From: Litoreibacter albidus
Lineage (GTDB): Bacteria > Pseudomonadota > Alphaproteobacteria > Rhodobacterales > Rhodobacteraceae
Assembly (NCBI RefSeq): GCF_900107015.1
Contig: NZ_FNOI01000003.1
Location: 62,001 to 126,000 of the forward strand
Length of the DNA: 64,000 nucleotides
Reading direction: 5' to 3'
Part shown: positions 1 through 64,000 of the stretch, piece after piece
How the letters are laid out: every line of letters starts with the position of its first letter
Position numbering within the stretch: the first letter of the stretch is position 1
Notes under the pieces: generated by a model
The model's database searches: none
Seen by the model: only the letters and a program-made list of their open reading frames with translations
What the model was told of the DNA's origin: nothing
Translations under genes and position numbers: made by a program

Positions 1-28
1 CAATCATATCGAAGGATTTAGCGGCCAT
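1..28 (-). CDS. 5' end of an unidentified gene, cut by the window edge
   Basis: Only nine codons are visible, reading M-A-A-K-S-F-D-M-I on the minus strand. The ATG at 28-26 is preceded by GGGAG about ten bases upstream, so this is probably a real start. The 'FDMI' beginning would suit the first strand of a Rossmann FAD/NAD protein, but nine residues cannot identify a family. The upstream region carries two copies of a perfect palindrome, so the gene is probably under a dedicated repressor or activator. Confidence 0.5.
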
Positions 29-53
29 GTGTTCTCACTCCCGAGACGAAATT

Positions 54-79
54 AAACTAGTTTAACGCTAAACTAGTTT
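54..79. promoter_or_regulatory. tandem palindromic operator-like sites
   Basis: The ten-base perfect palindrome AAACTAGTTT occurs at 54-63 and again at 70-79, with centres 16 bp apart. The pair lies 26 bp upstream of the minus-strand start at 28. That is a typical place for a dimeric regulator (for example TetR- or MarR-type) to block RNA polymerase. The regulator is not in the window and the assignment is inference. Confidence 0.45.
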
Positions 80-137
80 TTTCGACCACATAACGCAACG
101 CAAGATTGGGTCTGCGCCATATGCGTGGGACGCATAG

Positions 138-839
138 CTACCTGCGCGGGCGGCGTGCTTCCAGTTGCTCAAGCGACCGCGCCAGCAGGATACCCACGCG
201 CCGCGCACCCTTGCGCGACAGATGAACGCCGTCCAAGGCGAAGTGGCTTCGGTTGGCGGGATTGATTGCGGGCTTGCTTCGCACCAGTTCAACCCCTTCC
301 AATCGCGCTGCCAGCGCACGCTGGCGATCGGTCAGCTCACGCACGACCCGCTCGCATCGCGAAAACAGGTTGGGACGCTGATTGCCCTCATAGTACGCAA
401 GCAAGATAACTTTGGGGCCGTCTTTCCGGATGCGCGCCGCCAGATCGGGCAGGATTCCGGCCTTCCCGTCCTTGGTGATCAGCTTATCGAGCACTTTATT
501 GCAACGGTTGCAGCCGCATTTCACCAGCAGATCGTTCGCCCCGCCGTTGACGACAACCCAGTTCCAGTCCCCCTTGGTGTATTGCGCCGGAATAACACTG
601 CGGCTGTTGCCTTGTGCGCCCGTCAAATACAGCTTCGCCCCCGAGGCCGCACGGTTTTCCACGCGGCGTTTGGTCTCCTTGGCCAAAACATGCGGGATTG
701 AGGCACGTTTGAAGCTTTGCCATTCCAGCATGCTGTCACCAATCACAAGGATATCGTCCTTAGGTCCGGCGACGCCCATCGCAGGGGCGGCCAATGCAAA
801 GCAGGCCGCCGCCATCAGTTGGCGAGTAGTAAATTTCAC
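138..839 (-). CDS. secreted SGNH/GDSL-type hydrolase
   Basis: The product is 233 residues. Residues 1-24 form a Sec signal peptide with an alanine-rich core. The SGNH blocks are visible: GDSM at 34-37 (nucleophile Ser36), NGGAND at 98-103 (oxyanion-hole Gly and Asn), and DGVH at 203-206 (catalytic Asp and His). A cysteine cluster at 108, 110 and 113 (CGCNRC) is unusual for the fold and may form a disulfide or bind metal. The family includes esterases, lipases and deacetylases acting on lipids or envelope glycans; the substrate here cannot be told. It probably acts in the periplasm or outside the cell. The next gene on the same strand ends 13 bp upstream of this start, so the two may be co-transcribed. 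Confidence 0.8.
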   Translation of the reverse strand: MKFTTRQLMAAACFALAAPAMGVAGPKDDILVIGDSMLEWQSFKRASIPHVLAKETKRRVENRAASGAKLYLTGAQGNSRSVIPAQYTKGDWNWVVVNGGANDLLVKCGCNRCNKVLDKLITKDGKAGILPDLAARIRKDGPKVILLAYYEGNQRPNLFSRCERVVRELTDRQRALAARLEGVELVRSKPAINPANRSHFALDGVHLSRKGARRVGILLARSLEQLEARRPRR

Positions 840-852
840 GTGTTCAGAGTCC

Positions 853-1431
853 TTAAACTGCGGCTCTGACGGATTCTACGGTCGACCCATATCCGCCATC
901 TTCGATGTAGGCGTTTTCGGTCGGTGTGGTGCGGCGGTCAAGGGCATCATTTCGATACGGGAACCGCCCGAACTGCCGGATGACCTCTCGGTGGGCCCGC
1001 GCATGTAGCAGATTGCTGCTTCCCTCCTTGGGCATACGGGTCAAAAATAGCCGCACGCAGCGTTCCTGATCGGAGACACATTCGGAGTGCATCAACGGCA
1101 TGTAGAAAAACTGCCGCGCCGGTTCGTCGATTTTCATATCCCAATTCTTGCTAATCGCCGTCTTTGCAACCGCCAACGCCTGCCTGTCGGTGGAGAAGGC
1201 CTTCTCACTGCCGCGAAACATATTGCGCGGGAATTGGTCCGTTAAGATCAGATAGGCTAGAACCCCACTGGGATAGGTCATCCACATCGACAAGCCGCCC
1301 TGCTGCGCGCGTTGCCAAAGTGGCTCAAATCGGTCGCGGATTTCAGCGTCAATCGCCTCACCTCCCGCGTACCAACCCTTTTCCCCTTGCTCGTCCAGCC
1401 AGTAGCTTAGGACGTCCTCAGGTGTAGACAT
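853..1431 (-). CDS. DUF924 family protein
   Basis: The 192-residue product matches the DUF924 family: an N-terminal 'DVLSYWLDEQGEKGWY' type segment, a central DQFPRNMFRG motif at about residues 77-86, and a later H-x-x-V-I-x-x-F-G-R-F-P-x-R-N motif. The family is predicted to be an all-helical TPR-like fold and has no established function. The start at 1431 is chosen over an in-frame one 39 bp upstream because a perfect AGGAGG lies seven bases before it. It is soluble, with no signal peptide. Confidence 0.8.
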   Translation of the reverse strand: MSTPEDVLSYWLDEQGEKGWYAGGEAIDAEIRDRFEPLWQRAQQGGLSMWMTYPSGVLAYLILTDQFPRNMFRGSEKAFSTDRQALAVAKTAISKNWDMKIDEPARQFFYMPLMHSECVSDQERCVRLFLTRMPKEGSSNLLHARAHREVIRQFGRFPYRNDALDRRTTPTENAYIEDGGYGSTVESVRAAV

Positions 1432-1515
1432 GGCAAATCCTCCTGTGCCGCCGTCCCCAAGTGTTACCAAAGCGTTACAAACTGCTGCGCAGACCGCAAC
1501 CGTTTTTTCTCAGGA

Positions 1516-2826
1516 TCATCGGGTTAAAGACTCTTCGGCCACACCTTCTGCTTCGGCCTCCGCCGCTTCGGCGATTTCTTCGGCGGCCTCCACGTATACC
1601 TCTTGCGCCATCTCAGCGATAAATGGCGTGGAGCCCGGGCCAACGGCGGCGTATGGAACTGCCTCGTATTCGCTCTCTTCTGCGTAGGCGGATGGGCGGC
1701 GCGTCATGCGGAAGGCGGCGTAAGCGGATGTCGCCATCATTGTCACCATGATGATCAGCCAGAACCCCTGCGCCCCGAACTGCGTCATCAGCCAACCCGT
1801 TAGAACCGGACCCGCGATCGCGCCCAGCCCGTTCACGAACAGCAAACCGCCTGATGCGCCCGCCATATCCTCTGGTTCCAGATAGTCGTTGGTGTAGGCG
1901 ATAAGCAGCGCGTAGAGCGGGTTTGTCATCCCACCAATAATGAAAGAGCACGCCAAGAGCACATAGAACTGTGTCCCGAACAGCCACGCAATTGTGGCCG
2001 CAGTTGTGGCTATTACAGAGACACCTAAAATCAAAATGCGGCGATCCATACGGTCCGACAGCCAGCCAATCGGGAATTGCAGCACCATGGCACCGACAAA
2101 GATCGACGAGACGAACACCGAAATTTGCGCAACGCTGAACCCTGCACGCGTGCCGTAAACCGCTGACATCCCGAACTGCGCGGAGAACACCCCGCCCAGC
2201 ATCAACATCCCAATCACGCCAAGCGGCGATATTTTGTAGAGGTCCGCAAAGCTAAGCTGGCGGGTCGCGCCGAACGCGGGTGTCGGCGTGACGGAGAGCA
2301 AAATCGGGGCAAAGGAGATCGAAACCAGCACCGACGGGATCACAAACAAAATGAACCCGCCTGGATCGGCCACGTTCAACAAACCCTGCGCGGTCACGAT
2401 ACCGACCATTTGCACGATCATATAAAGCGACAACGCCTGCCCGCGGTTGTCATTGGAGGCCGAGTTGTTGAGCCAGCTTTCGGCGGTGACATATACGCCG
2501 GAGAAGCAAAACCCGATAACCACACGCAGCACGACCCACGCGATGGGGTCGGTGACCGCCGGATACAGAATCAAAACAGCAGAAATGAAAGACCCGAGCG
2601 CCGCAAACACCCGCACGTGTCCCACGCGCTGAATGATATTCGGCGCCATGCGCGACCCGCCAAGAAACCCAAGGAAATAGCCGGAAGTGATCAACGACAG
2701 CTCGAAGGTAGTGAACCCTTCGATGTCGCCACGCACACCGATCAGCGAGCCTTGCAGGCCGTTGCCGACCATCAACAGCATCATTCCTAACAGCAAAGCC
2801 CATGAGGATTTGAAGACTTCAAACAT
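1516..2826 (-). CDS. MFS transporter, YcaD-like
   Basis: The product is a 436-residue polytopic membrane protein with about twelve hydrophobic helices in two halves, as in the major facilitator superfamily. The loop after helix 2 (GYFLGFLGGSRMAPNIIQRVGH) and the helix 4-5 region (GFCFSGVYVTAESWLN) resemble the YcaD/uncharacterised MFS group. The last 50 residues form a cytoplasmic tail very rich in Glu and Ala. The ATG at 2826 is preferred over an in-frame TTG at 2838 because GGA is spaced seven bases before the ATG. The substrate is unknown. It does not overlap neighbouring genes. Confidence 0.8.
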   Translation of the reverse strand: MFEVFKSSWALLLGMMLLMVGNGLQGSLIGVRGDIEGFTTFELSLITSGYFLGFLGGSRMAPNIIQRVGHVRVFAALGSFISAVLILYPAVTDPIAWVVLRVVIGFCFSGVYVTAESWLNNSASNDNRGQALSLYMIVQMVGIVTAQGLLNVADPGGFILFVIPSVLVSISFAPILLSVTPTPAFGATRQLSFADLYKISPLGVIGMLMLGGVFSAQFGMSAVYGTRAGFSVAQISVFVSSIFVGAMVLQFPIGWLSDRMDRRILILGVSVIATTAATIAWLFGTQFYVLLACSFIIGGMTNPLYALLIAYTNDYLEPEDMAGASGGLLFVNGLGAIAGPVLTGWLMTQFGAQGFWLIIMVTMMATSAYAAFRMTRRPSAYAEESEYEAVPYAAVGPGSTPFIAEMAQEVYVEAAEEIAEAAEAEAEGVAEESLTR

Positions 2827-2935
2827 ATTACGATCCAAATCCTATTTGCGGGCGACCCTGTGACAGCGGCCTACCCCATGGTCATTTGCAGTTTTGCGTC
2901 AGCTCCGACGTCATGAGGTCCACATGCGTCAAACC

Positions 2936-3973
2936 TTACGGCAAGAGCAACGAAGAGTCCCCGTAGGAGAAAAATCTATACTCATGCGCGATGGCGTGAT
3001 CGTAAATCTCGCAGACCCGTTGCTGCCCCATAAGGGCCGAGACCAACATCATCAACGTCGATTTTGGAAGATGGAAGTTTGTCATCAATGCATCGGCGAT
3101 CTGGAACGCATAACCGGGGTAGATAAATATCTCGGTCTCGCCCTGCCACGGCGCGATCTGGCCCGCCCCCGTTGCCGCGCTCTCGATCAAGCGCAGCGCG
3201 GTGGTGCCCACGGGGATGACGCGGCGTCCTTCGGCTTTGGCGGTCGCGATGATCTTGGCCGCCTCCGCCGACACATTTCCCCACTCGGCGTGCATCTTGT
3301 GTGTTTTGACGTCGTCGACCTTCACTGGCAAAAACGTGCCCGCCCCGACGTGCAGCGTCACATCGGCGAACTCGACCCCCTTGGCCGCAAGCTTCGCCAG
3401 CAAAGCTTCGTCAAAATGGAGCGAGGCCGTGGGCGCCGCGACCGCGCCGGTGGTTTTGGCGAAGACGGTTTGATAGTCCGTTTTGTCCTGCGCATCCGCC
3501 GCACGTTTGGCCGCGATGTAGGGCGGCAGCGGCATTTGCCCTGCCTCGGCCAAGGCGTCGTCGAAGGCTTGGCCCTCGCGGTTAAAGACCATCGTGGCTT
3601 GCCCGTCAGCGCGTGAGATAACTTCTGCCTCAAGCCCCGCCGCGAATGTGATCACTTCCCCGTCGCGCACTTTGCGCAGCGGTTTGACCAGCGCACGCCA
3701 CGCGCCGTCCACTGTGGGCGACAGCAATGTGACCTCCATCTTCGACAGGTTGCCGTCACGCGCGCGGTGGCCGAACAATCGTGCAGGTATCACCTTCGTG
3801 TCGTTCAACACCAGAACGTCGCCCGCGCGCAGATAATCGCCCAGATCCGTAACGGCCTTGTCCTCCAGCGTATCCGGCGTGGCCACCAGCAAGCGCGACG
3901 CGCTGCGCGGCACCGCTGGGCGTGTGGCGATAAGCTGCTCCGGCAGCTCGAAATCGAAATCAGATAGCTTCAT
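2936..3973 (-). CDS. queA: S-adenosylmethionine:tRNA ribosyltransferase-isomerase
   Basis: QueA transfers and isomerises the ribosyl part of SAM onto 7-aminomethyl-7-deazaguanine at tRNA position 34, giving epoxyqueuosine. The 345-residue length fits the family (E. coli 356). Recognisable segments are the N-terminal [15 protein letters not shown], the [11 protein letters not shown] motif at about 55-65, [11 protein letters not shown] in the middle, and the C-terminal [16 protein letters not shown] followed by [12 protein letters not shown]. No tgt gene is adjacent in the window. The start ATG is preceded by GAGA at suitable spacing. The upstream AsmA-like gene ends 22 bp before this start on the same strand, so the two may share a transcript. 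Confidence 0.95.
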
Positions 3974-3995
3974 GTAGACGTCTCAGTTCTTTGTC

Positions 3996-6900
3996 TTAGT
4001 TCTTTAGCTTCGGGGCCGGTTGGCGAAATATCTCGCGGAAAATACCCGGCGTCAGGACCGAAAGAGGGTTCACCCCGACCTTAGGGCCATCCGCCGACCC
4101 GCGAAGCGTGTAGTTAAACCCGAACAACCCTTCGCCTTTCCTTGGGGCAAACAGCGCCCCGAACAGCCCGTTGACCGCGTAAATCGGCGACACCACACCG
4201 CGCATGTCCATGCGCCGTGTCGTCGTGTTAAACACCCCGTCCATGGTAATCCCCATTGATGGCCCCACGGCCGAGGAGCTTCTGAGCGTCACGCCCCCCG
4301 GCGTCAACAAGAAACGGGCGTCCGTGTTGCTAAACAAAATCCCGTCGCCGGTGAGTTGTTCCAGCAAGCCAATGACGCTTATGGCCGACAGCAGGTCAGC
4401 CAAGGCAGGTGCTTTCTTCACGCGGGCGTTGGTGATGGAGAGTGCGCCATCAAATTGCCCTGGTTTGCCGTTCGGTTGCAGTGTCAGCGACATGTTACCG
4501 CCGTTGACGTTCTCCAAAATCCCCGTGGCGGAAATCACCCGCCCGCCGTTGTCCGAAAGGATGCGCACCGCCGGTCCTTTGTTCGTCGGGATAACCGTGC
4601 CAGTGATCGCGGCCTTGCCGTTCAACTTGGCCTTAAAGGTGCCGTCCATGCCCTTGTCGTTGCGAAAACTGCCGCGAAACTGATCGAGCGCGATCGTATC
4701 TGTCACCACCAAACGGTCCAATGCGAACTCCAAGGGGGGGCCGCCCGCACTGCTGCCGCCCGTGGTGACGCCGAACTTGCGGATATCAATCGTGCCACCC
4801 TTGATGACCACCTGCGGCTGACTGTTCGCCCCGCGCCCGATCACCTCCACCCGCGAGTTCAACTTGCCTGCAATCTTCAGCCGGCTGAAGATCGCGCGGT
4901 CCAACCCGCCCCCCGCAGGCTTCAAAGTGACGTTGCCACTGGCCTGCAAGCCGCTGGCGTTGATCGTGACATTATTTACCTTTGGCGTGTCGCCCATCTT
5001 CAGGTCCAACGTCAACCCGCCCGTCGCCGCGCGCGATTTATTCCAGCCCAAGGCCGGAATGCTCAACCCTACGCCGCGCAGGTCGGATGTCAGCTTGGCG
5101 GCGGGTGCCACGCCTTCGGCCAACCGGATGTCCATTTTGGCTGATCCCTTACCAGAGACGGAGCCCTTGGGCAGGCCCACATTGAAGACGTCGAGCATCC
5201 TTGGCGACAGTTCAATCGTGCCTTCCACGCGGCTGTTCTTACCGGTTCCCTTGCCTATTTCACGCGACCAGAGCACATCCATCGGCACGCCGTCGATGGT
5301 CCCCTTGCCGCCGATGGTCAACGCACCGCCCCCCGCCAGAACTTCCATCTGGTCCGACCGCAACGCGCGCCCCTTGACCAAAGTGTCGGAGGCAACGCCG
5401 CTCACGTCGGCGGCGACGACGTAGCCGATATCCTCAACTTGCACACGTTCTTTCAGTGGCACGGTCAAGCGGGTGGTGATCTGCGCTTGTCCGGTTGCCA
5501 CGTCTGGCGTCAATCCCGATTTGGCAAGGAACTCGAACGGTTCCTCATCCAGCAAGACCAGTGCTGCCGACACAGGGCCTTTCAACGTCAGATCGAACAC
5601 GCCAACGGCTGGCTTGGCTGTCATATCGGGAATTTCCATGACGGAGCCGCCCGCCTCCAAGACGCCAGCATCCTTGGCGGTAACATGGCCTTCTTTCAGG
5701 CTCAGGTTGAAGGCCTTGCCAGAAATAGAGGCATACCCGTGCGCCTGCTCCACTGGCGGCAAGGTTTTGATATACTGAACCCGCGCATCCTTGAAATCAA
5801 AGCTCACCGCCGCCGCGACAGGCTTTTCCGGCACCACGCGCAGCGATGCATGGGCGCGCTCTACGGTGCCGCCTTGTACGTTTTCAACCAACCATTCGCG
5901 CGTTTTGTCCACGGCGTTCTCAGGCCATAGCGCCATCAGGCGCTTGTAGTCGATCCGGTCGATCCCTGCGTCCAGCGAAACGCCCCAGCCTTCGGGCAGA
6001 ACGTTAACCGCGCCCTTGGCGACGATTTCCGCCCCCTCGTTGCGCAACACCAACTGCCCCACATCTAGCGCCAAGGCTTTCGGCTGGTAGCGCATGTCCA
6101 GCGCGCCGTTCTCGAAACTTACTGGCGCCTCAAACATCCCCTCCGGCGCAAGGCGCACGTTGCTAAATCGCAGCTGCCCCAGCAACGTCTCGGGGATGCC
6201 CGCGTTGAAATCGCGCAGATCGGCGTGGCCGGTGGCGGTCAGCCGAAGTTGCGGCGAATCGAGCGTGATCTGGTCGAACAGCAACCGCCCCGTCGCAGCG
6301 TCGTAGCGCAGATAGCTTTTGGCGTGGTTGAATGGCACGGGCTGGGATTGCTCCGTCGGGCGCAACTCCCCTTTCGCCAGATCAAGCGAGCCCGCGAGGC
6401 TTGCCACTTGACCGTCGCCGCTGATCTCCGCCGTCAATGACCCAGAGGCGGGCGCGTCTAGCACGTTCAGAAAGTTCAGCGCAGAGACCTGCGCCGCCAG
6501 ATCGCGGGCACGTAGGTCGGTGAACTTGCCGACTAGCCGCGCGCCCTCACTGCCTTTCGCTTTATCAGCGGAGAAAAACAGTTGCGCCGGAGGCCCACTC
6601 GGCTGATCAAGCTGGAATGAGATGTTGAGTTCAATCACCCGTTCCTCGTTCGTGAGCTTTAACTGGCCTTGCTCCACCACCGTCACGTCACCCGTGCGCT
6701 CGTCCGACATACGGATGGTCAGGGCTTCAGCGCTGGCGACCTCAAGCTCTTTCATCCAAGGCTCGCCCAGCCAGTCGTCGATCTGCGCCAGCACCTCCCC
6801 CATGGAGCCCGCTTCGACCTGCGCCCCGCCAATTTGCGCCCCGAAAGCCAGCTCTATCTGGCCGTTCTTATCGCGGTGCAGTTCGAGGCTGGCGCCTTCC

Positions 6901-7358
6901 AGCTCAATCGTTTCCAGCTTGATGCGCCCTAGTAGAAGTTCCGATGTGTCTAGCTTGCTGCGCAGTTTTGGCAGAACCAGAATGGGCGCGTCGTCAGAGT
7001 TGTAAACCGCAACCCCCGTGACGTCGATCGTGGGGCGGAATGCCTCGTCTCGCAGGCCGAGGGATATCGTCTCCAGCTCCACCCTGTCGCCGTCTAGGTC
7101 CGCGTTCACGCGCGTCTCCACACGGTCCACGGCCCATTGCGGCAGCGCGATGCTGCGCCCCATCATCGACAACACGGCCACGATCAGCAGCACAATCACC
7201 AAGAGCGTAAGCGTGCTGACGACAGACATCGTGTGCGCAACCACGCCGCGCTTGCGGTGGCGGCGCAATGTTGATGCAGCGACAGGCTCCGCATCCTCTT
7301 CGGCTTTCGCCTCAGGGGGGAGCTGCTTGTCATCTGACTGCGGCGCGTCGTCGGCCAT
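3996..7358 (-). CDS. AsmA/YhdP-like inner-membrane protein (DUF3971 and AsmA C-terminal type)
   Basis: A 1,120-residue protein with an acidic cytoplasmic N-terminus, a basic stop-transfer patch (LRRHRKR at 31-37), one membrane helix at about 44-66, and a long periplasmic part rich in beta strands. The C-terminal third shows AsmA-like features, with repeated 'G-x-L-x-l-x-x-A' strands and a terminal LRGSADGPKVGVNPLSVLTPG segment. Known relatives (YhdP, TamB, AsmA) form long grooves thought to move phospholipid between inner and outer membranes. Size and topology favour the YhdP/DUF3971 branch. It is divergent from bcp. The start is supported by GAGG five bases upstream. Confidence 0.75.
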   Translation of the reverse strand: MADDAPQSDDKQLPPEAKAEEDAEPVAASTLRRHRKRGVVAHTMSVVSTLTLLVIVLLIVAVLSMMGRSIALPQWAVDRVETRVNADLDGDRVELETISLGLRDEAFRPTIDVTGVAVYNSDDAPILVLPKLRSKLDTSELLLGRIKLETIELEGASLELHRDKNGQIELAFGAQIGGAQVEAGSMGEVLAQIDDWLGEPWMKELEVASAEALTIRMSDERTGDVTVVEQGQLKLTNEERVIELNISFQLDQPSGPPAQLFFSADKAKGSEGARLVGKFTDLRARDLAAQVSALNFLNVLDAPASGSLTAEISGDGQVASLAGSLDLAKGELRPTEQSQPVPFNHAKSYLRYDAATGRLLFDQITLDSPQLRLTATGHADLRDFNAGIPETLLGQLRFSNVRLAPEGMFEAPVSFENGALDMRYQPKALALDVGQLVLRNEGAEIVAKGAVNVLPEGWGVSLDAGIDRIDYKRLMALWPENAVDKTREWLVENVQGGTVERAHASLRVVPEKPVAAAVSFDFKDARVQYIKTLPPVEQAHGYASISGKAFNLSLKEGHVTAKDAGVLEAGGSVMEIPDMTAKPAVGVFDLTLKGPVSAALVLLDEEPFEFLAKSGLTPDVATGQAQITTRLTVPLKERVQVEDIGYVVAADVSGVASDTLVKGRALRSDQMEVLAGGGALTIGGKGTIDGVPMDVLWSREIGKGTGKNSRVEGTIELSPRMLDVFNVGLPKGSVSGKGSAKMDIRLAEGVAPAAKLTSDLRGVGLSIPALGWNKSRAATGGLTLDLKMGDTPKVNNVTINASGLQASGNVTLKPAGGGLDRAIFSRLKIAGKLNSRVEVIGRGANSQPQVVIKGGTIDIRKFGVTTGGSSAGGPPLEFALDRLVVTDTIALDQFRGSFRNDKGMDGTFKAKLNGKAAITGTVIPTNKGPAVRILSDNGGRVISATGILENVNGGNMSLTLQPNGKPGQFDGALSITNARVKKAPALADLLSAISVIGLLEQLTGDGILFSNTDARFLLTPGGVTLRSSSAVGPSMGITMDGVFNTTTRRMDMRGVVSPIYAVNGLFGALFAPRKGEGLFGFNYTLRGSADGPKVGVNPLSVLTPGIFREIFRQPAPKLKN

Positions 7359-7469
7359 GCCACCTCATCTTGATTGCACCCGCACACGGTTGCGTTTGGG
7401 CCTTTACCTTTACATACAGCGCCCTACCCTTGGCGACACATCAAATCTACATCAAAGGACCGATCCGGT

Positions 7470-7931
7470 ATGACACAAGTTGGCGAGAAGGCCCCAGATT
7501 TCACCCTGCCGCGCGATGGCGGCGACAGTGTGACGCTATCCGCCCTGCGCCCCGCGATGGTGGTGCTCTACTTTTACCCGAAAGACGACACCTCCGGCTG
7601 TACCAAGCAGGCCATCGGGTTCACCGAACATTTGCAGGCATTCAAAGATGCTGGCTGTGAGATCATCGGCGTGTCTAAAGACACCGCCGCCAAACACGAC
7701 AAATTCCGCGACAAGCATAATCTGGGAATCATTCTGGCCTCCGACGCAGACCACGACGTGTGTGAGCAGTACGGCGTCTGGAAAGAAAAAAGCATGTACG
7801 GCAAAACCTACATGGGGATAGAGCGCTCCACCTTCCTGATCAGCGCCGACGGCACGATCTTGCAAGAGTGGCGCAAAGTCCGCGTGCCGGGCCATGTCGA
7901 AACCGTGTTAGAGGCCGTACAAGCCCAATGA
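7470..7931 (+). CDS. bcp: thioredoxin-dependent thiol peroxidase (Bcp/PrxQ)
   Basis: The 153-residue protein reduces hydrogen peroxide and alkyl hydroperoxides in the cytoplasm. The peroxidatic cysteine is Cys44 in the motif PKDDTSGCT. The family's usual partner five residues later is isoleucine here (KQAIGF), so the resolving thiol must be another cysteine (Cys63 or Cys98, the latter in DHDVCEQYGVW) or external. The ATG at 7470 is chosen because AAAGGA lies about ten bases upstream and the product then begins at the conserved 'VGEKAPDFTLP'. It overlaps the next gene by ATGA, which indicates translational coupling. Confidence 0.93.
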   Translation: MTQVGEKAPDFTLPRDGGDSVTLSALRPAMVVLYFYPKDDTSGCTKQAIGFTEHLQAFKDAGCEIIGVSKDTAAKHDKFRDKHNLGIILASDADHDVCEQYGVWKEKSMYGKTYMGIERSTFLISADGTILQEWRKVRVPGHVETVLEAVQAQ

Positions 7932-8746
7932 CCCCAACTCTGCGCGACATGGCGATGACGGTCCTCACAACCGCCGACCCGATCGAGAAGACAGCCCTGT
8001 CGCGCGAATACGCGCAGGTTTGGCGCGATGCCCGCGCGGCGGGGCGGGATATCCCGCTGGGGACTGCGCAGCCACCCGACTACCCTGCCCGCCCGTCGCA
8101 GCCGGAACTTCTGCCGCCGCGCGACGTCCCCATGCGCAAACCCGGAACACCCGAGGGGCGCATCGCGATGCTGCATGCCATCGCCCATATCGAGTTGAAC
8201 GCGGTGGACCTGCACTGGGATGTCATCGCGCGGTTCGGTGATGTGGACTTCCCGATGGGGTTCTACGACGACTGGGTGCAAGCGGCCGATGACGAGTCGA
8301 AACACTTCAGCCTGATGGAGGCCTGCCTTCGCGGGCACGGCAGCCACTACGGCGCGTTGCCCGCACATGCAGGCATGTGGGTTTCCGCCGTGGACACCAA
8401 GGACGATATCATGGGGCGGCTCGCGGTCGTGCCGATGGTTCTGGAAGCACGCGGGCTGGATGTGACACCTGGGATGATCGGCCTGTTCAAACAGGCCAAA
8501 GATGCCGACGCCGTCGCCGCGTTGGAAGTCATCTACGCCGAAGAGGTCGCGCATGTCGCCTACGGCTCGCGGTGGTTCCACTTCCTGTGCGGCCGCAACA
8601 ACCTTGATCCGACCCCGACCTTTCATGCCTTGGTGCGCAAGTACTTCCACGCCGCCCTCAAGCCGCCATTCAACGAGGAAAAGCGCGCCGAAGCCGGCAT
8701 TGCCCCCGATTTTTATTGGCCTTTGGTCGAAGACACTGCGCGCTAA
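7928..8746 (+). CDS. DUF455 family ferritin-like protein
   Basis: A 272-residue protein of the DUF455 family, a four-helix ferritin-like fold. Likely diiron ligands appear as E-x-x-H style motifs: AHIELNAVDLHWD, DDESKHFSLMEACL, and YAEEVAHVAYG near residue 205. Family members are often called tRNA-hydroxylase-like proteins, but the reaction is not established. The start overlaps the bcp stop in ATGA, so the two proteins are probably made together and may share a role in oxidative metabolism. A stretch of about 110 bp without a gene follows, before a strong hairpin. Confidence 0.8.
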   Translation: MTPTLRDMAMTVLTTADPIEKTALSREYAQVWRDARAAGRDIPLGTAQPPDYPARPSQPELLPPRDVPMRKPGTPEGRIAMLHAIAHIELNAVDLHWDVIARFGDVDFPMGFYDDWVQAADDESKHFSLMEACLRGHGSHYGALPAHAGMWVSAVDTKDDIMGRLAVVPMVLEARGLDVTPGMIGLFKQAKDADAVAALEVIYAEEVAHVAYGSRWFHFLCGRNNLDPTPTFHALVRKYFHAALKPPFNEEKRAEAGIAPDFYWPLVEDTAR

Positions 8747-8821
8747 GATGCGCAGAATCGGCGAGATACCGCCAAAACAAGCGGAAATAGCAAGTGCTTG
8801 CCGACGGCGGGAGCTTAATTG

Positions 8822-8849
8822 TTGCGTGATTCCCCCCCACGGCTTATGC
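8822..8849 (+). promoter_or_regulatory. candidate promoter for the M23 peptidase-bactofilin pair
   Basis: TTGCGT at 8822-8827 and TTATGC at 8844-8849 are separated by 16 bp. The predicted transcript start would be at about 8856, exactly where the following inverted repeat begins. This rests on sequence resemblance only. Confidence 0.35.
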
Positions 8850-8856
8850 AGTCCGA

Positions 8857-8891
8857 GCTAGCCCATTGGTGGGGACCATTGGCTAGCTTTT
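8857..8891 (+). terminator. stem-loop followed by a T-run, 5' of the M23 peptidase gene
   Basis: Arms at 8857-8870 and 8875-8887 (GCTAGCC...ATTGGT against ACCATTGGCTAGC) form a long, nearly perfect stem with a short G-rich loop, followed by TTTTATG. It has the shape of an intrinsic terminator for the bcp-DUF455 unit. It ends about 30 bp before the next coding start, so it could also act as a 5' leader hairpin or attenuator. Confidence 0.55.
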
Positions 8892-8919
8892 ATGTTTGGG
8901 GAACACGGGAACTAGAACT

Positions 8920-10266
8920 TTGAAAACACGTCTTTTCAGCGCGTTAGATCACGCGATCGAACGCAAGCTGCCAGAGCAACGCCTTTTCTTAAAGTCAGAG
9001 GAAGGCACACGGTTTATCCGCCTTCGTCCGACACTACAGGCCGGAATCATCTTTGGCGGCGCGGCAATTGCGTGTTGGACCTTCGTTGTGACCGCTATTT
9101 TCCTGATGGACACGATCAGCGCAGGTAATGCGCGTGAGCAGGCCCAGCGGGAACGCGCAATCTATGAGGCACGTCTGAACGCGCTGTCGAACGAGCGCGA
9201 CGACCGCGCCATGGAAGCCGCCGCCGCGCATTCACGTTTCTACGTCGCGCTGGAGCAGATCTCCGAGATGCAGTCCTCCCTGCTTGCCTCCGAAGATCGC
9301 CGCAACGAGCTGGAAACCGGCATTGAGGTGATCCAGACCACCCTACGCAAGACGATGAAAGACCGCGACGCTGCGCGTGAAGAAGCTGAGGTTTTGACGG
9401 CCCAGCTAAACCCGGAAACCAACCCTGATTCCCCGCTTCTAGCCACCAACGGCGCGTCAGATGGTTCTGTCGCGTTCCTCACTGAAGCACTTGAGCAAAC
9501 CGCCGCAGAGCGCGACCAGATCGCTCTCGATGCAAAAGACGCCATCAGCACCGCAGACGAGCTGCGCTTCACGCTGAAGATGAACGAAGACCGCAACGAA
9601 CAGATTTTCACGCGGCTGGAGGAGGCAGTGACCGTCTCCCTGGAGCCGCTCGACAAAATGTTCCGCGCGGCGGGCATGCCCACAGAAAGCATCCTGCGTG
9701 AAGTACGCCGTGGCTATTCCGGCCAAGGCGGTCCATTGCTGCCCGCAACCATGTCCACATCGGGCGGTGGGAGCATCACAGACAAAACCTCGACCCGCGC
9801 AAATCGCTTGCTCAAGGAACTCGACCGGATCAACCTGTTCCGCATTGCTGCTGACAAATCGCCAGTCGCCATGCCGGTCAAAGCCGCGTTCCGCTTCACC
9901 TCCCCCTTTGGGTACCGCAAGGATCCTAAAGGCGCTGGCCGACGCATGCACGCAGGCGTAGATTTCGCTGGCGCGCGCGGCACGCCCATCTATGCAACAG
10001 CCGATGGCGTCGTCACGCACGCGGGCTGGCAGTCCGGTTATGGTCGCCTCGTAAAGATTAAACACGCCTTTGGTATTGAAACCCGCTATGCACATAACTC
10101 GAATATTCGTGTAAAAGTCGGTCAAAGGGTATCGCGTGGCGACCGTATCAGTGATATGGGAGCCACTGGCCGTGTCACCGGCACCCATCTTCACTACGAG
10201 GTCCGTCTTAACGGAACTCCGGTCAACCCGATGACCTATATTAAGGCAGGACGAGATGTTTTCTAA
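8920..10266 (+). CDS. M23 (LytM-type) peptidoglycan endopeptidase with coiled coil
   Basis: A 448-residue bitopic protein: short basic cytoplasmic N-terminus, membrane helix at about 41-62, a long periplasmic coiled coil (about 70-240) and a C-terminal M23 domain. Zinc-site motifs are visible in RRMHAGVDFAGARGTP and the HLHYEV motif near the end. Such enzymes cut peptide cross-links in murein. No ATG fits the start. The TTG at 8920 is chosen because GGGA lies nine bases upstream; another TTG at 8896 lacks a ribosome site. The end overlaps the bactofilin start by 11 bp, a pairing known in bacteria where bactofilin scaffolds localise M23 enzymes to shape the wall. Confidence 0.85.
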   Translation: MKTRLFSALDHAIERKLPEQRLFLKSEEGTRFIRLRPTLQAGIIFGGAAIACWTFVVTAIFLMDTISAGNAREQAQRERAIYEARLNALSNERDDRAMEAAAAHSRFYVALEQISEMQSSLLASEDRRNELETGIEVIQTTLRKTMKDRDAAREEAEVLTAQLNPETNPDSPLLATNGASDGSVAFLTEALEQTAAERDQIALDAKDAISTADELRFTLKMNEDRNEQIFTRLEEAVTVSLEPLDKMFRAAGMPTESILREVRRGYSGQGGPLLPATMSTSGGGSITDKTSTRANRLLKELDRINLFRIAADKSPVAMPVKAAFRFTSPFGYRKDPKGAGRRMHAGVDFAGARGTPIYATADGVVTHAGWQSGYGRLVKIKHAFGIETRYAHNSNIRVKVGQRVSRGDRISDMGATGRVTGTHLHYEVRLNGTPVNPMTYIKAGRDVF

Positions 10267-10780
10267 AAGCAAAATCAACGACCCAAGCGCAAAACCAACT
10301 GAGGGCTCCGATGCCCCAGCGAAGTCTGCACCTACTTCTTCTTCAACCTCCGGCAGCCCTGCACCAAAGCCAGAATTTGCCGCCTCTGCCCCGCGCCCGA
10401 AAGCGCCGCCATCGCTGCTGTCCACTGACCTGACGGTCACAGGCAACATGAAAAGCACCGGCGACATCCAAGTTGAGGGCAACGTAGAGGGCGACATCCA
10501 CGCGCACTTGCTGACTGTCGGCGAAACAGCCGTGATCAAAGGCGAAATCGTTGCTGACGATGTTGTGGTCAACGGCCGCGTCATCGGCCGCGTACGTGGC
10601 TTGAAAGTGCGCCTCACCTCGACTGCACGTGTTGAAGGCGACATCATCCACAAGACCATCGCGATCGAAAGCGGCGCCCACTTTGAGGGTTCCGTTCAGC
10701 GTCAGGACGACCCGCTCAACACGGGCAAAGGTAAGGGCGTGGCGCAACAGCCCGCCCCAGCTGAGACACCCAAAGCCTAG
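10256..10780 (+). CDS. bactofilin (polymer-forming cytoskeletal protein)
   Basis: A 174-residue bactofilin: a low-complexity Ser/Pro/Ala N-terminal tail (1-55), a central right-handed beta-helix core (about 58-150) with repeating short strands such as GDIQVEGNVEGDIHAH and VVVNGRVIGRVRG, and a short Pro/Ala C-terminal tail. Bactofilins polymerise without nucleotide and attach to the inner membrane. The 11-bp overlap with the upstream M23 peptidase suggests coupled translation and a shared morphogenetic task, with the bactofilin placing the hydrolase. No alternative identity is likely. Confidence 0.93.
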   Translation: MFSKSKINDPSAKPTEGSDAPAKSAPTSSSTSGSPAPKPEFAASAPRPKAPPSLLSTDLTVTGNMKSTGDIQVEGNVEGDIHAHLLTVGETAVIKGEIVADDVVVNGRVIGRVRGLKVRLTSTARVEGDIIHKTIAIESGAHFEGSVQRQDDPLNTGKGKGVAQQPAPAETPKA

Positions 10781-10785
10781 CGCTT

Positions 10786-12267
10786 ATGACGAATATAGCG
10801 CCCTTGGACCAAGCTGATCCAAGGGCACTACCCTTGTGTGCACCTGAACACCGCCCCTACCTGCTGATTGCTGCTATCTTGGCATCGGCCTTGGGATTTA
10901 TCGACGGGTCGATAGTCGCCATCGCCCTGCCCGCCATGCGCATGTCACTGGGCGCGACCTTGATTGAAGCGCAGTGGATTTCTAACGCCTACATGCTGAG
11001 CCTGAGCGCGCTGATCCTTGTCGGCGGCGCTGCGGGGGACCGTTTCGGGCTCGCGCGTGTGCTTGGCTCCGGCATCACGCTGTTTGTGCTGGCCTCCATG
11101 GCCTGCGCCTTCGCCCCGAACGCAAGCTTCCTAATCGTGGCCCGCGCAGTCCAAGGGTTGGGCGCCGCTTTCATGGTCCCCGGCTCACTCGCGCTCATCA
11201 GCCGCGCCTACCCCAAGGGGGAGCGCGGTAAGGCCATCGGCATCTGGGCAGCCTCTGCCGCCGTGACCTCCGCACTTGGCCCGATTATCGGCGGGGTCGC
11301 GCTGACTGTGGGCGACCATGATGTCTGGCGGTGGATTTTCGCCGTGAACTTCCCCTTGGGTCTGTTGGCACTCTACTTTTTGTTCTCAAAAGTCGTCCAA
11401 GACCACTCCCAGCCAGAGCGTGGCATCGACGTCATTGGCGGCGTCACGGCTGTTCTAGGGCTTGGCCTCATCGCATGGGCCCTGACCGGCGCGGAGCATG
11501 GAGAAGCGATTACATGGCAGGCTATGATGACCGGCGTCGGCGGGCTTGTTGTATTGGCGTGCTTCGTCGGCATCCAGTTGAACAGCCCGCATCCGATGGT
11601 GCCGCCTTCCTTGTTTGACAGCTCTTGCTTCACCATTGCCAACATCGTCTCTTTCGCCATCTACTTCTCCTTCGCCGCGATCCTCATGTATTTGCCTATG
11701 ATCGTTATCGGCGGCTGGGGCGAGACGGAATTGGTTGCCTCTGCGGCCTATGCGCCCCTCTCGGTCTTCATCGCAATGCTGTCCGGTTTCTCTGGCCGCA
11801 TGGCGGAACGGTTCGGACACCACCCGTTGCTTATCGCGGGTTCGCTCGTCCTTGCGACAGGGTACGCGATATTGGCCTTGGTGATCCCAACGCAGAACTT
11901 CTGGGGCGCGGTTCTGCCCGCCATGTGCCTGCAGGGGATAGGCATGGGGCTTTTGGTAGCCCCCTTGTCGATGGCGGTGATGGCCACGGTCGCCCCGAAC
12001 TCCACTGGCACCGCATCCGGCGTGAACAATGCGGTTATCCGCATGTCCAGCCTGATCGCCGTCGCAATTATGGGGAGTGTCGTGGCCGTGGGCTACGGCG
12101 CAGCGGACGGGCCTGCAAGCTACGGCGAGATCATGCAAGATCCGGGCCATGCTGCGGCATCCAACGCGGCCTTCGTTACCGTGGCGTGGTGCGCCGCATT
12201 AATTTGCGCGCTGGCCGCCCTGCTAACCGCACTGTCGCCTCCGAAAGAGCGCCCGAGCGACCCTTAG
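10786..12267 (+). CDS. MFS drug-efflux transporter, DHA2 (EmrB/QacA) family
   Basis: A 493-residue membrane protein with about fourteen hydrophobic helices. Family signatures include [16 protein letters not shown] in helix 1, the motif A region [15 protein letters not shown], and the antiporter motif C region [13 protein letters not shown]2 members export drugs and lipophilic compounds against protons. There is no adjacent membrane-fusion (EmrA) gene, so it probably acts alone. It begins five bases after the bactofilin stop with no clear ribosome site of its own, so translation may depend on the upstream gene. Its 3' end overlaps the converging prfB by four bases. Confidence 0.88.
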
Positions 12268-13391
12268 TCCTCTGACTGCGCCTCGGCACGGGATTTGCCC
12301 GACACATCCATCGCCAAGGTGGCCCCCATAAACCCGTCAAGATCACCGTCCAACACACCTTTGGTGTCGGAGGTCTCATGGTTCGTCCGCAGGTCTTTTA
12401 CCATCTGGTAAGGCTGCAAGACGTAAGAGCGGATTTGGTTACCCCAACCCGCGTCACCCTTGTTTTCATGCGCTTCGTTGATCGCCGCATTACGGCGATC
12501 CAGCTCGATCTGATACAGCCGTGATTTCAGCGCTTTCATGGCGATGTCACGGTTCTGGTGCTGCGACTTCTCGGAGGACGTCACAACGATGCCCGTCGGC
12601 TCGTGAGTAATCCGCACGGCGGAATCGGTCGTGTTCACGTGCTGCCCCCCCGCCCCAGAAGAGCGGTAGGTGTCGATGCGGATATCGGAGGGGTTCACTT
12701 CAATCTCGATATTGTCGTCAACCACCGGATAGACCCAGACGGAGCTAAAGGACGTGTGCCGTTTCGCGGCGCTGTCGAACGGGGATATCCGCACCAAACG
12801 GTGAACGCCACTCTCCGATTTGAGCCAGCCGTAAGCGTTATGCCCGCTGATCTTATAAGCCACGGATTTGATACCCGCCTCGTCCCCTGCGGACATCGAC
12901 TGCAACTCGACCTTGTAGCCGCGCTTCTCAGCCCAGCGGGTATACATCCGCGACAACATCGACGCCCAGTCACACGACTCTGTACCACCAGCCCCTGCGT
13001 TGATCTCTAGGAACGTGTCGTTGCCGTCCGCCTCGCCGTTCAGCAGGGCTTCCAGCTCCGCTGCCGCCGCGCGGGTCTTTAGCGCGACAAGACCCGCTTC
13101 CGCCTCCGAGACGACATCGTCGTCCTCTTCCAATTCACCCAGTTCAATCAGCTCAATGTTGTCGTCCAACTCCTGCTTCATGGCTTTGTAGCTGTCGATG
13201 GCGTCCACAAGGGATTGGCGGTCGCGCATCAACTTCTGGGCCGCGTCGGCATCGTCCCACAGGTTTGGATCCTCAACACGCGCGTCGAATTCTTCAAGAC
13301 GGTAGGCTGCCGTTTCCCAATCCATCCGTTGGCGCAGCAAGGCCAGTGATTTCTCGATGGCATCCACGTTGTTTTGGGCGTCCGCGCGCAT
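12264..13391 (-). CDS. prfB: peptide chain release factor 2
   Basis: RF2 terminates translation at UGA and UAA. The 375-residue protein shows the codon-recognition tripeptide SPF at 203-205 and the peptidyl-hydrolysis motif GGQ at 248-250 ([17 protein letters not shown]). The frame is continuous from the ATG. There is no in-frame TGA near codon 25, so the autoregulatory +1 frameshift known from E. coli prfB is absent. AGGA lies about nine bases before the start. It lies downstream of the PBP1A gene on the same strand with a 93-bp gap, and its 3' end overlaps the converging MFS gene. Confidence 0.97.
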
Positions 13392-13484
13392 GGGAAAGAT
13401 CCTGCAAATTTGAGTAGATCAAGGTGATAGGCCAGTGCCTAACGGCGCGCAAGCAGGCTTAGCCGCTTGCGCGCGGTGGTTGTG

Positions 13485-16007
13485 TTAGTAAAGGCCGCCC
13501 GCACTTAGTGTGCCGAAGTTCGCGCGTTTCGGGATGACCGCCTTTTTACCAGTTGAGGTTGTCACCTCTGTCACGGCGTTCACATCGCTACCGCCGCGGC
13601 TAAACAGGTTCAGGTTGGACCCCATTGCAAAGCCCCCGTCGATGATCGCGCCCAGTCCGTATGCTGGCTCTTCACCGTTGCGGAAGTACTCGACGACCAC
13701 ATGATCACCGCTTGCGTTGGACGGCAGGACCGCCCCTGTGAAACGGTCGATCTTCACGAAGTACCCGCCGTCCGGCACGTCAAACTTGCCGCCGCCGTAT
13801 TTAGCCGTGGCCTTTTTCATGAAACGGTTGAAGACCGGACCACAGGTGGTGCCGCCACCCGCCCCGCGCCCAAGTGCCGTCGGGCGGTCATACCCGATGT
13901 AGCAGCCCGCCACGATGTTGGAGGTGAAGCCCACGAACCAAACATCCTTCGCGTCGTTGGTGGTACCCGTCTTACCAGCGGTTGGAACGCTCAGGTTTAC
14001 CGTCCTGCGCGCAGTACCGCGCTGCACCACACCCTGCATCATCGACGTCAATTGGTAAGCGGTGATCGCATCCATGACCCGCTCGCGGCTGGATTTGATA
14101 GCGGGCGCAAAATCTGCCTCAAGTGACGCCAATTGGCAATCGTCGCACGACCGCTGGTCATGGCGATACACGGTGCGGCCCCAGCGGTCTTGCACGCGGT
14201 CCACTAAGGTCGGTTCCACGCGCTCACCGCCATTGGCGAACATTGCATAGGCGGTGACCATCTTGAGCAAGGTCGTTTCCTGCGCACCCAACGCGTTCGA
14301 CAAGAACGGGTTCATGTCGTCGTAAACGCCAAAGCGTTCCGCGTAGCTTGCGACGGTATCCATGCCGATTTCTTGCGCCAGACGGATCGTCATCAGGTTG
14401 CGCGACTGCTCGATCCCCGTCCGCACGGGCGACGGGCCATAAAAGCGGTTCGATGCGTTTTTAGGGCGCCACAATCCTTGCGGGGTGTTCACCTCAATCG
14501 GGGCATCCACGACGATCGTGTTAGGCGAGAACCCACTGTCCAGCGCCGCCGCATAAACGAATGGCTTGAAGCTGGAACCCGGCTGGCGCGTGGCCTGCGT
14601 GGCACGGTTAAAGACCGAGTGCTGGTAAGAGAACCCGCCCTGCATCGCCAGAACGCGCCCAGTGTTCACATCCATCGCCATGAAACCGCCCTGCACCTTC
14701 GGCACCTGACGCAGCGACCATGTGCCATCGTCGCGGGCACGCACGTGCACGACGTCACCGACATCAAGCAGGTTATCCGCCGATGATGCGCGGCTTCCCA
14801 GCTTGCCGTCCTCAAGACGTGGACGCGCCCATTTGACGTCCGCACCAAGGATGCGGCCGGTTTCCTCCACACCCTCAACGCCCACTGTCGCGTCAGCGCC
14901 GTCCAACCCAAGGACAACGGCCGCTTTCCAGCCTTCGATGTCGCGCGGGAATGTCGTTTCGGCCAGCACGTCGCGCCAGGCACCGTTCGCCAGCTTTTCC
15001 GGCTCGATCTTGGTTTGCACCCGATGGAAAACGCCGCGACCACGGTCGTAATCCTCCAATGCGCGGCGCAAGGATTTGGCAGCCTCCTCTTGCAAATCGC
15101 GGTCCAGAGTGGCGCGGATCGTGAGACCGCCGCCGAAGAATTCTTCTTCGCCAAAGTCCTTTGACAACTGGCGGCGGATTTCATCGGTAAAGTAATCGCG
15201 GTCTGGCAGATCGGATTTAAAGTTTGCGTAGCTGCCGCTTTGCACGGTGGCCAAAGGCTTTTCGCGCGCTTCTAGGTATTGGTCTTCTGTGATGTAGCCG
15301 TTCTCGAACATCTCGCGAAGCACGAAATTCCGGCGCCCAATGGCGCGCTCTGCCTGACGTACGGGGTGGTAGCGCGATGGCGCTTTGGGCAAAACGGCGA
15401 GATAGGCCGCCTCTTCGATCTCAAGCTCGGACAGCGTCTTGTTAAAGTAGGTCTGCGCCGCAGCCGCGACGCCGAAGCTGTTCTGACCCAAGAAAATCTC
15501 ATTCAGGTACAGCTCAAGAATTTTGTCTTTGCTCAGCGTGCCCTCAATCCGCGACGCGAGGATCAATTCCTTGATCTTACGCTCCGCGGAGCGGTCGCCG
15601 GAGAGCAGGAAGTTCTTCATCACCTGCTGCGTGATCGTTGAGGCCCCGCGCAGGCGTCCGCCCTGCGCCGCGTCCAATGCGGCCTTCGCCATACCCAGCG
15701 GATCATAGCCCTTGTGGGTATAGAAATACTTGTCTTCGGCGGAGATGAAAGCCTGCTTCACCATATCGGGAATTTCATCGGCGGGCGCGAACAAGCGGCG
15801 TTCTTGCGCGAATTCGTCAATCAATGCGCCCTCGCCGGAATAAATCCGGCTGATGGTCGGCGGCGTGTATTGTGCCAGCTGATCTGTATCGGGCAAATCG
15901 CGCGCGTACATGTAGAAGATCGCGCCGATAAGCAGCGCCACCGCGAAGGTGCCGATACAAATCAGACTGAAGATCGACCCGAAAAAGGATAGAATCGCGC
16001 GCAGCAT
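13485..16007 (-). CDS. mrcA: penicillin-binding protein 1A, bifunctional murein synthase
   Basis: An 840-residue class A PBP. It has a membrane anchor at about 7-33, then a glycosyltransferase domain with catalytic Glu91 in EDKYFYTHKG and the GASTITQQVMKN motif. An OB-like insert (about 310-440) follows, then a transpeptidase domain with SSFK at 478-481 (nucleophile Ser478), SRN at 535-537 and KTGT at 679-682. It polymerises and cross-links peptidoglycan in the periplasm. A short Cys pair (621 and 624) is present in a loop. A near-consensus promoter lies directly upstream, and AGGGGG precedes the ATG. The amidase gene amiC is upstream on the same strand, separated by a small terminator-like hairpin. 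Confidence 0.96.
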   Translation of the reverse strand: MLRAILSFFGSIFSLICIGTFAVALLIGAIFYMYARDLPDTDQLAQYTPPTISRIYSGEGALIDEFAQERRLFAPADEIPDMVKQAFISAEDKYFYTHKGYDPLGMAKAALDAAQGGRLRGASTITQQVMKNFLLSGDRSAERKIKELILASRIEGTLSKDKILELYLNEIFLGQNSFGVAAAAQTYFNKTLSELEIEEAAYLAVLPKAPSRYHPVRQAERAIGRRNFVLREMFENGYITEDQYLEAREKPLATVQSGSYANFKSDLPDRDYFTDEIRRQLSKDFGEEEFFGGGLTIRATLDRDLQEEAAKSLRRALEDYDRGRGVFHRVQTKIEPEKLANGAWRDVLAETTFPRDIEGWKAAVVLGLDGADATVGVEGVEETGRILGADVKWARPRLEDGKLGSRASSADNLLDVGDVVHVRARDDGTWSLRQVPKVQGGFMAMDVNTGRVLAMQGGFSYQHSVFNRATQATRQPGSSFKPFVYAAALDSGFSPNTIVVDAPIEVNTPQGLWRPKNASNRFYGPSPVRTGIEQSRNLMTIRLAQEIGMDTVASYAERFGVYDDMNPFLSNALGAQETTLLKMVTAYAMFANGGERVEPTLVDRVQDRWGRTVYRHDQRSCDDCQLASLEADFAPAIKSSRERVMDAITAYQLTSMMQGVVQRGTARRTVNLSVPTAGKTGTTNDAKDVWFVGFTSNIVAGCYIGYDRPTALGRGAGGGTTCGPVFNRFMKKATAKYGGGKFDVPDGGYFVKIDRFTGAVLPSNASGDHVVVEYFRNGEEPAYGLGAIIDGGFAMGSNLNLFSRGGSDVNAVTEVTTSTGKKAVIPKRANFGTLSAGGLY

Positions 16008-16037
16008 TAGCGGTGCCCCCTGAAGCGTGTTGCCCTG

Positions 16038-16066
16038 TATATATGTTGTGTCTGCACCAACGTCAA
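16038..16066 (-). promoter_or_regulatory. sigma-70-type promoter of mrcA
   Basis: On the minus strand, TTGACG (16066-16061) and TATATA (16043-16038) are separated by exactly 17 bp. The predicted transcript start is near 16031, which gives a leader of about 24 nt before the mrcA ATG at 16007. Confidence 0.7.
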
Positions 16067-16079
16067 AACGCCCCTATGG

Positions 16080-16101
16080 GGAAAACAGGCCGAAAGCGGC
16101 C
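16080..16101 (-). terminator. hairpin downstream of amiC
   Basis: The minus-strand stem GGCCG/CGGCC (16101-16097 with 16092-16088) has a four-base loop and is followed by TGTTTT. It lies 26 bp past the amiC stop and upstream of the mrcA promoter, so it probably separates the two transcripts. The five-base-pair stem is short. Confidence 0.45.
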
Positions 16102-16126
16102 AGTTCTGATCACTTTTTCACGTGAC

Positions 16127-17335
16127 TTATTTTCTGCCCGCCGCGATTGCCGCGTCCTCTAGCGCCCAAAGGTCCAATGCGTCGAGGATTCCCGTCGCGG
16201 CCTGACTGCGCCAGACCGGATCATTCAGGCGGTCCAGATCCCTTTGAGACGACATAAAGCCCAGTTCGATCAACACCGATGGGATATCCGGCGCTTTCAG
16301 CACCGAGAACCCTGCGGCCAGCCGTGGGCGTTTATGAAGCTTACCCAGCGTATTTTTCAACCCGCCGACCAGCGCATCCGCCAAACGATCCGTGCGGGGC
16401 GCGGTTTCGTGCCGCGCCAAATCCATCAGGACCGTGGCGATCTGGTCATCTTGCGCTGTCAGGTCGACCCCCGCGAGAATGTCGGTGCGGTCCTGACGCT
16501 CCGCAAGAACTGCCGATGCCTCGTCAGAGGCTTCCTCTGACAGCGTATAAATCGTGGTACCCGTTGCGCGCCCCTGTGCCAATGCGTCAGCGTGCAATGA
16601 TACAAACGCATCCGCCCCTGCCGCACGGGCCAGCGACACCCGCTGCGGTAAGGACACGAAGCTGTCATCCTCACGCGTCATGATCACGTCGTAGCGGCCA
16701 GAGCGGAGCAATTGTTCTCGCAACTCGCGGGCGAATTGCAGCATCAAATCCGCTTCGTCGAACCCAGAGCGCTGCGCGCCCGGATCAACGCCGCCGTGCC
16801 CCGGATCAACGACGATCATCAACCGTGCGTTGCCCTCGGGCAGCCGGTCGGGCTGTGTCCAAGACTTGAGCGCCGCAATGTCGGATGCCGCGCGTGCCTC
16901 GAACTCTGCCGCGCTACTGGTCTTCAGGCCGATCTTGATAACCGCGTCACCGTCTTGCGGGTCCGTCGCCATCCCCGCCTCTGAGACTAACATGGGTTCC
17001 GCAAGCTCGATCACCAGACGGGACCAGCCGTCGCGGATCACCCCCGCGCGCAGCCCCACCACCCGCTCGGACCTGTCCAAGCCCGACACGTCAGGCTCGA
17101 ACGCGACCTCCCGAAAATCCACCGCAATCCGCATCGGCTCCGCGAAAACCTGCACGCGGTACGGCACGGCTTGCGTCAAGGCCAGCGACAGCATTGTGGT
17201 GCTGCGGCTGTCCTCAATGCCGGACGCGGCCATATCGACACGCGCAAGCGCACGCAGGTCTTGCGACGCCGCGCTGCCAACCGCCCCTATGCACCAAAGA
17301 GACGCCATCAAAGTGAATGAGATCAGCCTGCTCAT
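16127..17335 (-). CDS. amiC: N-acetylmuramoyl-L-alanine amidase (AmiC type)
   Basis: A 402-residue exported enzyme that cleaves the bond between MurNAc and the stem peptide during septum splitting. It has a signal peptide at 1-24, an AMIN domain (about 40-140) that targets septal murein, and an Amidase_3 domain (about 170-395). Predicted zinc ligands are His180 (DPGHGG), Glu194 and His248 (SLHADA), with catalytic Glu357 (VLIELGFMS). The blocking helix typical of regulated AmiA/B/C enzymes probably lies around 265-320 (LSEEASDEASAVLAERQD...), implying an EnvC-like activator. The LytM-type peptidase at 8.9 kb is one possible partner, by inference only. Confidence 0.93.
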   Translation of the reverse strand: MSRLISFTLMASLWCIGAVGSAASQDLRALARVDMAASGIEDSRSTTMLSLALTQAVPYRVQVFAEPMRIAVDFREVAFEPDVSGLDRSERVVGLRAGVIRDGWSRLVIELAEPMLVSEAGMATDPQDGDAVIKIGLKTSSAAEFEARAASDIAALKSWTQPDRLPEGNARLMIVVDPGHGGVDPGAQRSGFDEADLMLQFARELREQLLRSGRYDVIMTREDDSFVSLPQRVSLARAAGADAFVSLHADALAQGRATGTTIYTLSEEASDEASAVLAERQDRTDILAGVDLTAQDDQIATVLMDLARHETAPRTDRLADALVGGLKNTLGKLHKRPRLAAGFSVLKAPDIPSVLIELGFMSSQRDLDRLNDPVWRSQAATGILDALDLWALEDAAIAAGRK

Positions 17336-17412
17336 GACCGCCCTTTATTAGTTTACCCGACGTTGTTTTGCGCGAACCCTATCAGGGTTCAGGCCTGTGG
17401 CGAAGCGGCGAA

Positions 17413-18549
17413 TTAGCCGCGTGCCGCCATGAAATCCGTCAACCGTCGAAGACCTTCAATGATATCCTCAGTGGCGCGGGCGTAGGAAAAGCGCAGCGTC
17501 GTGTGCCCGCGCACCGGATCAAAGTCCAACCCTGGTGTAACGGCCACTCCAGCTTGCTCCAAAATTTCAGCCGCGAAAGCAAGGCTGTCTTGGGTCAGTT
17601 CCGACACGTCGGCGTAAATATAGAAAGCCCCGTCAGGCGGCGCGATCTTGTCGAAACCTGCTTTCGGCAAGCCCTCCAACATCAAGCGCCGGTTCTCCGC
17701 GTAAACCTCTAGCATCGCTTCCGTCTCGTCACGGGCGCTCAGAGCACCGAGCGCTGCGATCTGCGCTGCGTGCGGCGCGCAGATGAACATATTCTGTGCC
17801 AAGCGTTCGATGCGGCGAATGTGGTCCTCCGGCACGATCATCCAGCCCAAGCGCCACCCCGTCATGGAGAAATACTTGGAGAAGGAGTTGATGACATAGA
17901 CATCGTCCGACACCTCCAGCGCCGACACCGCGCGGCCCTCGTATTGAACGCCGTGGTAAATCTCGTCCGAGATAAACGCCGTATCCGTCGCCGCACACTG
18001 CTCAATCAATCCGCGCAGGTCTTCTTTTGATAGCATGGTGCCCGTAGGGTTCGCCGGCGACGCCACAATCAGCCCCGCAAGTGTTTCATGGGGCATCTGC
18101 GGCACATGTCTGTCCGCCGCATGGGTCGGGATCGCACGTGGGGTCAGGCTGAGAGACTTCAGAATTTGGCGGTATGACGGGTATCCGGGTTCCGTGACAC
18201 CAACCGCGTCGCCTGCATCAAAGAGCGCGGTAAACGCCAACACAAACGCAGCTGACGATCCAGCCGTGACCACGACGCGGGCGGGGTCAACATCGACGCC
18301 GTACCAATCCTTATAAAGCGCGGCGATGCCTGCCCGTAGTTCCGGCAAGCCAAGCGCCACAGTGTAGCCCAACGCATCGCGCTCCATCGCGTCCGCCAAG
18401 GCAACGCGCGCAGCTTTTGGCGCGGGGGTGCCGGGTTGGCCAACTTCCATGTGGATGATGGAGCGCCCGCTCTGCTCCAACCGCCGCGCCTGCTCCATCA
18501 CATCCATAACAATGAAGGCATCGACGTCGCCACGGCTTGAACTTCGCAT
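17413..18549 (-). CDS. class I/II pyridoxal-phosphate aminotransferase
   Basis: A 378-residue fold-type I aminotransferase. The Schiff-base lysine is Lys225 in NSFSKYFSMTGWRLGW. Other signatures are ASPANPTGT (about 163-171), SDEIYHG (194-200) and a C-terminal arginine in TTLRFSYA that binds the substrate carboxylate. It resembles aspartate/aromatic-type enzymes, but the substrate cannot be assigned. The ATG at 18549 is preferred to one 30 bp upstream because AGGA lies five to six bases before it and the product then starts close to the family N-terminus. It is divergent from the M48 protease gene. Confidence 0.88.
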   Translation of the reverse strand: MRSSSRGDVDAFIVMDVMEQARRLEQSGRSIIHMEVGQPGTPAPKAARVALADAMERDALGYTVALGLPELRAGIAALYKDWYGVDVDPARVVVTAGSSAAFVLAFTALFDAGDAVGVTEPGYPSYRQILKSLSLTPRAIPTHAADRHVPQMPHETLAGLIVASPANPTGTMLSKEDLRGLIEQCAATDTAFISDEIYHGVQYEGRAVSALEVSDDVYVINSFSKYFSMTGWRLGWMIVPEDHIRRIERLAQNMFICAPHAAQIAALGALSARDETEAMLEVYAENRRLMLEGLPKAGFDKIAPPDGAFYIYADVSELTQDSLAFAAEILEQAGVAVTPGLDFDPVRGHTTLRFSYARATEDIIEGLRRLTDFMAARG

Positions 18550-18630
18550 GATATCCTCGCAGGGTTGGGGGTGTTTCACGCTTCAAAGCAGCCCCCGCGT
18601 CTGGGGTCAATCGCTGGAAAGGATCCCGCC

Positions 18631-19968
18631 ATGAAACTTCTTAGCCTTCTGGTGGTGCTATGGGCCGGATTGCTTGCCGCCCCCACCGCGCAAGCCGCGA
18701 GCCTGATCCGCGACGCGGAGATCGAGCAGGCCCTGCGCCAGTTGGCGAAACCAATACTGCGCGCAGCGGGGTTTGGCGCGGGTCGCATCCGCATTCTGGT
18801 GATTAACGACCCGAAACTAAACGCCTTCGTGGTTGATGCAAATCACGTGTTTATTCACTCCGGCCTGATCATGAAGCTTGACCGCCCAGAGGCGCTGCAA
18901 TCCGTCATCGCGCACGAGCTGGCCCATATTGCGAACGGTCACCTGACACGCCGCGCAACAAATGCGCGGGTTGCGGGGCGCGTCACGGCGATCGGTATGG
19001 CGCTCGCCGCTGCCGCCGCGGTCAGTGGCAACGGCGACGCTGCCGTGGGGCTGGCCGCAGGGACAAGCAGCGCCGCGATGCGGCGGTTCTTTTCGCACAC
19101 ACGGGCGGAGGAATCCTCCGCCGATCAATCCGCCATGCGCTACATGGCCAATGCCGGAATTGATCCCACCGCGATGATTGATGTCTTGCAAATTTTTCGC
19201 GGTCAAGAAGCGCTGCGCCCAGGTCGCCAAGACCCCTACGCGCGCACCCATCCATTGACCCAAGACAGGCTGCGCGCGGTCAAAGGCTACGTCGCAGGCT
19301 ATAAGTCCCGCGCCAAGCCAACATCGCCGGAAGCAGGCTATTGGTACGCGCGCATGTCTGCCAAGCTAAACGGTTTTTTGCGAAACCCGCGCTACGTTCT
19401 GCGCCGCAGTGAGAGCAAGGGCAACGGGGAGATCGCAGTCCTGCGCAGGGCAATCGCCTATCACAAAACACCAAACCTCAAGAAGGCCACGGCAGAGATG
19501 AACCGCCTGCTCAATATGCGACCGCGCGATCCGTATTACCACGAGTTAATGGGGCAAATCCTGATGGAGGGACGCCAGTTCAACGCGGCGGTGGCCTCCT
19601 ACAAGAAGGCCGCCGCATTGGCCCCGCGCGAGCCGCTGATTGAGGCGGGTTTGGGTCGCGCCTTACTGGCGCAAGGATCTTCCGGCGCGGTGCAGCAGGC
19701 GTTGAAAATCCTGATCCGCGCACGGTCGCGTGACCCGAATGATCCGCAGATGTTGCGCAGTCTGGCACTGGCGCACGCAAAGAACGGCCAGAACGCGATG
19801 GCTTCCGTCGCCACCGCCGAACGTTACGCCGTGCTGGGCCGCTTTGACGACGCAAAGATACATGCAACACGCGCCGTCGGGGCCCTGCCCCGCGGGTCAT
19901 CGGGATGGCTTAGGGCGCAAGATGTGTTGGCCGCAGCGCAGTCCGCCCCCAAGCGTAAACGCAAATGA
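18631..19968 (+). CDS. M48 family metalloprotease with TPR tail (BepA-like)
   Basis: A 445-residue periplasmic protein with a signal peptide at 1-23. The zinc protease core has HELAH at 95-99 (His95, Glu96, His99) and a third ligand, Glu161, in EESSAD. The C-terminal half (about 270-440) is made of helical TPR-like repeats, for example PYYHELMGQILMEGRQFNAAVASYKKA. This is the architecture of BepA/YfgC, which helps assemble or degrade outer-membrane proteins such as LptD. Most of the 200-260 region lacks charged long loops. AAAGGA precedes the ATG. A bidirectional hairpin follows the stop. Confidence 0.88.
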   Translation: MKLLSLLVVLWAGLLAAPTAQAASLIRDAEIEQALRQLAKPILRAAGFGAGRIRILVINDPKLNAFVVDANHVFIHSGLIMKLDRPEALQSVIAHELAHIANGHLTRRATNARVAGRVTAIGMALAAAAAVSGNGDAAVGLAAGTSSAAMRRFFSHTRAEESSADQSAMRYMANAGIDPTAMIDVLQIFRGQEALRPGRQDPYARTHPLTQDRLRAVKGYVAGYKSRAKPTSPEAGYWYARMSAKLNGFLRNPRYVLRRSESKGNGEIAVLRRAIAYHKTPNLKKATAEMNRLLNMRPRDPYYHELMGQILMEGRQFNAAVASYKKAAALAPREPLIEAGLGRALLAQGSSGAVQQALKILIRARSRDPNDPQMLRSLALAHAKNGQNAMASVATAERYAVLGRFDDAKIHATRAVGALPRGSSGWLRAQDVLAAAQSAPKRKRK

Positions 19969-19993
19969 AAAAGGCCGGGCAATCGCCCGGCCT
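19968..19993 (-). terminator. intrinsic terminator of rne
   Basis: Nine-base-pair stem (19972-19980 with 19985-19993) with loop AATC. On the minus strand it is followed by TTTTTCATT, so it suits termination of rne. It sits between the converging M48 and rne genes and may slow transcription in both directions. Confidence 0.8.
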
Positions 19994-20017
19994 GTTCCAA
20001 TTCAATTCACCTATCGT

Positions 20018-22894
20018 CTAGCGACCAAGCGACCACCACCCCTTGCGCTTCGGCTTTTCAGCCTCTGCCTCGGGGGCAGCCTCAGCGCTCGCTTCCGCAG
20101 GCTCAACCGGCTTCGGCTTGGACACACGGGTCCGCGTCCGCTTCGGCTTTGGCGCTTCCTCTGTGGAGACTTCCGGCGCAGGCTCTGCGGCGACCGGCTC
20201 GGCAACGCTCTCCGCTGGGGCCTCGGCAGCTTTCGCTTTCGTAGTCTTTGGCTTCGCAGCCGTTTTACGAGGGGCACGTGGCTTCTTCGGCTTCTCAGCA
20301 GGAGCGGCCTCTGCGGTCTCGGCCTCGGCTGCTGGGGTCTCAGCTTCCGCCTCAACCACCTTCTTGGAACGGGACCGCGTGCGGGTTTTCTTCGGCTTTT
20401 CTTCAGCCGGCTTTTCCGCGGCATCCGCTTCTGCACCCGCGTCGGCTTTCACAGCCTCAGGTGCCGGAGCAACCTCAGCGGTCTTCGCCTCGTCGGCCTG
20501 CGCGACCTCCTCGGTTTTCGACTTGGAGCGGGAGCGGCTACGCGAGCGTGATTTGCTCTTCGGCTTCTCACCCTCCTCGGTCTTTACCTCTTCCGCATCC
20601 GCCTTTTGCGGCAGTGCATCGTCGGCTTTCGCGTCACCCGACTTGTCTTCAGCCGCTTTCACGTCTTCGCCGTTAGAAGCGCCGTTTTCGTCGGTTGACC
20701 CATCTTCGGAACGCTGCGCCGAGGATTTGGAGCGGCCGCGGCCACCCCGACGACGACGGCGCTTCTTCTTTTTTGGGTTGCCGTTCTCGTCCAACTCGAC
20801 TTCTGGCGTCTCCGCTGTGGTCTGCTCAGCCACTTCGGCGGCTTCCGCCATTTCGTCCTCTTCGTCCTCCATCTCGTCGATGTCAGACATGTCGATGCTG
20901 TCCATGGACACCACGTTCGACGCAACCGGATTGATCACGCGTGTCGCGGTTTTGAACTTCTCGATCGTGTAGTCAGGGCTGACCAGATGGGCATCAGCTT
21001 CCAAGCGCACCGCCATGTTGTAGCGGCTCTCGATCTGCGCCAGATGCTCGCGCTTTTCGTTCATCAGGTAGTTGATGACCGCAATCGGGGCTTTCAGCAA
21101 AACCTCTTTGGACCGCTTGCGCGTGCCCTCTTCTTCCAACTGGCGCAAGATCGTCAGCGCAAGGCTGTCGTCAGAGCGGATCAGACCCGTGCCATGACAC
21201 GAAGGACAAGGCTGCGTGCTGGCTTCCAACATGCCCGGACGCAGGCGCTGGCGCGACATTTCCAACAGACCAAAGCCAGAAATGCGACCCACTTGGATGC
21301 GGGCGCGGTCCGTCTTCAACTTGTCTTTCAGCAGCTTCTCAACCGCGTTGTTGTTGCGGCGCTCATCCATGTCGATGAAGTCAATTACGATCAAACCGGC
21401 CAAGTCGCGCAAGCGTGCCTGACGCGCCACTTCGGCGGCAGCTTCAAGGTTGGTTTTCAACGCGGTTTGCTCAATGGAGCCTTCCTTCGTTGCGCGGCCA
21501 GAGTTCACGTCCACAGCGACAAGCGCCTCTGTGGTGTCGATCACGATGTAGCCGCCCGATGGCAATTGCACCGTCGGGTTGAACATGCCGGACAGGTAGG
21601 ATTCCACCTGATGACGCGCGAACAACGGCATAGGATCCGTGTAGCGTTTCACGTTTTTCGCGTGCGACGGCATGATCATACGCATGAAGTCTTTGGCGAC
21701 GCGGTAGCCTGCTTCGCCCTCGATGATCACTTCATCGATTTCTTTATTGTAGAGGTCGCGGATTGACCGCTTGATCAAGTCGCCCTCTTCATAGATTTGC
21801 GCGGGCGCAATGGACTTCAGGGTCAACTCACGAACCTGCTCCCACTGACGTTGTAGGTATTCGTAGTCGCGCTTGATCTCGGACTTGGTCCGTTGCGAGC
21901 CCGCCGTACGCACGATCAGACCGGCGCCCAAAGGCACGTCGATCTCATTGGCGATTTCCTTGAGCTTCTTACGGTCGGCAGGGTTGGTGATCTTGCGCGA
22001 AATGCCACCACCGCGCGCGGTGTTTGGCATCAGAACGCAGTAGCGGCCAGCCAGCGACAGATATGTCGTCAGCGCTGCGCCTTTGTTGCCGCGCTCTTCT
22101 TTGACGACCTGCACCAACAGGATTTGGCGCACTTTGATAACTTCTTGGATTTTGTACCGTTTGGCGCGCGGTTTGCGCGGCAGGCGGATTTCCTCGGTTA
22201 CGTCTTCTTGGGCGACGCTTTCGATGTTCTCGTCTTTCTCAGACGCGGAGGCTTCTTCCTCGTCGTCGTCGTCATCATCGTTGTCGTCCGCATCGACGTC
22301 CAGATCAACGACATCCATGCCAGGAATGGCCGGAACCACTTCGGCCTCTGTCGCCGCAGGCGTAGCCTCGTCAGCCGCGGGAGCTTGCGCGTCAGCAGTT
22401 TCTGCATCGGCGGGTTTCGCGACAGCCGCATCGTCTAGGCTGTCCGCCGCTGCGGGCGTTGCTTCTGCATCGGATGGTGCCGCTTCTGCGACCTCTTCCG
22501 TTACGACAGCATCGTCATTCTTCGACTTTTGGGACCGCGAACGCGGCCGCGAGCGAGAGCGCGAAGATTTCTTCGGCTTCTCGTCCTCTTCCGCCTGAAG
22601 GCGTGCGTATTCAAGTTCCTCGTCGATCAGCGCCTGACGGTCAGCCATCGGGATTTGGTAATAGTCGGGGTGAATTTCCGAATATGCCAAGAAGCCATGG
22701 CGATTTCCGCCATAGTCCACGAAGGCCGCCTGAAGTGACGGCTCAACGCGGGTCACCTTTGCGAGGTATATATTGCCAGCTAGCTGGCGTTTGTTTTCTG
22801 ATTCAAAGTCAAACTCGTCAACTTTGTTTCCGTCTGCCACCACAACGCGGGTCTCTTCCGCGTGGGTGGCGTCGATAAGCATTTTCTTAGCCAT
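20018..22894 (-). CDS. rne: ribonuclease E/G
   Basis: A 958-residue endoribonuclease, the core of the RNA degradosome, which cuts AU-rich single-stranded RNA. The S1 domain starts at about 36 and is split by a roughly 150-residue insertion, first Ser/Arg-rich then strongly acidic (DDDDDDEEE), a hallmark of alphaproteobacterial RNase E. Catalytic aspartates lie in VAVDVNSGRAT and VIDFIDMDERRNN; the zinc-link is CPSCHGTG. The C-terminal third is disordered, with basic RNA-binding runs (KKKKRRRRRGGRGRSKSS) alternating with Glu/Ala-rich stretches, as expected for a scaffold. The ATG at 22894 has GGA five bases upstream. The leader before it is long, and an RraB-type regulator gene lies about 6 kb away. 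Confidence 0.95.
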   Translation of the reverse strand: MAKKMLIDATHAEETRVVVADGNKVDEFDFESENKRQLAGNIYLAKVTRVEPSLQAAFVDYGGNRHGFLAYSEIHPDYYQIPMADRQALIDEELEYARLQAEEDEKPKKSSRSRSRPRSRSQKSKNDDAVVTEEVAEAAPSDAEATPAAADSLDDAAVAKPADAETADAQAPAADEATPAATEAEVVPAIPGMDVVDLDVDADDNDDDDDDEEEASASEKDENIESVAQEDVTEEIRLPRKPRAKRYKIQEVIKVRQILLVQVVKEERGNKGAALTTYLSLAGRYCVLMPNTARGGGISRKITNPADRKKLKEIANEIDVPLGAGLIVRTAGSQRTKSEIKRDYEYLQRQWEQVRELTLKSIAPAQIYEEGDLIKRSIRDLYNKEIDEVIIEGEAGYRVAKDFMRMIMPSHAKNVKRYTDPMPLFARHQVESYLSGMFNPTVQLPSGGYIVIDTTEALVAVDVNSGRATKEGSIEQTALKTNLEAAAEVARQARLRDLAGLIVIDFIDMDERRNNNAVEKLLKDKLKTDRARIQVGRISGFGLLEMSRQRLRPGMLEASTQPCPSCHGTGLIRSDDSLALTILRQLEEEGTRKRSKEVLLKAPIAVINYLMNEKREHLAQIESRYNMAVRLEADAHLVSPDYTIEKFKTATRVINPVASNVVSMDSIDMSDIDEMEDEEDEMAEAAEVAEQTTAETPEVELDENGNPKKKKRRRRRGGRGRSKSSAQRSEDGSTDENGASNGEDVKAAEDKSGDAKADDALPQKADAEEVKTEEGEKPKSKSRSRSRSRSKSKTEEVAQADEAKTAEVAPAPEAVKADAGAEADAAEKPAEEKPKKTRTRSRSKKVVEAEAETPAAEAETAEAAPAEKPKKPRAPRKTAAKPKTTKAKAAEAPAESVAEPVAAEPAPEVSTEEAPKPKRTRTRVSKPKPVEPAEASAEAAPEAEAEKPKRKGWWSLGR

Positions 22895-23392
22895 GTTTTC
22901 CGATTGCATCTGGCCAACATCATAGAGGCCCCAGGGGGCGCATTGGGTGTGGCGGGATGTCTTGTTTGGGCGAGCTTGGACGCGCGTGGCTGCAAAACGA
23001 CCTGCGACGCGGGGTGTCCCCCGTCACGGTATTCGTTGCTGTGCCTGTCGCGTCTCATCGCGTTCTTGTCTCCGACTCGGGCCAAAATTGGTGGCGCAAG
23101 CCTTGCGAATGGTGCCACGGCGCGTTTTGCGAGCCAGCGGCGATGGCCAAAAAGGCCGTCAATCCTGCGGTGCGTAGGCTCGTTTTGTCCTTCGAGCGTG
23201 GCTGCAGTGAAACTCTAACCGGTCCAATGCGCCTATGCGGGGCACCGAGCCGTCCACAACACATAGTATTGTTTGCGTACAGATTACAATGAGCAATCGA
23301 TATCCGTGTGGATAACTTTACTGATCATGTGCCCACGCCCTCCCCTACGCCCCTTATAACGGAGGGGCGCAGGCGAGATTATTGGATGGTAC
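22895..23392. other. gene-free stretch: rne leader and promoter region
   Basis: No convincing gene is present in these 498 bp. On the minus strand an AT-rich promoter-like patch (TTGTAA with TACTAT downstream, about 23260-23290) would give a leader of roughly 370 nt for rne. Long leaders are used by known RNase E mRNAs for autoregulation. A perfect DnaA-box match (TGTGGATAA) lies at 23307-23315. A seven-base-pair GC-rich stem at 23348-23354/23363-23369 lies just past the dctD stop without a T-run and may end dctD transcripts. Confidence 0.4.
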
Positions 23393-24724
23393 TTATACGT
23401 AGTCGGCGCGTTGCAATCCGTATTTGGCCATTTTCTCGTTCAACGTGCGGCGTGGGAGGCACAGTTCTTCCATCACCGACGCGATGGAGCCCTTGTGCCG
23501 GCGCATGGTGTTGTCGATCAGCATGCGCTCAAACGCCTCGACGTATTCCTTCAACGGCTTGCCTTCGGTCGTGACAACCGGCCCGATCTCGGAATTGTCG
23601 GCCATCAGCAGCGACGCGATGGATCCCGACCCGCGGCGGTTTTGCAGCACCGCGCGTTCCGCCACGTTGATCAGCTGGCGCACATTGCCCGCCCACGGGG
23701 CCTGCAACAGTTGCGCGGCCTCCTGCGCCGAGACCTCCGGCGCGTCAGAGCCGTATTCCTCACCGAACTGTTCACCAAAGCGGTTGAACAGGGTCAGGAT
23801 GTCCTCCCCGCGCTGGCGCAGCGGCGGGATGGTGATTTTCATCGCGGCAAGGCGGTAGAACAGATCTGCGCGGATCAAATCCTCACAGGTTTTGCCCTGC
23901 TCTTGGGTGTTACAGATCGCGATAATCCGCGTCTCCGCAGGGCTGCCTTGCTCATTGATCAGCTGCAAGAGCCGCGCTTGCAGCGTCTCTGGTAGCGCCT
24001 CAATGTCTTCCAGCACCAAGGTGCCGCCACGGGCTTGCTCGACCAATGGCAATTCTTCGCCCTCGGTCACAGGCTCGAACAATTTCTTGGACAAGGACGC
24101 CTCGTCAAAGGCGGCGCAGCTGAGGGTCACGAATTTCTTACCTGCGCGCGGCCCCACAGCATGCAACGCATGCGCGGTAAGTGTTTTGCCGGACCCCGTT
24201 TCGCCGTCGATCAGCACGTGCCCATCGGCCTGCCCCAGATCAAGAATATCTTCGCGCAACCGCTCCATCACCGGCGAGGAGCCGATCAGCTTTTTCATCA
24301 GCGCAGCACCGTCCGACAGCTCCCGACGCAACGCACGGTTGTCGAGCGTCAGACGGCGCGAGATCGTCGCGCGCTTGGCCAGTTGCGTCATACGGTCGGG
24401 GTTGAACGGCTTTTCGAGAAAATCAAACGCCCCGACGCGCATCGCCTCAACCGCCATCGGCACATCACCGTGGCCGGTAATCATGATCACCGGCAAGGCG
24501 CTATCTTGGCTCATCAAACGTTTCAGGAACTGCATCCCGTCCATGCCCGGCATCTTGATGTCGCTCACCACGATACCCGGGTAATCATTGCCGATCCCTT
24601 TCAGCGCCTCTTCGGCGCTGGCAAAGGTTTCAGTGTCGTAGCCCGACAGCGCCAGCCATTGGGAAATCGACTGACGCATGTCATGTTCGTCGTCAACAAT
24701 TGCAATCTTCAGGGCGTTGGCCAT
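23393..24724 (-). CDS. dctD: C4-dicarboxylate response regulator DctD, without GAFTGA
   Basis: A 443-residue response regulator. The receiver domain (1-120) has Asp11, Asp12, phospho-acceptor Asp55, Thr83 and Lys105. An AAA+ ATPase domain (about 145-370) has Walker A GETGSGKT at 174-181 and Walker B GGTLVLED. A Fis-type helix-turn-helix (about 412-438) follows. The region between Walker A and B, where sigma-54 activators carry GAFTGA, reads KLFEPVTEGEELPLVEQA and lacks the loop. A classical sigma-54 contact is therefore unlikely. The Rhodobacter capsulatus NtrC precedent suggests it may work with sigma-70 RNA polymerase. It lies 31 bp downstream of dctB, and AAGGAG precedes the ATG. Confidence 0.88.
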   Translation of the reverse strand: MANALKIAIVDDEHDMRQSISQWLALSGYDTETFASAEEALKGIGNDYPGIVVSDIKMPGMDGMQFLKRLMSQDSALPVIMITGHGDVPMAVEAMRVGAFDFLEKPFNPDRMTQLAKRATISRRLTLDNRALRRELSDGAALMKKLIGSSPVMERLREDILDLGQADGHVLIDGETGSGKTLTAHALHAVGPRAGKKFVTLSCAAFDEASLSKKLFEPVTEGEELPLVEQARGGTLVLEDIEALPETLQARLLQLINEQGSPAETRIIAICNTQEQGKTCEDLIRADLFYRLAAMKITIPPLRQRGEDILTLFNRFGEQFGEEYGSDAPEVSAQEAAQLLQAPWAGNVRQLINVAERAVLQNRRGSGSIASLLMADNSEIGPVVTTEGKPLKEYVEAFERMLIDNTMRRHKGSIASVMEELCLPRRTLNEKMAKYGLQRADYV

Positions 24725-24755
24725 AGTTTCGGCTCCTTATATTTCCAGTCGTCGC

Positions 24756-26597
24756 CTACTCGGCGGCCTCAATTTTAACTTTTGGTTTTGGCAAATCCGT
24801 CGGGGGGTGGGTCTTTATCGCCTCTTGCCCCAGAATTGGCAGTTGAACTTCAAACACCGCCCCGCCCGCTTGGCCGTTGCGCGCGGTCAACCGCCCGCCA
24901 AGGTCAGTCACAATCCCAGAAGAGATCGCGAGCCCAAGCCCGACACCGTCGCCGGGCTGTTTGGTGGTGTAGAATGGCTCGAACAGCTCGTTAAGGCTCT
25001 CCAGCCCCTCGCCGTTGTCACGCACGCTCAGCACTGCGGTTTCACCGGAGTTCAGCAATATCTCCACCTGCGGCATCGCCACGCCTTTGGTCGCATCTAG
25101 CGCGTTGCGGAACAGGTTAATAATCACCTGCTCCAACCGGACACGGTCGCCAAGCACCATAACAGGCTCGTCCGGTAGTGTAGAAATCACGCGGACGTCG
25201 CCGCGTTTCAACTGTGGCTCCATCATCGACAAAGAGCCGCGCACGGCGTCGCGCAGGTCGACCGGTTCCAGATCGTCGCTGCCCTTACGCGCGTAGGATT
25301 TTAACTGCTTGGTAATCGCGCCCATGCGGTCGATCAGGTCGTCAATCCGCTGGAACGACGCTTGCGCCTCGTCCGGTCGGCGGCGTTGCAGCAAAAGCTT
25401 GGCCCCTGCCAAATAGGTCTTCATCGCCGCCAGCGGTTGGTTCAACTCGTGGCTCACGGCAGCTGACATCTCCCCAAGTGCCGCAAGCTTTTGCGACTGG
25501 GCCAAAGACTGCTCGGCCACGGCAAGGTTTTTCTGGACCTTCTGGCGCTCCGCGATTTCGCGGCTCAAGCGCAGGTTCAACGCGCGCAGCTCTTCGCTTT
25601 CACGGCGGAAGAACCCTGCCTGCGACCGCGCGCGACGCGACAACACATAGAACGCCAAGGCCAGCAGGATGGCGAAAGCCATAATCTCGATCGCCAGCAC
25701 ACCGTTCACCCGTTCCCGCACACTTGCGTAGGTGGAGAACGAGGTGATCCGCCAGCCACGAAACGGGATGCGGCCGACCATCTCCATCACAGCCTCCCCG
25801 CGGAAATAAACGTCTGGTTGGGCAATATCGAACAGGCCACCCGTTGCCTCGAACGCACGGTTCAACGCGCTGTCTGGCACGCGGTTCTCCAGCGCCTCGG
25901 AGATGTTGGAGCCCCGCCAGCGCGGATCAGTGGCAATAACGATCTGCCCCTCGGAGTCCGCGATCAGCACCGCCTCGGACGGCGATCTCCAACGGGTCTC
26001 GAACTGGCGAAGGTCCACGTCAACCACGATAACGCCCAAGCCCTGCTTCTCCGATTCGATACGGCGGGCATAGGTGAATTTGAACGCGCCGCTTTCTAAT
26101 TGGGTTGCGTTGAACACCGTTTCATTGGTGCGCAACGCATCCACGAAGAACGGCGAATTCCGAAAGGCCGCGCCCAACTCGTTGCGGTTCGACGACGCCA
26201 CAACAACCCCACCGTGATCCAGCAAGCGCAAACCGACAGCGCCTATTTCCTCGGAAAAGGAAATCAGACGGCGAGAGGTGGCGGAAAAGTCGTTGGAGTT
26301 CAGCGCGGAGATCATCACCGGATCCCGCGACAACAGCAGCGGCACCACACGGTTTCGCTGCAATTCGGACGTGATTGCATTCGAATAGAGCGCCAGCCGG
26401 ATTTCGCCGCGCGTGCGCGTACTTTCGGTGAAGCGATCCGTCAGCCACAGGTTGGAGATCCAGATAATCCCGATCGCCAAAGCAACAGACAAAACGACAA
26501 CGCCGCGCACAAGCCACGCCGCCCTAACGGGCGGCCGACGCGGTGCGGGCCGAACCGGCTTCAGCTCGGTTCCGCCGAAAGGGGGCGTTGTCTTCAT
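24756..26597 (-). CDS. dctB: C4-dicarboxylate sensor histidine kinase DctB
   Basis: A 613-residue membrane kinase. It has two membrane helices (about 26-52 and 298-320) flanking a periplasmic double-PAS sensor of about 245 residues, a short coiled coil (330-375), then the HisKA domain with phospho-acceptor His383 in AAVSHELNQPLAAMK. The ATPase domain has the N box (INLFRNALDA) and G boxes (DNGEGL, GVGLGLAIS). It senses dicarboxylates such as succinate and fumarate in the periplasm and phosphorylates DctD, encoded just downstream. The transporter genes dctPQM are not in the window. The ribosome site is weak. Confidence 0.9.
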   Translation of the reverse strand: MKTTPPFGGTELKPVRPAPRRPPVRAAWLVRGVVVLSVALAIGIIWISNLWLTDRFTESTRTRGEIRLALYSNAITSELQRNRVVPLLLSRDPVMISALNSNDFSATSRRLISFSEEIGAVGLRLLDHGGVVVASSNRNELGAAFRNSPFFVDALRTNETVFNATQLESGAFKFTYARRIESEKQGLGVIVVDVDLRQFETRWRSPSEAVLIADSEGQIVIATDPRWRGSNISEALENRVPDSALNRAFEATGGLFDIAQPDVYFRGEAVMEMVGRIPFRGWRITSFSTYASVRERVNGVLAIEIMAFAILLALAFYVLSRRARSQAGFFRRESEELRALNLRLSREIAERQKVQKNLAVAEQSLAQSQKLAALGEMSAAVSHELNQPLAAMKTYLAGAKLLLQRRRPDEAQASFQRIDDLIDRMGAITKQLKSYARKGSDDLEPVDLRDAVRGSLSMMEPQLKRGDVRVISTLPDEPVMVLGDRVRLEQVIINLFRNALDATKGVAMPQVEILLNSGETAVLSVRDNGEGLESLNELFEPFYTTKQPGDGVGLGLAISSGIVTDLGGRLTARNGQAGGAVFEVQLPILGQEAIKTHPPTDLPKPKVKIEAAE

Positions 26598-26650
26598 GGT
26601 GCTAGATTAGGTGCTTGGTTGCATACTCTCAAGCGCACCCGTCGGCGAAT

Positions 26651-27319
26651 TTACGCCAGCGCCAAAACCTCGGTCAAAGATTTGAATACGCCCAGCCCGT
26701 CCGTGCCGCCGTGAATACCTTCACACGCCCGCTCCGGATGGGGCATCATGCCCAAAACACGCCGGTTTTCACTTAGAATGCCTGCAATGTCCCCTGCGGA
26801 GCCATTTGGGTTGCCCACATAGCTGAACGCCACCCGGTCTTCGCCGCGCAACCGCGCGACCAATTCCGCGTCGGCGGAAAAGTTCCCATCGTGGTGCGCA
26901 ATCGGCACCATGATCTCCGCCCCCTTGGTGTAGGCATTGGTGAACGGGCTGTCCGCCGTATCGACGCGCAGCGTTTGTTCGCGGCACACAAACTTCAAAC
27001 CCGCGTTGCGCATCAGCACACCCGGCAGCAGACCAGTTTCGCACAGCACTTGGAAGCCGTTGCAGAATCCCAGAACGTGCCCGCCCTTATGGGCAAAATC
27101 CACCACGGCGCGGCAGATCGGCGACTGCGCGGCAATGGCACCGCACCGCAGGTAGTCCCCGAAGGAAAAGCCGCCCGGAATGCCAATAACATCCAAGCCT
27201 TGCGGCAGGTCGGTATCCTTGTGCCAGACCATAGAGACCTCAAAGCCCGCTTCGCGGAACCCTTCGGCTAGATCGCGGTCGCAGTTGGACCCGGGGAAGA
27301 CGATGACGGCAGCTTTCAT
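26651..27319 (-). CDS. purQ: phosphoribosylformylglycinamidine synthase, glutaminase subunit
   Basis: PurQ supplies ammonia from glutamine for the fourth step of purine synthesis, working with PurL and PurS. The 222-residue class I amidotransferase has nucleophile Cys86 in GFCNGFQVL, with His194 and Glu196 in MPHPERA completing the triad. AAAGGA precedes the start. It is the last gene of the purC-rraB-purS-adh-purQ run; unusually, a dehydrogenase gene separates it from purS, with only 14 bp between the dehydrogenase stop and this start. Confidence 0.97.
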
Positions 27320-27333
27320 GGCGGAGCGGTCCT

Positions 27334-28371
27334 TTAGCTTAAAAAATCGGTAATGACGGCCACGCCCGGAGGGGTCGGCCCGTTGAAGGCAGCAAGCTCG
27401 TCCGACACACCGGACAGCGCAATTTCCCGCGCGATCAGCGGCGACATGTCAATGCGGCCTGTCGTGATCAGCGCGAGTAGGCTTGGGTATTTCCACGGCG
27501 GCATGCCGCGCGTGCCGTAAAGGGCCAGATTGCCCAAGTAGACAGCACTCATGTTGATGTCCATCGTCGCGGTATGGCCAACGGGCATCCCCACCTGCAC
27601 ATGCCGGCCAAGGGGGCGCAGGCACTCAATAGATGCGTTTGTGGTCGCAGGCAGCCCCAAGGCCTCAATAGACACATGCGCCCCGCCATCGGTGATGTCT
27701 TTGATACGGGCGGCAACATCGCCGTCCATCGCATTTACGGAAGCTTCGGCCCCTAACCCTTTGGCGTGGATCAGTTTTTCCTCAACGACATCCACGACAA
27801 CAACCCGCGCGCCCATGGCCACGCCCAGCAGCAACGCGGACAGCCCGATGCCGCCCGTGCCATGGATGGCCAGCCATTCGCCGGGTTGAAGTGCCGCACG
27901 TCCGGTCAGCGCGTGCCACGCCGTCGTCACACGGCAGCCTAGGCCCGCCGCGACAGTTGGCGACAGGTTTTCAGGCAGATGTGTCAGGTTGTGGTCAAAT
28001 GGAACGGCTACGTATTCGGCGAAAGCCCCTGGCTCCACGAATCCCGGAAGACGCTGGTTCGGGCAGGTGTTTTGATGCCCTTCCTGACACGACGGGCACG
28101 TGCCGCAGGCCAGAATAAACGGCGCAATCAGCTTGTCGCCGACCTTGTGGGTCGCTTGCGGCCCCACTTCCACAACTTCACCGCAGTATTCGTGCCCGCC
28201 AATCTGGCCCGGCTTTACGCGCGGATGTTCTCCGGTCCAGCCGTGCCAGTCGGAGCGGCACACGCCGCACGCCATAACCTTCAGCACAACCCCGTCATTG
28301 GGGCACGCAGGCTCCGGCACGTCCTCTATGGACAGCGGGGCGTTGTAGTCGCGAAGAACCGCGGCGCGCAT
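27334..28371 (-). CDS. zinc-dependent alcohol dehydrogenase (MDR family)
   Basis: A 345-residue medium-chain dehydrogenase. Catalytic zinc ligands are Cys38 (GVCRSDWH) and the His60-Glu61 pair (GGHEYCGE). A structural zinc site is formed by Cys89, Cys92, Cys95 and Cys103. The Rossmann motif [13 protein letters not shown] binds NAD(P). It oxidises an alcohol to an aldehyde or ketone; the substrate is unknown. The ATG at 28371 shares its A with the purS stop (TAATG), so it is translationally coupled inside the purine operon. That placement is odd because no step of purine synthesis needs such an enzyme. Confidence 0.9.
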
Positions 28372-28601
28372 TAGGACAGCTCGATTGTGTAGCTTTCGAT
28401 CACCGTGTTCGCGAGCAGCTTTTCGCACATGTCTTTTACCGTGGCTTCCGTTGTGCCGTCGGCCAGTTCCAGCTCTATCACTTTGCCTTGGCGAACGCCT
28501 TCAACCCCGTTGAACCCCAAGGTTCCAAGCGCGTGGCGGATCGCTTCGCCTTGCGGGTCCAGCACTCCGGTTTTCAACATGATATGAACACGTGCTTTCA
28601 T
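28371..28601 (-). CDS. purS: phosphoribosylformylglycinamidine synthase subunit PurS
   Basis: The 76-residue PurS bridges PurL and PurQ in the FGAM synthase complex found in most bacteria other than gammaproteobacteria. The family pattern is clear: KARVHIMLKTGVLDPQGEA, then GVEGVRQGKVIELEL, and a C-terminal CEKLLANTVIESYTIEL. GGGAG lies nine bases before the ATG. Its stop overlaps the start of the alcohol dehydrogenase gene. Confidence 0.95.
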   Translation of the reverse strand: MKARVHIMLKTGVLDPQGEAIRHALGTLGFNGVEGVRQGKVIELELADGTTEATVKDMCEKLLANTVIESYTIELS

Positions 28602-28614
28602 GATCTTAGCTCCC

Positions 28615-28989
28615 TCAGCTCTTTAAGACGGCGCATTCCCAGCCGTCATATTCCCAGCCCATACGCGCAAATTCCTCGCGCAGGCCGTTTGTTAGTTGGT
28701 TAAATTCATCGGTGGCGACGGGCACGTGATGCTCGCCCATCAGGCCGTTGTGGTATTGGGTGTCGGAGACCTCAAGACCGGCCTCCGCGAACAGATCAAC
28801 CGCGCGGTCGCGGCCTGCGGGCTGGGCACCGCGCTTTGGGTAGGCAAAGTGGCGCACATGGCGGTCTTCGGTGCCATCGTCCCCCTGCTCCGCGATTTGG
28901 TCCAGTACCAATTGATTGGCTTTGGCGCTGCCCAACTCTAACGGCCTGCGAAACCGCGCGACGATAGAGTTGAGCAAATCTTTAATCAC
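28615..28989 (-). CDS. RraB-family regulator of ribonuclease E activity
   Basis: A 124-residue protein with the ferredoxin-like RraB pattern: an N-terminal helix (about 15-30, ANQLVLDQIAEQGDDG), an alternating core, and the C-terminal signature FARMGWEYDGWECAV, matching the conserved YDGW of RraB. In E. coli RraB binds the RNase E scaffold and changes which RNAs are cut. The start is a GTG at 28989, with GGAA nine bases upstream and 13 bp after the purC stop. It lies inside the purine operon, and rne is about 6 kb away. Function in this lineage is inferred from the family. Confidence 0.75.
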   Translation of the reverse strand: MIKDLLNSIVARFRRPLELGSAKANQLVLDQIAEQGDDGTEDRHVRHFAYPKRGAQPAGRDRAVDLFAEAGLEVSDTQYHNGLMGEHHVPVATDEFNQLTNGLREEFARMGWEYDGWECAVLKS

Positions 28990-29002
28990 AGCGCAGTTTC
29001 CG

Positions 29003-29764
29003 TCAGTTGATAAGCGTCGGTTTACCCAAAGGCGCGTTGTTGTTGGGCAAAACACCCAAACGCCGCGCCACTTCCGTATAAGCATCGGCCAAGTTGCCAA
29101 GATCGCGGCGGAACACATCTTTGTCCAGCTTTTCGCCGGTCTCCATGTCCCAAAGGCGGCAGCTATCGGGGCTGATTTCATCCGCAACGATCAAGCGCTG
29201 GAATTCTCCGTCAAACTGGCGACCAATTTCGATTTTGAAATCAATCAGCTTGATGCCAACGCCGTACATAACGCCCGACATGAAGTCATTCACCCGCAAG
29301 GCCAGCGCAATGATGTCGTCCAAATCCTGCTGGCTCGCCCAGCCAAGGGCAATGATGTATTCCTCTGGCACCAGCGGATCACCAAGCGAGTCGTCCTTGT
29401 AAGAAAACTCAACGATGGGGCGCGGCAGCATTGTGCCCTCTTCCATCCCAAGGCGCTTTGCCATCGAACCAGCAGCGTAGTTGCGCACGATGACCTCAAG
29501 CGGGATAATTTCCACGGCGCGGATGAGTTGCTCGCGCATGTTCAGGCGCTTGATGAAATGCGTCGGCACCCCGATCTGGCCAAGCCCTGTCATAAAGAAC
29601 TCGCTCAGGCGGTTGTTCAAAACGCCTTTGCCTTCGATGATACCGTGCTTTTCGGCGTTATTCGCTGTCGCGTCATCCTTGAAGTACTGGATCAATGTAC
29701 CTGGCTCTGGGCCTTCGTACAGTGTTTTCGCTTTGCCTTCGTATATCTTCTTACCGCGTGCCAT
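29003..29764 (-). CDS. purC: phosphoribosylaminoimidazole-succinocarboxamide synthase
   Basis: PurC joins CAIR and aspartate using ATP (SAICAR synthetase). The 253-residue protein shows [13 protein letters not shown] at the N-terminus, the [17 protein letters not shown] motif and IDFKIEIGR with SPDSCRLWD. The ATG at 29764 is chosen over one two codons upstream because AGGAG is six bases before it. It is the first gene of the minus-strand purine operon, with a good promoter upstream. Confidence 0.97.
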
Positions 29765-29826
29765 AAGCATCTCCTGTGGCGCGGCGTCCCGCGCGGGGTG
29801 GGACTCGCATCCCCTCGTTAGCGCAG

Positions 29827-29855
29827 CCTATACGTCACCCGTGCCGGTCAGACAA
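29827..29855 (-). promoter_or_regulatory. sigma-70-type promoter of the purC operon
   Basis: On the minus strand, TTGTCT (29855-29850) and TATAGG (29832-29827) have a 17-bp spacer. The predicted start near 29820 leaves a leader of about 56 nt before purC. Confidence 0.6.
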
Positions 29856-29899
29856 GCAATGCGAAGCGCGTCACTTCGCAGCGCTTGCGCAGCAGCCCC

Positions 29900-29928
29900 T
29901 TGCGCTGGTCGGTTTGCATGGGCATATC
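29900..29928 (+). promoter_or_regulatory. candidate promoter of the DUF1476 gene
   Basis: TTGCGC (29900-29905) and CATATC (29923-29928) are spaced 17 bp apart. The downstream gene starts at 29959 with a strong AGGAG site. Confidence 0.4.
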
Positions 29929-29958
29929 AAGAGTAACAGATATTGACAGGAGCCCCCC

Positions 29959-30273
29959 ATGACCACGTTTGATGACCGCGAGAATGCGTTTGAAAGCAAA
30001 TTCGCCCATGACGCAGAAATGCAGTTCAAAGCAGAAGCCCGCCGCAACAAACTGCTGGGACTATGGGCCGCGGACCTGATGGGCAAATCCGGCGACGACG
30101 CCGCGGCTTATGCCAAAGAGGTTGTACGCGCTGATTTTGAAGAAGCTGGCGATGAAGACGTATACCGCAAAGTCGCGGGCGATATTGGCGACAAAGCCGA
30201 CGAGGCCACGATCCGCGCCAAAATGGCGGAATTCATGGCCGAAGCCAAATCGCAGCTGCTGACAGAGCTGTAA
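29959..30273 (+). CDS. DUF1476 protein, F1-ATPase inhibitor zeta subunit
   Basis: A 104-residue soluble four-helix protein of the DUF1476 family, restricted to alphaproteobacteria. The N-terminal TTFDDRENAFESKFAHD matches the inhibitory region of the Paracoccus zeta subunit, which blocks ATP hydrolysis by the F1F0 synthase. It also has LLGLWAADLMG and a C-terminal helix. AGGAG precedes the ATG by six bases. It is divergent from purC, and an intrinsic terminator follows, so it is probably monocistronic. Confidence 0.9.
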   Translation: MTTFDDRENAFESKFAHDAEMQFKAEARRNKLLGLWAADLMGKSGDDAAAYAKEVVRADFEEAGDEDVYRKVAGDIGDKADEATIRAKMAEFMAEAKSQLLTEL

Positions 30274-30293
30274 TTTGACGAAATTCGACGTTT

Positions 30294-30326
30294 AAGGCTG
30301 CCGAAGTAAATTCGGCAGCCTTTTTC
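30294..30326 (+). terminator. intrinsic terminator after the DUF1476 gene
   Basis: A perfect ten-base-pair stem (30296-30305 with 30311-30320), five-base loop GTAAA, followed by TTTTTCTTT. It starts 21 bp past the stop codon. Confidence 0.9.
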
Positions 30327-30394
30327 TTTGGTTTACCCTGCCCCACCCAACGACAAGGGCCGCAGAACGTGGTTTCAAACGCAAGGCGCTCATG

Positions 30395-30420
30395 ATCATT
30401 ATGATGATTATCAATTTGAT
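30395..30420. promoter_or_regulatory. paired palindromes upstream of the homocysteine methyltransferase gene
   Basis: Two 5+1+5 palindromes lie in an AT-rich patch: ATCAT-T-ATGAT at 30395-30405 and ATCAA-T-TTGAT at 30410-30420, with centres 15 bp apart. They sit about 65-90 bp before the start codon. A dimeric regulator of methionine or SAM metabolism is a reasonable guess, but the protein is not identified. Confidence 0.4.
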
Positions 30421-30482
30421 TCATCTGCGGTAGCGTGTGAAGAGGCGCCTTGACGGACTCCGCTTCACAACAGGACAGCTTA

Positions 30483-31496
30483 ATGACCCAGACCAACGCC
30501 CTTAGCAAAATGCTCGCCGAACGCGACTGGATTCTTGCGGACGGTGCAACTGGCACGCAGTTGTTCAACATGGGTCTCAGCGCGGGCGACGCGCCGGAGT
30601 TGTGGAACGCGGATCACCCTGATCGCATCCACAAACTCTACAGCGACGCCGTGGAGGCCGGGTCCGACCTGTTTCTAACCAACTCTTTCGGCGGCAACGC
30701 GTCGCGGATGAAGTTGCACGACGCGCAGGATCGCGTGTTTGAATTAAACCGCCTCGCCGCCGAAATCGGGCGAGAGGTCGCGGACGCATCTGGGCGCACG
30801 GTGATCGTTGCGGGCTCCATGGGGCCGACCGGTGATATCATGGCGCCCATGGGCACCCTCACCCACGAAAGCGCGGTGGAGATGTTTCACGAGCAGGCCG
30901 AAGGCCTGAAGGCTGGCGGCGCGGACGTGCTGTGGTCAGAGACCATTTCCGCCCCCGAAGAGTTGAAAGCCGCCTGTGAAGGCGCGCGCCTTGCAGGCAT
31001 GCCTTGGTGTGGCACAATGAGCTTTGACACCGCCGGACGCACCATGATGGGGCTGACGTCAGGCGGCTTGGCGCAGTTGGCCGACCGCTTGCCACAGACG
31101 CCTGTGGCGTTTGGTGCGAACTGTGGCGTTGGCTCTTCTGATTTGCTGCGTACGGTGCTCGGCTTTGAAAACACCAGCATCCCGATCATTGCCAAAGGCA
31201 ACGCCGGCATCCCTAAGTACCACGACGGCCACATCCATTACGACGGCACGCCGGAGCTTATGGCGGATTACGCCTGTCTCGCCCGCGATTCAGGTGCGAC
31301 CATCATTGGCGGCTGCTGCGGCACAACCCCAGAGCATTTGCGCAGCATGCGCGAAGCGCTGGAGACACGTCCGCGCGGCCCGCGCCCCACGCTGGAACAG
31401 ATCACCGAACGGTTGGGCGGGTTTTCGTCCGAGAGCGACGGCACGGACGGCGCGGGCCCTGCCCCGCGCGTGACCCGCCGCCGCGCACGGACATAG
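30483..31496 (+). CDS. bmt: homocysteine S-methyltransferase (betaine--homocysteine methyltransferase-like)
   Basis: A 337-residue TIM-barrel enzyme of the Hcy-methyltransferase family. Zinc-binding cysteines are Cys214 (GANCGVG) and Cys278/Cys279 (GGCCGTTPEH); the N-terminal DGATGTQLF is typical. It transfers a methyl group to homocysteine to make methionine. The corrinoid-protein gene downstream suggests the donor may be methylcobalamin on that protein rather than betaine directly, which would be equivalent to the first domain of MetH. The last 25 residues are a basic, disordered tail. The ATG at 30483 has AGGA about eight bases upstream. Confidence 0.85.
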   Translation: MTQTNALSKMLAERDWILADGATGTQLFNMGLSAGDAPELWNADHPDRIHKLYSDAVEAGSDLFLTNSFGGNASRMKLHDAQDRVFELNRLAAEIGREVADASGRTVIVAGSMGPTGDIMAPMGTLTHESAVEMFHEQAEGLKAGGADVLWSETISAPEELKAACEGARLAGMPWCGTMSFDTAGRTMMGLTSGGLAQLADRLPQTPVAFGANCGVGSSDLLRTVLGFENTSIPIIAKGNAGIPKYHDGHIHYDGTPELMADYACLARDSGATIIGGCCGTTPEHLRSMREALETRPRGPRPTLEQITERLGGFSSESDGTDGAGPAPRVTRRRART

Positions 31497-31673
31497 CCGC
31501 CACATCAAGCAAAAGCCGGTCATATGACCAGCCATGAGACGAAGATCACGATGCGCAAGTCGTTGCCAGCTACCGCTATGTCGCAAAACGTCGCGCCCGA
31601 AAGGGTCCGTCGGCGCATCAGTTTATTAACGCAAGACCACAGTGCACCCGCGCGAGTTTAGGAGTTCTAAACC

Positions 31674-32378
31674 ATGTCAGACGAAGAAGACGATATCATC
31701 CTGTCGGAACTCAACGACGAAGAGCTTGTCGCGCAGATGTTCGACGACCTCTACGACGGCCTCAAAGAAGAGATCGAGGAAGGCGTCGAAATCCTGCTGG
31801 AACGCAAGTGGGAACCCTATGACATCCTGACCAAAGCGCTGGTTGGCGGCATGACCATCGTGGGCAACGACTTCCGCGATGGTATCTTGTTCGTGCCAGA
31901 AGTGCTGTTGGCGGCGAACGCAATGAAAGGCGGCATGGCCATCCTGAAGCCGCTGCTGATTGAAACCGGCGCGCCGCGTGTCGGCAAAATGGTCATCGGC
32001 ACAGTCAAAGGCGATATCCACGACATCGGCAAAAACCTTGTCGGGATGATGATGGAAGGCGCGGGGTTCGAGGTCGTCGACCTTGGCATCAACAACTCTG
32101 TCGAATCGTATTTCGAGGCGATGGAAGCTGAGAACCCCGACATCCTCGGCATGTCCGCCCTGCTGACAACCACGATGCCTTACATGAAAGTCGTGATCGA
32201 CACGATGGTGGAAAAGGGCGTCCGTGATAACTACACCGTCTTGGTGGGTGGCGCGCCACTGAACGAGGAGTTCGGCAAAGCTATCGGCGCTGATGCATAC
32301 TGCCGCGACGCGGCCGTTGCGGTTGAAACCGCGAAAGACTTCATGGCCCGTAAGCACAACCAATTGGCTGCTGGCTAA
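31674..32378 (+). CDS. corrinoid (B12-binding) methyltransferase protein
   Basis: A 234-residue cobalamin carrier. It has a helical cap domain (about 15-100, ending VPEVLLAANAMKGGMAIL) and a Rossmann B12-binding domain with the base-off motif D114-x-H116-x-x-G119 (GDIHDIGKN), then SALLTTTMP and VLVGGAPLNEEF. The cofactor cobalt carries methyl groups between donor and acceptor enzymes, as in MtbC/MttC or the B12 module of MetH. AGGAG precedes the ATG. It lies 177 bp after the homocysteine methyltransferase gene, so together they may supply the methyl-transfer half of a split methionine synthase. Confidence 0.92.
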   Translation: MSDEEDDIILSELNDEELVAQMFDDLYDGLKEEIEEGVEILLERKWEPYDILTKALVGGMTIVGNDFRDGILFVPEVLLAANAMKGGMAILKPLLIETGAPRVGKMVIGTVKGDIHDIGKNLVGMMMEGAGFEVVDLGINNSVESYFEAMEAENPDILGMSALLTTTMPYMKVVIDTMVEKGVRDNYTVLVGGAPLNEEFGKAIGADAYCRDAAVAVETAKDFMARKHNQLAAG

Positions 32379-32483
32379 GCGATCTGGCGACAAACGCCCT
32401 TCGTGCGCTTGCGCGGGAGGGGCCGCGCTTGACGTTGCAGCGCTGCAGCGCAATCATGTGCCGCCGTTCTCAAGGATCTAGCC

Positions 32484-32675
32484 ATGCCCTTTACCCGCCT
32501 TGCCTTGATCTTGTGCTATGTCATCGTCGCCGCTGGTCTGACCGTTTTCGTGTTCTCGCAGATGCAGCCCCAAGGGCACGCCGCGCAGGCCATCCCCGCG
32601 CTATTGCCACTGGCGATGTTGGCTGGCCTGTTGATCCGCGCTTTGCACAAGAGGCTCGACCGTGACGACACCTGA
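32484..32675 (+). CDS. small two-helix membrane protein
   Basis: A 63-residue protein with two hydrophobic segments (about 5-25 and 36-52) and a charged C-terminus (HKRLDRDDT). I recognise no family. AAGGA lies seven bases before the ATG. Its 3' end overlaps the DUF1638 gene by 14 bp, so it is probably a real, co-translated gene in the corrinoid cluster. Confidence 0.6.
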   Translation: MPFTRLALILCYVIVAAGLTVFVFSQMQPQGHAAQAIPALLPLAMLAGLLIRALHKRLDRDDT

Positions 32676-33297
32676 TGACGCCACCCTGAGGGATGACGGC
32701 CTAGCGCCGCCGCGCGACGTCGGACGCGTGCTGCTCATCGCCTGTGGGGCACTGGCGCGGGAAATTCTGGCGGTGAAGGAAAGCCGTGGGTGGGAGCATA
32801 TGGCCCTCGCCTGCCTGCCAGCCATCTTGCACAACACGCCCGACAAGATCGTGCCTGCCGTCCGCGCTGCCGTCGCAAAGCACAAAGCCAGCTACGACAA
32901 GATATTCGTCGTCTATGCGGACTGCGGCACAGGTGGACAGTTGAAAGCCGCCTGCGACGAGATGGGCGTGGAGATGGTCGAAGGCCCCCATTGCTACAGC
33001 TTTTACGAGGGCAACGCCGCATTCGCCGCCCGCGAAGAGGTCACATCCTTTTTCCTGACGGATTTTCTGTGCCGCCAGTTCGATGCCTTTGTGGTGAAAC
33101 CTTTGGGGTTAGACCGCCACCCCGAACTGCGCGACATGTACTTCGGCAACTATGAAAAGCTGGTCTATCAGGCGCAAATCCGCGACCCCGCCCTAGAAGA
33201 CAAAGCCAAAGCCTGCGCTGACTATTTGGGGTTGGCCTATGAATACCGCTTTACAGGATACGGGGATCTGGAAACCGCGCTCGCGGCGCAAGCCTAG
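32662..33297 (+). CDS. DUF1638 domain protein
   Basis: A 211-residue cytoplasmic protein of the DUF1638 family: VLLIACGALAREIL near the N-terminus, a central VYADCGTGGQL motif and a HCYSFYEG motif. Cys and His residues in these motifs may bind a metal. The family recurs beside corrinoid methyltransferase genes in methanogens and roseobacters, but its function is unknown; here the neighbourhood supports a role in methyl transfer or corrinoid handling. The start is a GTG at 32662 with GAGG eight bases upstream; no in-frame ATG is nearby. Confidence 0.82.
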   Translation: MTTPDDATLRDDGLAPPRDVGRVLLIACGALAREILAVKESRGWEHMALACLPAILHNTPDKIVPAVRAAVAKHKASYDKIFVVYADCGTGGQLKAACDEMGVEMVEGPHCYSFYEGNAAFAAREEVTSFFLTDFLCRQFDAFVVKPLGLDRHPELRDMYFGNYEKLVYQAQIRDPALEDKAKACADYLGLAYEYRFTGYGDLETALAAQA

Positions 33298-33708
33298 CTA
33301 GGCCGCCGCAGCAGCGACTTGGCGCAAACGCTCAACCATCGCGCGCACGCCGTTGGAGCGTTGCGCCGATAAGTGCTCGTTCAGCCCCAGACGGCCCAGC
33401 TCCGCGACCGCATCGACCTTGCCGATCTCCGCCACGGGCAAGCCGGAATAGAGCGCCTTCAGCACCGCGATCAGGCCGCGCACAATCATCGCATCGCTTT
33501 CGCCATCAAAGGTCAGGATGCCCTGCTCGATCTTCGGGTGCAGCCACACTTGGCTGGCGCATCCGTCCACCTTCGTGGCGGGCACCTTCAGCGCGTCATC
33601 CAGCGGGTCCATTGCTTTGCCCATGTCGATCACGTGGCGGTAACGGTCCTCCCAATCGTCTAGGAATTCGAAGGTCTCAACGACCTCTTCAAATGGTTCT
33701 TGGGCCAT
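33298..33708 (-). CDS. sufE: SufE family sulfur-acceptor protein
   Basis: A 136-residue SufE. The acceptor cysteine is Cys50 in VDGCASQVW, which receives persulfide sulfur from SufS for iron-sulfur cluster assembly. The fold is shown by FLDDWEDRYRHVIDMGK, FDGESDAMIVRGLIAVL and the C-terminal QRSNGVRAMVERL. The ATG at 33708 is placed at the family N-terminus (MAQEPFEE); in-frame codons further upstream are not conserved in character. No other suf genes are adjacent, so it works at a distance from the main cluster. Confidence 0.92.
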   Translation of the reverse strand: MAQEPFEEVVETFEFLDDWEDRYRHVIDMGKAMDPLDDALKVPATKVDGCASQVWLHPKIEQGILTFDGESDAMIVRGLIAVLKALYSGLPVAEIGKVDAVAELGRLGLNEHLSAQRSNGVRAMVERLRQVAAAAA

Positions 33709-33845
33709 GACTTTGCGCCTTTCGATCAGTGTTCCTTCGCAGTTAACCCGCCGTTGATGCGTCGTCCAGTGCAAGGCGGACTTTTCAAGTCGGCTCTGGT
33801 AGGCTACTCCAGTGGGAAATAGATCCGCAGGCAGGAATACGAGCA

Positions 33846-34304
33846 ATGACACGTACCATTTTGGCAATTCTGGCAGTGAGCCTGACCGTCACCGCTTGCG
33901 GGCGCATCCGCGACTCTCGCGTGAACCCTTTCAACTGGTTTGGCCGCGACCGCACCGAAACAGTTGCAGTCGCCGATGAGGCCTTACTGCGCGATCCACG
34001 CCCCTTCGTGGCGCAGGTCATTTCCCTGAAGGTAGAGCCAACGCCCGAGGGTGCGATCATCCGCGTTGTGGGGCTTCCCGGCTTGCAAGGCTACTGGAAT
34101 GCCGAACTGCTGGAAGTCGACCGCGACGACCTGAGCACGCTCACCTATGAGTTCCGCGTGTCGCCGCCGCCCTATCAAACGCGCCAAAGCACGCAACGCT
34201 CCCGCGAGATCATCGCCGCGAAAGCCGTGTCCACCAACCGCTTGAACAAAGTCCGTACAATTACAGTTATCGGGCAAAGCAATCGGCGGGCTGTTAAGCG
34301 TTAA
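33846..34304 (+). CDS. predicted lipoprotein of unknown function
   Basis: A 152-residue protein with a lipoprotein signal peptide ending in the lipobox VTAC (lipidated Cys18). The mature part is a small alpha/beta domain with no family I can name. A central stretch VISLKVEPTPEGAIIRVVGLPG and the basic C-terminus (SNRRAVKR) are visible. AGGA precedes the ATG by nine bases. It is divergent from sufE and converges on rnd; its stop lies within a perfect ten-base-pair inverted repeat. Confidence 0.75.
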   Translation: MTRTILAILAVSLTVTACGRIRDSRVNPFNWFGRDRTETVAVADEALLRDPRPFVAQVISLKVEPTPEGAIIRVVGLPGLQGYWNAELLEVDRDDLSTLTYEFRVSPPPYQTRQSTQRSREIIAAKAVSTNRLNKVRTITVIGQSNRRAVKR

Positions 34305-34317
34305 GAGTAACGCTTAA
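34294..34317. terminator. perfect inverted repeat spanning two converging stop codons
   Basis: Ten-base-pair arms (34294-34303 and 34308-34317) with loop AGAG. The TAA stop of the lipoprotein gene and the TAA stop of rnd both fall inside it. No T-run follows on either strand, so it is at best a weak bidirectional terminator, perhaps an mRNA 3'-end stabiliser. Confidence 0.5.
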
Positions 34318-35486
34318 AGCTCTATAATCTTTACGGAACTTCCGACACAGGACAGCGCCAATTCACCGTCACAGAGGCGCAGCGCGTCCGCGCCGAACAC
34401 TTCTGCGCGCCAGCCTTTAAGGGCCAGCACGTCGCGCCCGCCCAACGCAATGTCATCCAGATCAGACGCCGTTGCGATCAGCTTTTGCGCGATACCCACT
34501 TCCTCGGCCTTCGCCTTCAGCATTACCCGCAGCAAGTCGGCCAAGGCCGAATTCATGTTGGAACGATCCCGTGCAGCAGGCACTTTGGGCATATCTTCGG
34601 GCGGGCATGCAACGCCAGCAGCGACAGCCGCCAGAATACCATCGGCGATCGGCCCTTTGCGCGCATCGCGCAGCAACAGGCGAGACTTGCCAATATCGCG
34701 CTCATCCTTGGGCTTGGTCGATGCCAGTTCCAGCAAAGCGTCGTCCTTGTAAACACGGCTGCGCGGTACGTTGCGCTCTTGCGCATAGGCTTCACGGAAC
34801 TTCGCCAACTCGCGCACAATAGCCAAAAACTTCGGCGCGTTGGAGCGTACTTTGACCCGACGCCATGCATCCTTCGGGTCGACCACATACGTTTCCGGCG
34901 CCCGTAGAATAGCCATCTCTTCCTCAACCCATGGCTTGCGCCCCGTGCGCTCCAGCCGTTTGGACAGGTATTCGTAGATGTCGCGCAGGTGGGTCACATC
35001 GGCCAAGGCATACAGTTTTTGCGCATCGCTCAGCGGACGGCGCGACCAATCGGTGAACCGCGATGATTTGTCGACGGAGGATTTGACGATCTTGCGCACC
35101 AAGGTCTCATAACCGACCTGCTCACCAAAATCACAAACCATGGCCGCGACTTGGGTGTCGAACAGCGGATGCGGGATCACCCCGCCCTCAACAAAGAAAA
35201 TTTCCAAGTCCTGTCGGGCGGCGTGAAAGACCTTCACCACGGTCTCATCGCGGAACAGATCATAAAGCGGCTCCAACGACATATCGGCGCCTGCAATCGG
35301 ATCTACCAGAACCGCATCGTTCCGATCATCACCTGGAACCGCCAACTGGATCAAACACAGCTTCGCGTAATACGTTCGCTCCCGCAGGAATTCTGTATCG
35401 ACGGTTACGTAAGGGGAAGACTTGGCCCGTTCACAAAACGCGGCAAGCTCTTCGGTGGTTGTGATCGTTATGATGTTGGCTGGCAT
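34314..35486 (-). CDS. rnd: ribonuclease D
   Basis: A 390-residue 3'-5' exoribonuclease for tRNA and small RNA 3' ends. The DEDDy site is visible: Asp30 and Glu32 in VTVDTEFLRERTYYA, the Asp in FHAARQDLEIF, and the Tyr/Asp motif LYALADVTHLRDIY. HRDC-type helical regions follow (about 210-290 and 310-380). Length fits the family (E. coli 375). The ribosome site is weak. It lies 100 bp downstream of purN on the same strand. Confidence 0.95.
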   Translation of the reverse strand: MPANIITITTTEELAAFCERAKSSPYVTVDTEFLRERTYYAKLCLIQLAVPGDDRNDAVLVDPIAGADMSLEPLYDLFRDETVVKVFHAARQDLEIFFVEGGVIPHPLFDTQVAAMVCDFGEQVGYETLVRKIVKSSVDKSSRFTDWSRRPLSDAQKLYALADVTHLRDIYEYLSKRLERTGRKPWVEEEMAILRAPETYVVDPKDAWRRVKVRSNAPKFLAIVRELAKFREAYAQERNVPRSRVYKDDALLELASTKPKDERDIGKSRLLLRDARKGPIADGILAAVAAGVACPPEDMPKVPAARDRSNMNSALADLLRVMLKAKAEEVGIAQKLIATASDLDDIALGGRDVLALKGWRAEVFGADALRLCDGELALSCVGSSVKIIEL

Positions 35487-35586
35487 GTAGGTTCTTTGGG
35501 TAATCTCTTGATGTTGTTGTTTTTTGTAGACTGCCCCCAGCCTATCTTTTCATAGGCGCTTTTGGGGCAAAAGGGAAGTACCAGCG

Positions 35587-36177
35587 TCACGTTAGCTCCA
35601 GCAGGCCCTGCTTACCGTCTGCGAAGCGGCGCAACACGGCTGGATACAAACGGTGCTCTTGCACCAAAACCTTCGCCGCAAGGCTTTGCGCAGTCTCATC
35701 CGGCGCCACTGTAACGCGGGCCTGCCCAAGGATCGGGCCGTCATCCAGCTCCGGCGTGACCACATGAACGGAGCATCCCGCCTCCGCATCGCCGGCCTCA
35801 AGCGCGCGGGCATGGGTGTTCAGGCCTTTGTATTTCGGCAAAAGCGAGGGGTGAATGTTCAACATCCGGCCCGCGTAACGTTCCACAAATCCGGCAGTCA
35901 GCACCCGCATGAAACCCGCAAGGCAAATAATATCGGGGGACGCCGCATCAAGCAGTTTGATCAACTCCGCCTCGAACGCGGTGCGGTCCTTGCCAAATTG
36001 CCGATGATCAACGGCAGCAACAGCCAAGCCCCGCTCCGCCGCGCGTTCCAGCCCTTTTGCGGCAGGATCGTTCGAGAGGACCAAGACCGGCCTTGCAGGG
36101 TGATCGCCCACCATGCTGTCACACAAGGTCAGCATGTTGGAGCCGCCACCCGAGACTAGGACGGCAACCTTTTTCAA
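35587..36177 (-). CDS. purN: phosphoribosylglycinamide formyltransferase
   Basis: PurN adds a formyl group from 10-formyl-THF to GAR. The 196-residue protein has [10 protein letters not shown] near the N-terminus, [13 protein letters not shown], the catalytic segment [14 protein letters not shown] with Asn-His, and [15 protein letters not shown] with the Asp. It overlaps the upstream purM gene by four bases, so the two are co-translated. Confidence 0.97.
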
Positions 36178-37226
36178 AGCAGGCGGCCCGAGTAGCGCAC
36201 CCCTTCGCCGGGGGTTACGGCGCCAATGCGGAACACAGTTTCACCGCTGTCTTGCAACAGGGACGTCAAAGCCTCCGCCGCGCGCGGGTCCACCGCCAAC
36301 ACCATGCCAATGCCCGAGTTGAAGGTCTTCAGCATCTCAGATTCTTCGATACCCGCGATGCCAGCCATCCATGAGAACACGCCCGGCAACTCCCATGTGC
36401 CTAGATCAATCTCCGCGCCAAGCCCCTCAGGCAAAACGCGCGGCAGGTTCTCGGTCAGGCCGCCACCTGTGATGTGGGCCAACGCATGAACGCCCCCTGC
36501 CCGCACTGCTGCCAATGCGGATTTCACGTACAAGCGTGTCGGTGTCAAAAGCGCCTCGCCCAGCGACTGGCCATCCGCGAATGGTGCCGCGTCATCCCAG
36601 CCGTGACCGGAGGCTTCGACCACTTTGCGCACCAAAGAATACCCGTTGGAATGCACACCGGACGACGCCAAACCAAGTAACACGTCGCCCTCAGCGACAC
36701 CCGCTGGCAAGGCCGTGCCGCGCTCCATCGCGCCGACAGAGAACCCCGCAAGGTCAAAATCGCCCTCGCTATACATGCCCGGCATCTCCGCCGTCTCCCC
36801 ACCGATCAACGCGCAGCCGGAGGCGTCGCAGCCTGCCGCAATACCGTTGATGATGGTGGTGGCCGTATCCAAGTCCAGCTTGCCCGTCGCGAAATAATCG
36901 AGGAACAACAAGGGCTCTGCCCCTTGGCAGACCAGATCGTTAACACACATGGCGACCAGATCTACACCGATGGTGTCATAATGCCCCGTATCAATCGCGA
37001 TGCGCAGCTTGGTGCCCACACCGTCCGTGGCAGACACCAAAATCGGGTCCTTGAAGCCCGCGTCTTTCAGGTCAAACAAAGCGCCGAAGCCGCCCAACCC
37101 TTCCATCACGCCAGAGCGTTTCGTGGCAGCGGCGGCGGGCTTGATCCGGTCGATCAGCGCGTTGCCTGCATCAATGTCCACACCAGCATCAGCGTAGGTC
37201 AAACCGTTCTTCGGGGTCTTTGTCAT
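36174..37226 (-). CDS. purM: phosphoribosylformylglycinamidine cyclo-ligase
   Basis: PurM closes the imidazole ring to make AIR with ATP. The 350-residue protein has [27 protein letters not shown], the LVGGE-type motif ([16 protein letters not shown]) and [16 protein letters not shown]. It overlaps purN by four bases. Length matches E. coli (345). Confidence 0.97.
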
Positions 37227-37286
37227 GGGGTCACATCCGGCAGCAGATTAGAGTTGCGTCGGACTAGCAAGCCTGCGTGCACGAGT

Positions 37287-37745
37287 CTATGGCTGCTTCT
37301 CCGCAGCCCGTTTTTCTTGCATCTTAAGCTCGTTTTTCGCGCCGAATCCGAAAAAAAAGCGCGTGGCGAGCAGCATTATGATGAACACGACCGCCATAAT
37401 GATCGACAAGACCGCGACACCTAGTTCGGAGAGGATACCGAACAATTCACCTCCGCCGCCAAGGATCAGTATCAACGCCGCCATAAACACCAGCCCGATC
37501 GCGCCGTTCACGATCAGAAAGATCACCGACACCTTCCACGCGAACCCGTTGGCAGGCTTCCCGTGCCCGCGCCGCACATAGGTCTGCCCCGCATCCATCG
37601 CGGGAACGAACACCGCGATCATGCCGCCGACAGAGCCGATATCGTGGTTGAAAAACATCTCGACAAGATAGCCGATGATGATGACGGCGATCATTGTAAG
37701 CAGTGACACCACCGCGTAACGCTTCACCAGATATGTCGTGTCCAT
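37287..37745 (-). CDS. small four-helix membrane protein, ABZJ_00895-like
   Basis: A 152-residue protein with four hydrophobic segments (about 10-29, 37-50, 69-93 and 103-125) and a charged C-terminal tail. The pattern resembles the ABZJ_00895 family of unknown function. AAGGAG precedes the ATG by five to six bases. It is upstream of the CAT-anticodon tRNA on the opposite strand. No operon partner is evident. Confidence 0.6.
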   Translation of the reverse strand: MDTTYLVKRYAVVSLLTMIAVIIIGYLVEMFFNHDIGSVGGMIAVFVPAMDAGQTYVRRGHGKPANGFAWKVSVIFLIVNGAIGLVFMAALILILGGGGELFGILSELGVAVLSIIMAVVFIIMLLATRFFFGFGAKNELKMQEKRAAEKQP

Positions 37746-37817
37746 AACAACTCCTTAACCAAATCCCGTGCATGTGTATTTGATTGTGATCACGGACACA
37801 ATTCAGCGGATAGAGAC

Positions 37818-37845
37818 TTGACGCGGCGCGTCGGTCTGGTAGCCA
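37818..37845 (+). promoter_or_regulatory. candidate promoter of the CAT-anticodon tRNA
   Basis: TTGACG (37818-37823) is followed after 16 bp by TAGCCA (37840-37845). The tRNA begins 13 bp later. Confidence 0.45.
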
Positions 37846-37857
37846 TCCGTTCCTAGT

Positions 37858-37934
37858 GGGCCTGTAGCTCAACTGGTTAGAGCAGAGCGCTCATAACGCT
37901 TTGGTTGCGGGTTCAAGTCCTGCCGGGCCTACCA
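37858..37934 (+). tRNA. tRNA with CAT anticodon (elongator Met or Ile2)
   Basis: This 77-base cloverleaf has a D arm GCTC/GAGC, an anticodon loop CTCATAA, a T loop TTCAAGT and an encoded CCA end. It lacks the C1-A72 mismatch and the GGG/CCC anticodon stem of initiator tRNA. The acceptor stem has G1-T72 and T6-G67 wobble pairs. Sequence alone does not settle methionine against lysidine-modified isoleucine (AUA-reading). Confidence 0.9.
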
Positions 37935-37941
37935 CTACCCC

Positions 37942-39261
37942 CTATCGCGGCAAGACCAACTCGGCCTTTAAGCCGCCCATGCCCTCACTATCGCCCAGTC
38001 GCAATGTGCCCCCATGAGAGCGCGCGACATCGGCCGCGATAGCCAACCCCAACCCCACTCCGGAGCCCGCGTTCTGGTTGCGTGATGCGTCCAGTCTGGA
38101 GAACGCTTTGACCGCCTGCTCGCGGCGGGCCTCGGGAATTCCTGGCCCGTTGTCCTCAACGCTTATGCGCAGCGCTTTTTCCAGCACGGTGACGCTGACC
38201 TGCGCGCGCGTCCCGTACCGCACCGCGTTGTTGATCAGGTTTTCCACCGCACGGTGCACCGACAGCGGGCGCACCTTCATCGACAACGCGTCCGGCACAT
38301 CGCCGACCCATGTGACCGCTTTGCCCGCGCGCTGCGCGTTCGCAACCAGATCTTGGACCAAGGCAACAGGGTCCGCGCGCTCCAATTCTTCCAAGGCGTC
38401 GGCCTTTGCAAAATCAAGGAACGCCTCGATCAGCCGCTCCATCTCGTCGACGTCGCCGATCAAGTCTTTGGTGTCCTCGGTTTCGGGCTGCATCGACAAT
38501 CCCAGCTTCAGCCGCGTCAGTGGCGTGCGCAGGTCATGGCTCACCCCTGACAACATCAGCGTGCGCTGCTCTATCTGGCGCTCGATCCGCGCGCGCATGT
38601 TCAGAAACGCCGCCCCCGCAGAGCGCACCTCGGAGGCACCGCCAGGGTAGTACGGCTCGTTGCGCCCCTTGCCGAAAGCCTCCGCCGCGCGGGCCAGCCG
38701 CCGGATAGGCCGCAACTGGTTGCGCAAAAACAGGTAAGAAATCACAGTCATCAAAACGGCCGTGAACAACATCAACACCAGCAACTGATGCGGGTTGGAC
38801 ACCGCCACACGCCGCCGCGAGAACGACACTTCCAGATCACCCTTGGAGGTCTCCAGCCGCGCCTGCACCGCTTTGTCCTGCGTCACCAAATCCACCGCGC
38901 GCAGGCCTGCGAACTGTTGCGCCAGCGTTTCACGGATCGCACGCCCCGACAGGTCGCTGAACCGCTGGCGCTCTTGAACGCTTCCCCCCGGAAAGGTTAC
39001 GTCCATATCCAACGCCTCTGCCGTCTGGCGCACTTCTTTTTGGGCGGCCTCCAGCGTCGGAGCGTCCTCAACGATATCGAGCAGCAAGCGCAACTCCACC
39101 GAGATATTTTGCGTCATCTGCGCCGTCACGTCCTCGTAAAGGCGCTGGATGAACGCGAAGGACACCACCAGTTGGATGGTAACGATGGGGACCAACAAAA
39201 TGAGTGCCGCCCGCCCGTAGAGGCTGCGCGGAAGGTAGCGTTTGATTGAGAAGCGTGCCAT
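37942..39261 (-). CDS. EnvZ-like membrane histidine kinase
   Basis: A 439-residue sensor kinase. It has two membrane helices (about 18-41 and 163-183), a periplasmic sensor of about 120 residues, a HAMP linker, the HisKA domain with His in LSGVSHDLRTPLTRLK, and an ATPase domain with N box (NLINNAVRYG) and G boxes (DNGPGIP, GVGLGLAIA). The arrangement resembles EnvZ. The ATG at 39261 places the first helix correctly. There is no response-regulator gene next to it; its neighbours are the CAT tRNA and a divergent MBL hydrolase. The signal is unknown. Confidence 0.85.
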   Translation of the reverse strand: MARFSIKRYLPRSLYGRAALILLVPIVTIQLVVSFAFIQRLYEDVTAQMTQNISVELRLLLDIVEDAPTLEAAQKEVRQTAEALDMDVTFPGGSVQERQRFSDLSGRAIRETLAQQFAGLRAVDLVTQDKAVQARLETSKGDLEVSFSRRRVAVSNPHQLLVLMLFTAVLMTVISYLFLRNQLRPIRRLARAAEAFGKGRNEPYYPGGASEVRSAGAAFLNMRARIERQIEQRTLMLSGVSHDLRTPLTRLKLGLSMQPETEDTKDLIGDVDEMERLIEAFLDFAKADALEELERADPVALVQDLVANAQRAGKAVTWVGDVPDALSMKVRPLSVHRAVENLINNAVRYGTRAQVSVTVLEKALRISVEDNGPGIPEARREQAVKAFSRLDASRNQNAGSGVGLGLAIAADVARSHGGTLRLGDSEGMGGLKAELVLPR

Positions 39262-39344
39262 GATTTCGACCGTAAGGCCCCTCGCACCAAAGGAAAAGAG
39301 CGATAGCACACTCAACGCCCGACACCCGCACCCCGGGCAAGCCC

Positions 39345-40214
39345 GTGCAGCTCGCCAAAGGCTTGCGCTGCATCCTTGCCCCCAACGCGTCACCGATGAC
39401 CTACACCGGCACGAATACCTATTTGCTGGGCACCCGCGACATCGCTGTGATCGACCCCGGCCCGCCGGACGAGGCCCATCTGGCGTCGATAATGGACGCG
39501 CTCAGTGCGGAGCAGCGGATCAGCCATGTTATGGTGACGCACTCGCACATCGACCATTCCCCCCTAGCGATGACACTGGCACAGATAACCGGCGCGCGGG
39601 TCTACGGGTTTGGCCCCAGCAAGGCGGGCCGAGCCCCTGTCATGGCGTCTTTCGCGGATCTGGGCGGCGGTGAAGGCATCGACGAGTCGTTTCTGCCGGA
39701 CGTCACACTGGCGCATGGCGCGCAGGTTCAAGGTACAGACTGGAGCCTCACGGCCCTGCATACGCCCGGCCATATGGGGAATCACCTGTGCTTTCATTGG
39801 CCAGAGGGCGAGGCCCTGTTCAGTGGCGATCTGGTGATGGGTTGGGCCACGTCGATGGTGTCACCCCCCGACGGCCATTTGACCGATTTCATGGCGTCAC
39901 TTGATATGCTCGCCGCGCGTTCTGGGGACAAAACCTATTACAGCGGCCACGGCGCCCCGATAGAGGCCCCTGCCGCCCGCGTTCAGGAGTTGATCAAACA
40001 TCGCCGAATGCGCGAATCCCAAATTCTGGACGCCCTGCGCGCCGCCCCAAGCACCCCGCAGGAGCTCACCGCGCGTATCTACACCGACGTAAACCCCGTG
40101 TTGCTGCCCGCAGCCCAAAGAAATGTCATCGCCCACCTGATCGATTTAACAGAGCGAAATCAGGTAAAACCACAGGAAACACTCAGTGCCGTCAGCCGCT
40201 TTTCAGTTATCTGA
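39345..40214 (+). CDS. MBL-fold metallo-hydrolase (LACTB2-like)
   Basis: A metallo-beta-lactamase-fold hydrolase of at least 289 residues. Zinc motifs are THSHIDHS (the HxHxDH box), TPGHMGNH, and GDLVMGW with a later GHG. A C-terminal winged-helix-like extension (HRRMRESQILDALRAAP) is typical of the LACTB2 group, whose members include RNA-cleaving enzymes. The start is uncertain: the first ordinary start codon in frame is the GTG at 39345. However, family-like sequence appears to extend about 14 codons upstream, to an ATA at 39303 that has AAAGGA before it. Confidence 0.8.
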   Translation: MQLAKGLRCILAPNASPMTYTGTNTYLLGTRDIAVIDPGPPDEAHLASIMDALSAEQRISHVMVTHSHIDHSPLAMTLAQITGARVYGFGPSKAGRAPVMASFADLGGGEGIDESFLPDVTLAHGAQVQGTDWSLTALHTPGHMGNHLCFHWPEGEALFSGDLVMGWATSMVSPPDGHLTDFMASLDMLAARSGDKTYYSGHGAPIEAPAARVQELIKHRRMRESQILDALRAAPSTPQELTARIYTDVNPVLLPAAQRNVIAHLIDLTERNQVKPQETLSAVSRFSVI

Positions 40215-40234
40215 ATTATTTAGGCAAAACCCTC

Positions 40235-40263
40235 TTTACGACCGGAATCGCGCTTGCTATATG
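40235..40263 (+). promoter_or_regulatory. sigma-70-type promoter of tRNA-Asn
   Basis: TTTACG (40235-40240) and TATATG (40258-40263) are separated by 17 bp. The predicted start is near 40270, five bases before the tRNA. Confidence 0.65.
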
Positions 40264-40274
40264 CCCCACACCGT

Positions 40275-40349
40275 TCCGACGTAGCTCAGCGGTAGAGCAG
40301 TTGACTGTTAATCAATTGGTCGTAGGTTCGATCCCTACCGTCGGAGCCA
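40275..40349 (+). tRNA. tRNA-Asn (GTT anticodon)
   Basis: A 75-base cloverleaf with acceptor TCCGACG/CGTCGGA, anticodon loop CTGTTAA (GTT), T loop TTCGATC and encoded CCA after discriminator G. All stems pair well. Confidence 0.95.
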
Positions 40350-40648
40350 TTTCCCCCTTTCTTGCGAATGGGTTACATGGCCAGGTTAATCCTCCAAAAT
40401 TGTCATGTGAAACGTACCCGTTTAAGGTTCTTTGCAGCTTTGTTGGGTCTTCCTATAGGGGCGTCCCCACGATTACTGCCTAGGCTTTGCCGCTCTGCGC
40501 GCCGCCCGCAAGGACGCCGCTCTCCCCGTTTGATGTTGCAAAGCACAGCCGCTTTTCTGTAATCATTTTGCGAACATAGTAAGTGATCTTGCTTCTTTGT
40601 TGAACATTTCGGGATGTTGCCGCTGGCGAAACTTATTCGGAGACTAAA
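40350..40648. other. gene-free stretch between tRNA-Asn and the GAF kinase
   Basis: No convincing coding region is present in these 299 bp. An inverted repeat AACAT-N6-ATGTT lies at 40603-40618, about 30 bp before the kinase start, and could be an operator. GGAG at 40639-40642 is the ribosome site for the kinase. Confidence 0.4.
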
Positions 40649-41890
40649 ATGAACGATACCCCCTCCCTGCCGGCAACCATACAAGATCACGCCGCCTACT
40701 TGTCCGGAGGGCACGACTTTCAGTCCGATATTGAACTGATTGCGGGCAGCGGGCTTGTCACTACAATTCTCGAAACGGTCATGCTGGCGACGAACATGCG
40801 TTTTGCGGCTGTGGCGCGGGTCACGGCGGATCGCTGGGTGGCCTGCCGCACCGTCGACGAGGTGAACTTCGGGCTGGCCGAGGGCGACGAGATTGAAATC
40901 CAGTCGACATTTTGCCAGTCGGTTCGCGTAACGTCCGAAAAGGTCCTGTTCAACGACGTCGCCACCGACGAAGTCTATGGCAATCACCCCATCGCCGCCA
41001 AATTCGGAATTGTGAGCTATGCCTCCATCCCGATCCACCGCAGCGATGGCAGCTTCTTCGGCACGCTCTGTGCGATCGATACGGAGCCGCGCAACGTGAA
41101 GCACCCACGCGCCGTAGCAATGTTTGAAATGTTTGCGGACCTCATCGGGCAAAGCCTCGAAACCGAGGAACGGCTAGAGGCGCAGGAGAAACTGGTCGAA
41201 AAAGAGCGCGAAATGGCGCGCGCCCAAGAGGAATTTGTCGCAGTTTTGGGCCACGACCTGCGTAATCCGGTGGCCGCACTGAACTCCGGCTTCCGGTTGC
41301 TGAGCAAAGAGCAATTGCCCGACAGAGCGGGTGAACTCGTGCCTATGATGCGCTCCAGCGTGTACCGGATGACCGAACTCATTAACAACATGATGGTTCA
41401 TGCCAAGGCACGTCTGGGCGGCGGCATCCGCATTTCTTGCACGGACGACGCCCCCCTTGCAGATGCGATTACCCAAGTCGTCGACGAGGTCCGCGCGGCG
41501 TCCCCCGACCTCGATGTTCAACTCGACTTGGCGTTTGACCGCTCCGTCCGCTGCGATGCACCGCGCGTTGCGCAAGCGGTTTCAAACCTGCTGTCAAACG
41601 CCGTGCGTCACGCAACGCCGCATACACCCATCACGGTTCGCGGTATGATCGGCGAACAAGGCCTCAAGATCGAAGTCGAAAACCAAGGTGAGCCAGTGCC
41701 GGATGAACTCCACGAGAAGCTGTTCAACCCGTTCCAGCGAGGCGCAGATGAGCGCGGTGAAGGGTTGGGGCTTGGCCTCTATATCGCGTCGTCAATCGCC
41801 CTGGCGCATGGTGGTCAGATCAACGTGAATTGCGATGACGGCACCACAAACTTCTCCTTCATGGCACCCTCGGCGGCGAAAGCGGCCTAG
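40649..41890 (+). CDS. soluble GAF-domain histidine kinase
   Basis: A 413-residue cytoplasmic kinase without membrane segments. A GAF domain (about 30-175) includes STFCQSVRVTSEKVLFNDV and YASIPIHRSDGSFFGTLCA. A coiled linker (175-205) leads to a HisKA domain with the H box VLGHDLRNPVAALNSG. The HATPase domain has N box SNLLSNAVRHA and G box GEGLGLGLYIASSIA. The GAF Cys in FCQS may bind or sense a ligand, but no chromophore site is evident. No response regulator is adjacent. The ribosome site GGAG is well placed. Confidence 0.88.
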   Translation: MNDTPSLPATIQDHAAYLSGGHDFQSDIELIAGSGLVTTILETVMLATNMRFAAVARVTADRWVACRTVDEVNFGLAEGDEIEIQSTFCQSVRVTSEKVLFNDVATDEVYGNHPIAAKFGIVSYASIPIHRSDGSFFGTLCAIDTEPRNVKHPRAVAMFEMFADLIGQSLETEERLEAQEKLVEKEREMARAQEEFVAVLGHDLRNPVAALNSGFRLLSKEQLPDRAGELVPMMRSSVYRMTELINNMMVHAKARLGGGIRISCTDDAPLADAITQVVDEVRAASPDLDVQLDLAFDRSVRCDAPRVAQAVSNLLSNAVRHATPHTPITVRGMIGEQGLKIEVENQGEPVPDELHEKLFNPFQRGADERGEGLGLGLYIASSIALAHGGQINVNCDDGTTNFSFMAPSAAKAA

Positions 41891-41909
41891 CGTAATGCCC
41901 CCGCGCTCA

Positions 41910-42395
41910 TCAGGCTTTGGCTGCCAGTTTCTCCAACTCCGCCAACTCGCGCTCTTGCCTCTGAGCCCAGTCACGTAAGGTGACGTTTACGGGGCTGCCG
42001 CTGCTGACCGCGAACTGCAAAGTCTTAAACCGCCAACGATCATTAACCCGCCTTAGAACGGCGAAAGCACCATAGGGGGCCTCTGGGAACACGTTGCCTT
42101 TCGCCACGTAGCGGGTCTCATAGGTGGCCCAAATCGTATCCCCGTCCTTGAACAGCGCCTCCAAGCATCGGCGTACCATGTGGGTCACCTGCTTGGCACG
42201 AAGTCTATTGATGAAGTCGCTACATATGGCGCGCATCTCGGCTTCGGTCGTGGCAACGGCCCGCCCTTCCCCACTTTCCATGCTGCAAGGGATGGCGCAG
42301 AAGTCCATAAGCCCATCGACATTGCCGCTCATCGTCATGTCGCCTTGCTGGTCCAAAAAGTCCTGCGCGATGCGGCGCGCCTCTTCCTCTGTCAT
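41910..42395 (-). CDS. NTF2-like (SnoaL-type) domain protein
   Basis: A 161-residue protein with a long N-terminal helix, a cone-shaped alpha+beta core (for example IWATYETRYVAKGNVFPEAPYGAFAVLRRVNDRWRF) and a charged C-terminal helix. The pattern fits the NTF2/SnoaL fold. Function is unknown; such domains bind small ligands or act as enzyme dimers. Its Cys residues in FCAIPCSME are notable. It is unlikely to belong to the arsenic operon, which ends 132 bp upstream of its start. Confidence 0.6.
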   Translation of the reverse strand: MTEEEARRIAQDFLDQQGDMTMSGNVDGLMDFCAIPCSMESGEGRAVATTEAEMRAICSDFINRLRAKQVTHMVRRCLEALFKDGDTIWATYETRYVAKGNVFPEAPYGAFAVLRRVNDRWRFKTLQFAVSSGSPVNVTLRDWAQRQERELAELEKLAAKA

Positions 42396-42527
42396 GGTGA
42401 TGCTAATCCGGCACGCTAAGAAAAACTGGGGGCAATGCTCGTCGCGCTTAACGTCAAAGTCAATGTCCGTGCCACTTGGACGTCGCGAGGGACGGCGAAA
42501 ATCCGCTATGACGCCGCCCCAGTGTCG

Positions 42528-43238
42528 TCAAATTGACTTTTGATTAACGCGCGCAGACAACTGCGCCGCCGTTTCCTTGCGCTCGCTATAACGGTCCAGC
42601 AGGCAGGTTTTGTTGTCGCGGGTGAGCAGGGTAAACTTCACCAACTCCTCCATCACATCCACCATCCGGTCATAGAATGGCGAAGGCTTCATGCGGCCCG
42701 CCTCATCGAACTCCAAAAAGGCCTTGGGGGTGGAGGACTGGTTGGGGATTGTCAGCAACCGCATCCAACGGCCAAGGATACGCAGCTGATTCACCGCATT
42801 GAAGCTTTGTGAGCCGCCGCTCACTTGCATCACGGCAAGCGTCTTGCCCTGCGTCGGACGCACCCCGCCTAACGACAACGGAACCCAGTCGATTTGGGTT
42901 TTCATGATGCCTGTCATCGCGCCGTGCCGCTCCGGAGAGCACCAGACCATACCTTCAGACCACGACACCAGATCGCGCAGCTCCTGCACCTTCGGGTGAT
43001 CCGCCTCGGCGTCATCCGGCAGTGGCAGCCCTGAGGGCGAGAAGGTGCGCGTCTCCGCACCCAAACGCGCCAAGACGCGCGCCGCCTCCTCCGTCATCAG
43101 CCGACTGAACGACCGCGCCCTGAGCGAGCCGTAGAGGAGCAAAATACGCGGCGCATGGGTGGCACGCTCCGGCGTCAGCAGCGCGTCGCGGTCAATGACG
43201 CGAAAATGCGCCTCATCCATATTGGGTGTGTCGCTCAC
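42528..43238 (-). CDS. arsH: ArsH, NADPH-dependent FMN reductase for organoarsenicals
   Basis: A 236-residue flavoprotein of the ArsH family. It has the flavodoxin-like phosphate-binding loop [11 protein letters not shown], the [14 protein letters not shown] motif and [18 protein letters not shown]. ArsH oxidises trivalent methylarsenicals and reduces quinones. The start is the GTG at 43238, which overlaps the arsC stop in GTGA; an ATG six codons later is an alternative. It is the last gene of the arsenic operon. Confidence 0.93.
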
Positions 43239-43654
43239 GGTGCACCTTCGGCAGGCATGATCAACGGCGTGCCGTCTTCTTTGGTGAAGGTGGCGGGCGG
43301 GTGCTGGTCGAGCAATTCCAAGACCGCCTCGCTGGGTCGGCACAGCCGCACCCCCTTGGGTGTGCAGACGATCGGCCGGTTCACCAGAACGGGATGCTCC
43401 AACATGGCGTCGAGCAGCGCCTCATCATCAACGGACGGATCAAGCAGCCCCAACTCTTGCGCGGGTGACTTCGTCTCCCTCAACGCCATGCGCGGTGTCA
43501 GGTTTGCCGCCGCAAACAACGCCAACAATTGTGGGCGGGTCCAACCCGTCGTCAGGTAGTCGATGACAATGGGCTTTTCGCCCGAGGCCTCGATAATCGC
43601 CAATACGTTGCGCGATGTTCCGCAGGCTGGGTTATGGTGAATGACAATGCTCAT
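43235..43654 (-). CDS. arsC: arsenate reductase, glutaredoxin-dependent type
   Basis: A 139-residue ArsC reducing arsenate to arsenite. The catalytic cysteine is in [13 protein letters not shown] (Cys11, the C-G-T-S motif), and arginines follow at the anion site ([13 protein letters not shown]). It overlaps acr3 upstream (ATGA) and arsH downstream (GTGA), so all three are tightly coupled. The arsenite made is exported by Acr3. Confidence 0.95.
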
Positions 43655-44718
43655 GATGCTTCTTTCTCGGTTGGGAACCAATGCTGCGTTCGGTTGGCAA
43701 GGGCGACCAGCGACAGCATCACCGGCACCTCCACCAGCACACCGACGACGGTCGCCAGTGCCGCGCCGGAGCCGAGCCCGAACAAACTGATGGCCACGGC
43801 GACCGCCAGCTCAAAGAAATTAGAGGTCGCGATCAGCGCGCAAGGCGCCGCCACGTTAAACGGAATACCCCAGATTCGCGCCGCGCCGTAGGCCACAAAG
43901 AAGATGCCGTAAGTCTGGATCAGCAACGGCACAGCGATCAGCGCAATGACCAGAGGACGATCAAGGATCACCTCCCCTTGGAAGCCGAACAACAGCACCA
44001 CAGTCACCAGAAGTCCCACGATGGAAAACGGCTGCACGCGCGCCTTGAACGCATCAACCGCCGCCTCCCCACCCTTTGCGACAAGGCGCTGGCGTGTCAC
44101 ATAGCCTGCCAAAAGCGGCAACATGACATAAAGCCCAACCGAGAGCAGCAACGTGTCCCACGGCACCACGATGTCGGTCACGCCCAGCAAGAACGCGACA
44201 ATCGGCGCGAAGGCAAAGACCATGACCACATCGTTCACACTGACCTGCACCAGCGTGTAGGTCGGGTCGCCGCGCGTCAGGTTGGACCACACGAACACCA
44301 TCGCCGTGCACGGCGCGGCCCCCAGTAGGATCACCCCCGCCAGATAGGCCTGTGCGTCCTCTGGTGCGATCAGATCGGCGAAGACATACTCGAAGAACAA
44401 CACCCCAAGCGCCGCCATGGTGAAGGGCTTGATCAGCCAGTTCACCACCAGCGTCACCACCAACCCTTTGGGCTTGTCGCCAACTTGCCGCAGCGCGCCA
44501 AAGTCCACCCCAACCATCATTGGATACACCATGGCCCAGATCAGCACCGCCACGGGCAAGTTGACGGAGGCGACCTCCATGGAGGCTAAAGCCGTGAACA
44601 GCGACGGGAATATATTGCCCAGCAACAGCCCCGCCCCAATGGCAAGCGCCACCCAAACAGAGAGCCACCGCTCAAAAGTACCTAGGCCCGCCGCAGCGGC
44701 ATTTGGTGTATCAGTCAT
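43651..44718 (-). CDS. acr3: arsenite efflux permease Acr3
   Basis: A 355-residue permease with ten hydrophobic helices, of the bile/arsenite/riboflavin superfamily. The conserved Cys is in [17 protein letters not shown]. Other family segments are [11 protein letters not shown] and [12 protein letters not shown]. It exports arsenite using the proton-motive force. It starts one base after the arsR stop (TAACATG) and overlaps arsC by four bases. Confidence 0.96.
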
Positions 44719-44719
44719 G

Positions 44720-45079
44720 TTATGCTTTCAAATCTGACGGCGTGGCCTCGCAGGCGCAGCCAAGTTCGTTAAGGACGGGTTGGCAAAGCTCCGGTCGGCC
44801 CCCGCAGCAGTCTTCCATCAGGAATCCCAGCAATCCGCGCATCCCGTCCATATCGGCGAAATATCGGATGGTCCGGCCCTCGCGCTGGCTTCGGATCAGG
44901 CCGGAGCGCGCCAATACCGACAGGTTTGCAGACATGGTGTTCTGGCGAACGTTCAAAGTGTCACTGATGTCACCCGCGGACATCCCGCCCCCGCCGGCTT
45001 TGACCAGAAGGCGAAAAACATCCAGCCGCGTTGACTGGCTAAGGGCTGCAAAGGCTGCGAGGGCTGAGTCGTTATCCAT
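44720..45079 (-). CDS. arsR: arsenic-responsive repressor ArsR
   Basis: A 119-residue winged-helix repressor. The helix-turn-helix is about 34-58 ([23 protein letters not shown]) and the wing is [12 protein letters not shown] cysteine-rich C-terminus (EDCCGG, ELCQ, GCACEA) probably binds arsenite, a variant site different from the classic helix-3 ELCVCDL. It heads the operon. The start codon overlaps the operator-like repeat, and the predicted transcript start is only a few bases before the ATG, so the mRNA may be nearly leaderless. Confidence 0.92.
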
Positions 45080-45115
45080 ATATCCAGAATTATTGATATA
45101 TAGTCAGACTGTCAA
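45078..45115 (-). promoter_or_regulatory. arsR promoter and operator-like palindrome
   Basis: On the minus strand a perfect -35 TTGACA (45115-45110) is followed after 15 bp by AATAAT (45094-45089). An inverted repeat ATATATC-N10-GATATAT (45078-45084 with 45095-45101) overlaps the -10 box and the start codon, a plausible site for ArsR autorepression. Confidence 0.55.
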
Positions 45116-45130
45116 CGCCACCCGCCCGCG

Positions 45131-45814
45131 TCAGTCCTCGAAATAGGTGTCGTTCGCTGCTAAAATCGTCTCTATCGTTGCGTCAAGGCGTGACAGGTGC
45201 AACGCGCCAGCTTTTACCGCGCCCTCGCTGTCGTGGGATTTGATCAGCCCCGCAATCGCGCGGTGATCCTCCAGCAACAGCGCCATACGGTTCTCTTTGT
45301 CGCGGCTCAGCACGCAAAGCCTGTCCACCCGCCCCTTCTCTTTCTGGATCACGTCAAAGGCAAAGGGCGCCTTGGCGATGTCACAGATGATCTGGTGAAA
45401 CTGATAGTCCAAAAGGCCGAACGCCGCGTAGTCACCCGCCTCCACGATGGCGGCTTGCTGCAACAGGTTTGTGTCCAACTTGGCCGCGCCAACCCCGTCG
45501 CAATTTTCAGCCGCACGGCGCAGCACTTCGACCTCCACCGCATAGCGCACGAAACGCGACTTGGTGATCTCCGCCATGGAGAACCCCTTCACCCGCGTCG
45601 CCCTTTGTGGGCGGATCACGATCAGGTCAAGGTTCTCAAGTCTGGCGAAGGCGTCACGCACGGGTTGCCGCGACACTTCGAACTGCGCCGCAATTTCCGC
45701 CTCGGAGATTTTGTCGCCAGGGCGCAGCCGCATCGACGAAATCTCGTCGTTCAGGTGATCAAAGATCACATCCACGGTGGTCCGGCGTTCGCGGTCTGAT
45801 GTTGTTTTGGTCAT
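45131..45814 (-). CDS. GntR-family regulator with FCD domain
   Basis: A 227-residue FadR-type regulator. It has an N-terminal winged helix (about 14-78: GDKISEAEIAAQFEVSRQPVRDAFARLE) and a C-terminal all-helical FCD domain (about 85-215) with likely metal/ligand residues in LLDYQFHQII (Asp, His), LLLEDHRAI and SEGAVKAGALHLSRLD (His). Such regulators usually control sugar-acid or carboxylate catabolism. No catabolic genes are adjacent, so its targets are unknown. GGAG lies eight bases before the ATG. Confidence 0.88.
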   Translation of the reverse strand: MTKTTSDRERRTTVDVIFDHLNDEISSMRLRPGDKISEAEIAAQFEVSRQPVRDAFARLENLDLIVIRPQRATRVKGFSMAEITKSRFVRYAVEVEVLRRAAENCDGVGAAKLDTNLLQQAAIVEAGDYAAFGLLDYQFHQIICDIAKAPFAFDVIQKEKGRVDRLCVLSRDKENRMALLLEDHRAIAGLIKSHDSEGAVKAGALHLSRLDATIETILAANDTYFED

Positions 45815-45911
45815 ATAACGAGCTCCGATCCCAAAGTAAGGGCACGCGCCCGTCCATCTGACCTATCATAGGGGACACGGGTACTCCATGCCCGTCACAG
45901 CGCTAAACGCC

Positions 45912-45943
45912 CCCCCAACCCCGCCGCGCAGAGGGGCTGGGGG
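45912..45943 (-). terminator. GC-rich hairpin after the outer-membrane protein gene
   Basis: An eleven-base-pair stem (45912-45922 with 45933-45943) begins six bases past the stop codon. It has no T-run, so it may be a transcript end or a stabilising 3' structure. Confidence 0.5.
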
Positions 45944-45948
45944 CCGCA

Positions 45949-48900
45949 TTAGAACTTGGCGATCAGGTTGATGAACATGCCTTTGTCGTCATACGTCAGG
46001 TCCGTCAAATCGTCGGAAAACGTACCGAAGTTGTAGCCAACGCCGACCTTGTAGTTGTTCCCGATATGACGGTACGCCGCCCCCAGCAAACCGTACTCGG
46101 TGACGCCCGCCTGCTCCGCATGCAACGCGCGGCCTTCCAGCAGCACATCCCACTTATGCGTCAGGTGATAGCGAGCGTTGGCGACCAACAGCAGCGCATC
46201 ATTGTCTTGGAAGGCTGTCATCGCGTCCGGTGCGCTTTTGGACCAGCGGCCACCAATTTTGCCGCCCAAAGTCCAGTTTCTGTCAACGTCATAAGACGCG
46301 TCCAGCGACAACACGTGGCTCTTTTGACGCGGGCCCGCATCGTTGGTTCCGTCAATTTCCTGCCCGTACAGGTCATGCAGGTAGGTGTATTTGAACAGGA
46401 CGTTCAGGCGGTCATTATCAATCGGGCGGTAGGCGTAGCCCAAGGTCAACTCCGCATAGCGGCCGTCTGGCAGCGACGATCCGTCGGTGTCAGTGTACGT
46501 CCCGTCGAAGCTGAACAGCAGGCGACGTTCCTCGTCGATCTTGTAGCGCAGCGTGGAGGTCAGCGCGATGGTGTCCCCGTCACGGTTGGTCGTGGTTCCC
46601 CCACTCGTGTACACCCCGCGATCACGGCGGTACTCCAGACGCGCGGCACCTGTCACACCAGTTTGGTTCTCGTAGCGCACGCCAAAGGACAGCGCGGTGC
46701 GGTCGAAGTCACCATTCTTCGTGTCGTCAACGCGGCCCACCTCTACGGACGCAGAGTAGCGCAGGAACTCGGAGCGCGCGTAGTTCACCCCGTAGGTCGA
46801 GGTCAGCGAGCGGTGCTGCCCAAACAGGTCATAGGTGTTCTCCGCATAGACATCGACGGCTTGGCTCAGCTGTCGCGCCCCGCCCACGATGAACTTCCCG
46901 CGATCCTTACCGGACAATGTGACACCATCGAACGAACGGCCCGGATCAAGCGTGTACCCGAAGTAAGCGCTGCCGTTCTCGCCATTGTCATAGGACAGCA
47001 AGGCCAGCGCCCCGACCCCGCGCGAGCCGTCGGACACTTCGCCCTCGAACGTCCAATTCGGCGTGAACTGGTATTTAACGCCAGCGCCCACGCGGTGATT
47101 GCGTGCCAAGCCACCGGAGCGCGACACAGTCGCCTGCGCAAACAGCGAATATTCCAGTTTCGGGTTAACCGTTACCGTGGCCCGCACGGCCATATCCGTA
47201 CGCTTGCCGGTTTCGTCAGCATCACCACCCGGCGTTGCTTTATCGACATGCTCGATCCCGAAGTCATAGGTCAGACGGTCGCTGACCTTATAGGTCACCT
47301 CTACACCGCCCTCGCGAACCTTTTTGCCGGAATCATCGGTAAAATCATCGTAGTACAGGCGGTAGGACAACCGCTCTGACGGGGCGAATTCACCGTAAAC
47401 ACCGAACAGCTCTTCATCCACGGTCGTCTGGTAATCCAGTGTGGAGAACCCTGCGCGCCGTTTCTCGTAATACGCGCCCAACTGGCCATCAAGATCAGGG
47501 TTGATGTCCTTCAGGTCAAGCTGTCCCCGCGCAAGATATGCCTCGCCCGTGCCGCCCACTGCGGAGGTATTGGTCACGATCAAGCCCCCGTCAGAGGAGT
47601 AACTCGACCCGAACCCCGGCCCCTCCGTGCGGGCGTACTCCAGCTCCACAAAGGTGGTGTCCGACATCTCGTATCGCATGTCCGCACCGAATGCGGTTTG
47701 GTCGGCAAGGTCGGTTTGCTCCACCAGACCCGTCGCACCGAAGCGCAGGTTGTCGGAGGCCCAGACCTGCGCCCGCCCGCCGTAAGAATAGCCGTCAATC
47801 GTGCCTGCCGTCGGGGTGAATTCGTAGTTCACCGTCAGCTGCACCGTGTTTTCGCCTAGCGGGTTGGTGATCACCGTGCCGCCACCTGTCGCGCCGGTCA
47901 GCGGGCGCGTCAGGACAACAACACCTTGGATATAGTTGATGTCGTAGTCGCGGCCGTAAACCAGCGTCTCGCGGCTCGTGATGCGCCCCGTGTCAGGGTC
48001 GCGCACCTCAATAGCGATGGTTTCCGAGCCGATGGACAAATCTTGACGCTGCAGGAAGTAAACCGAACCACCCGTGCCGCGAAATACATCGCGCCCCGGA
48101 AGCGTGTCGGGCTGTGCGGCGTATAGGTCCAGCTCCGCGCGTGGCTCGCCCTTTGATGTGGTCTCTTGCGTTTGCACGTGGCCTTGAAAACCGTAGAGCG
48201 TGCGCTCGTTGCGCAAGAAGTGAGAACCGTCAATCTCACCTTTATAGTCGCCCCACATGGCGTAATTGCCCTCGCGCTCCGCCTTCACGTAGAACTTGCC
48301 AGAGGTCGGTGCGTCCTCCACCACGGTGCTATCATCGCCGTAGACCGGATAGGCTTTGTCGCTGTCCAGCCGCAGCAGCAAGTGGCGCGGGTCTTTCTTG
48401 TCGAGGTTGCGGAAAATCTCGCTCAGGTCGTCTTCGCCGGTGTCGGCGCTCGCGGTAATCTGCCAGCCCTTTTGCGTTTTGCCTTTGACGTAGAACGCCA
48501 GCCGCCCACGGTCGTAATACTTGTCGGCAGAGCCGCCCGCCGTGTTCTTGCCCGCGTCCTCGCGGTAACCGAACGTCAGATCAATCGTCGCCACCCCGAA
48601 CCATTCGGAGCGCGGGATTTCGACAGAGCGTTGCAGGTACACGTCCTGCCCCGCGCCGTTGATCCGCACGTCAATATCCTGATCGCCCGCAGGCAGAATG
48701 CGCTGCAACACGAAGCTGCCGTCTGGGGCCGGTGTCACGCGTTCGCCCAAGGTCTGCACAGTGGCCCCTTGGCGCACGCCTTTGCCGAAAACGGTTACCG
48801 CGCCGCCCGACACCGGAATGCCGCGCACACGGGTCGCGTCGCTGCCCTCCTCGGCCTCGGCGAACACGCCTCGGTCGTCGCCGCCGTCCATGCCCAATGG

Positions 48901-49512
48901 CTCTGTCTCGTTGTAGCGGCCACGTGCGTCGTAGACGCGGTGGATCGCAACGATGTTGTCACCCTCTGGGATGGTCACAGACACCGTGCCGTTCGGCTGT
49001 ACGGGCACCACGCTTAGCGTTTTCGGGCCCGCCGGATGGCCGATGTCGACAAGGCGCACATCGCCGCGCGTCAGATAGGCCGGATAGTTGGTCCGCGACC
49101 GGAATGTGACCACATCGCCCGCTTCAAACGCGGCAGTTTGGTCCACGGCGACCAGATCAAGGCGCGGCACAGCGCCCAACCCGTCGAACTTCACTTGCAC
49201 ATCCGCATCCGCCAGCGCGATGTCGGTTTTGCGCACGGCATCTTCGACGCGCGTGTCGCCGATAACCGCCTCCCCGTCGATGGAAATCAGGAAGCCGTCC
49301 CCCCCGACCGCAGAGTTCCCACGGTCGAGTTCGTTGTTCTCGCCGCTTTCCACCGCCACCACTTCGGAGGCGTTGGACTGCGTGCAATTGGTCGGAAGTA
49401 CACCGTTCACCAAGGCACAATTGGTATCAAAATCCGCCTCTTGGGCATGACCCACACCCGCCCATGTCAGGGAGGTCGTGGTGATCAAAATGGCGCGTAA
49501 GGTTTTGTTCAT
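45949..49512 (-). CDS. large outer-membrane beta-barrel protein, partner of the giant repeat protein
   Basis: A 1,187-residue exported protein. It has a signal peptide (about 1-22, ending GHA), a short Asn/Cys/Thr-rich stretch, one or two beta-sandwich domains (about 50-330), then a long region of alternating amphipathic strands (about 330-1187) ending in NLIAKF. A final Phe after a beta strand is the usual signal for outer-membrane barrel assembly. A segment FRGTGGSVYFLQRQDL leading into YGRDYDINYIQGVVVLTRPL at about 490-560 looks like a conserved domain joining the parts. I see no clear TonB box or plug. The ATG at 49512 is preferred to one two codons upstream, with AGGA about eight bases away. 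The giant repeat gene ends 18 bp upstream, so the pair is probably one operon. The role as anchor or exporter is inference. Confidence 0.75.
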   Translation of the reverse strand: MNKTLRAILITTTSLTWAGVGHAQEADFDTNCALVNGVLPTNCTQSNASEVVAVESGENNELDRGNSAVGGDGFLISIDGEAVIGDTRVEDAVRKTDIALADADVQVKFDGLGAVPRLDLVAVDQTAAFEAGDVVTFRSRTNYPAYLTRGDVRLVDIGHPAGPKTLSVVPVQPNGTVSVTIPEGDNIVAIHRVYDARGRYNETEPLGMDGGDDRGVFAEAEEGSDATRVRGIPVSGGAVTVFGKGVRQGATVQTLGERVTPAPDGSFVLQRILPAGDQDIDVRINGAGQDVYLQRSVEIPRSEWFGVATIDLTFGYREDAGKNTAGGSADKYYDRGRLAFYVKGKTQKGWQITASADTGEDDLSEIFRNLDKKDPRHLLLRLDSDKAYPVYGDDSTVVEDAPTSGKFYVKAEREGNYAMWGDYKGEIDGSHFLRNERTLYGFQGHVQTQETTSKGEPRAELDLYAAQPDTLPGRDVFRGTGGSVYFLQRQDLSIGSETIAIEVRDPDTGRITSRETLVYGRDYDINYIQGVVVLTRPLTGATGGGTVITNPLGENTVQLTVNYEFTPTAGTIDGYSYGGRAQVWASDNLRFGATGLVEQTDLADQTAFGADMRYEMSDTTFVELEYARTEGPGFGSSYSSDGGLIVTNTSAVGGTGEAYLARGQLDLKDINPDLDGQLGAYYEKRRAGFSTLDYQTTVDEELFGVYGEFAPSERLSYRLYYDDFTDDSGKKVREGGVEVTYKVSDRLTYDFGIEHVDKATPGGDADETGKRTDMAVRATVTVNPKLEYSLFAQATVSRSGGLARNHRVGAGVKYQFTPNWTFEGEVSDGSRGVGALALLSYDNGENGSAYFGYTLDPGRSFDGVTLSGKDRGKFIVGGARQLSQAVDVYAENTYDLFGQHRSLTSTYGVNYARSEFLRYSASVEVGRVDDTKNGDFDRTALSFGVRYENQTGVTGAARLEYRRDRGVYTSGGTTTNRDGDTIALTSTLRYKIDEERRLLFSFDGTYTDTDGSSLPDGRYAELTLGYAYRPIDNDRLNVLFKYTYLHDLYGQEIDGTNDAGPRQKSHVLSLDASYDVDRNWTLGGKIGGRWSKSAPDAMTAFQDNDALLLVANARYHLTHKWDVLLEGRALHAEQAGVTEYGLLGAAYRHIGNNYKVGVGYNFGTFSDDLTDLTYDDKGMFINLIAKF

Positions 49513-49530
49513 GTTCATAATCCTGCTCCC

Positions 49531-52500
49531 CTACTGCACGCGCTTGATGCTGCGTTCGATGTTAAGCTTGTAGCGACCGGCCCCGCGCCAACGATCGCGC
49601 ACCAGAGCCTCCACCGCTTTCAACCGTGCATTGGCAAGTTTGTTGCTTTCGTCGCGCAGGATGTAGCTGAGGCGCAGCACCGACGGCGTCGATTTGATCC
49701 GCGCGATCAGCCCCTCCACACCCTTCTCCAAGGCAGGCGACGGTTCCGATGTTGCCCCCACGAAGGCCTCACGGGTCAGGTCGATATCGACCACATTGGA
49801 CAGCGCCGCGCCGAAGTTCAGCTTGGCGAATTTACCGGCCGTCACACGGATCACCCGCGGGTTCTCTGTGGTGACACGGTAGCCCGTGGGCAAGGTCCGC
49901 GTGTCCAGCTTCAGCGTGAAATTAGAGCCGATATCTTTCGGCAACTCCGCACACGGCACGTGGTAACGACCATGCGCGTCGGTGGTGATTAGCTGGCCTT
50001 TGACTGTCGCAAGACGCACGCCAGCCAAACCGGGCTCGCCCTGATCTTGGTAGCCGTTCTGGTTTTTATCGTCGAAGACCTTGCCGATGATGTCGGAGCA
50101 ATCGAAGACGTGCTCCGGCTCCACGCGCACCGTGGCGGTGGCAACGTTCGAGATCGGGTTCCCCGCCGCATTGGCCAAGAAGCCACGGTTGGTCAGCTCG
50201 CCGTAAGACCCGTTCGCCACCACCCGCGCCGACAAGGTCAGCGTGATGGTTTGCGCCGGCGCCACCGTCAGGCCCGGCCATTCCAGCCGCAGCCCCGTTG
50301 CATTGGGTTCAACCAACGCGCCGTCTACGCGCGCCGTGTTCGGGGTATAGAGCATCCCCGCCGGCAACACGTCGACCAGAGTGGCATTCGTGACCGTCGA
50401 CGGCGTGTTGTTGGTGAAGGTCAGCGAGAAGTTCACCGCCTCACCAAAGACCGCCGCGTCACGGTCAGCCACTTTGGTCGCCTGAAGATCAGGCGTGCCC
50501 GCGCAGTTTTCCATCGGAATGTTGTTGTTCAAAATGAACGGGTCGCCCGCCTCCAGCACGAAGCTCAGGTAGAACGGGTTCGCCCCAGCGGTGAAGTCCG
50601 CAAGGCGGTCCGTCGCGCCGAACTCGGACGAGCCGATGGACGCAGGGTTCGCAGGCAGCAACGACGTGGCATCCAAGGCCGGATTGGCCAAGCGGCTGGT
50701 CGAGGCAACACCCGACGCCGGATAGGTCGGCGTGATTGTGTATGTCCCTGCGCGCGTTGCGAAGAACTGGAACTCACCGTCCGTGCCGTCTTTGACAATG
50801 GTGATGAAGTTGCTGGTACCCACGCCTGTTTGCGTGCCCGCCGGCCCCGTCACAGAGACCGAGCCGCCCGACAGAATGCGCCCGTCGTCCTGACAGTAGA
50901 AGTAGCCCGTCGGGTCATAGTCATCCGCATCGGCTACGCCGTCGCCGTCACGGTCAGCGGTGGAGGATTCCAACGTGTCCGGCACGCCATCCCCGTCACT
51001 ATCCGTCACGCTCACACCTGCGCTGGCGTCTTGCGGCGCTGTCAGCAGGTCAGTGGTCAAATTCGCCACGTTGAGACCGGGAACGCCTGCACCTTCGGTG
51101 CTGTAGATCACGTCGATCTCGACGGTCCCCGTCTCACCCGGTGCCAATGTCGGTGTGCCGCTCAGTGTCGTGCTGGTGCCTGCCCCGTCATAGGCCGCAT
51201 TTGCGCCACCGTCGGTGAAGCCATTGGCCCGCACGGTGATGCCGAAGGGCGCATCGCGCAAGACCTCGGCAGAGCCTTCGAACCCGCTTAGATCATCAAC
51301 AATCTGGTAGCTGGATTGCGTCACGTTGCCAGTGTTCGTCGCGGTCAGCGTGAAGGTCACCTGATACACCATCGGGAACAGGTTAACCGGCACCGACGCC
51401 ACTTTGGTGAAGTCGTTTGACGGCGCGGCCTCAATCACCGCGACGGTTGGATCGTCCACATCGTTGCCGTCGTTCGGGTCATCATCGCGCGACACGTCGC
51501 TCAGCGCATCCCCAGTCGGCGTATTGGCCGTTGCGGTTACGGTGACAGAGTTGCTCACTCCGCCCGCGTCGACGTCCTCTTGGGTCAGGATGTAGGTCAC
51601 CGCATAGGTCGCAACTTCCGTCGGAAGCAGCGTGCCCTCGGCAGAGTCCAATGTCGCATTGCTGAATGTGAGGCTGGTTGGTGTCAGCGCCACATCATCC
51701 GCACGGCGCAGGTTTTCTGCCAAGGCGACGTTGCTCACGCTTACGTTGCCCGTGTTCGTGACCTCAATCGCGAACTCGACCAGACCACCCGCGAAGGGCT
51801 CATCCGCCGACACGAGCCGTTTCACCACGTCGATGGCAGGGGCTGCAGGGATCACAACCACGGTCGGGTCTTGGTCCACATCGCCGTCAAACGGGTCGTT
51901 ATCTGCCGATATGTCAGACACCACTTCATCGTCAGGCCCCGTGCCCGCCACCGTCGCGGTGTTGGATATGCCGCCCGCGTCGATGTCGTCTTGGGTCAAC
52001 GTGTAGGTCGCGTTCCAGATCACTTGCGTGCCAGCGCCAATAAAGGTGCCGTCGCCCACTGGGGTTGGCCCCGAAGTCAGCGCCAATGTGGCACCGTCTG
52101 CGCGGGTCAACTGGTCGGTAATTGTCACCTCGTCGATATCGACGTTACCGGTGTTGGCCGCCGTGATGCGGAACACCACGTCCTCGCCCGCAAGCGCCCC
52201 AGCGGAGACAACCTCTTTGGTGACCACAAGGCGTGGCTCCGACGTGATGGAGACCACGGTTTTGTCGTCCTCAGTGTTGCCGTCACCATCATTGCCGTTG
52301 TCGGATGTGTCATTCACTGCGACATCATCCGGCCCGACAGCCGCCGCGACCACCGAGTTTGAGACGCCTTGTGCGTTCAAATCGGCCTGCGTCAACGTGT
52401 AGGTCGCGGTGTAGACCCACGTCTCGTCCACGTCCAGGCGGCCATCGCCGTCGGTGTCACTTGTCGCGTCCAGCGCCAGAGGATTATCCAAGGTGACCAC

Positions 52501-55500
52501 ACGCCCGTTCAGGTTGCGGGTCATGGTGTCGGTCAGCGCCACGTCGTCTAGGGTGACGTTGCCCGTGTTCTCCACGCGCACCGTGTAGCTGATCACATCG
52601 TCCACCTCGACACCGGTGAAATTCGCCACCTTCGTGGCCTCCAGCGCAGGTGCGCGCGTCGGGCCGTCGGTGGTGATGGTGGCAGTCGCGTCCGCGTCAT
52701 TGCCGAGTTGGTCCTTGGCCGTCACGTTCACCGTGTTGCTCAGGCTCCCCGCGTCGACCATCTCCTGCGTGACCTCGAGCGTGAAGGTGCAACTGTCATC
52801 CGTCGTGCCGACATCAAGCCGCGCAATTTCGCAGGCGGGGCCGTCGTCAAGGCTGTCGTCCACAGCGACGTTGAACAAGGTCACATTGCCGTCGTTCTTC
52901 ACATCAAAGGTGTAGGTGACCGATGTGCCCACCGCGCCGAATGGCGACACATTGGCCGACTTCACGACCGACATCAGCGGGTTTGGCGTAGGTGTGACCG
53001 TTGTTTCTGTGGCGGTCTCGCTTAGCTCCGTACCCAATGGCGTTAGCGCCTTAACGGTGGCCGTGTTTTCCACTTTTCCAGCGTCCACGTCATCTTGGCT
53101 GATGGTGTAGGTCGCCTCGCACTCAAGGCTCTCGCCCCGCAGCAATTCTGGCGTGCTACAGCTCAACGTCGGGAAGAAGTCGACATCCGTCACGCTGACC
53201 GTTTTCAGCGTTTGGTTGCCCGTGTTGGTGACGGTGAACGTATAGGTCACATCCGTGCCAGCCGGACCGGACGGGTTCGGCGCAGCCACCTTGGTGAAGG
53301 ACAATTCAGGTGTCAGGTCAGCATCGACCGTCACACTCATCGGTGCGGAGCTCAACGGCGTGTCGTTTTCACCAAACAACGTCTGCGCATATGCCTCATT
53401 GGTCACTTCACCCGCATCCAGATCAACTTGCGTGGCACGATATGTGCCCTCACAGGTCAACGTCTCGCCGGGGCGGAAGTCTGGGTCATTCGCCGGATCA
53501 GCGTCAGGGTCAAAGCAGACAATCTCACCGATACGGTCGTCGTATACCGTTACCACAGAGGCGAACGCCCGTGTCCCCGCGTTGAAAACGCTGAAGGTAT
53601 ATTTGATCGGGTCGCCGACTTCGCTAAACGTCGCGCCGTCTTCTGCGACTTTGGTGATCTCCAGCAGCGGTGTTGCCGCGTCGGGGATGGTTTCAGTCAC
53701 GGTCGGGCTGATCGTCGCCCCGTCGGACGCGCTGGCGCGGTTGGTGACCTGCCCGATGTCCACGTCCTCTGCCGTCACCTCATATTCCGCTTCACAGATG
53801 TAGGTGCCTTCCGGCGCGATACCCTCGGCCGGGAACGGTGTCGGACAGACAACTGTGTCGATCAGGTTGTCTGTCACAGTGATCGGGTCAAAGATTGTCA
53901 CGTTGCCCGTATTGGTCACCGTGTAGGTGTAAGTGATCTTCGCGGTAGTGAAGAAGTCTTCTGGACGCACCTCCTCCGCTTCCTTCAGCAGCTCCATTTT
54001 AGGCGTCTGGATCGCCGGTACATTCAGAGTGGCTTCGGGGCTGGTGGTCGCGCCGCTGGTCGCAGTGGCAGAGTTGTTCACGCCGCCCGCATCCACGTCC
54101 GATTGCAACACCGTGTAGTCACCAAAGCAGCTTACGCTGGCCATAGGGGCCACTGGGGGCGCCGGACAGGTGATCGTGCCGCCCGCATCGGTGATCAGCG
54201 CATCAGTGATGGTGATCGTATCCGTCAGCGTCACATTGGAGTCGTTGGTGACCACGAACTCATAGCGCAGCACATGGCCGTCCTCGGTGAAGCTCTCGTC
54301 TTCACCGTCAACCAGCTTCTTCACCAAGCTGATTTTGCGGTCCTCAGGGATAACAAGAACGGTCGGGTCATTGCCCGTGTCCCCTGCCCCCGTGTCACCG
54401 TCATCCGACGTGTCGGTTACCGGTACCCCGTTCAACGGAGTGCCGCTCACGGCCGCAGAGTTGCTGATCCCGCCCGCATCAATGTCGTCTTGCTTTAGCG
54501 TGTAGCGGCCCGTGTATGTCGCCACTTCACCCGGCAGCAGTGTTCCCACGGCAGAGCCCTTGTCAGCCCCCGCAAAAACCAATGCCGCATCCAGTGCCAA
54601 CACCGTGTTCGCATCGTCGTTACGGGTCAGCGTGTCCACGACGTTTACCGAATTCAACGTCACGTTGCCGTCATTGCTGACCGTGATCGCGAAGGTCACA
54701 ACCCCGTCCACTGCAACCGTGTTGGAGGTGATCGTTTTCACCGAAGAAATCGCAGGCGTCACGTCAATGTCGAACGGCGTCGGGCTGTCATCCCCGCCGG
54801 GCAACCCGTTGCCGGACCGGTCCTGCACAGGCGTATTATCAGGGGCCGCAGTCGTCACAAGTACGGTGTTGTCGATCCCGCCCGCGTCAACGTCGGCCTG
54901 CTCCAGCCTGTAGGTTGCAAGATATGTCCACGTCTCCCCGACATCCAAAGTGGCGGCCGGTGCGTTATTCCCGCTGGTCAATTGGGGCTGCGTCGTCAGT
55001 GACAGCGCCGCGCCGCCGTTGCGGGTCAGGTCGTCGTCCAACGTCGGCGCATCCAGCGTCACGTTGCCTGCGTTGCGCACGTCGATCTGGAAGGTGACCA
55101 GGTCGCCCGCCGCGCTGCCTTCGCTCGACAGCACGGTTTTCTCGACCACGATGGCCGCGGTGGTGGCTTCAACCGGCACATTGACCGTCGTGCTGTCCGT
55201 CGGCGCTGTGGTGCCTGCGGGGCTTGTGGTCGACACGCTCGCGGTGTTCGACAGCACTTGTTTCGCGTCCACATCGGCTTGGGTCACGGTGTAGCGTGCG
55301 GTGAACTCCACCGCGTCGCCCGGTGCCAAGCTGTCCCAAACGCCGTTTGCCGCCGCATCTGTGGAGTTGCCCGCGATGCCCGCGTCAACAACCTGCACAT
55401 CGCCCGCAATCGTCAGCGCGCTGCTGCCGCCCGCACTTGCGTGCGTGTCAGACACGGTGACATCGGTAAGTGTCACATTGCCCGTGTTGGTCACGCGGTA

Positions 55501-58500
55501 TGTATATACGATTTCGTCGTCGACCTTCGCGTCCGCCGTGATGGACGGCGTTTTCGTCAGGCTCACACCAGGCGTCCGCGTGGCGTTGATCGTCACGCTG
55601 GACGCTTGCGGTGTGGGGTCGGCAGGCGTCGGGGCCGGAACCGGCGATTCATCATTCTCGACGCTGGCCGTGTTGGTGATGCTGCCCGCATCCACGTCTG
55701 CCTGCGTGACGATGTAGTCACGGGTACAGGACACAAAGGCTTGCGGCGCAAGACCGCCCGCAGGGATGGTGCCACATGCGAACGGGTCGGCTTGGATTGC
55801 CGTGTCAGTCACAAAGGGCTGCGTGAAGAGTGTCACGTTACCCGTGTTGGCCACCGTGAAGGTGTAGGTGATCGTCTCCCCTGCGGTGGTGAAACCGGTG
55901 ACATTCGCGGATTTGTTGAACGACAAGCTTGGCTCTGCTGGCGGCCCAACCACCAACACGTCGCCTTGGCCCGTGGTCGGGCCAGCGCCTGCGCGCGGTG
56001 TGCCGGTGGCCGTTGCGGTATTCGTGAAGGACCCCGCGTCCACCTCGGGCTGCTGCACGGTGATCGTGAAGACACAGGAGTTATCGCTCTTGCCCGGTGC
56101 CAAGGTGCCAACGTCGCAGGTGCCGCTGATCAGGTCGTCGGTCACTTCGATGTTGTCGACAGTGATGTTGCCGGTGTTTTCCACCTCGATCACAAACGTC
56201 ACCACTTGCCCCGGTTGGGTGTAGGCCGGATCGGTGCCGTTGATTGGCTCCGGCGAGATGCGCTTGGTCACGGTCAACTCGTCATTGGGCATATCTACGG
56301 CCAGCACGTTCAACGCGTCGGCGGTCTTGATGTCCCCGTTCGGTGCCGCACCGCGCACCGACGCAGTGTTGCGCACCTCTTGGTTGTCGATCATCGCTTG
56401 GGTCACCGTGACAGTGCCCGTACAGATCAGCGGGTCCCCATTGGGGTCAAGGTCGGCGCTGGTCACAGAGTTTGCCCCCTGCGTACAGGCCAGCGACGGG
56501 ATCAAAGGGTCAGATATGCTGGCCCCAAGGATGGTTTGATTGCCGGAGGCCGTGGCCGTCAGCGTATAAGTTAGCGTGTCGCCAGCGGAGGCCGCCGTTG
56601 CGGGCGAGACCTCTTTGGTCAGCGCCACCAGCGCCTCTACGTCACCGTCGACCTTCAAGGTCTGCGGCTCGGACTGCACAGGATCGCCGCCGAACTCGGT
56701 CAGCGCGGAGGCGACGTTGGTCACAGACCCACGGTCAAGGTCTTCTTGGGTCACTGTGTAGGTTTGCGTACAAATCGCGATCTCTGCAGGCTCAAGCTCC
56801 AACCGCGAGAACACGCCGCCCGACGGATCAACACACGGGATGGCGACACCTGGGAATTTGTCGTCCGTTATCGTTCCGGGCGAGGAGAGATCAACGTTAC
56901 CGGTGTTTGTCACCTCGTAGACGTAATTGATTGTGTCACCCACCGCGGCGAATGTCACGCCGGACGCTGGCTCCGTCCGCTTCAGAACTGAAACAGCTGG
57001 ACTGGCGTCCAATGGATATTTGGTGCTCGACGACGCGGACACAATCGGGCCGCCGTCCGGCAATGTGCCTCTGGCGGTTGCGACGTTCACCGCAGAGCCA
57101 AGGTCAATGTCATTTGCGGTAACCGTGTAAGTCGCTCCCACACAGGTGTAGCTCTCGGTTGGCTCCAGCACCGCTGGAACCGCCGCAGCACCCGACGCGC
57201 CCACACAGGTATAAGGCCCCAGCTTCGGGTCGTTAATCAACGTCGCCGCATCAATCGCAATTGACACGTTGCCATCATTGGTGACCTCAAACTCGTAGCT
57301 CAGCTCTTGGTTCTCGAAGAACCCTTCGTTGCCGACCGGCCCCGTTGCAGACAGGAACCTTTTTTCAACGACTAGCAGCGGGTTACGCAGCGCGGGCACC
57401 GTCACGCTGTCGGTGTTCGACACTGTCGTGGCATTCGCCAGATCCGGCCCGATATAGGCCTGCGCAATGTTGGTGACTTCGCCGTCGTTCACGTCTCCTT
57501 GCGTGGTGGTATATGGTTGCTCGCAGGTCGCAACTTCGGTGGGCGCAAGATCCACAACGCTACACACCAAGTCGGTGCCAAAACGGTCATCGTTTACGGT
57601 GATGTCGTCGGTGATCGTCGTGTTGCCGGAGTTGGTCACGAGGTACTCGTAGGTCAACGTCTCATCCTTCGCAGCGAAGCTCGCCGCAGAGGTGCTTTTC
57701 AGGCGTTTGTCCAACGTCAACGCAAAGTTCTGATCCGAATTGATGGTCAAAATGGCGTCGGGCGACGTGATCGTACCAGCCGTCGAACTGGTCGTGGCGC
57801 TGGCGGTGTTGGTGATAAAACCCCTGTCGATGTCGGCTTGCACGATGTCATAGGTCGCGGTGCAGTTCACGACGTCGTTCGGGGCCAAACCGCCCGCTGG
57901 CAATGCATCACAAATAACCGTCGACAGCTTGTCGTCACTCACCGACACCGCGTTCGGCAAGGTCACATTGCCATTGTTGGTTACCGCATAGTTATAGGTG
58001 ATCGTCTGCCCGACTGTGTCGAAGTTCCCCACCAGATCGCTGGTTTTCGCAACAACCAAGGAACGGGTTTGCACAGGGCTGTCCAGTTCCACCACGGCAT
58101 TCCCGCTCGCGGTTGTGCCCTTCTTGGAGGTGCCGCTGGCGGTGGCGGTGTTGGTCAATGACCCACGGTCCACGTCGGATTGCTGGATGGTGTAAGTGCC
58201 TGTCATCGGAACCGCCGCGCCGCCGCCCACAGGCTCGCAGGTCAGCGCCGTCGCACCGGGTGCAAGGGTTGGCACGACGCAGTTCAAGCCGATCAAAGTG
58301 TCGGTAACGGCGATGTTTTCCAACGTCACGTTGCCCGCGTTGGTCACCGAAATCGTGAAGCCTTCCGTCGTGCCCGGCAGGCCGAAGTTGCCGGAATCGT
58401 CGTCCTCGCTTTTGCTGACGGTCAGCTTGGCGTTTTCAATCGGGCCGTTCACTGTCTCTTGCGGGTTCAGCGTCAGAGGAGTGCCGTCGGCCCCCGTCCC

Positions 58501-61500
58501 TGTCACCGTTGCGGTGTTGGTCACGCTGCCTTGGTCCACGTCGTCTTGCGTCACGGGGAACGTGAATTCGCACGATGTGTCCACTTCGCCCGGCTCTAGC
58601 GTGCCGATGCTGGTGCAGGTTTGGCCGCGGTCAGACACTTCGACACCCGCGATACGTACGTTGCCGTTGTTGGTGACCGTAAAGCGATAAGTGACGGAAT
58701 CTGTGGCCACGGTATAGCCGGACAGCGCGTCTTTTACGGCGGTGAAGCTGGCGTTGCGTGCAGGGCCTGGGACCGTCAAACCAGATGTCTTCGGGTCCGC
58801 GCCAGCGCCGGAGGCCGTCGCGAGGTTCACCACCTCGCCCGCGTCAATGTCGTCTTGGGTGATGACATGGGTGAACGTACACGCGCTGCTCGACACACCT
58901 GGTGCCAGCGACGGGATGTTACAGCTATACGCGCCGTCCAGAATATCGGTTACGGTCAGGTTGGTGAGCGTTTGCAGCCCGTCGTTGGTGACCTCGATGG
59001 CATAGATGATTTCCTGCCCCACGGCCGTGAAGGACGTGCGGTTGGCAGTCTTGTCAACGCTCAGCAGCCTGTCAGTCGGTTGAACTGCGCGCGTCGCGGT
59101 GGAGCTGCTGGTAAGCGTCAATTGGCTGCCCGAGGCCGAAGACCCCGTGACACTGGCGGTGTTCAACACCGTGCCAAGGTCTACGTCCGCTTGGGTCACA
59201 TTATATGCGCCCGTACAGGTCGTGGACTCGGTCGGGGCCAAGCTGGTCACAGGGCAGCTGATCGCGCTGATCAAATCATCGGTCACCACGAAAGATCTGA
59301 TGGTGACATTGCCCGTATTCTCCACATCAAACGTGTAGTTCAGCGTCTCATTCACGGCTGTGAAGGCGGCTGGGCCGGATTTTGTGAAGGTAAACAGGAA
59401 ATTTTCGTCAATCGGTGTCTTGGCTGTCGATGCCTTTGACGTAACCGTTTGCACGCCGGAGCCGTCATTGAACGGGAAAGATGCCGTTGCGGTGTTCACC
59501 ACTTCGCCCGCGTCAATCTCTGCCTGCGTCAGCGTGTATGTCGCGGTACAATCGAAGCTCCCCCCCGGAACAATCGCGAAGGGTGCGTTCAAAACAAGTG
59601 GCTGGGCAGAGCAGTCTACCGCCCCGACCTTCGGGTCGTTGATCGTGATCGGGTTCGACGACCTCAACAATTGCGCCGTGCCGGTGTTTTGCACAGTGAA
59701 CGTATAGGTTACCGAGGTCGTGCCCGCTGGGATCGGGCTTGGGGACGCGGATTTGGTCAGCGTCACCTCTGGGGTGTCGCTATTCGATACCGTCGCCCCG
59801 TCGCTTGGCGAGGTCACGCCGTCACCACTGGCCGTGGCGTCATTAACAACCAGACCCGATGTCAAATCCTGCGCCGTCAATGTGTAATCGCGCGAACAAC
59901 TTTGCGGCGCGTCCGTCACAAGCAACGGCCCCGCGATACATTCGAACGGTGCGCCAAGTTTGCTGTCCGTAATGGTAATCGGGCCCGCGTTGTCCACGTT
60001 GCCGTCGTTCGTGACCGTAAACGTGTAGGTGATCGTGGATCCCACGCTGAAGCTTGGCGTCGGCGCGCCTGCGGATTTCTCCAGCAGCAGCGACGGGTTC
60101 TGGACGGCCGGAACAGTCAGCGTCTGCTCATCGCTCTCAATTGCGACGGCGTCACCACGCGGCGTGCCGGATGCGGTGGCCTTGTTCGTCACGCCGCCGT
60201 CGTTCACATCCGATTGCAGCGTCTCATAGGTCGCGGTGCAGGTCATCGACGTCATCGGCGCGATCTCGGTCGCGGGGCAACTTACGGTCGTTTTGTCATC
60301 CACCACGCCCACGGCATCCAAGGTCACATTGCCCGTGTTGGTCAGCACATATTCATAGCTCAGCGTCTCGCCACCCGCGTCAAAGCTCGCGGGGCTGGCA
60401 GCCGCCAGACGTTTCACCATAGTCAGACCCGTGGTGCGCGTCGCGTTGACCGTTGCGGTAGAGGTCTCCGACAAGGGCACGCCCGCGACAGTGATCGCGG
60501 CGGTGGCCGTGTTGTCGATCTTGCCCGCGTCAATATCGGGCTGGGTCACGGCGGTTTCTGCGGTACAGGTGATCAACTGGTTCGGCGCAACGGGGCCTGT
60601 TGGGCAGGTAACCGGAATGCCAAGGCTGTCGGTAATCGTCGGCGCAGAGGCGAAGGTCACATTGCCCGTGTTGCGCACATCAAATGCGTATTGGACGATA
60701 TCGCCCACGCTGTCGTAGCTCGCCGTCAACGCGCGTTTGTTAATGGTCAGCGACGGGTTCGCCGCTGGGCCGTCCAGCAGCACGAAGGACGGCGCACTCA
60801 CCACACCACCCGTAGCCGCATCGGCGGTAACTTCCGCATCGTTGCGCAGCTGCGTGCCCGCCGCGAAATTGTCCACATCGCTTTGCAACACGGTGTAATT
60901 GCCGCTGCACTGGTAGGTGGCGTCCGGCAGCATCGTGGCGACGGTGCACGACAGGCTCGGGATTTTCGGGTCCGTGACTTTGACATCCGTCAGCGTCACA
61001 TTGCCGGTGTTCTCCACATCAAACGTATAGGGCACAGTGGTGCCCGCCGCACCAAACGCGGACAGGGTCGTGCTTTTCACCAACGTGATGGCCGGGACGG
61101 CTGCCGGACCTGTCACAGTGGCCGTGTCAGTGACGTCACCCAGAACACCCGATTCCGGCGTACCCGAGGCAGTCCCGATGTTCACCACCTGCTCGGCCTC
61201 AATGTCAGCTTGCTCAATGGTGTATGTCCCGCGGCAGATCGTCTGGAACGGTTGCGGCGCCCCCGACGGGCTGTCTGGAATATTGTTGTCGTCGCAGGTG
61301 ACACTGCCCCCTTGCGCCGAAATCTTGTCATCCGACACCCCGACATTCGAAATCGGCACGGAGCCGATGTTCTTCAACACGAACTCATAGGAGATGACGT
61401 CGCCGACTTCGGTGTAAGTCGTAGGCGACGCGGTTTTCTCGATCGTCATCCCCGGCGCGACGGTCTTGATGTCTTGGTTACCCAAGCTGGGGCCGCGCTG

Positions 61501-62169
61501 GAAATCCCAGTAGTTGTCGTTGGGGTCTCTATCGAAAACTTGAATCGTGGTCTGCCCCGTGGGGCCCGTGTCCAGCAGGGAGTTCATCAAACCGGGATCG
61601 GTGGAGGCGAACCAGCCGGTGTTGAAGGTGTTGTTGCCAAAGCCCGTGGCAAAGCCAAAGCTGGATGTGCCGGTGTCATCGGTGCGCTCTGTCGTGAACC
61701 CCGACCAGCTGCCCACGTCATAGCCGTTCAACCGCAGCGTGATGTCGTTATTATCAAAGCCACCCGGTTGGGTGTCGCCATCATACGCGGAGAAGCGAAT
61801 ATCAACACGCGCCAAGTCGCCGCCGAAATAGTCGCGGCAGCTCGAATATCCGCAATCCAGCGGGATAGGATCATTCACAGTAAACGGGTTGCCGCCAAGC
61901 TCTGGCCGGTTGGGGCTGTTGTTGAACCCCTTGAAAGCATTCGCGGGGTCGGAGAACTGGTAGTAGATGTTCCCGTTCACACCGGTCATGACGATCGCCA
62001 CCCCCCCCGCCTCGGGGTAGCCCACAGGCAAGGTGATCGACGTTCCAGGAACCGTGGTCGTGAAGGTCGTGGCCTCAACCGGTGCCGCGCCCCCGAAGAG
62101 CCCTGCCCAAATGGCCGACGTTGCTACAAGTGCTTTCACCGTGGCAAAACGATTGGTCCTGGTCGTCAT
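49531..62169 (-). CDS. giant secreted Ig-like repeat protein (DUF7507/DUF11, SdrD-B)
   Basis: A 4,212-residue protein. It has a signal peptide (cleavage after about Ala33) and a unique N-terminal domain of about 210 residues. About 29 tandem beta-sandwich repeats follow, with the core V-T-N-T-G-N-V-T-L and the closing V-T-Q-x-D-V-D-A-G-x-V-x-N-T-A. After these come a thrombospondin-3-like Asp-rich stretch (DSDGDGVPD, DRDGDGVAD), a DUF11 domain, an SdrD-B-like domain with a calcium loop (DDKNQNGYQD), and a tail of about 85 residues resembling part of an OmpA-type fold. No RTX, LPXTG or autotransporter barrel is seen. The ATG at 62169 has GGGGA about seven bases upstream; an in-frame ATG 69 bp earlier lacks a site. 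My inference is an extracellular fibre or adhesin held by the downstream outer-membrane protein. Confidence 0.85.
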   Translation of the reverse strand: MTTRTNRFATVKALVATSAIWAGLFGGAAPVEATTFTTTVPGTSITLPVGYPEAGGVAIVMTGVNGNIYYQFSDPANAFKGFNNSPNRPELGGNPFTVNDPIPLDCGYSSCRDYFGGDLARVDIRFSAYDGDTQPGGFDNNDITLRLNGYDVGSWSGFTTERTDDTGTSSFGFATGFGNNTFNTGWFASTDPGLMNSLLDTGPTGQTTIQVFDRDPNDNYWDFQRGPSLGNQDIKTVAPGMTIEKTASPTTYTEVGDVISYEFVLKNIGSVPISNVGVSDDKISAQGGSVTCDDNNIPDSPSGAPQPFQTICRGTYTIEQADIEAEQVVNIGTASGTPESGVLGDVTDTATVTGPAAVPAITLVKSTTLSAFGAAGTTVPYTFDVENTGNVTLTDVKVTDPKIPSLSCTVATMLPDATYQCSGNYTVLQSDVDNFAAGTQLRNDAEVTADAATGGVVSAPSFVLLDGPAANPSLTINKRALTASYDSVGDIVQYAFDVRNTGNVTFASAPTITDSLGIPVTCPTGPVAPNQLITCTAETAVTQPDIDAGKIDNTATAAITVAGVPLSETSTATVNATRTTGLTMVKRLAAASPASFDAGGETLSYEYVLTNTGNVTLDAVGVVDDKTTVSCPATEIAPMTSMTCTATYETLQSDVNDGGVTNKATASGTPRGDAVAIESDEQTLTVPAVQNPSLLLEKSAGAPTPSFSVGSTITYTFTVTNDGNVDNAGPITITDSKLGAPFECIAGPLLVTDAPQSCSRDYTLTAQDLTSGLVVNDATASGDGVTSPSDGATVSNSDTPEVTLTKSASPSPIPAGTTSVTYTFTVQNTGTAQLLRSSNPITINDPKVGAVDCSAQPLVLNAPFAIVPGGSFDCTATYTLTQAEIDAGEVVNTATASFPFNDGSGVQTVTSKASTAKTPIDENFLFTFTKSGPAAFTAVNETLNYTFDVENTGNVTIRSFVVTDDLISAISCPVTSLAPTESTTCTGAYNVTQADVDLGTVLNTASVTGSSASGSQLTLTSSSTATRAVQPTDRLLSVDKTANRTSFTAVGQEIIYAIEVTNDGLQTLTNLTVTDILDGAYSCNIPSLAPGVSSSACTFTHVITQDDIDAGEVVNLATASGAGADPKTSGLTVPGPARNASFTAVKDALSGYTVATDSVTYRFTVTNNGNVRIAGVEVSDRGQTCTSIGTLEPGEVDTSCEFTFPVTQDDVDQGSVTNTATVTGTGADGTPLTLNPQETVNGPIENAKLTVSKSEDDDSGNFGLPGTTEGFTISVTNAGNVTLENIAVTDTLIGLNCVVPTLAPGATALTCEPVGGGAAVPMTGTYTIQQSDVDRGSLTNTATASGTSKKGTTASGNAVVELDSPVQTRSLVVAKTSDLVGNFDTVGQTITYNYAVTNNGNVTLPNAVSVSDDKLSTVICDALPAGGLAPNDVVNCTATYDIVQADIDRGFITNTASATTSSTAGTITSPDAILTINSDQNFALTLDKRLKSTSAASFAAKDETLTYEYLVTNSGNTTITDDITVNDDRFGTDLVCSVVDLAPTEVATCEQPYTTTQGDVNDGEVTNIAQAYIGPDLANATTVSNTDSVTVPALRNPLLVVEKRFLSATGPVGNEGFFENQELSYEFEVTNDGNVSIAIDAATLINDPKLGPYTCVGASGAAAVPAVLEPTESYTCVGATYTVTANDIDLGSAVNVATARGTLPDGGPIVSASSSTKYPLDASPAVSVLKRTEPASGVTFAAVGDTINYVYEVTNTGNVDLSSPGTITDDKFPGVAIPCVDPSGGVFSRLELEPAEIAICTQTYTVTQEDLDRGSVTNVASALTEFGGDPVQSEPQTLKVDGDVEALVALTKEVSPATAASAGDTLTYTLTATASGNQTILGASISDPLIPSLACTQGANSVTSADLDPNGDPLICTGTVTVTQAMIDNQEVRNTASVRGAAPNGDIKTADALNVLAVDMPNDELTVTKRISPEPINGTDPAYTQPGQVVTFVIEVENTGNITVDNIEVTDDLISGTCDVGTLAPGKSDNSCVFTITVQQPEVDAGSFTNTATATGTPRAGAGPTTGQGDVLVVGPPAEPSLSFNKSANVTGFTTAGETITYTFTVANTGNVTLFTQPFVTDTAIQADPFACGTIPAGGLAPQAFVSCTRDYIVTQADVDAGSITNTASVENDESPVPAPTPADPTPQASSVTINATRTPGVSLTKTPSITADAKVDDEIVYTYRVTNTGNVTLTDVTVSDTHASAGGSSALTIAGDVQVVDAGIAGNSTDAAANGVWDSLAPGDAVEFTARYTVTQADVDAKQVLSNTASVSTTSPAGTTAPTDSTTVNVPVEATTAAIVVEKTVLSSEGSAAGDLVTFQIDVRNAGNVTLDAPTLDDDLTRNGGAALSLTTQPQLTSGNNAPAATLDVGETWTYLATYRLEQADVDAGGIDNTVLVTTAAPDNTPVQDRSGNGLPGGDDSPTPFDIDVTPAISSVKTITSNTVAVDGVVTFAITVSNDGNVTLNSVNVVDTLTRNDDANTVLALDAALVFAGADKGSAVGTLLPGEVATYTGRYTLKQDDIDAGGISNSAAVSGTPLNGVPVTDTSDDGDTGAGDTGNDPTVLVIPEDRKISLVKKLVDGEDESFTEDGHVLRYEFVVTNDSNVTLTDTITITDALITDAGGTITCPAPPVAPMASVSCFGDYTVLQSDVDAGGVNNSATATSGATTSPEATLNVPAIQTPKMELLKEAEEVRPEDFFTTAKITYTYTVTNTGNVTIFDPITVTDNLIDTVVCPTPFPAEGIAPEGTYICEAEYEVTAEDVDIGQVTNRASASDGATISPTVTETIPDAATPLLEITKVAEDGATFSEVGDPIKYTFSVFNAGTRAFASVVTVYDDRIGEIVCFDPDADPANDPDFRPGETLTCEGTYRATQVDLDAGEVTNEAYAQTLFGENDTPLSSAPMSVTVDADLTPELSFTKVAAPNPSGPAGTDVTYTFTVTNTGNQTLKTVSVTDVDFFPTLSCSTPELLRGESLECEATYTISQDDVDAGKVENTATVKALTPLGTELSETATETTVTPTPNPLMSVVKSANVSPFGAVGTSVTYTFDVKNDGNVTLFNVAVDDSLDDGPACEIARLDVGTTDDSCTFTLEVTQEMVDAGSLSNTVNVTAKDQLGNDADATATITTDGPTRAPALEATKVANFTGVEVDDVISYTVRVENTGNVTLDDVALTDTMTRNLNGRVVTLDNPLALDATSDTDGDGRLDVDETWVYTATYTLTQADLNAQGVSNSVVAAAVGPDDVAVNDTSDNGNDGDGNTEDDKTVVSITSEPRLVVTKEVVSAGALAGEDVVFRITAANTGNVDIDEVTITDQLTRADGATLALTSGPTPVGDGTFIGAGTQVIWNATYTLTQDDIDAGGISNTATVAGTGPDDEVVSDISADNDPFDGDVDQDPTVVVIPAAPAIDVVKRLVSADEPFAGGLVEFAIEVTNTGNVSVSNVALAENLRRADDVALTPTSLTFSNATLDSAEGTLLPTEVATYAVTYILTQEDVDAGGVSNSVTVTATANTPTGDALSDVSRDDDPNDGNDVDDPTVAVIEAAPSNDFTKVASVPVNLFPMVYQVTFTLTATNTGNVTQSSYQIVDDLSGFEGSAEVLRDAPFGITVRANGFTDGGANAAYDGAGTSTTLSGTPTLAPGETGTVEIDVIYSTEGAGVPGLNVANLTTDLLTAPQDASAGVSVTDSDGDGVPDTLESSTADRDGDGVADADDYDPTGYFYCQDDGRILSGGSVSVTGPAGTQTGVGTSNFITIVKDGTDGEFQFFATRAGTYTITPTYPASGVASTSRLANPALDATSLLPANPASIGSSEFGATDRLADFTAGANPFYLSFVLEAGDPFILNNNIPMENCAGTPDLQATKVADRDAAVFGEAVNFSLTFTNNTPSTVTNATLVDVLPAGMLYTPNTARVDGALVEPNATGLRLEWPGLTVAPAQTITLTLSARVVANGSYGELTNRGFLANAAGNPISNVATATVRVEPEHVFDCSDIIGKVFDDKNQNGYQDQGEPGLAGVRLATVKGQLITTDAHGRYHVPCAELPKDIGSNFTLKLDTRTLPTGYRVTTENPRVIRVTAGKFAKLNFGAALSNVVDIDLTREAFVGATSEPSPALEKGVEGLIARIKSTPSVLRLSYILRDESNKLANARLKAVEALVRDRWRGAGRYKLNIERSIKRVQ
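50913..51005 (-). other. thrombospondin type 3-like calcium-binding segment
   Basis: Encodes alternating Asp-x-Asp-Gly-Asp-Gly-x-x-Asp motifs within the giant protein, between the last repeat and the following beta domain. Such motifs bind calcium and stiffen linkers. Confidence 0.65.
51010..61449 (-). repeat. array of about 29 Ig-like repeats in the giant protein
   Basis: Each unit encodes roughly 105-135 residues. Twenty-two units (1-17 and 21-25 from the N-terminus) have two cysteines flanking a Pro/Gly loop, typically 15-27 residues apart. Seven (18-20 and 26-29) have no cysteine, are mostly longer, and several of them end in Asp/Asn-rich linkers. The repeats have diverged and are not near-identical in DNA, so the array is old rather than recently amplified. 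Confidence 0.85.
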
Positions 62170-62586
62170 GAAGTATCCCCGTATCACATAGAGATGCAGT
62201 CGCCGAAACAGACGCTGCTTAGAAAATTGAGATGTCATTTACGGCAGGGTTGTCCCTGCTCGCGGTCTTTGGGGTAATAAACCTGCCTCAAGCCTCACGA
62301 CGCATCACGAGACTGTTAACACTCTGTCAAATGAGTCGCGGATGCTCAATGCGAAACGGTTAAAAACGGTGGGGAATTTTTTTCATTATGGGCCAGAATT
62401 AGAAAATAATTCCCTCGCAATTCTATATCTAGTCGTCTACGGCCCCGATTCCGGCAAATACGGTGACCCCATAGTTGCCCCGAATCCTCGGTCATAATTC
62501 CGCCACATTCCCGACACCCCTGCGCCGCAAACCGGTGGTGACTTGTTTAGGTAACGAGCATAAAACCTATAAAAGGAGGTCACAAA
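62170..62586. promoter_or_regulatory. divergent control region between the giant gene and the small ORF
   Basis: This 417-bp gene-free stretch holds an AT-rich island unlike its surroundings. On the minus strand TTGACA (62330-62325) is followed after 17 bp by TGATGC (62307-62302), a candidate promoter for the giant gene with a leader of about 125 nt. Overlapping it is TTAA-N7-TCAA (62316-62330), one base from the CtrA consensus. An inverted repeat GGGAATT/AATTCCC spans 62372-62414. On the plus strand AAGGAGG lies about 7-8 bases before the small ORF. Confidence 0.45.
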
Positions 62587-62691
62587 ATGACCTATGAAGC
62601 CCCTGCCCCAACCCCGCGCCCAGAGCCGCAGGAAACCAAGTCGCCACGCCCCACACCGCCCGCCGGTTTTTCGGATTGGGCCAGCCTCTAA
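62587..62691 (+). CDS. 34-residue proline-rich small protein or leader peptide
   Basis: A short ORF of 34 codons starting ATG ACC TAT GAA, with nine prolines (APAPTPRPEP, then PRPTPPAG) and ending FSDWASL. Its ribosome site AAGGAGG is a full match to the anti-Shine-Dalgarno sequence, spaced about seven to eight bases, the strongest in the window together with the DUF924 gene. It is soluble with no membrane segment. The TfoX C-terminal gene starts 42 bp after its stop, so it may be a leader or an operon partner. I know no family name for it. Confidence 0.6.
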   Translation: MTYEAPAPTPRPEPQETKSPRPTPPAGFSDWASL

Positions 62692-62733
62692 AATACGTTT
62701 TAAGTGGCGTGCAGTTCGACTACTCATGAGGCC

Positions 62734-63063
62734 ATGACCGACCCCGTCTCCTCTATCCGCCATCTCGGCCCCGCCTATGAGGCAAGCCTTGCAGCTGTTG
62801 GCATCACCTCCGCTCAAGCGCTGCGCGCTATTGGTCCGGACGCCGCTTATGCCAAGCTTCTAGCCAACGGCCAACGCCCCCATTTCATCGCCTACTACGC
62901 GCTTGTTATGGCGCTGCAAGGGCGCCCGTGGAACGATTGCAAAGGCGCGGAGAAAGACAAGCTGCGCGTCACATTCGATTTGTTAAAAAAACGAAACGAA
63001 AACACCGACGCTCATTTTTGGGAAGCCACACTTGATGCAATTGGCACCGGAAAACGCCGTTAA
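62734..63063 (+). CDS. TfoX C-terminal domain protein
   Basis: A 109-residue protein matching the C-terminal domain of TfoX/Sxy: SIRHLGPAYEASLAAVGITSAQALRAIGPDAAYAKL, then a helical core and GRPWNDCKGAEKDKLRVTFDLLKK. In E. coli and Haemophilus full-length TfoX turns on competence genes; the C-terminal domain alone is common and of unknown function. The ATG at 62734 is preferred, but its ribosome site is poor, and a GTG at 62704 is possible. Confidence 0.8.
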   Translation: MTDPVSSIRHLGPAYEASLAAVGITSAQALRAIGPDAAYAKLLANGQRPHFIAYYALVMALQGRPWNDCKGAEKDKLRVTFDLLKKRNENTDAHFWEATLDAIGTGKRR

Positions 63064-63168
63064 CTCTGCCAAATTATTAAAGAATTAAATCGCAGGATTT
63101 TTGGCCCTGATCGCAGCACCCGAAATCAATCACAAAACCTTCCCTTACGTCACGCAATACGTGCGCAC

Positions 63169-63202
63169 AAAAAAGCCCGCGCCGAATGTCTTCGCCGCAG
63201 GC
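63169..63202 (-). terminator. intrinsic terminator of ndk
   Basis: An imperfect stem of about eleven pairs (63175-63202) with a four-base loop, followed on the minus strand by TTTTTT (63174-63169). It starts 20 bp past the ndk stop. Confidence 0.75.
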
Positions 63203-63222
63203 CTAAATCGTTTAAAGGCGGT

Positions 63223-63645
63223 TTAGCCGACCAGTTCGAGACCGGAGAAGAAGAACGCGATTTCTTCTGCTGCTGTTTCTGGCGCGTCGGAACCGTGTAC
63301 GGAGTTTTCGCCGATGGACAGCGCGAACTCTTTACGGATGGTGCCTTCTGCGGCGTCAGCTGGGTTTGTTGCGCCCATAACTTCGCGGTTCTTAGCAATC
63401 GCGTCTTCGCCTTCCAGAACCTGAACAACGATCGGCTCGGAGATCATGAACTCGCACAATTCGCCAAAGAAAGGACGCTCGGAGTGCACACCGTAGAACT
63501 GCTGTGCTTGTGCCAGTGTCAGCTGGATGCGCTTGGATGCGACGATGCGCAGGCCAGCTTCTTCGAACTTGGCGGCGATCTTGCCGGTCAGGTTGCGCTT
63601 GGTGGCGTCTGGTTTGATGATGGAGAAGGTGCGTTGGATAGCCAT
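63223..63645 (-). CDS. ndk: nucleoside diphosphate kinase
   Basis: A 140-residue NDK that passes phosphate from ATP to other NDPs through a phospho-histidine. The active-site His is in the SVHGSD motif ([17 protein letters not shown]); the N-terminal [17 protein letters not shown] is characteristic. AGGA lies about nine bases before the ATG at 63645. A terminator follows, so it is probably a single-gene transcript, divergent from the ABC-F gene. Confidence 0.97.
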
Positions 63646-63753
63646 GATGCTGGTCCTTGAACTAGAGTGAATTTGGGGCGCACCTAGCATGGTGCTCTGC
63701 TTATGAAAAGCGCCCAATTGACACCCCTGCCCGCATAGGCGACACGCTTGGGC

Positions 63754-64000
63754 ATGTTAAGTATCTCAGAACTCCGCTACGCCGTCGAAGGTCGCTCTCT
63801 TTTTGAGGGGGCATCGGCCAATATTCCCACTGGCCACAAGGTTGGCCTTGTGGGCCGCAACGGCACGGGGAAAACCACCCTGTTCAAGCTGATCCGCAGC
63901 GAGTTGGCGCTGGAAAGCGGCACCATCACCATGCCCGACCGCGCCCGTATCGGCGGCATCGCGCAGGAGGTTCCGTCGAACGAAGTCTCTTTGCTGAACA
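63754..64000 (+). CDS. ABC-F family ATPase, N-terminal part (cut by the window edge)
   Basis: The first 82 codons of an ATPase without membrane domains. The start is [19 protein letters not shown], followed by Walker [10 protein letters not shown]. After that comes [12 protein letters not shown], the region where ABC-F proteins carry their Q-loop. ABC-F proteins act on ribosomes (translation factors or antibiotic protection). The subtype cannot be decided from this part. The ribosome site is weak. Confidence 0.85.

Follow-up and report, generated by a model that had tools for sequence, protein, structure and literature searches.

The window, by which we mean the whole 64,000-nucleotide stretch of Litoreibacter albidus DNA that was analysed, belongs to contig C5 in a genome of 3.58 Mb and carries a pair of neighbouring genes on its reverse strand. 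The first gene, at 49531..62238 (-), encodes a giant protein of 4,235 amino acids (aa) when its open reading frame (ORF) is read from the first ATG. The likelier start is the ATG at 62169, giving 4,212 aa: it has a GGGGA sequence ahead of it and a signal-peptide-like start, as judged by eye. The second gene, at 45949..49518 (-), is predicted from its ORF, its homologues and a structural model to encode an outer-membrane barrel partner of 1,189 aa (first ATG) or 1,187 aa (second ATG). The gap between the genes is 12 bp to the first of these codons and 18 bp to the second, which bears out the layout given in the earlier note (two genes on one strand, 4,212 and 1,187 residues, 18 bp apart). The flanking genes are ordinary: a nucleoside diphosphate kinase lies upstream, and a GntR regulator, a sodium/bile-acid-type symporter and an FMN reductase lie downstream. 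Relatives have kept the barrel frame open, with 23-87% identity; Litoreibacter halocynthiae and L. ascidiaceicola, the closest relatives found that have a name, are 87% identical over the barrel. This conservation, together with a repeat order in the giant that is largely kept in nine relatives, indicates that the pair is not due to chance.

The giant begins, after its signal peptide, with an N-terminal domain (residues 58-261; 61456..62067 (-)) that has no Pfam match and is, from its position, the probable tip. Behind it is a stalk (51283..61455 (-)) of about 29 CLIPPER_2 (DUF7507) Ig domains with isopeptide-type triads, delimited by Pfam (DUF7507, E=0, 29 stretches) and by a profile made from the giant's own repeats (30 matches, two of them partial). 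According to the available part of PMC12617251, DUF11 and DUF7507 have been renamed CLIPPER and CLIPPER_2, a DUF11 domain has been solved with a Lys-Asn isopeptide bond, such bonds are predicted for DUF7507, and CLIPPER stalks are components of surface fibrillar adhesins. With the triad defined as in that part of the source, the stalk repeats have Lys in 27/27 rows with a residue in the column, Asp in 27/30 and Asn in 27/27; a Cys column is filled in 21/30. The giant thus has the tandem DUF7507 domains with a Lys-Asp-Asn triad by which a CLIPPER_2 isopeptide-stalk fibrillar adhesin is recognised. By sequence, it fits the CLIPPER fibrillar adhesins, and it would be expected to form a surface fibre. 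At a net charge of -9.1 per 100 residues, the stalk is strongly acidic.

Ten giants of the genus are 4,194-4,274 aa long and have 29-30 repeats each, in an order that is largely conserved. In each of the nine giants other than that of the window, the repeat of the same index is the best match for 24-29 of 29 window repeats; mean same-index identity is 50-78%, compared to 31-50% for the best other repeat inside the giant (repeats of <60 residues left out). Homogenisation of the stalk repeats was tested on these nine relatives and was not seen. Stalk length looks constrained in these alignments, a pattern to which an absence of recombination would look identical. Within the genus, DUF7507 giants of ~29 repeats occur in barrel-bearing genomes only; three barrel-free genomes have 2-3 such domains.

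The last ~335 residues of the giant align with the ends of proteins from 19 relatives. This tail is composed of a final DUF11 (CLIPPER) domain identified by Pfam (residues 3917-4036; 50131..50490 (-)), an SdrD_B part (residues 4037-4135, with the Pfam match at 4053-4094; 49834..50130 (-)) and an end domain (residues 4136-4235; 49534..49833 (-)) that we assign with moderate confidence, from profile and model, as degenerate OmpA-like. The DUF11, SdrD_B and OmpA-like tail is common to giants with differing stalks, and two Phormidesmis proteins of only 335 aa consist of little beyond it. The earlier note had found no recognised outer-membrane export or anchor module in the giant, a statement that needs correction given this recognisable C-terminal module. 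Scans of the giant against Pfam and NCBIfam gave no further export signal: in Pfam, it has no HemolysinCabind match, the mark of the C-terminal RTX repeats of type I secretion, and no Por_Secre_tail or CHU_C C-terminal domain, the mark of type IX cargo.

The end domain is modelled as beta-alpha-beta-alpha-beta with a pLDDT of about 80-94, and these last 100 residues are basic (+8.0 per 100 residues; pI 10.3). Aligned by hhalign with genuine OmpA domains of relatives, the tail end gives a probability of 49% (E 1.8e-4), and the corresponding domain of locus L094 reaches 28 bits against the OmpA profile. The window tail has no OmpA match in Pfam and is without the conserved Asp of the GHTD motif, which is invariant in nine genuine OmpA relatives; for these reasons, there is no support for a recognisable anchor to peptidoglycan in the tail of the window pair. 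A fold search with the tail model returned a match list filled by Ig domains, with no OmpA fold among the listed matches.

The barrel protein was modelled with AlphaFold (19 sequences; pLDDT 69.4, pTM 0.61). Two beta-sandwich domains, split by hand, precede the barrel (residues 108-303; 48610..49197 (-)), and the barrel region itself extends to a C-terminal Phe (residues 304-1189; 45952..48609 (-)). Both features, the barrel-like end with its final Phe and the N-terminal beta-sandwich domains, agree with the earlier note. Among 57 distinct complete ORFs of the barrel family (broken halves included), the last residue is Phe in 33 and Tyr in six. We counted about 42 predicted strands by hand from the DSSP line of the model, up to residue 1188. 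Porin alignments cover 303..1189, suggesting one closed barrel. With moderate confidence, then, the barrel is predicted to be very large, at about 42 strands, with both strand number and lumen width uncertain owing to the moderate quality of the model and the low TM-scores of its matches; if the model is right, this barrel would to our knowledge be among the largest known. Between predicted strands 8 and 9 is an insert (residues 480-557; 47848..48081 (-)), delimited from the model and from conservation. The best-conserved 60-residue window of the protein begins at residue 481, inside this insert, and the insert as a whole is in the top 2.6% of same-length windows for conservation; it is perhaps plug-like. 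In four loci (L043, L071, L099 and L104), the barrel is split into two ORFs at differing points, with overlapping frames or, in L104, a stop codon; sequencing errors, decay or recoding could produce such splits.

The nearest folds to the barrel model in Foldseek are large barrels: chain B of the Mtr complex (which we take to be MtrB), Deinococcus SlpA/SDBC, LptD, SprA and FimD. TM-scores are low (about 0.2 or less over the barrel query), with porins and TonB receptors, the latter typically 22-stranded, close behind. The SprA complexes have TMq values of 0.18 and 0.14, and there is no SprA sequence match. Against Pfam, the barrel has only a sub-threshold match to OMP_b-brl (E 1.1e-4) and a chance-level match to DUF2490. 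Against the sequences of solved structures, the best match has an E of 0.17; a second search gave 3dwo (a probable outer membrane protein; E 0.0019) and nothing else. Neither a plug domain (limit E 10) nor a POTRA family was found in the barrel with Pfam and NCBIfam, in scans where the HMMER filters drop most matches above about 0.1 despite this limit.

A second giant-barrel pair is present on contig C12 of the same genome. Its barrel is 56% identical to that of the window; its giant, which ends at the contig edge, has different repeats and the same tail. This pair (L001, about 7000-9900) lies a few kilobases from transposase-like ORFs, as judged by eye. Beyond L. albidus, the barrel was found in 13/21 genomes of the genus, 16/61 near relatives, 12/385 genomes of the class and 60/398 of the phylum, Pseudomonadota, and the tail in 53 of the same 398 phylum genomes. 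Second copies are undercounted in these searches, as only the best two candidates per genome were scored for the barrel (class and phylum) and the best eight for the tail (phylum). In the genus, the tail is present in 12/21 genomes, these being every barrel genome except one that is 57% complete (G019). Named examples include plasmid pairs in Roseovarius sp. THAF9 (1-nt overlap) and Sinorhizobium meliloti T073 (4-nt overlap), and a pair in Eleftheria terrae; a related pair is present in cyanobacteria. Short partners also occur, of 335 aa in Phormidesmis and, near a contig end, of 374 aa, indicating that the core can do without a long fibre.

Adjacency was tallied for 65 barrel and 65 tail places from the 398-genome searches; further segments of an ORF already counted, duplicate rows for the same frame and four weak fragments of the barrel (G591 C21, G592, G689 and G438) were omitted. 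Twenty-three of the 26 strong tails (≥80 bits) lie within 3 kb upstream of a same-strand barrel, one of them in the same ORF; of the other three, one is adjacent in reverse order (G579) and two are at contig ends (G601). Tails of 30-80 bits have a barrel nearby in 23/29 cases (none near in six), and weaker tails in 3/10 (none near in seven). From the side of the barrel, 49/65 places have a tail within 3 kb upstream; the 16 without include three with a divergent tail (G778, G609 and G280) and three with an OmpA domain in the same ORF (G605, G462 and G576). Distance matrices of tail and barrel correlate with r 0.91 over 31 loci (0/2000 permutations as high), a value for much of which shared ancestry alone would account; paralogous tail-barrel pairs co-segregate in three genomes. 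Judged from these sequence comparisons, the pairing is real and old, and a chance neighbourhood is ruled out by linkage, co-inheritance and the fusions described below. In G579 (L081, 1246-6321), the order is reversed, the barrel being followed by a DUF7507-containing gene, with the tail about 10 kb downstream of the barrel.

The linkage has exceptions. Three genomes of the class (G153, G258 and G346) each have a single full-length barrel without a tail beside it and, elsewhere, two giants with strong tails (frames of 805-3,783 aa). At least 2.5 kb was read downstream of every one of these giants and contained no barrel, and the only other barrel matches in these genomes, with all candidates scored, are a fused 4,548-aa frame in G258 and, on a 6-kb contig of G153, a fragment. 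The tail may thus also be a docking signal in trans, for a shared partner. This result makes the greatest change to the first reading. The dedicated pair proposed in the earlier note stands insofar as homologues are mostly adjacent or fused, but the two are not always linked or one to one. A strictly linked one-to-one pair is unsupported.

The boundary between the two genes moves. We classified 55 loci, which are the best matches fetched rather than a random sample, many with only 1.5 kb of flank. Wherever parts share one chain, their order is stalk, DUF11, SdrD_B, OmpA-type domain, Ig and barrel. Ten of the 55 loci (L044, L073-L077, L090, L100, L103 and L140) encode tail and barrel in a single ORF, for example the 4,545-aa giant of L073. 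A genuine OmpA domain precedes the barrel inside the barrel ORF in 13/55, identified by Pfam in L067, L086, L088, L092 and L142 and by our own profile in the rest. In a further arrangement (10/55), genuine OmpA is on a separate ORF, either the upstream giant (L093-L095 and L099; Pfam) or a gene after the barrel (L004 and L140 by Pfam; L096-L098 and L141 by our own profile). Nineteen of the 55, the window type included, have a tail gene followed by a barrel with no genuine OmpA found, and four have neither (L068, L069, L072 and L081, the last with a DUF7507 gene following the barrel). One chain cut at varying points suggests that the tail and barrel proteins touch at the junction. OmpA domains bind peptidoglycan, so the junction should be periplasmic, and a stalk at the surface would then cross the outer membrane beside or through the barrel.

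Several known systems resemble this arrangement. Acinetobacter silvestris B9T28_05395 (PDB 9IFR), as described in the available part of PMC12617251, likewise has a tandem isopeptide-type Ig stalk, an N-terminal tip and an OmpA-like anchor domain; that part of the source mentions no barrel partner, whereas the giant of the window has a degenerate OmpA-like end and a barrel gene beside it. Type V systems (autotransporter, two-partner and intimin) have one passenger and one barrel, in one chain or two genes, with the passenger preceding the barrel in fused forms. Passenger and barrel also form one chain or a two-gene unit here, except in the three unlinked genomes. In contrast to type V, SdrD_B, OmpA-type and Ig domains stand between passenger and barrel, and the window pair has no autotransporter, TpsB/POTRA, YadA or IAT_beta domain in the Pfam scan, with its E limit and filters as given above for the plug. 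Type V barrels are also smaller than the barrel predicted here. As the defining domains of type V and two-partner secretion were not found, we do not file the pair there, despite a likeness in the proposed working. The window pair differs from the usher FimD and the type IX (T9SS) translocon SprA in that Pfam finds no usher, pilin, chaperone or T9SS C-terminal domain. Deinococcus SlpA, of the S-layer deinoxanthin-binding complex (8agd, 7zgx and 8ae1), is absent from the sequence matches of the barrel, and its role differs.

Taken as a whole, the reading that we consider probable, with appreciable room for others, is that of a fibrillar adhesin held, and probably exported, by a large barrel. 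It builds on features read from the sequences: the pair, its linkage and co-inheritance, the natural fusions, the constant tail, the variable stalk and the isopeptide-type triads. The giant would comprise a signal peptide, an N-terminal tip, ~29 covalently cross-linked Ig domains and a constant docking tail, with an extended stalk of roughly 100 nm or more by our own estimate. After Sec export, the tail would remain at the periplasmic face and dock on the N-terminal sandwich domains of the partner, and the barrel with its conserved insert would secure the fibre at its base in the outer membrane. We further conjecture that the barrel is the channel, the stalk being threaded through its lumen before the domains fold and lock, with the insert as a possible gate. 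RcsF offers a precedent: in the available part of PMC4942254, it is a protein threaded through a barrel lumen, with one end at the surface and one in the periplasm, as proposed here. The system described in that part of the source differs in that it pairs a small lipoprotein with general outer-membrane proteins, having no dedicated barrel and no giant stalk.

Alternatively, the barrel could serve as an anchor only, clamping the tail of a stalk that reaches the surface otherwise, through threading during BAM assembly or another secretion system. Isopeptide-locked, Cys-bearing domains would be hard to pass once folded, which favours this explanation, but Pfam and NCBIfam gave no other export signal in the giant, and the natural fusions, with their C-terminal barrel, share their layout with proteins whose passenger is exported by the same chain; we regard it as rather unlikely. 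Somewhat less likely again, the barrel would be a channel acting in trans on separate DUF11 substrates, with the tail protein as one substrate or gate among several. The lone barrels accompanied by two unlinked giants would suit such a channel, as would two further Phormidesmis proteins of DUF11/SdrD_B type (L004, 14694-18413 and 18562-20499), encoded downstream of the barrel and OmpA gene, whose common C-terminal domain is 52% identical over 159 residues. Against it, the genes are linked in most strong-tail genomes, and the Phormidesmis domain, possibly a second kind of export signal, differs from the tail.

It is improbable that the core (DUF11, SdrD_B, OmpA and barrel) is a periplasmic strut from outer membrane to peptidoglycan, with long stalks periplasmic or incidental. 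Genuine OmpA domains do occur beside tail or barrel in many relatives, and partners of 335 and 374 aa exist. However, the tail is carried in many genomes by frames of 2,000-4,500 residues, too long to stand upright in the periplasm; searches of the window pair gave no genuine OmpA domain; and CLIPPER stalks, in the available part of PMC12617251, belong to surface fibrillar adhesins. By far the least credible explanation is that a TonB-dependent receptor or porin of the ordinary kind just happens to be encoded beside the giant. Foldseek does list TonB receptors, and seven of the 23 plasmid records with barrel homologues annotate them as 'TonB-dependent receptor'. The Pfam and NCBIfam scans nonetheless contain no plug, a feature that would have told against the reading of the earlier note, and a TonB receptor is on this ground rejected by sequence; linkage, fusion and co-inheritance with the tail also speak against it, the fusions contradicting plain neighbourhood.

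A fibrillar adhesin held and probably exported by its barrel would have wider consequences. In a survey, nearly half of fibrillar adhesin-like proteins had no known anchor, and new anchor domains were suggested (PMC8286594, in its available part). The module of tail and barrel is a concrete anchor candidate for many Gram-negative DUF11/DUF7507 giants, given that the barrel profile is matched in 60 of the 398 sampled phylum genomes. If the barrel also exports the fibre, this would be a new secretion route. A literature search found no published description of the giant-barrel pair. We put forward only tentatively, at less than even chance, an undescribed system for both export and anchoring, in which a barrel of ~40 strands would recognise a DUF11-SdrD_B-OmpA-like sorting tail in cis or in trans, serve several giants, thread their fibres and fix the base. 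The module may also be mobile between genomes, given the transposase-like ORFs near the C12 pair and the 23 plasmid records. Three of the roseobacters bearing plasmid homologues (THAF9, THAF40 and THAF197b; plasmid records H2, H5 and H6) were, according to their records, isolated from polyethylene surfaces.
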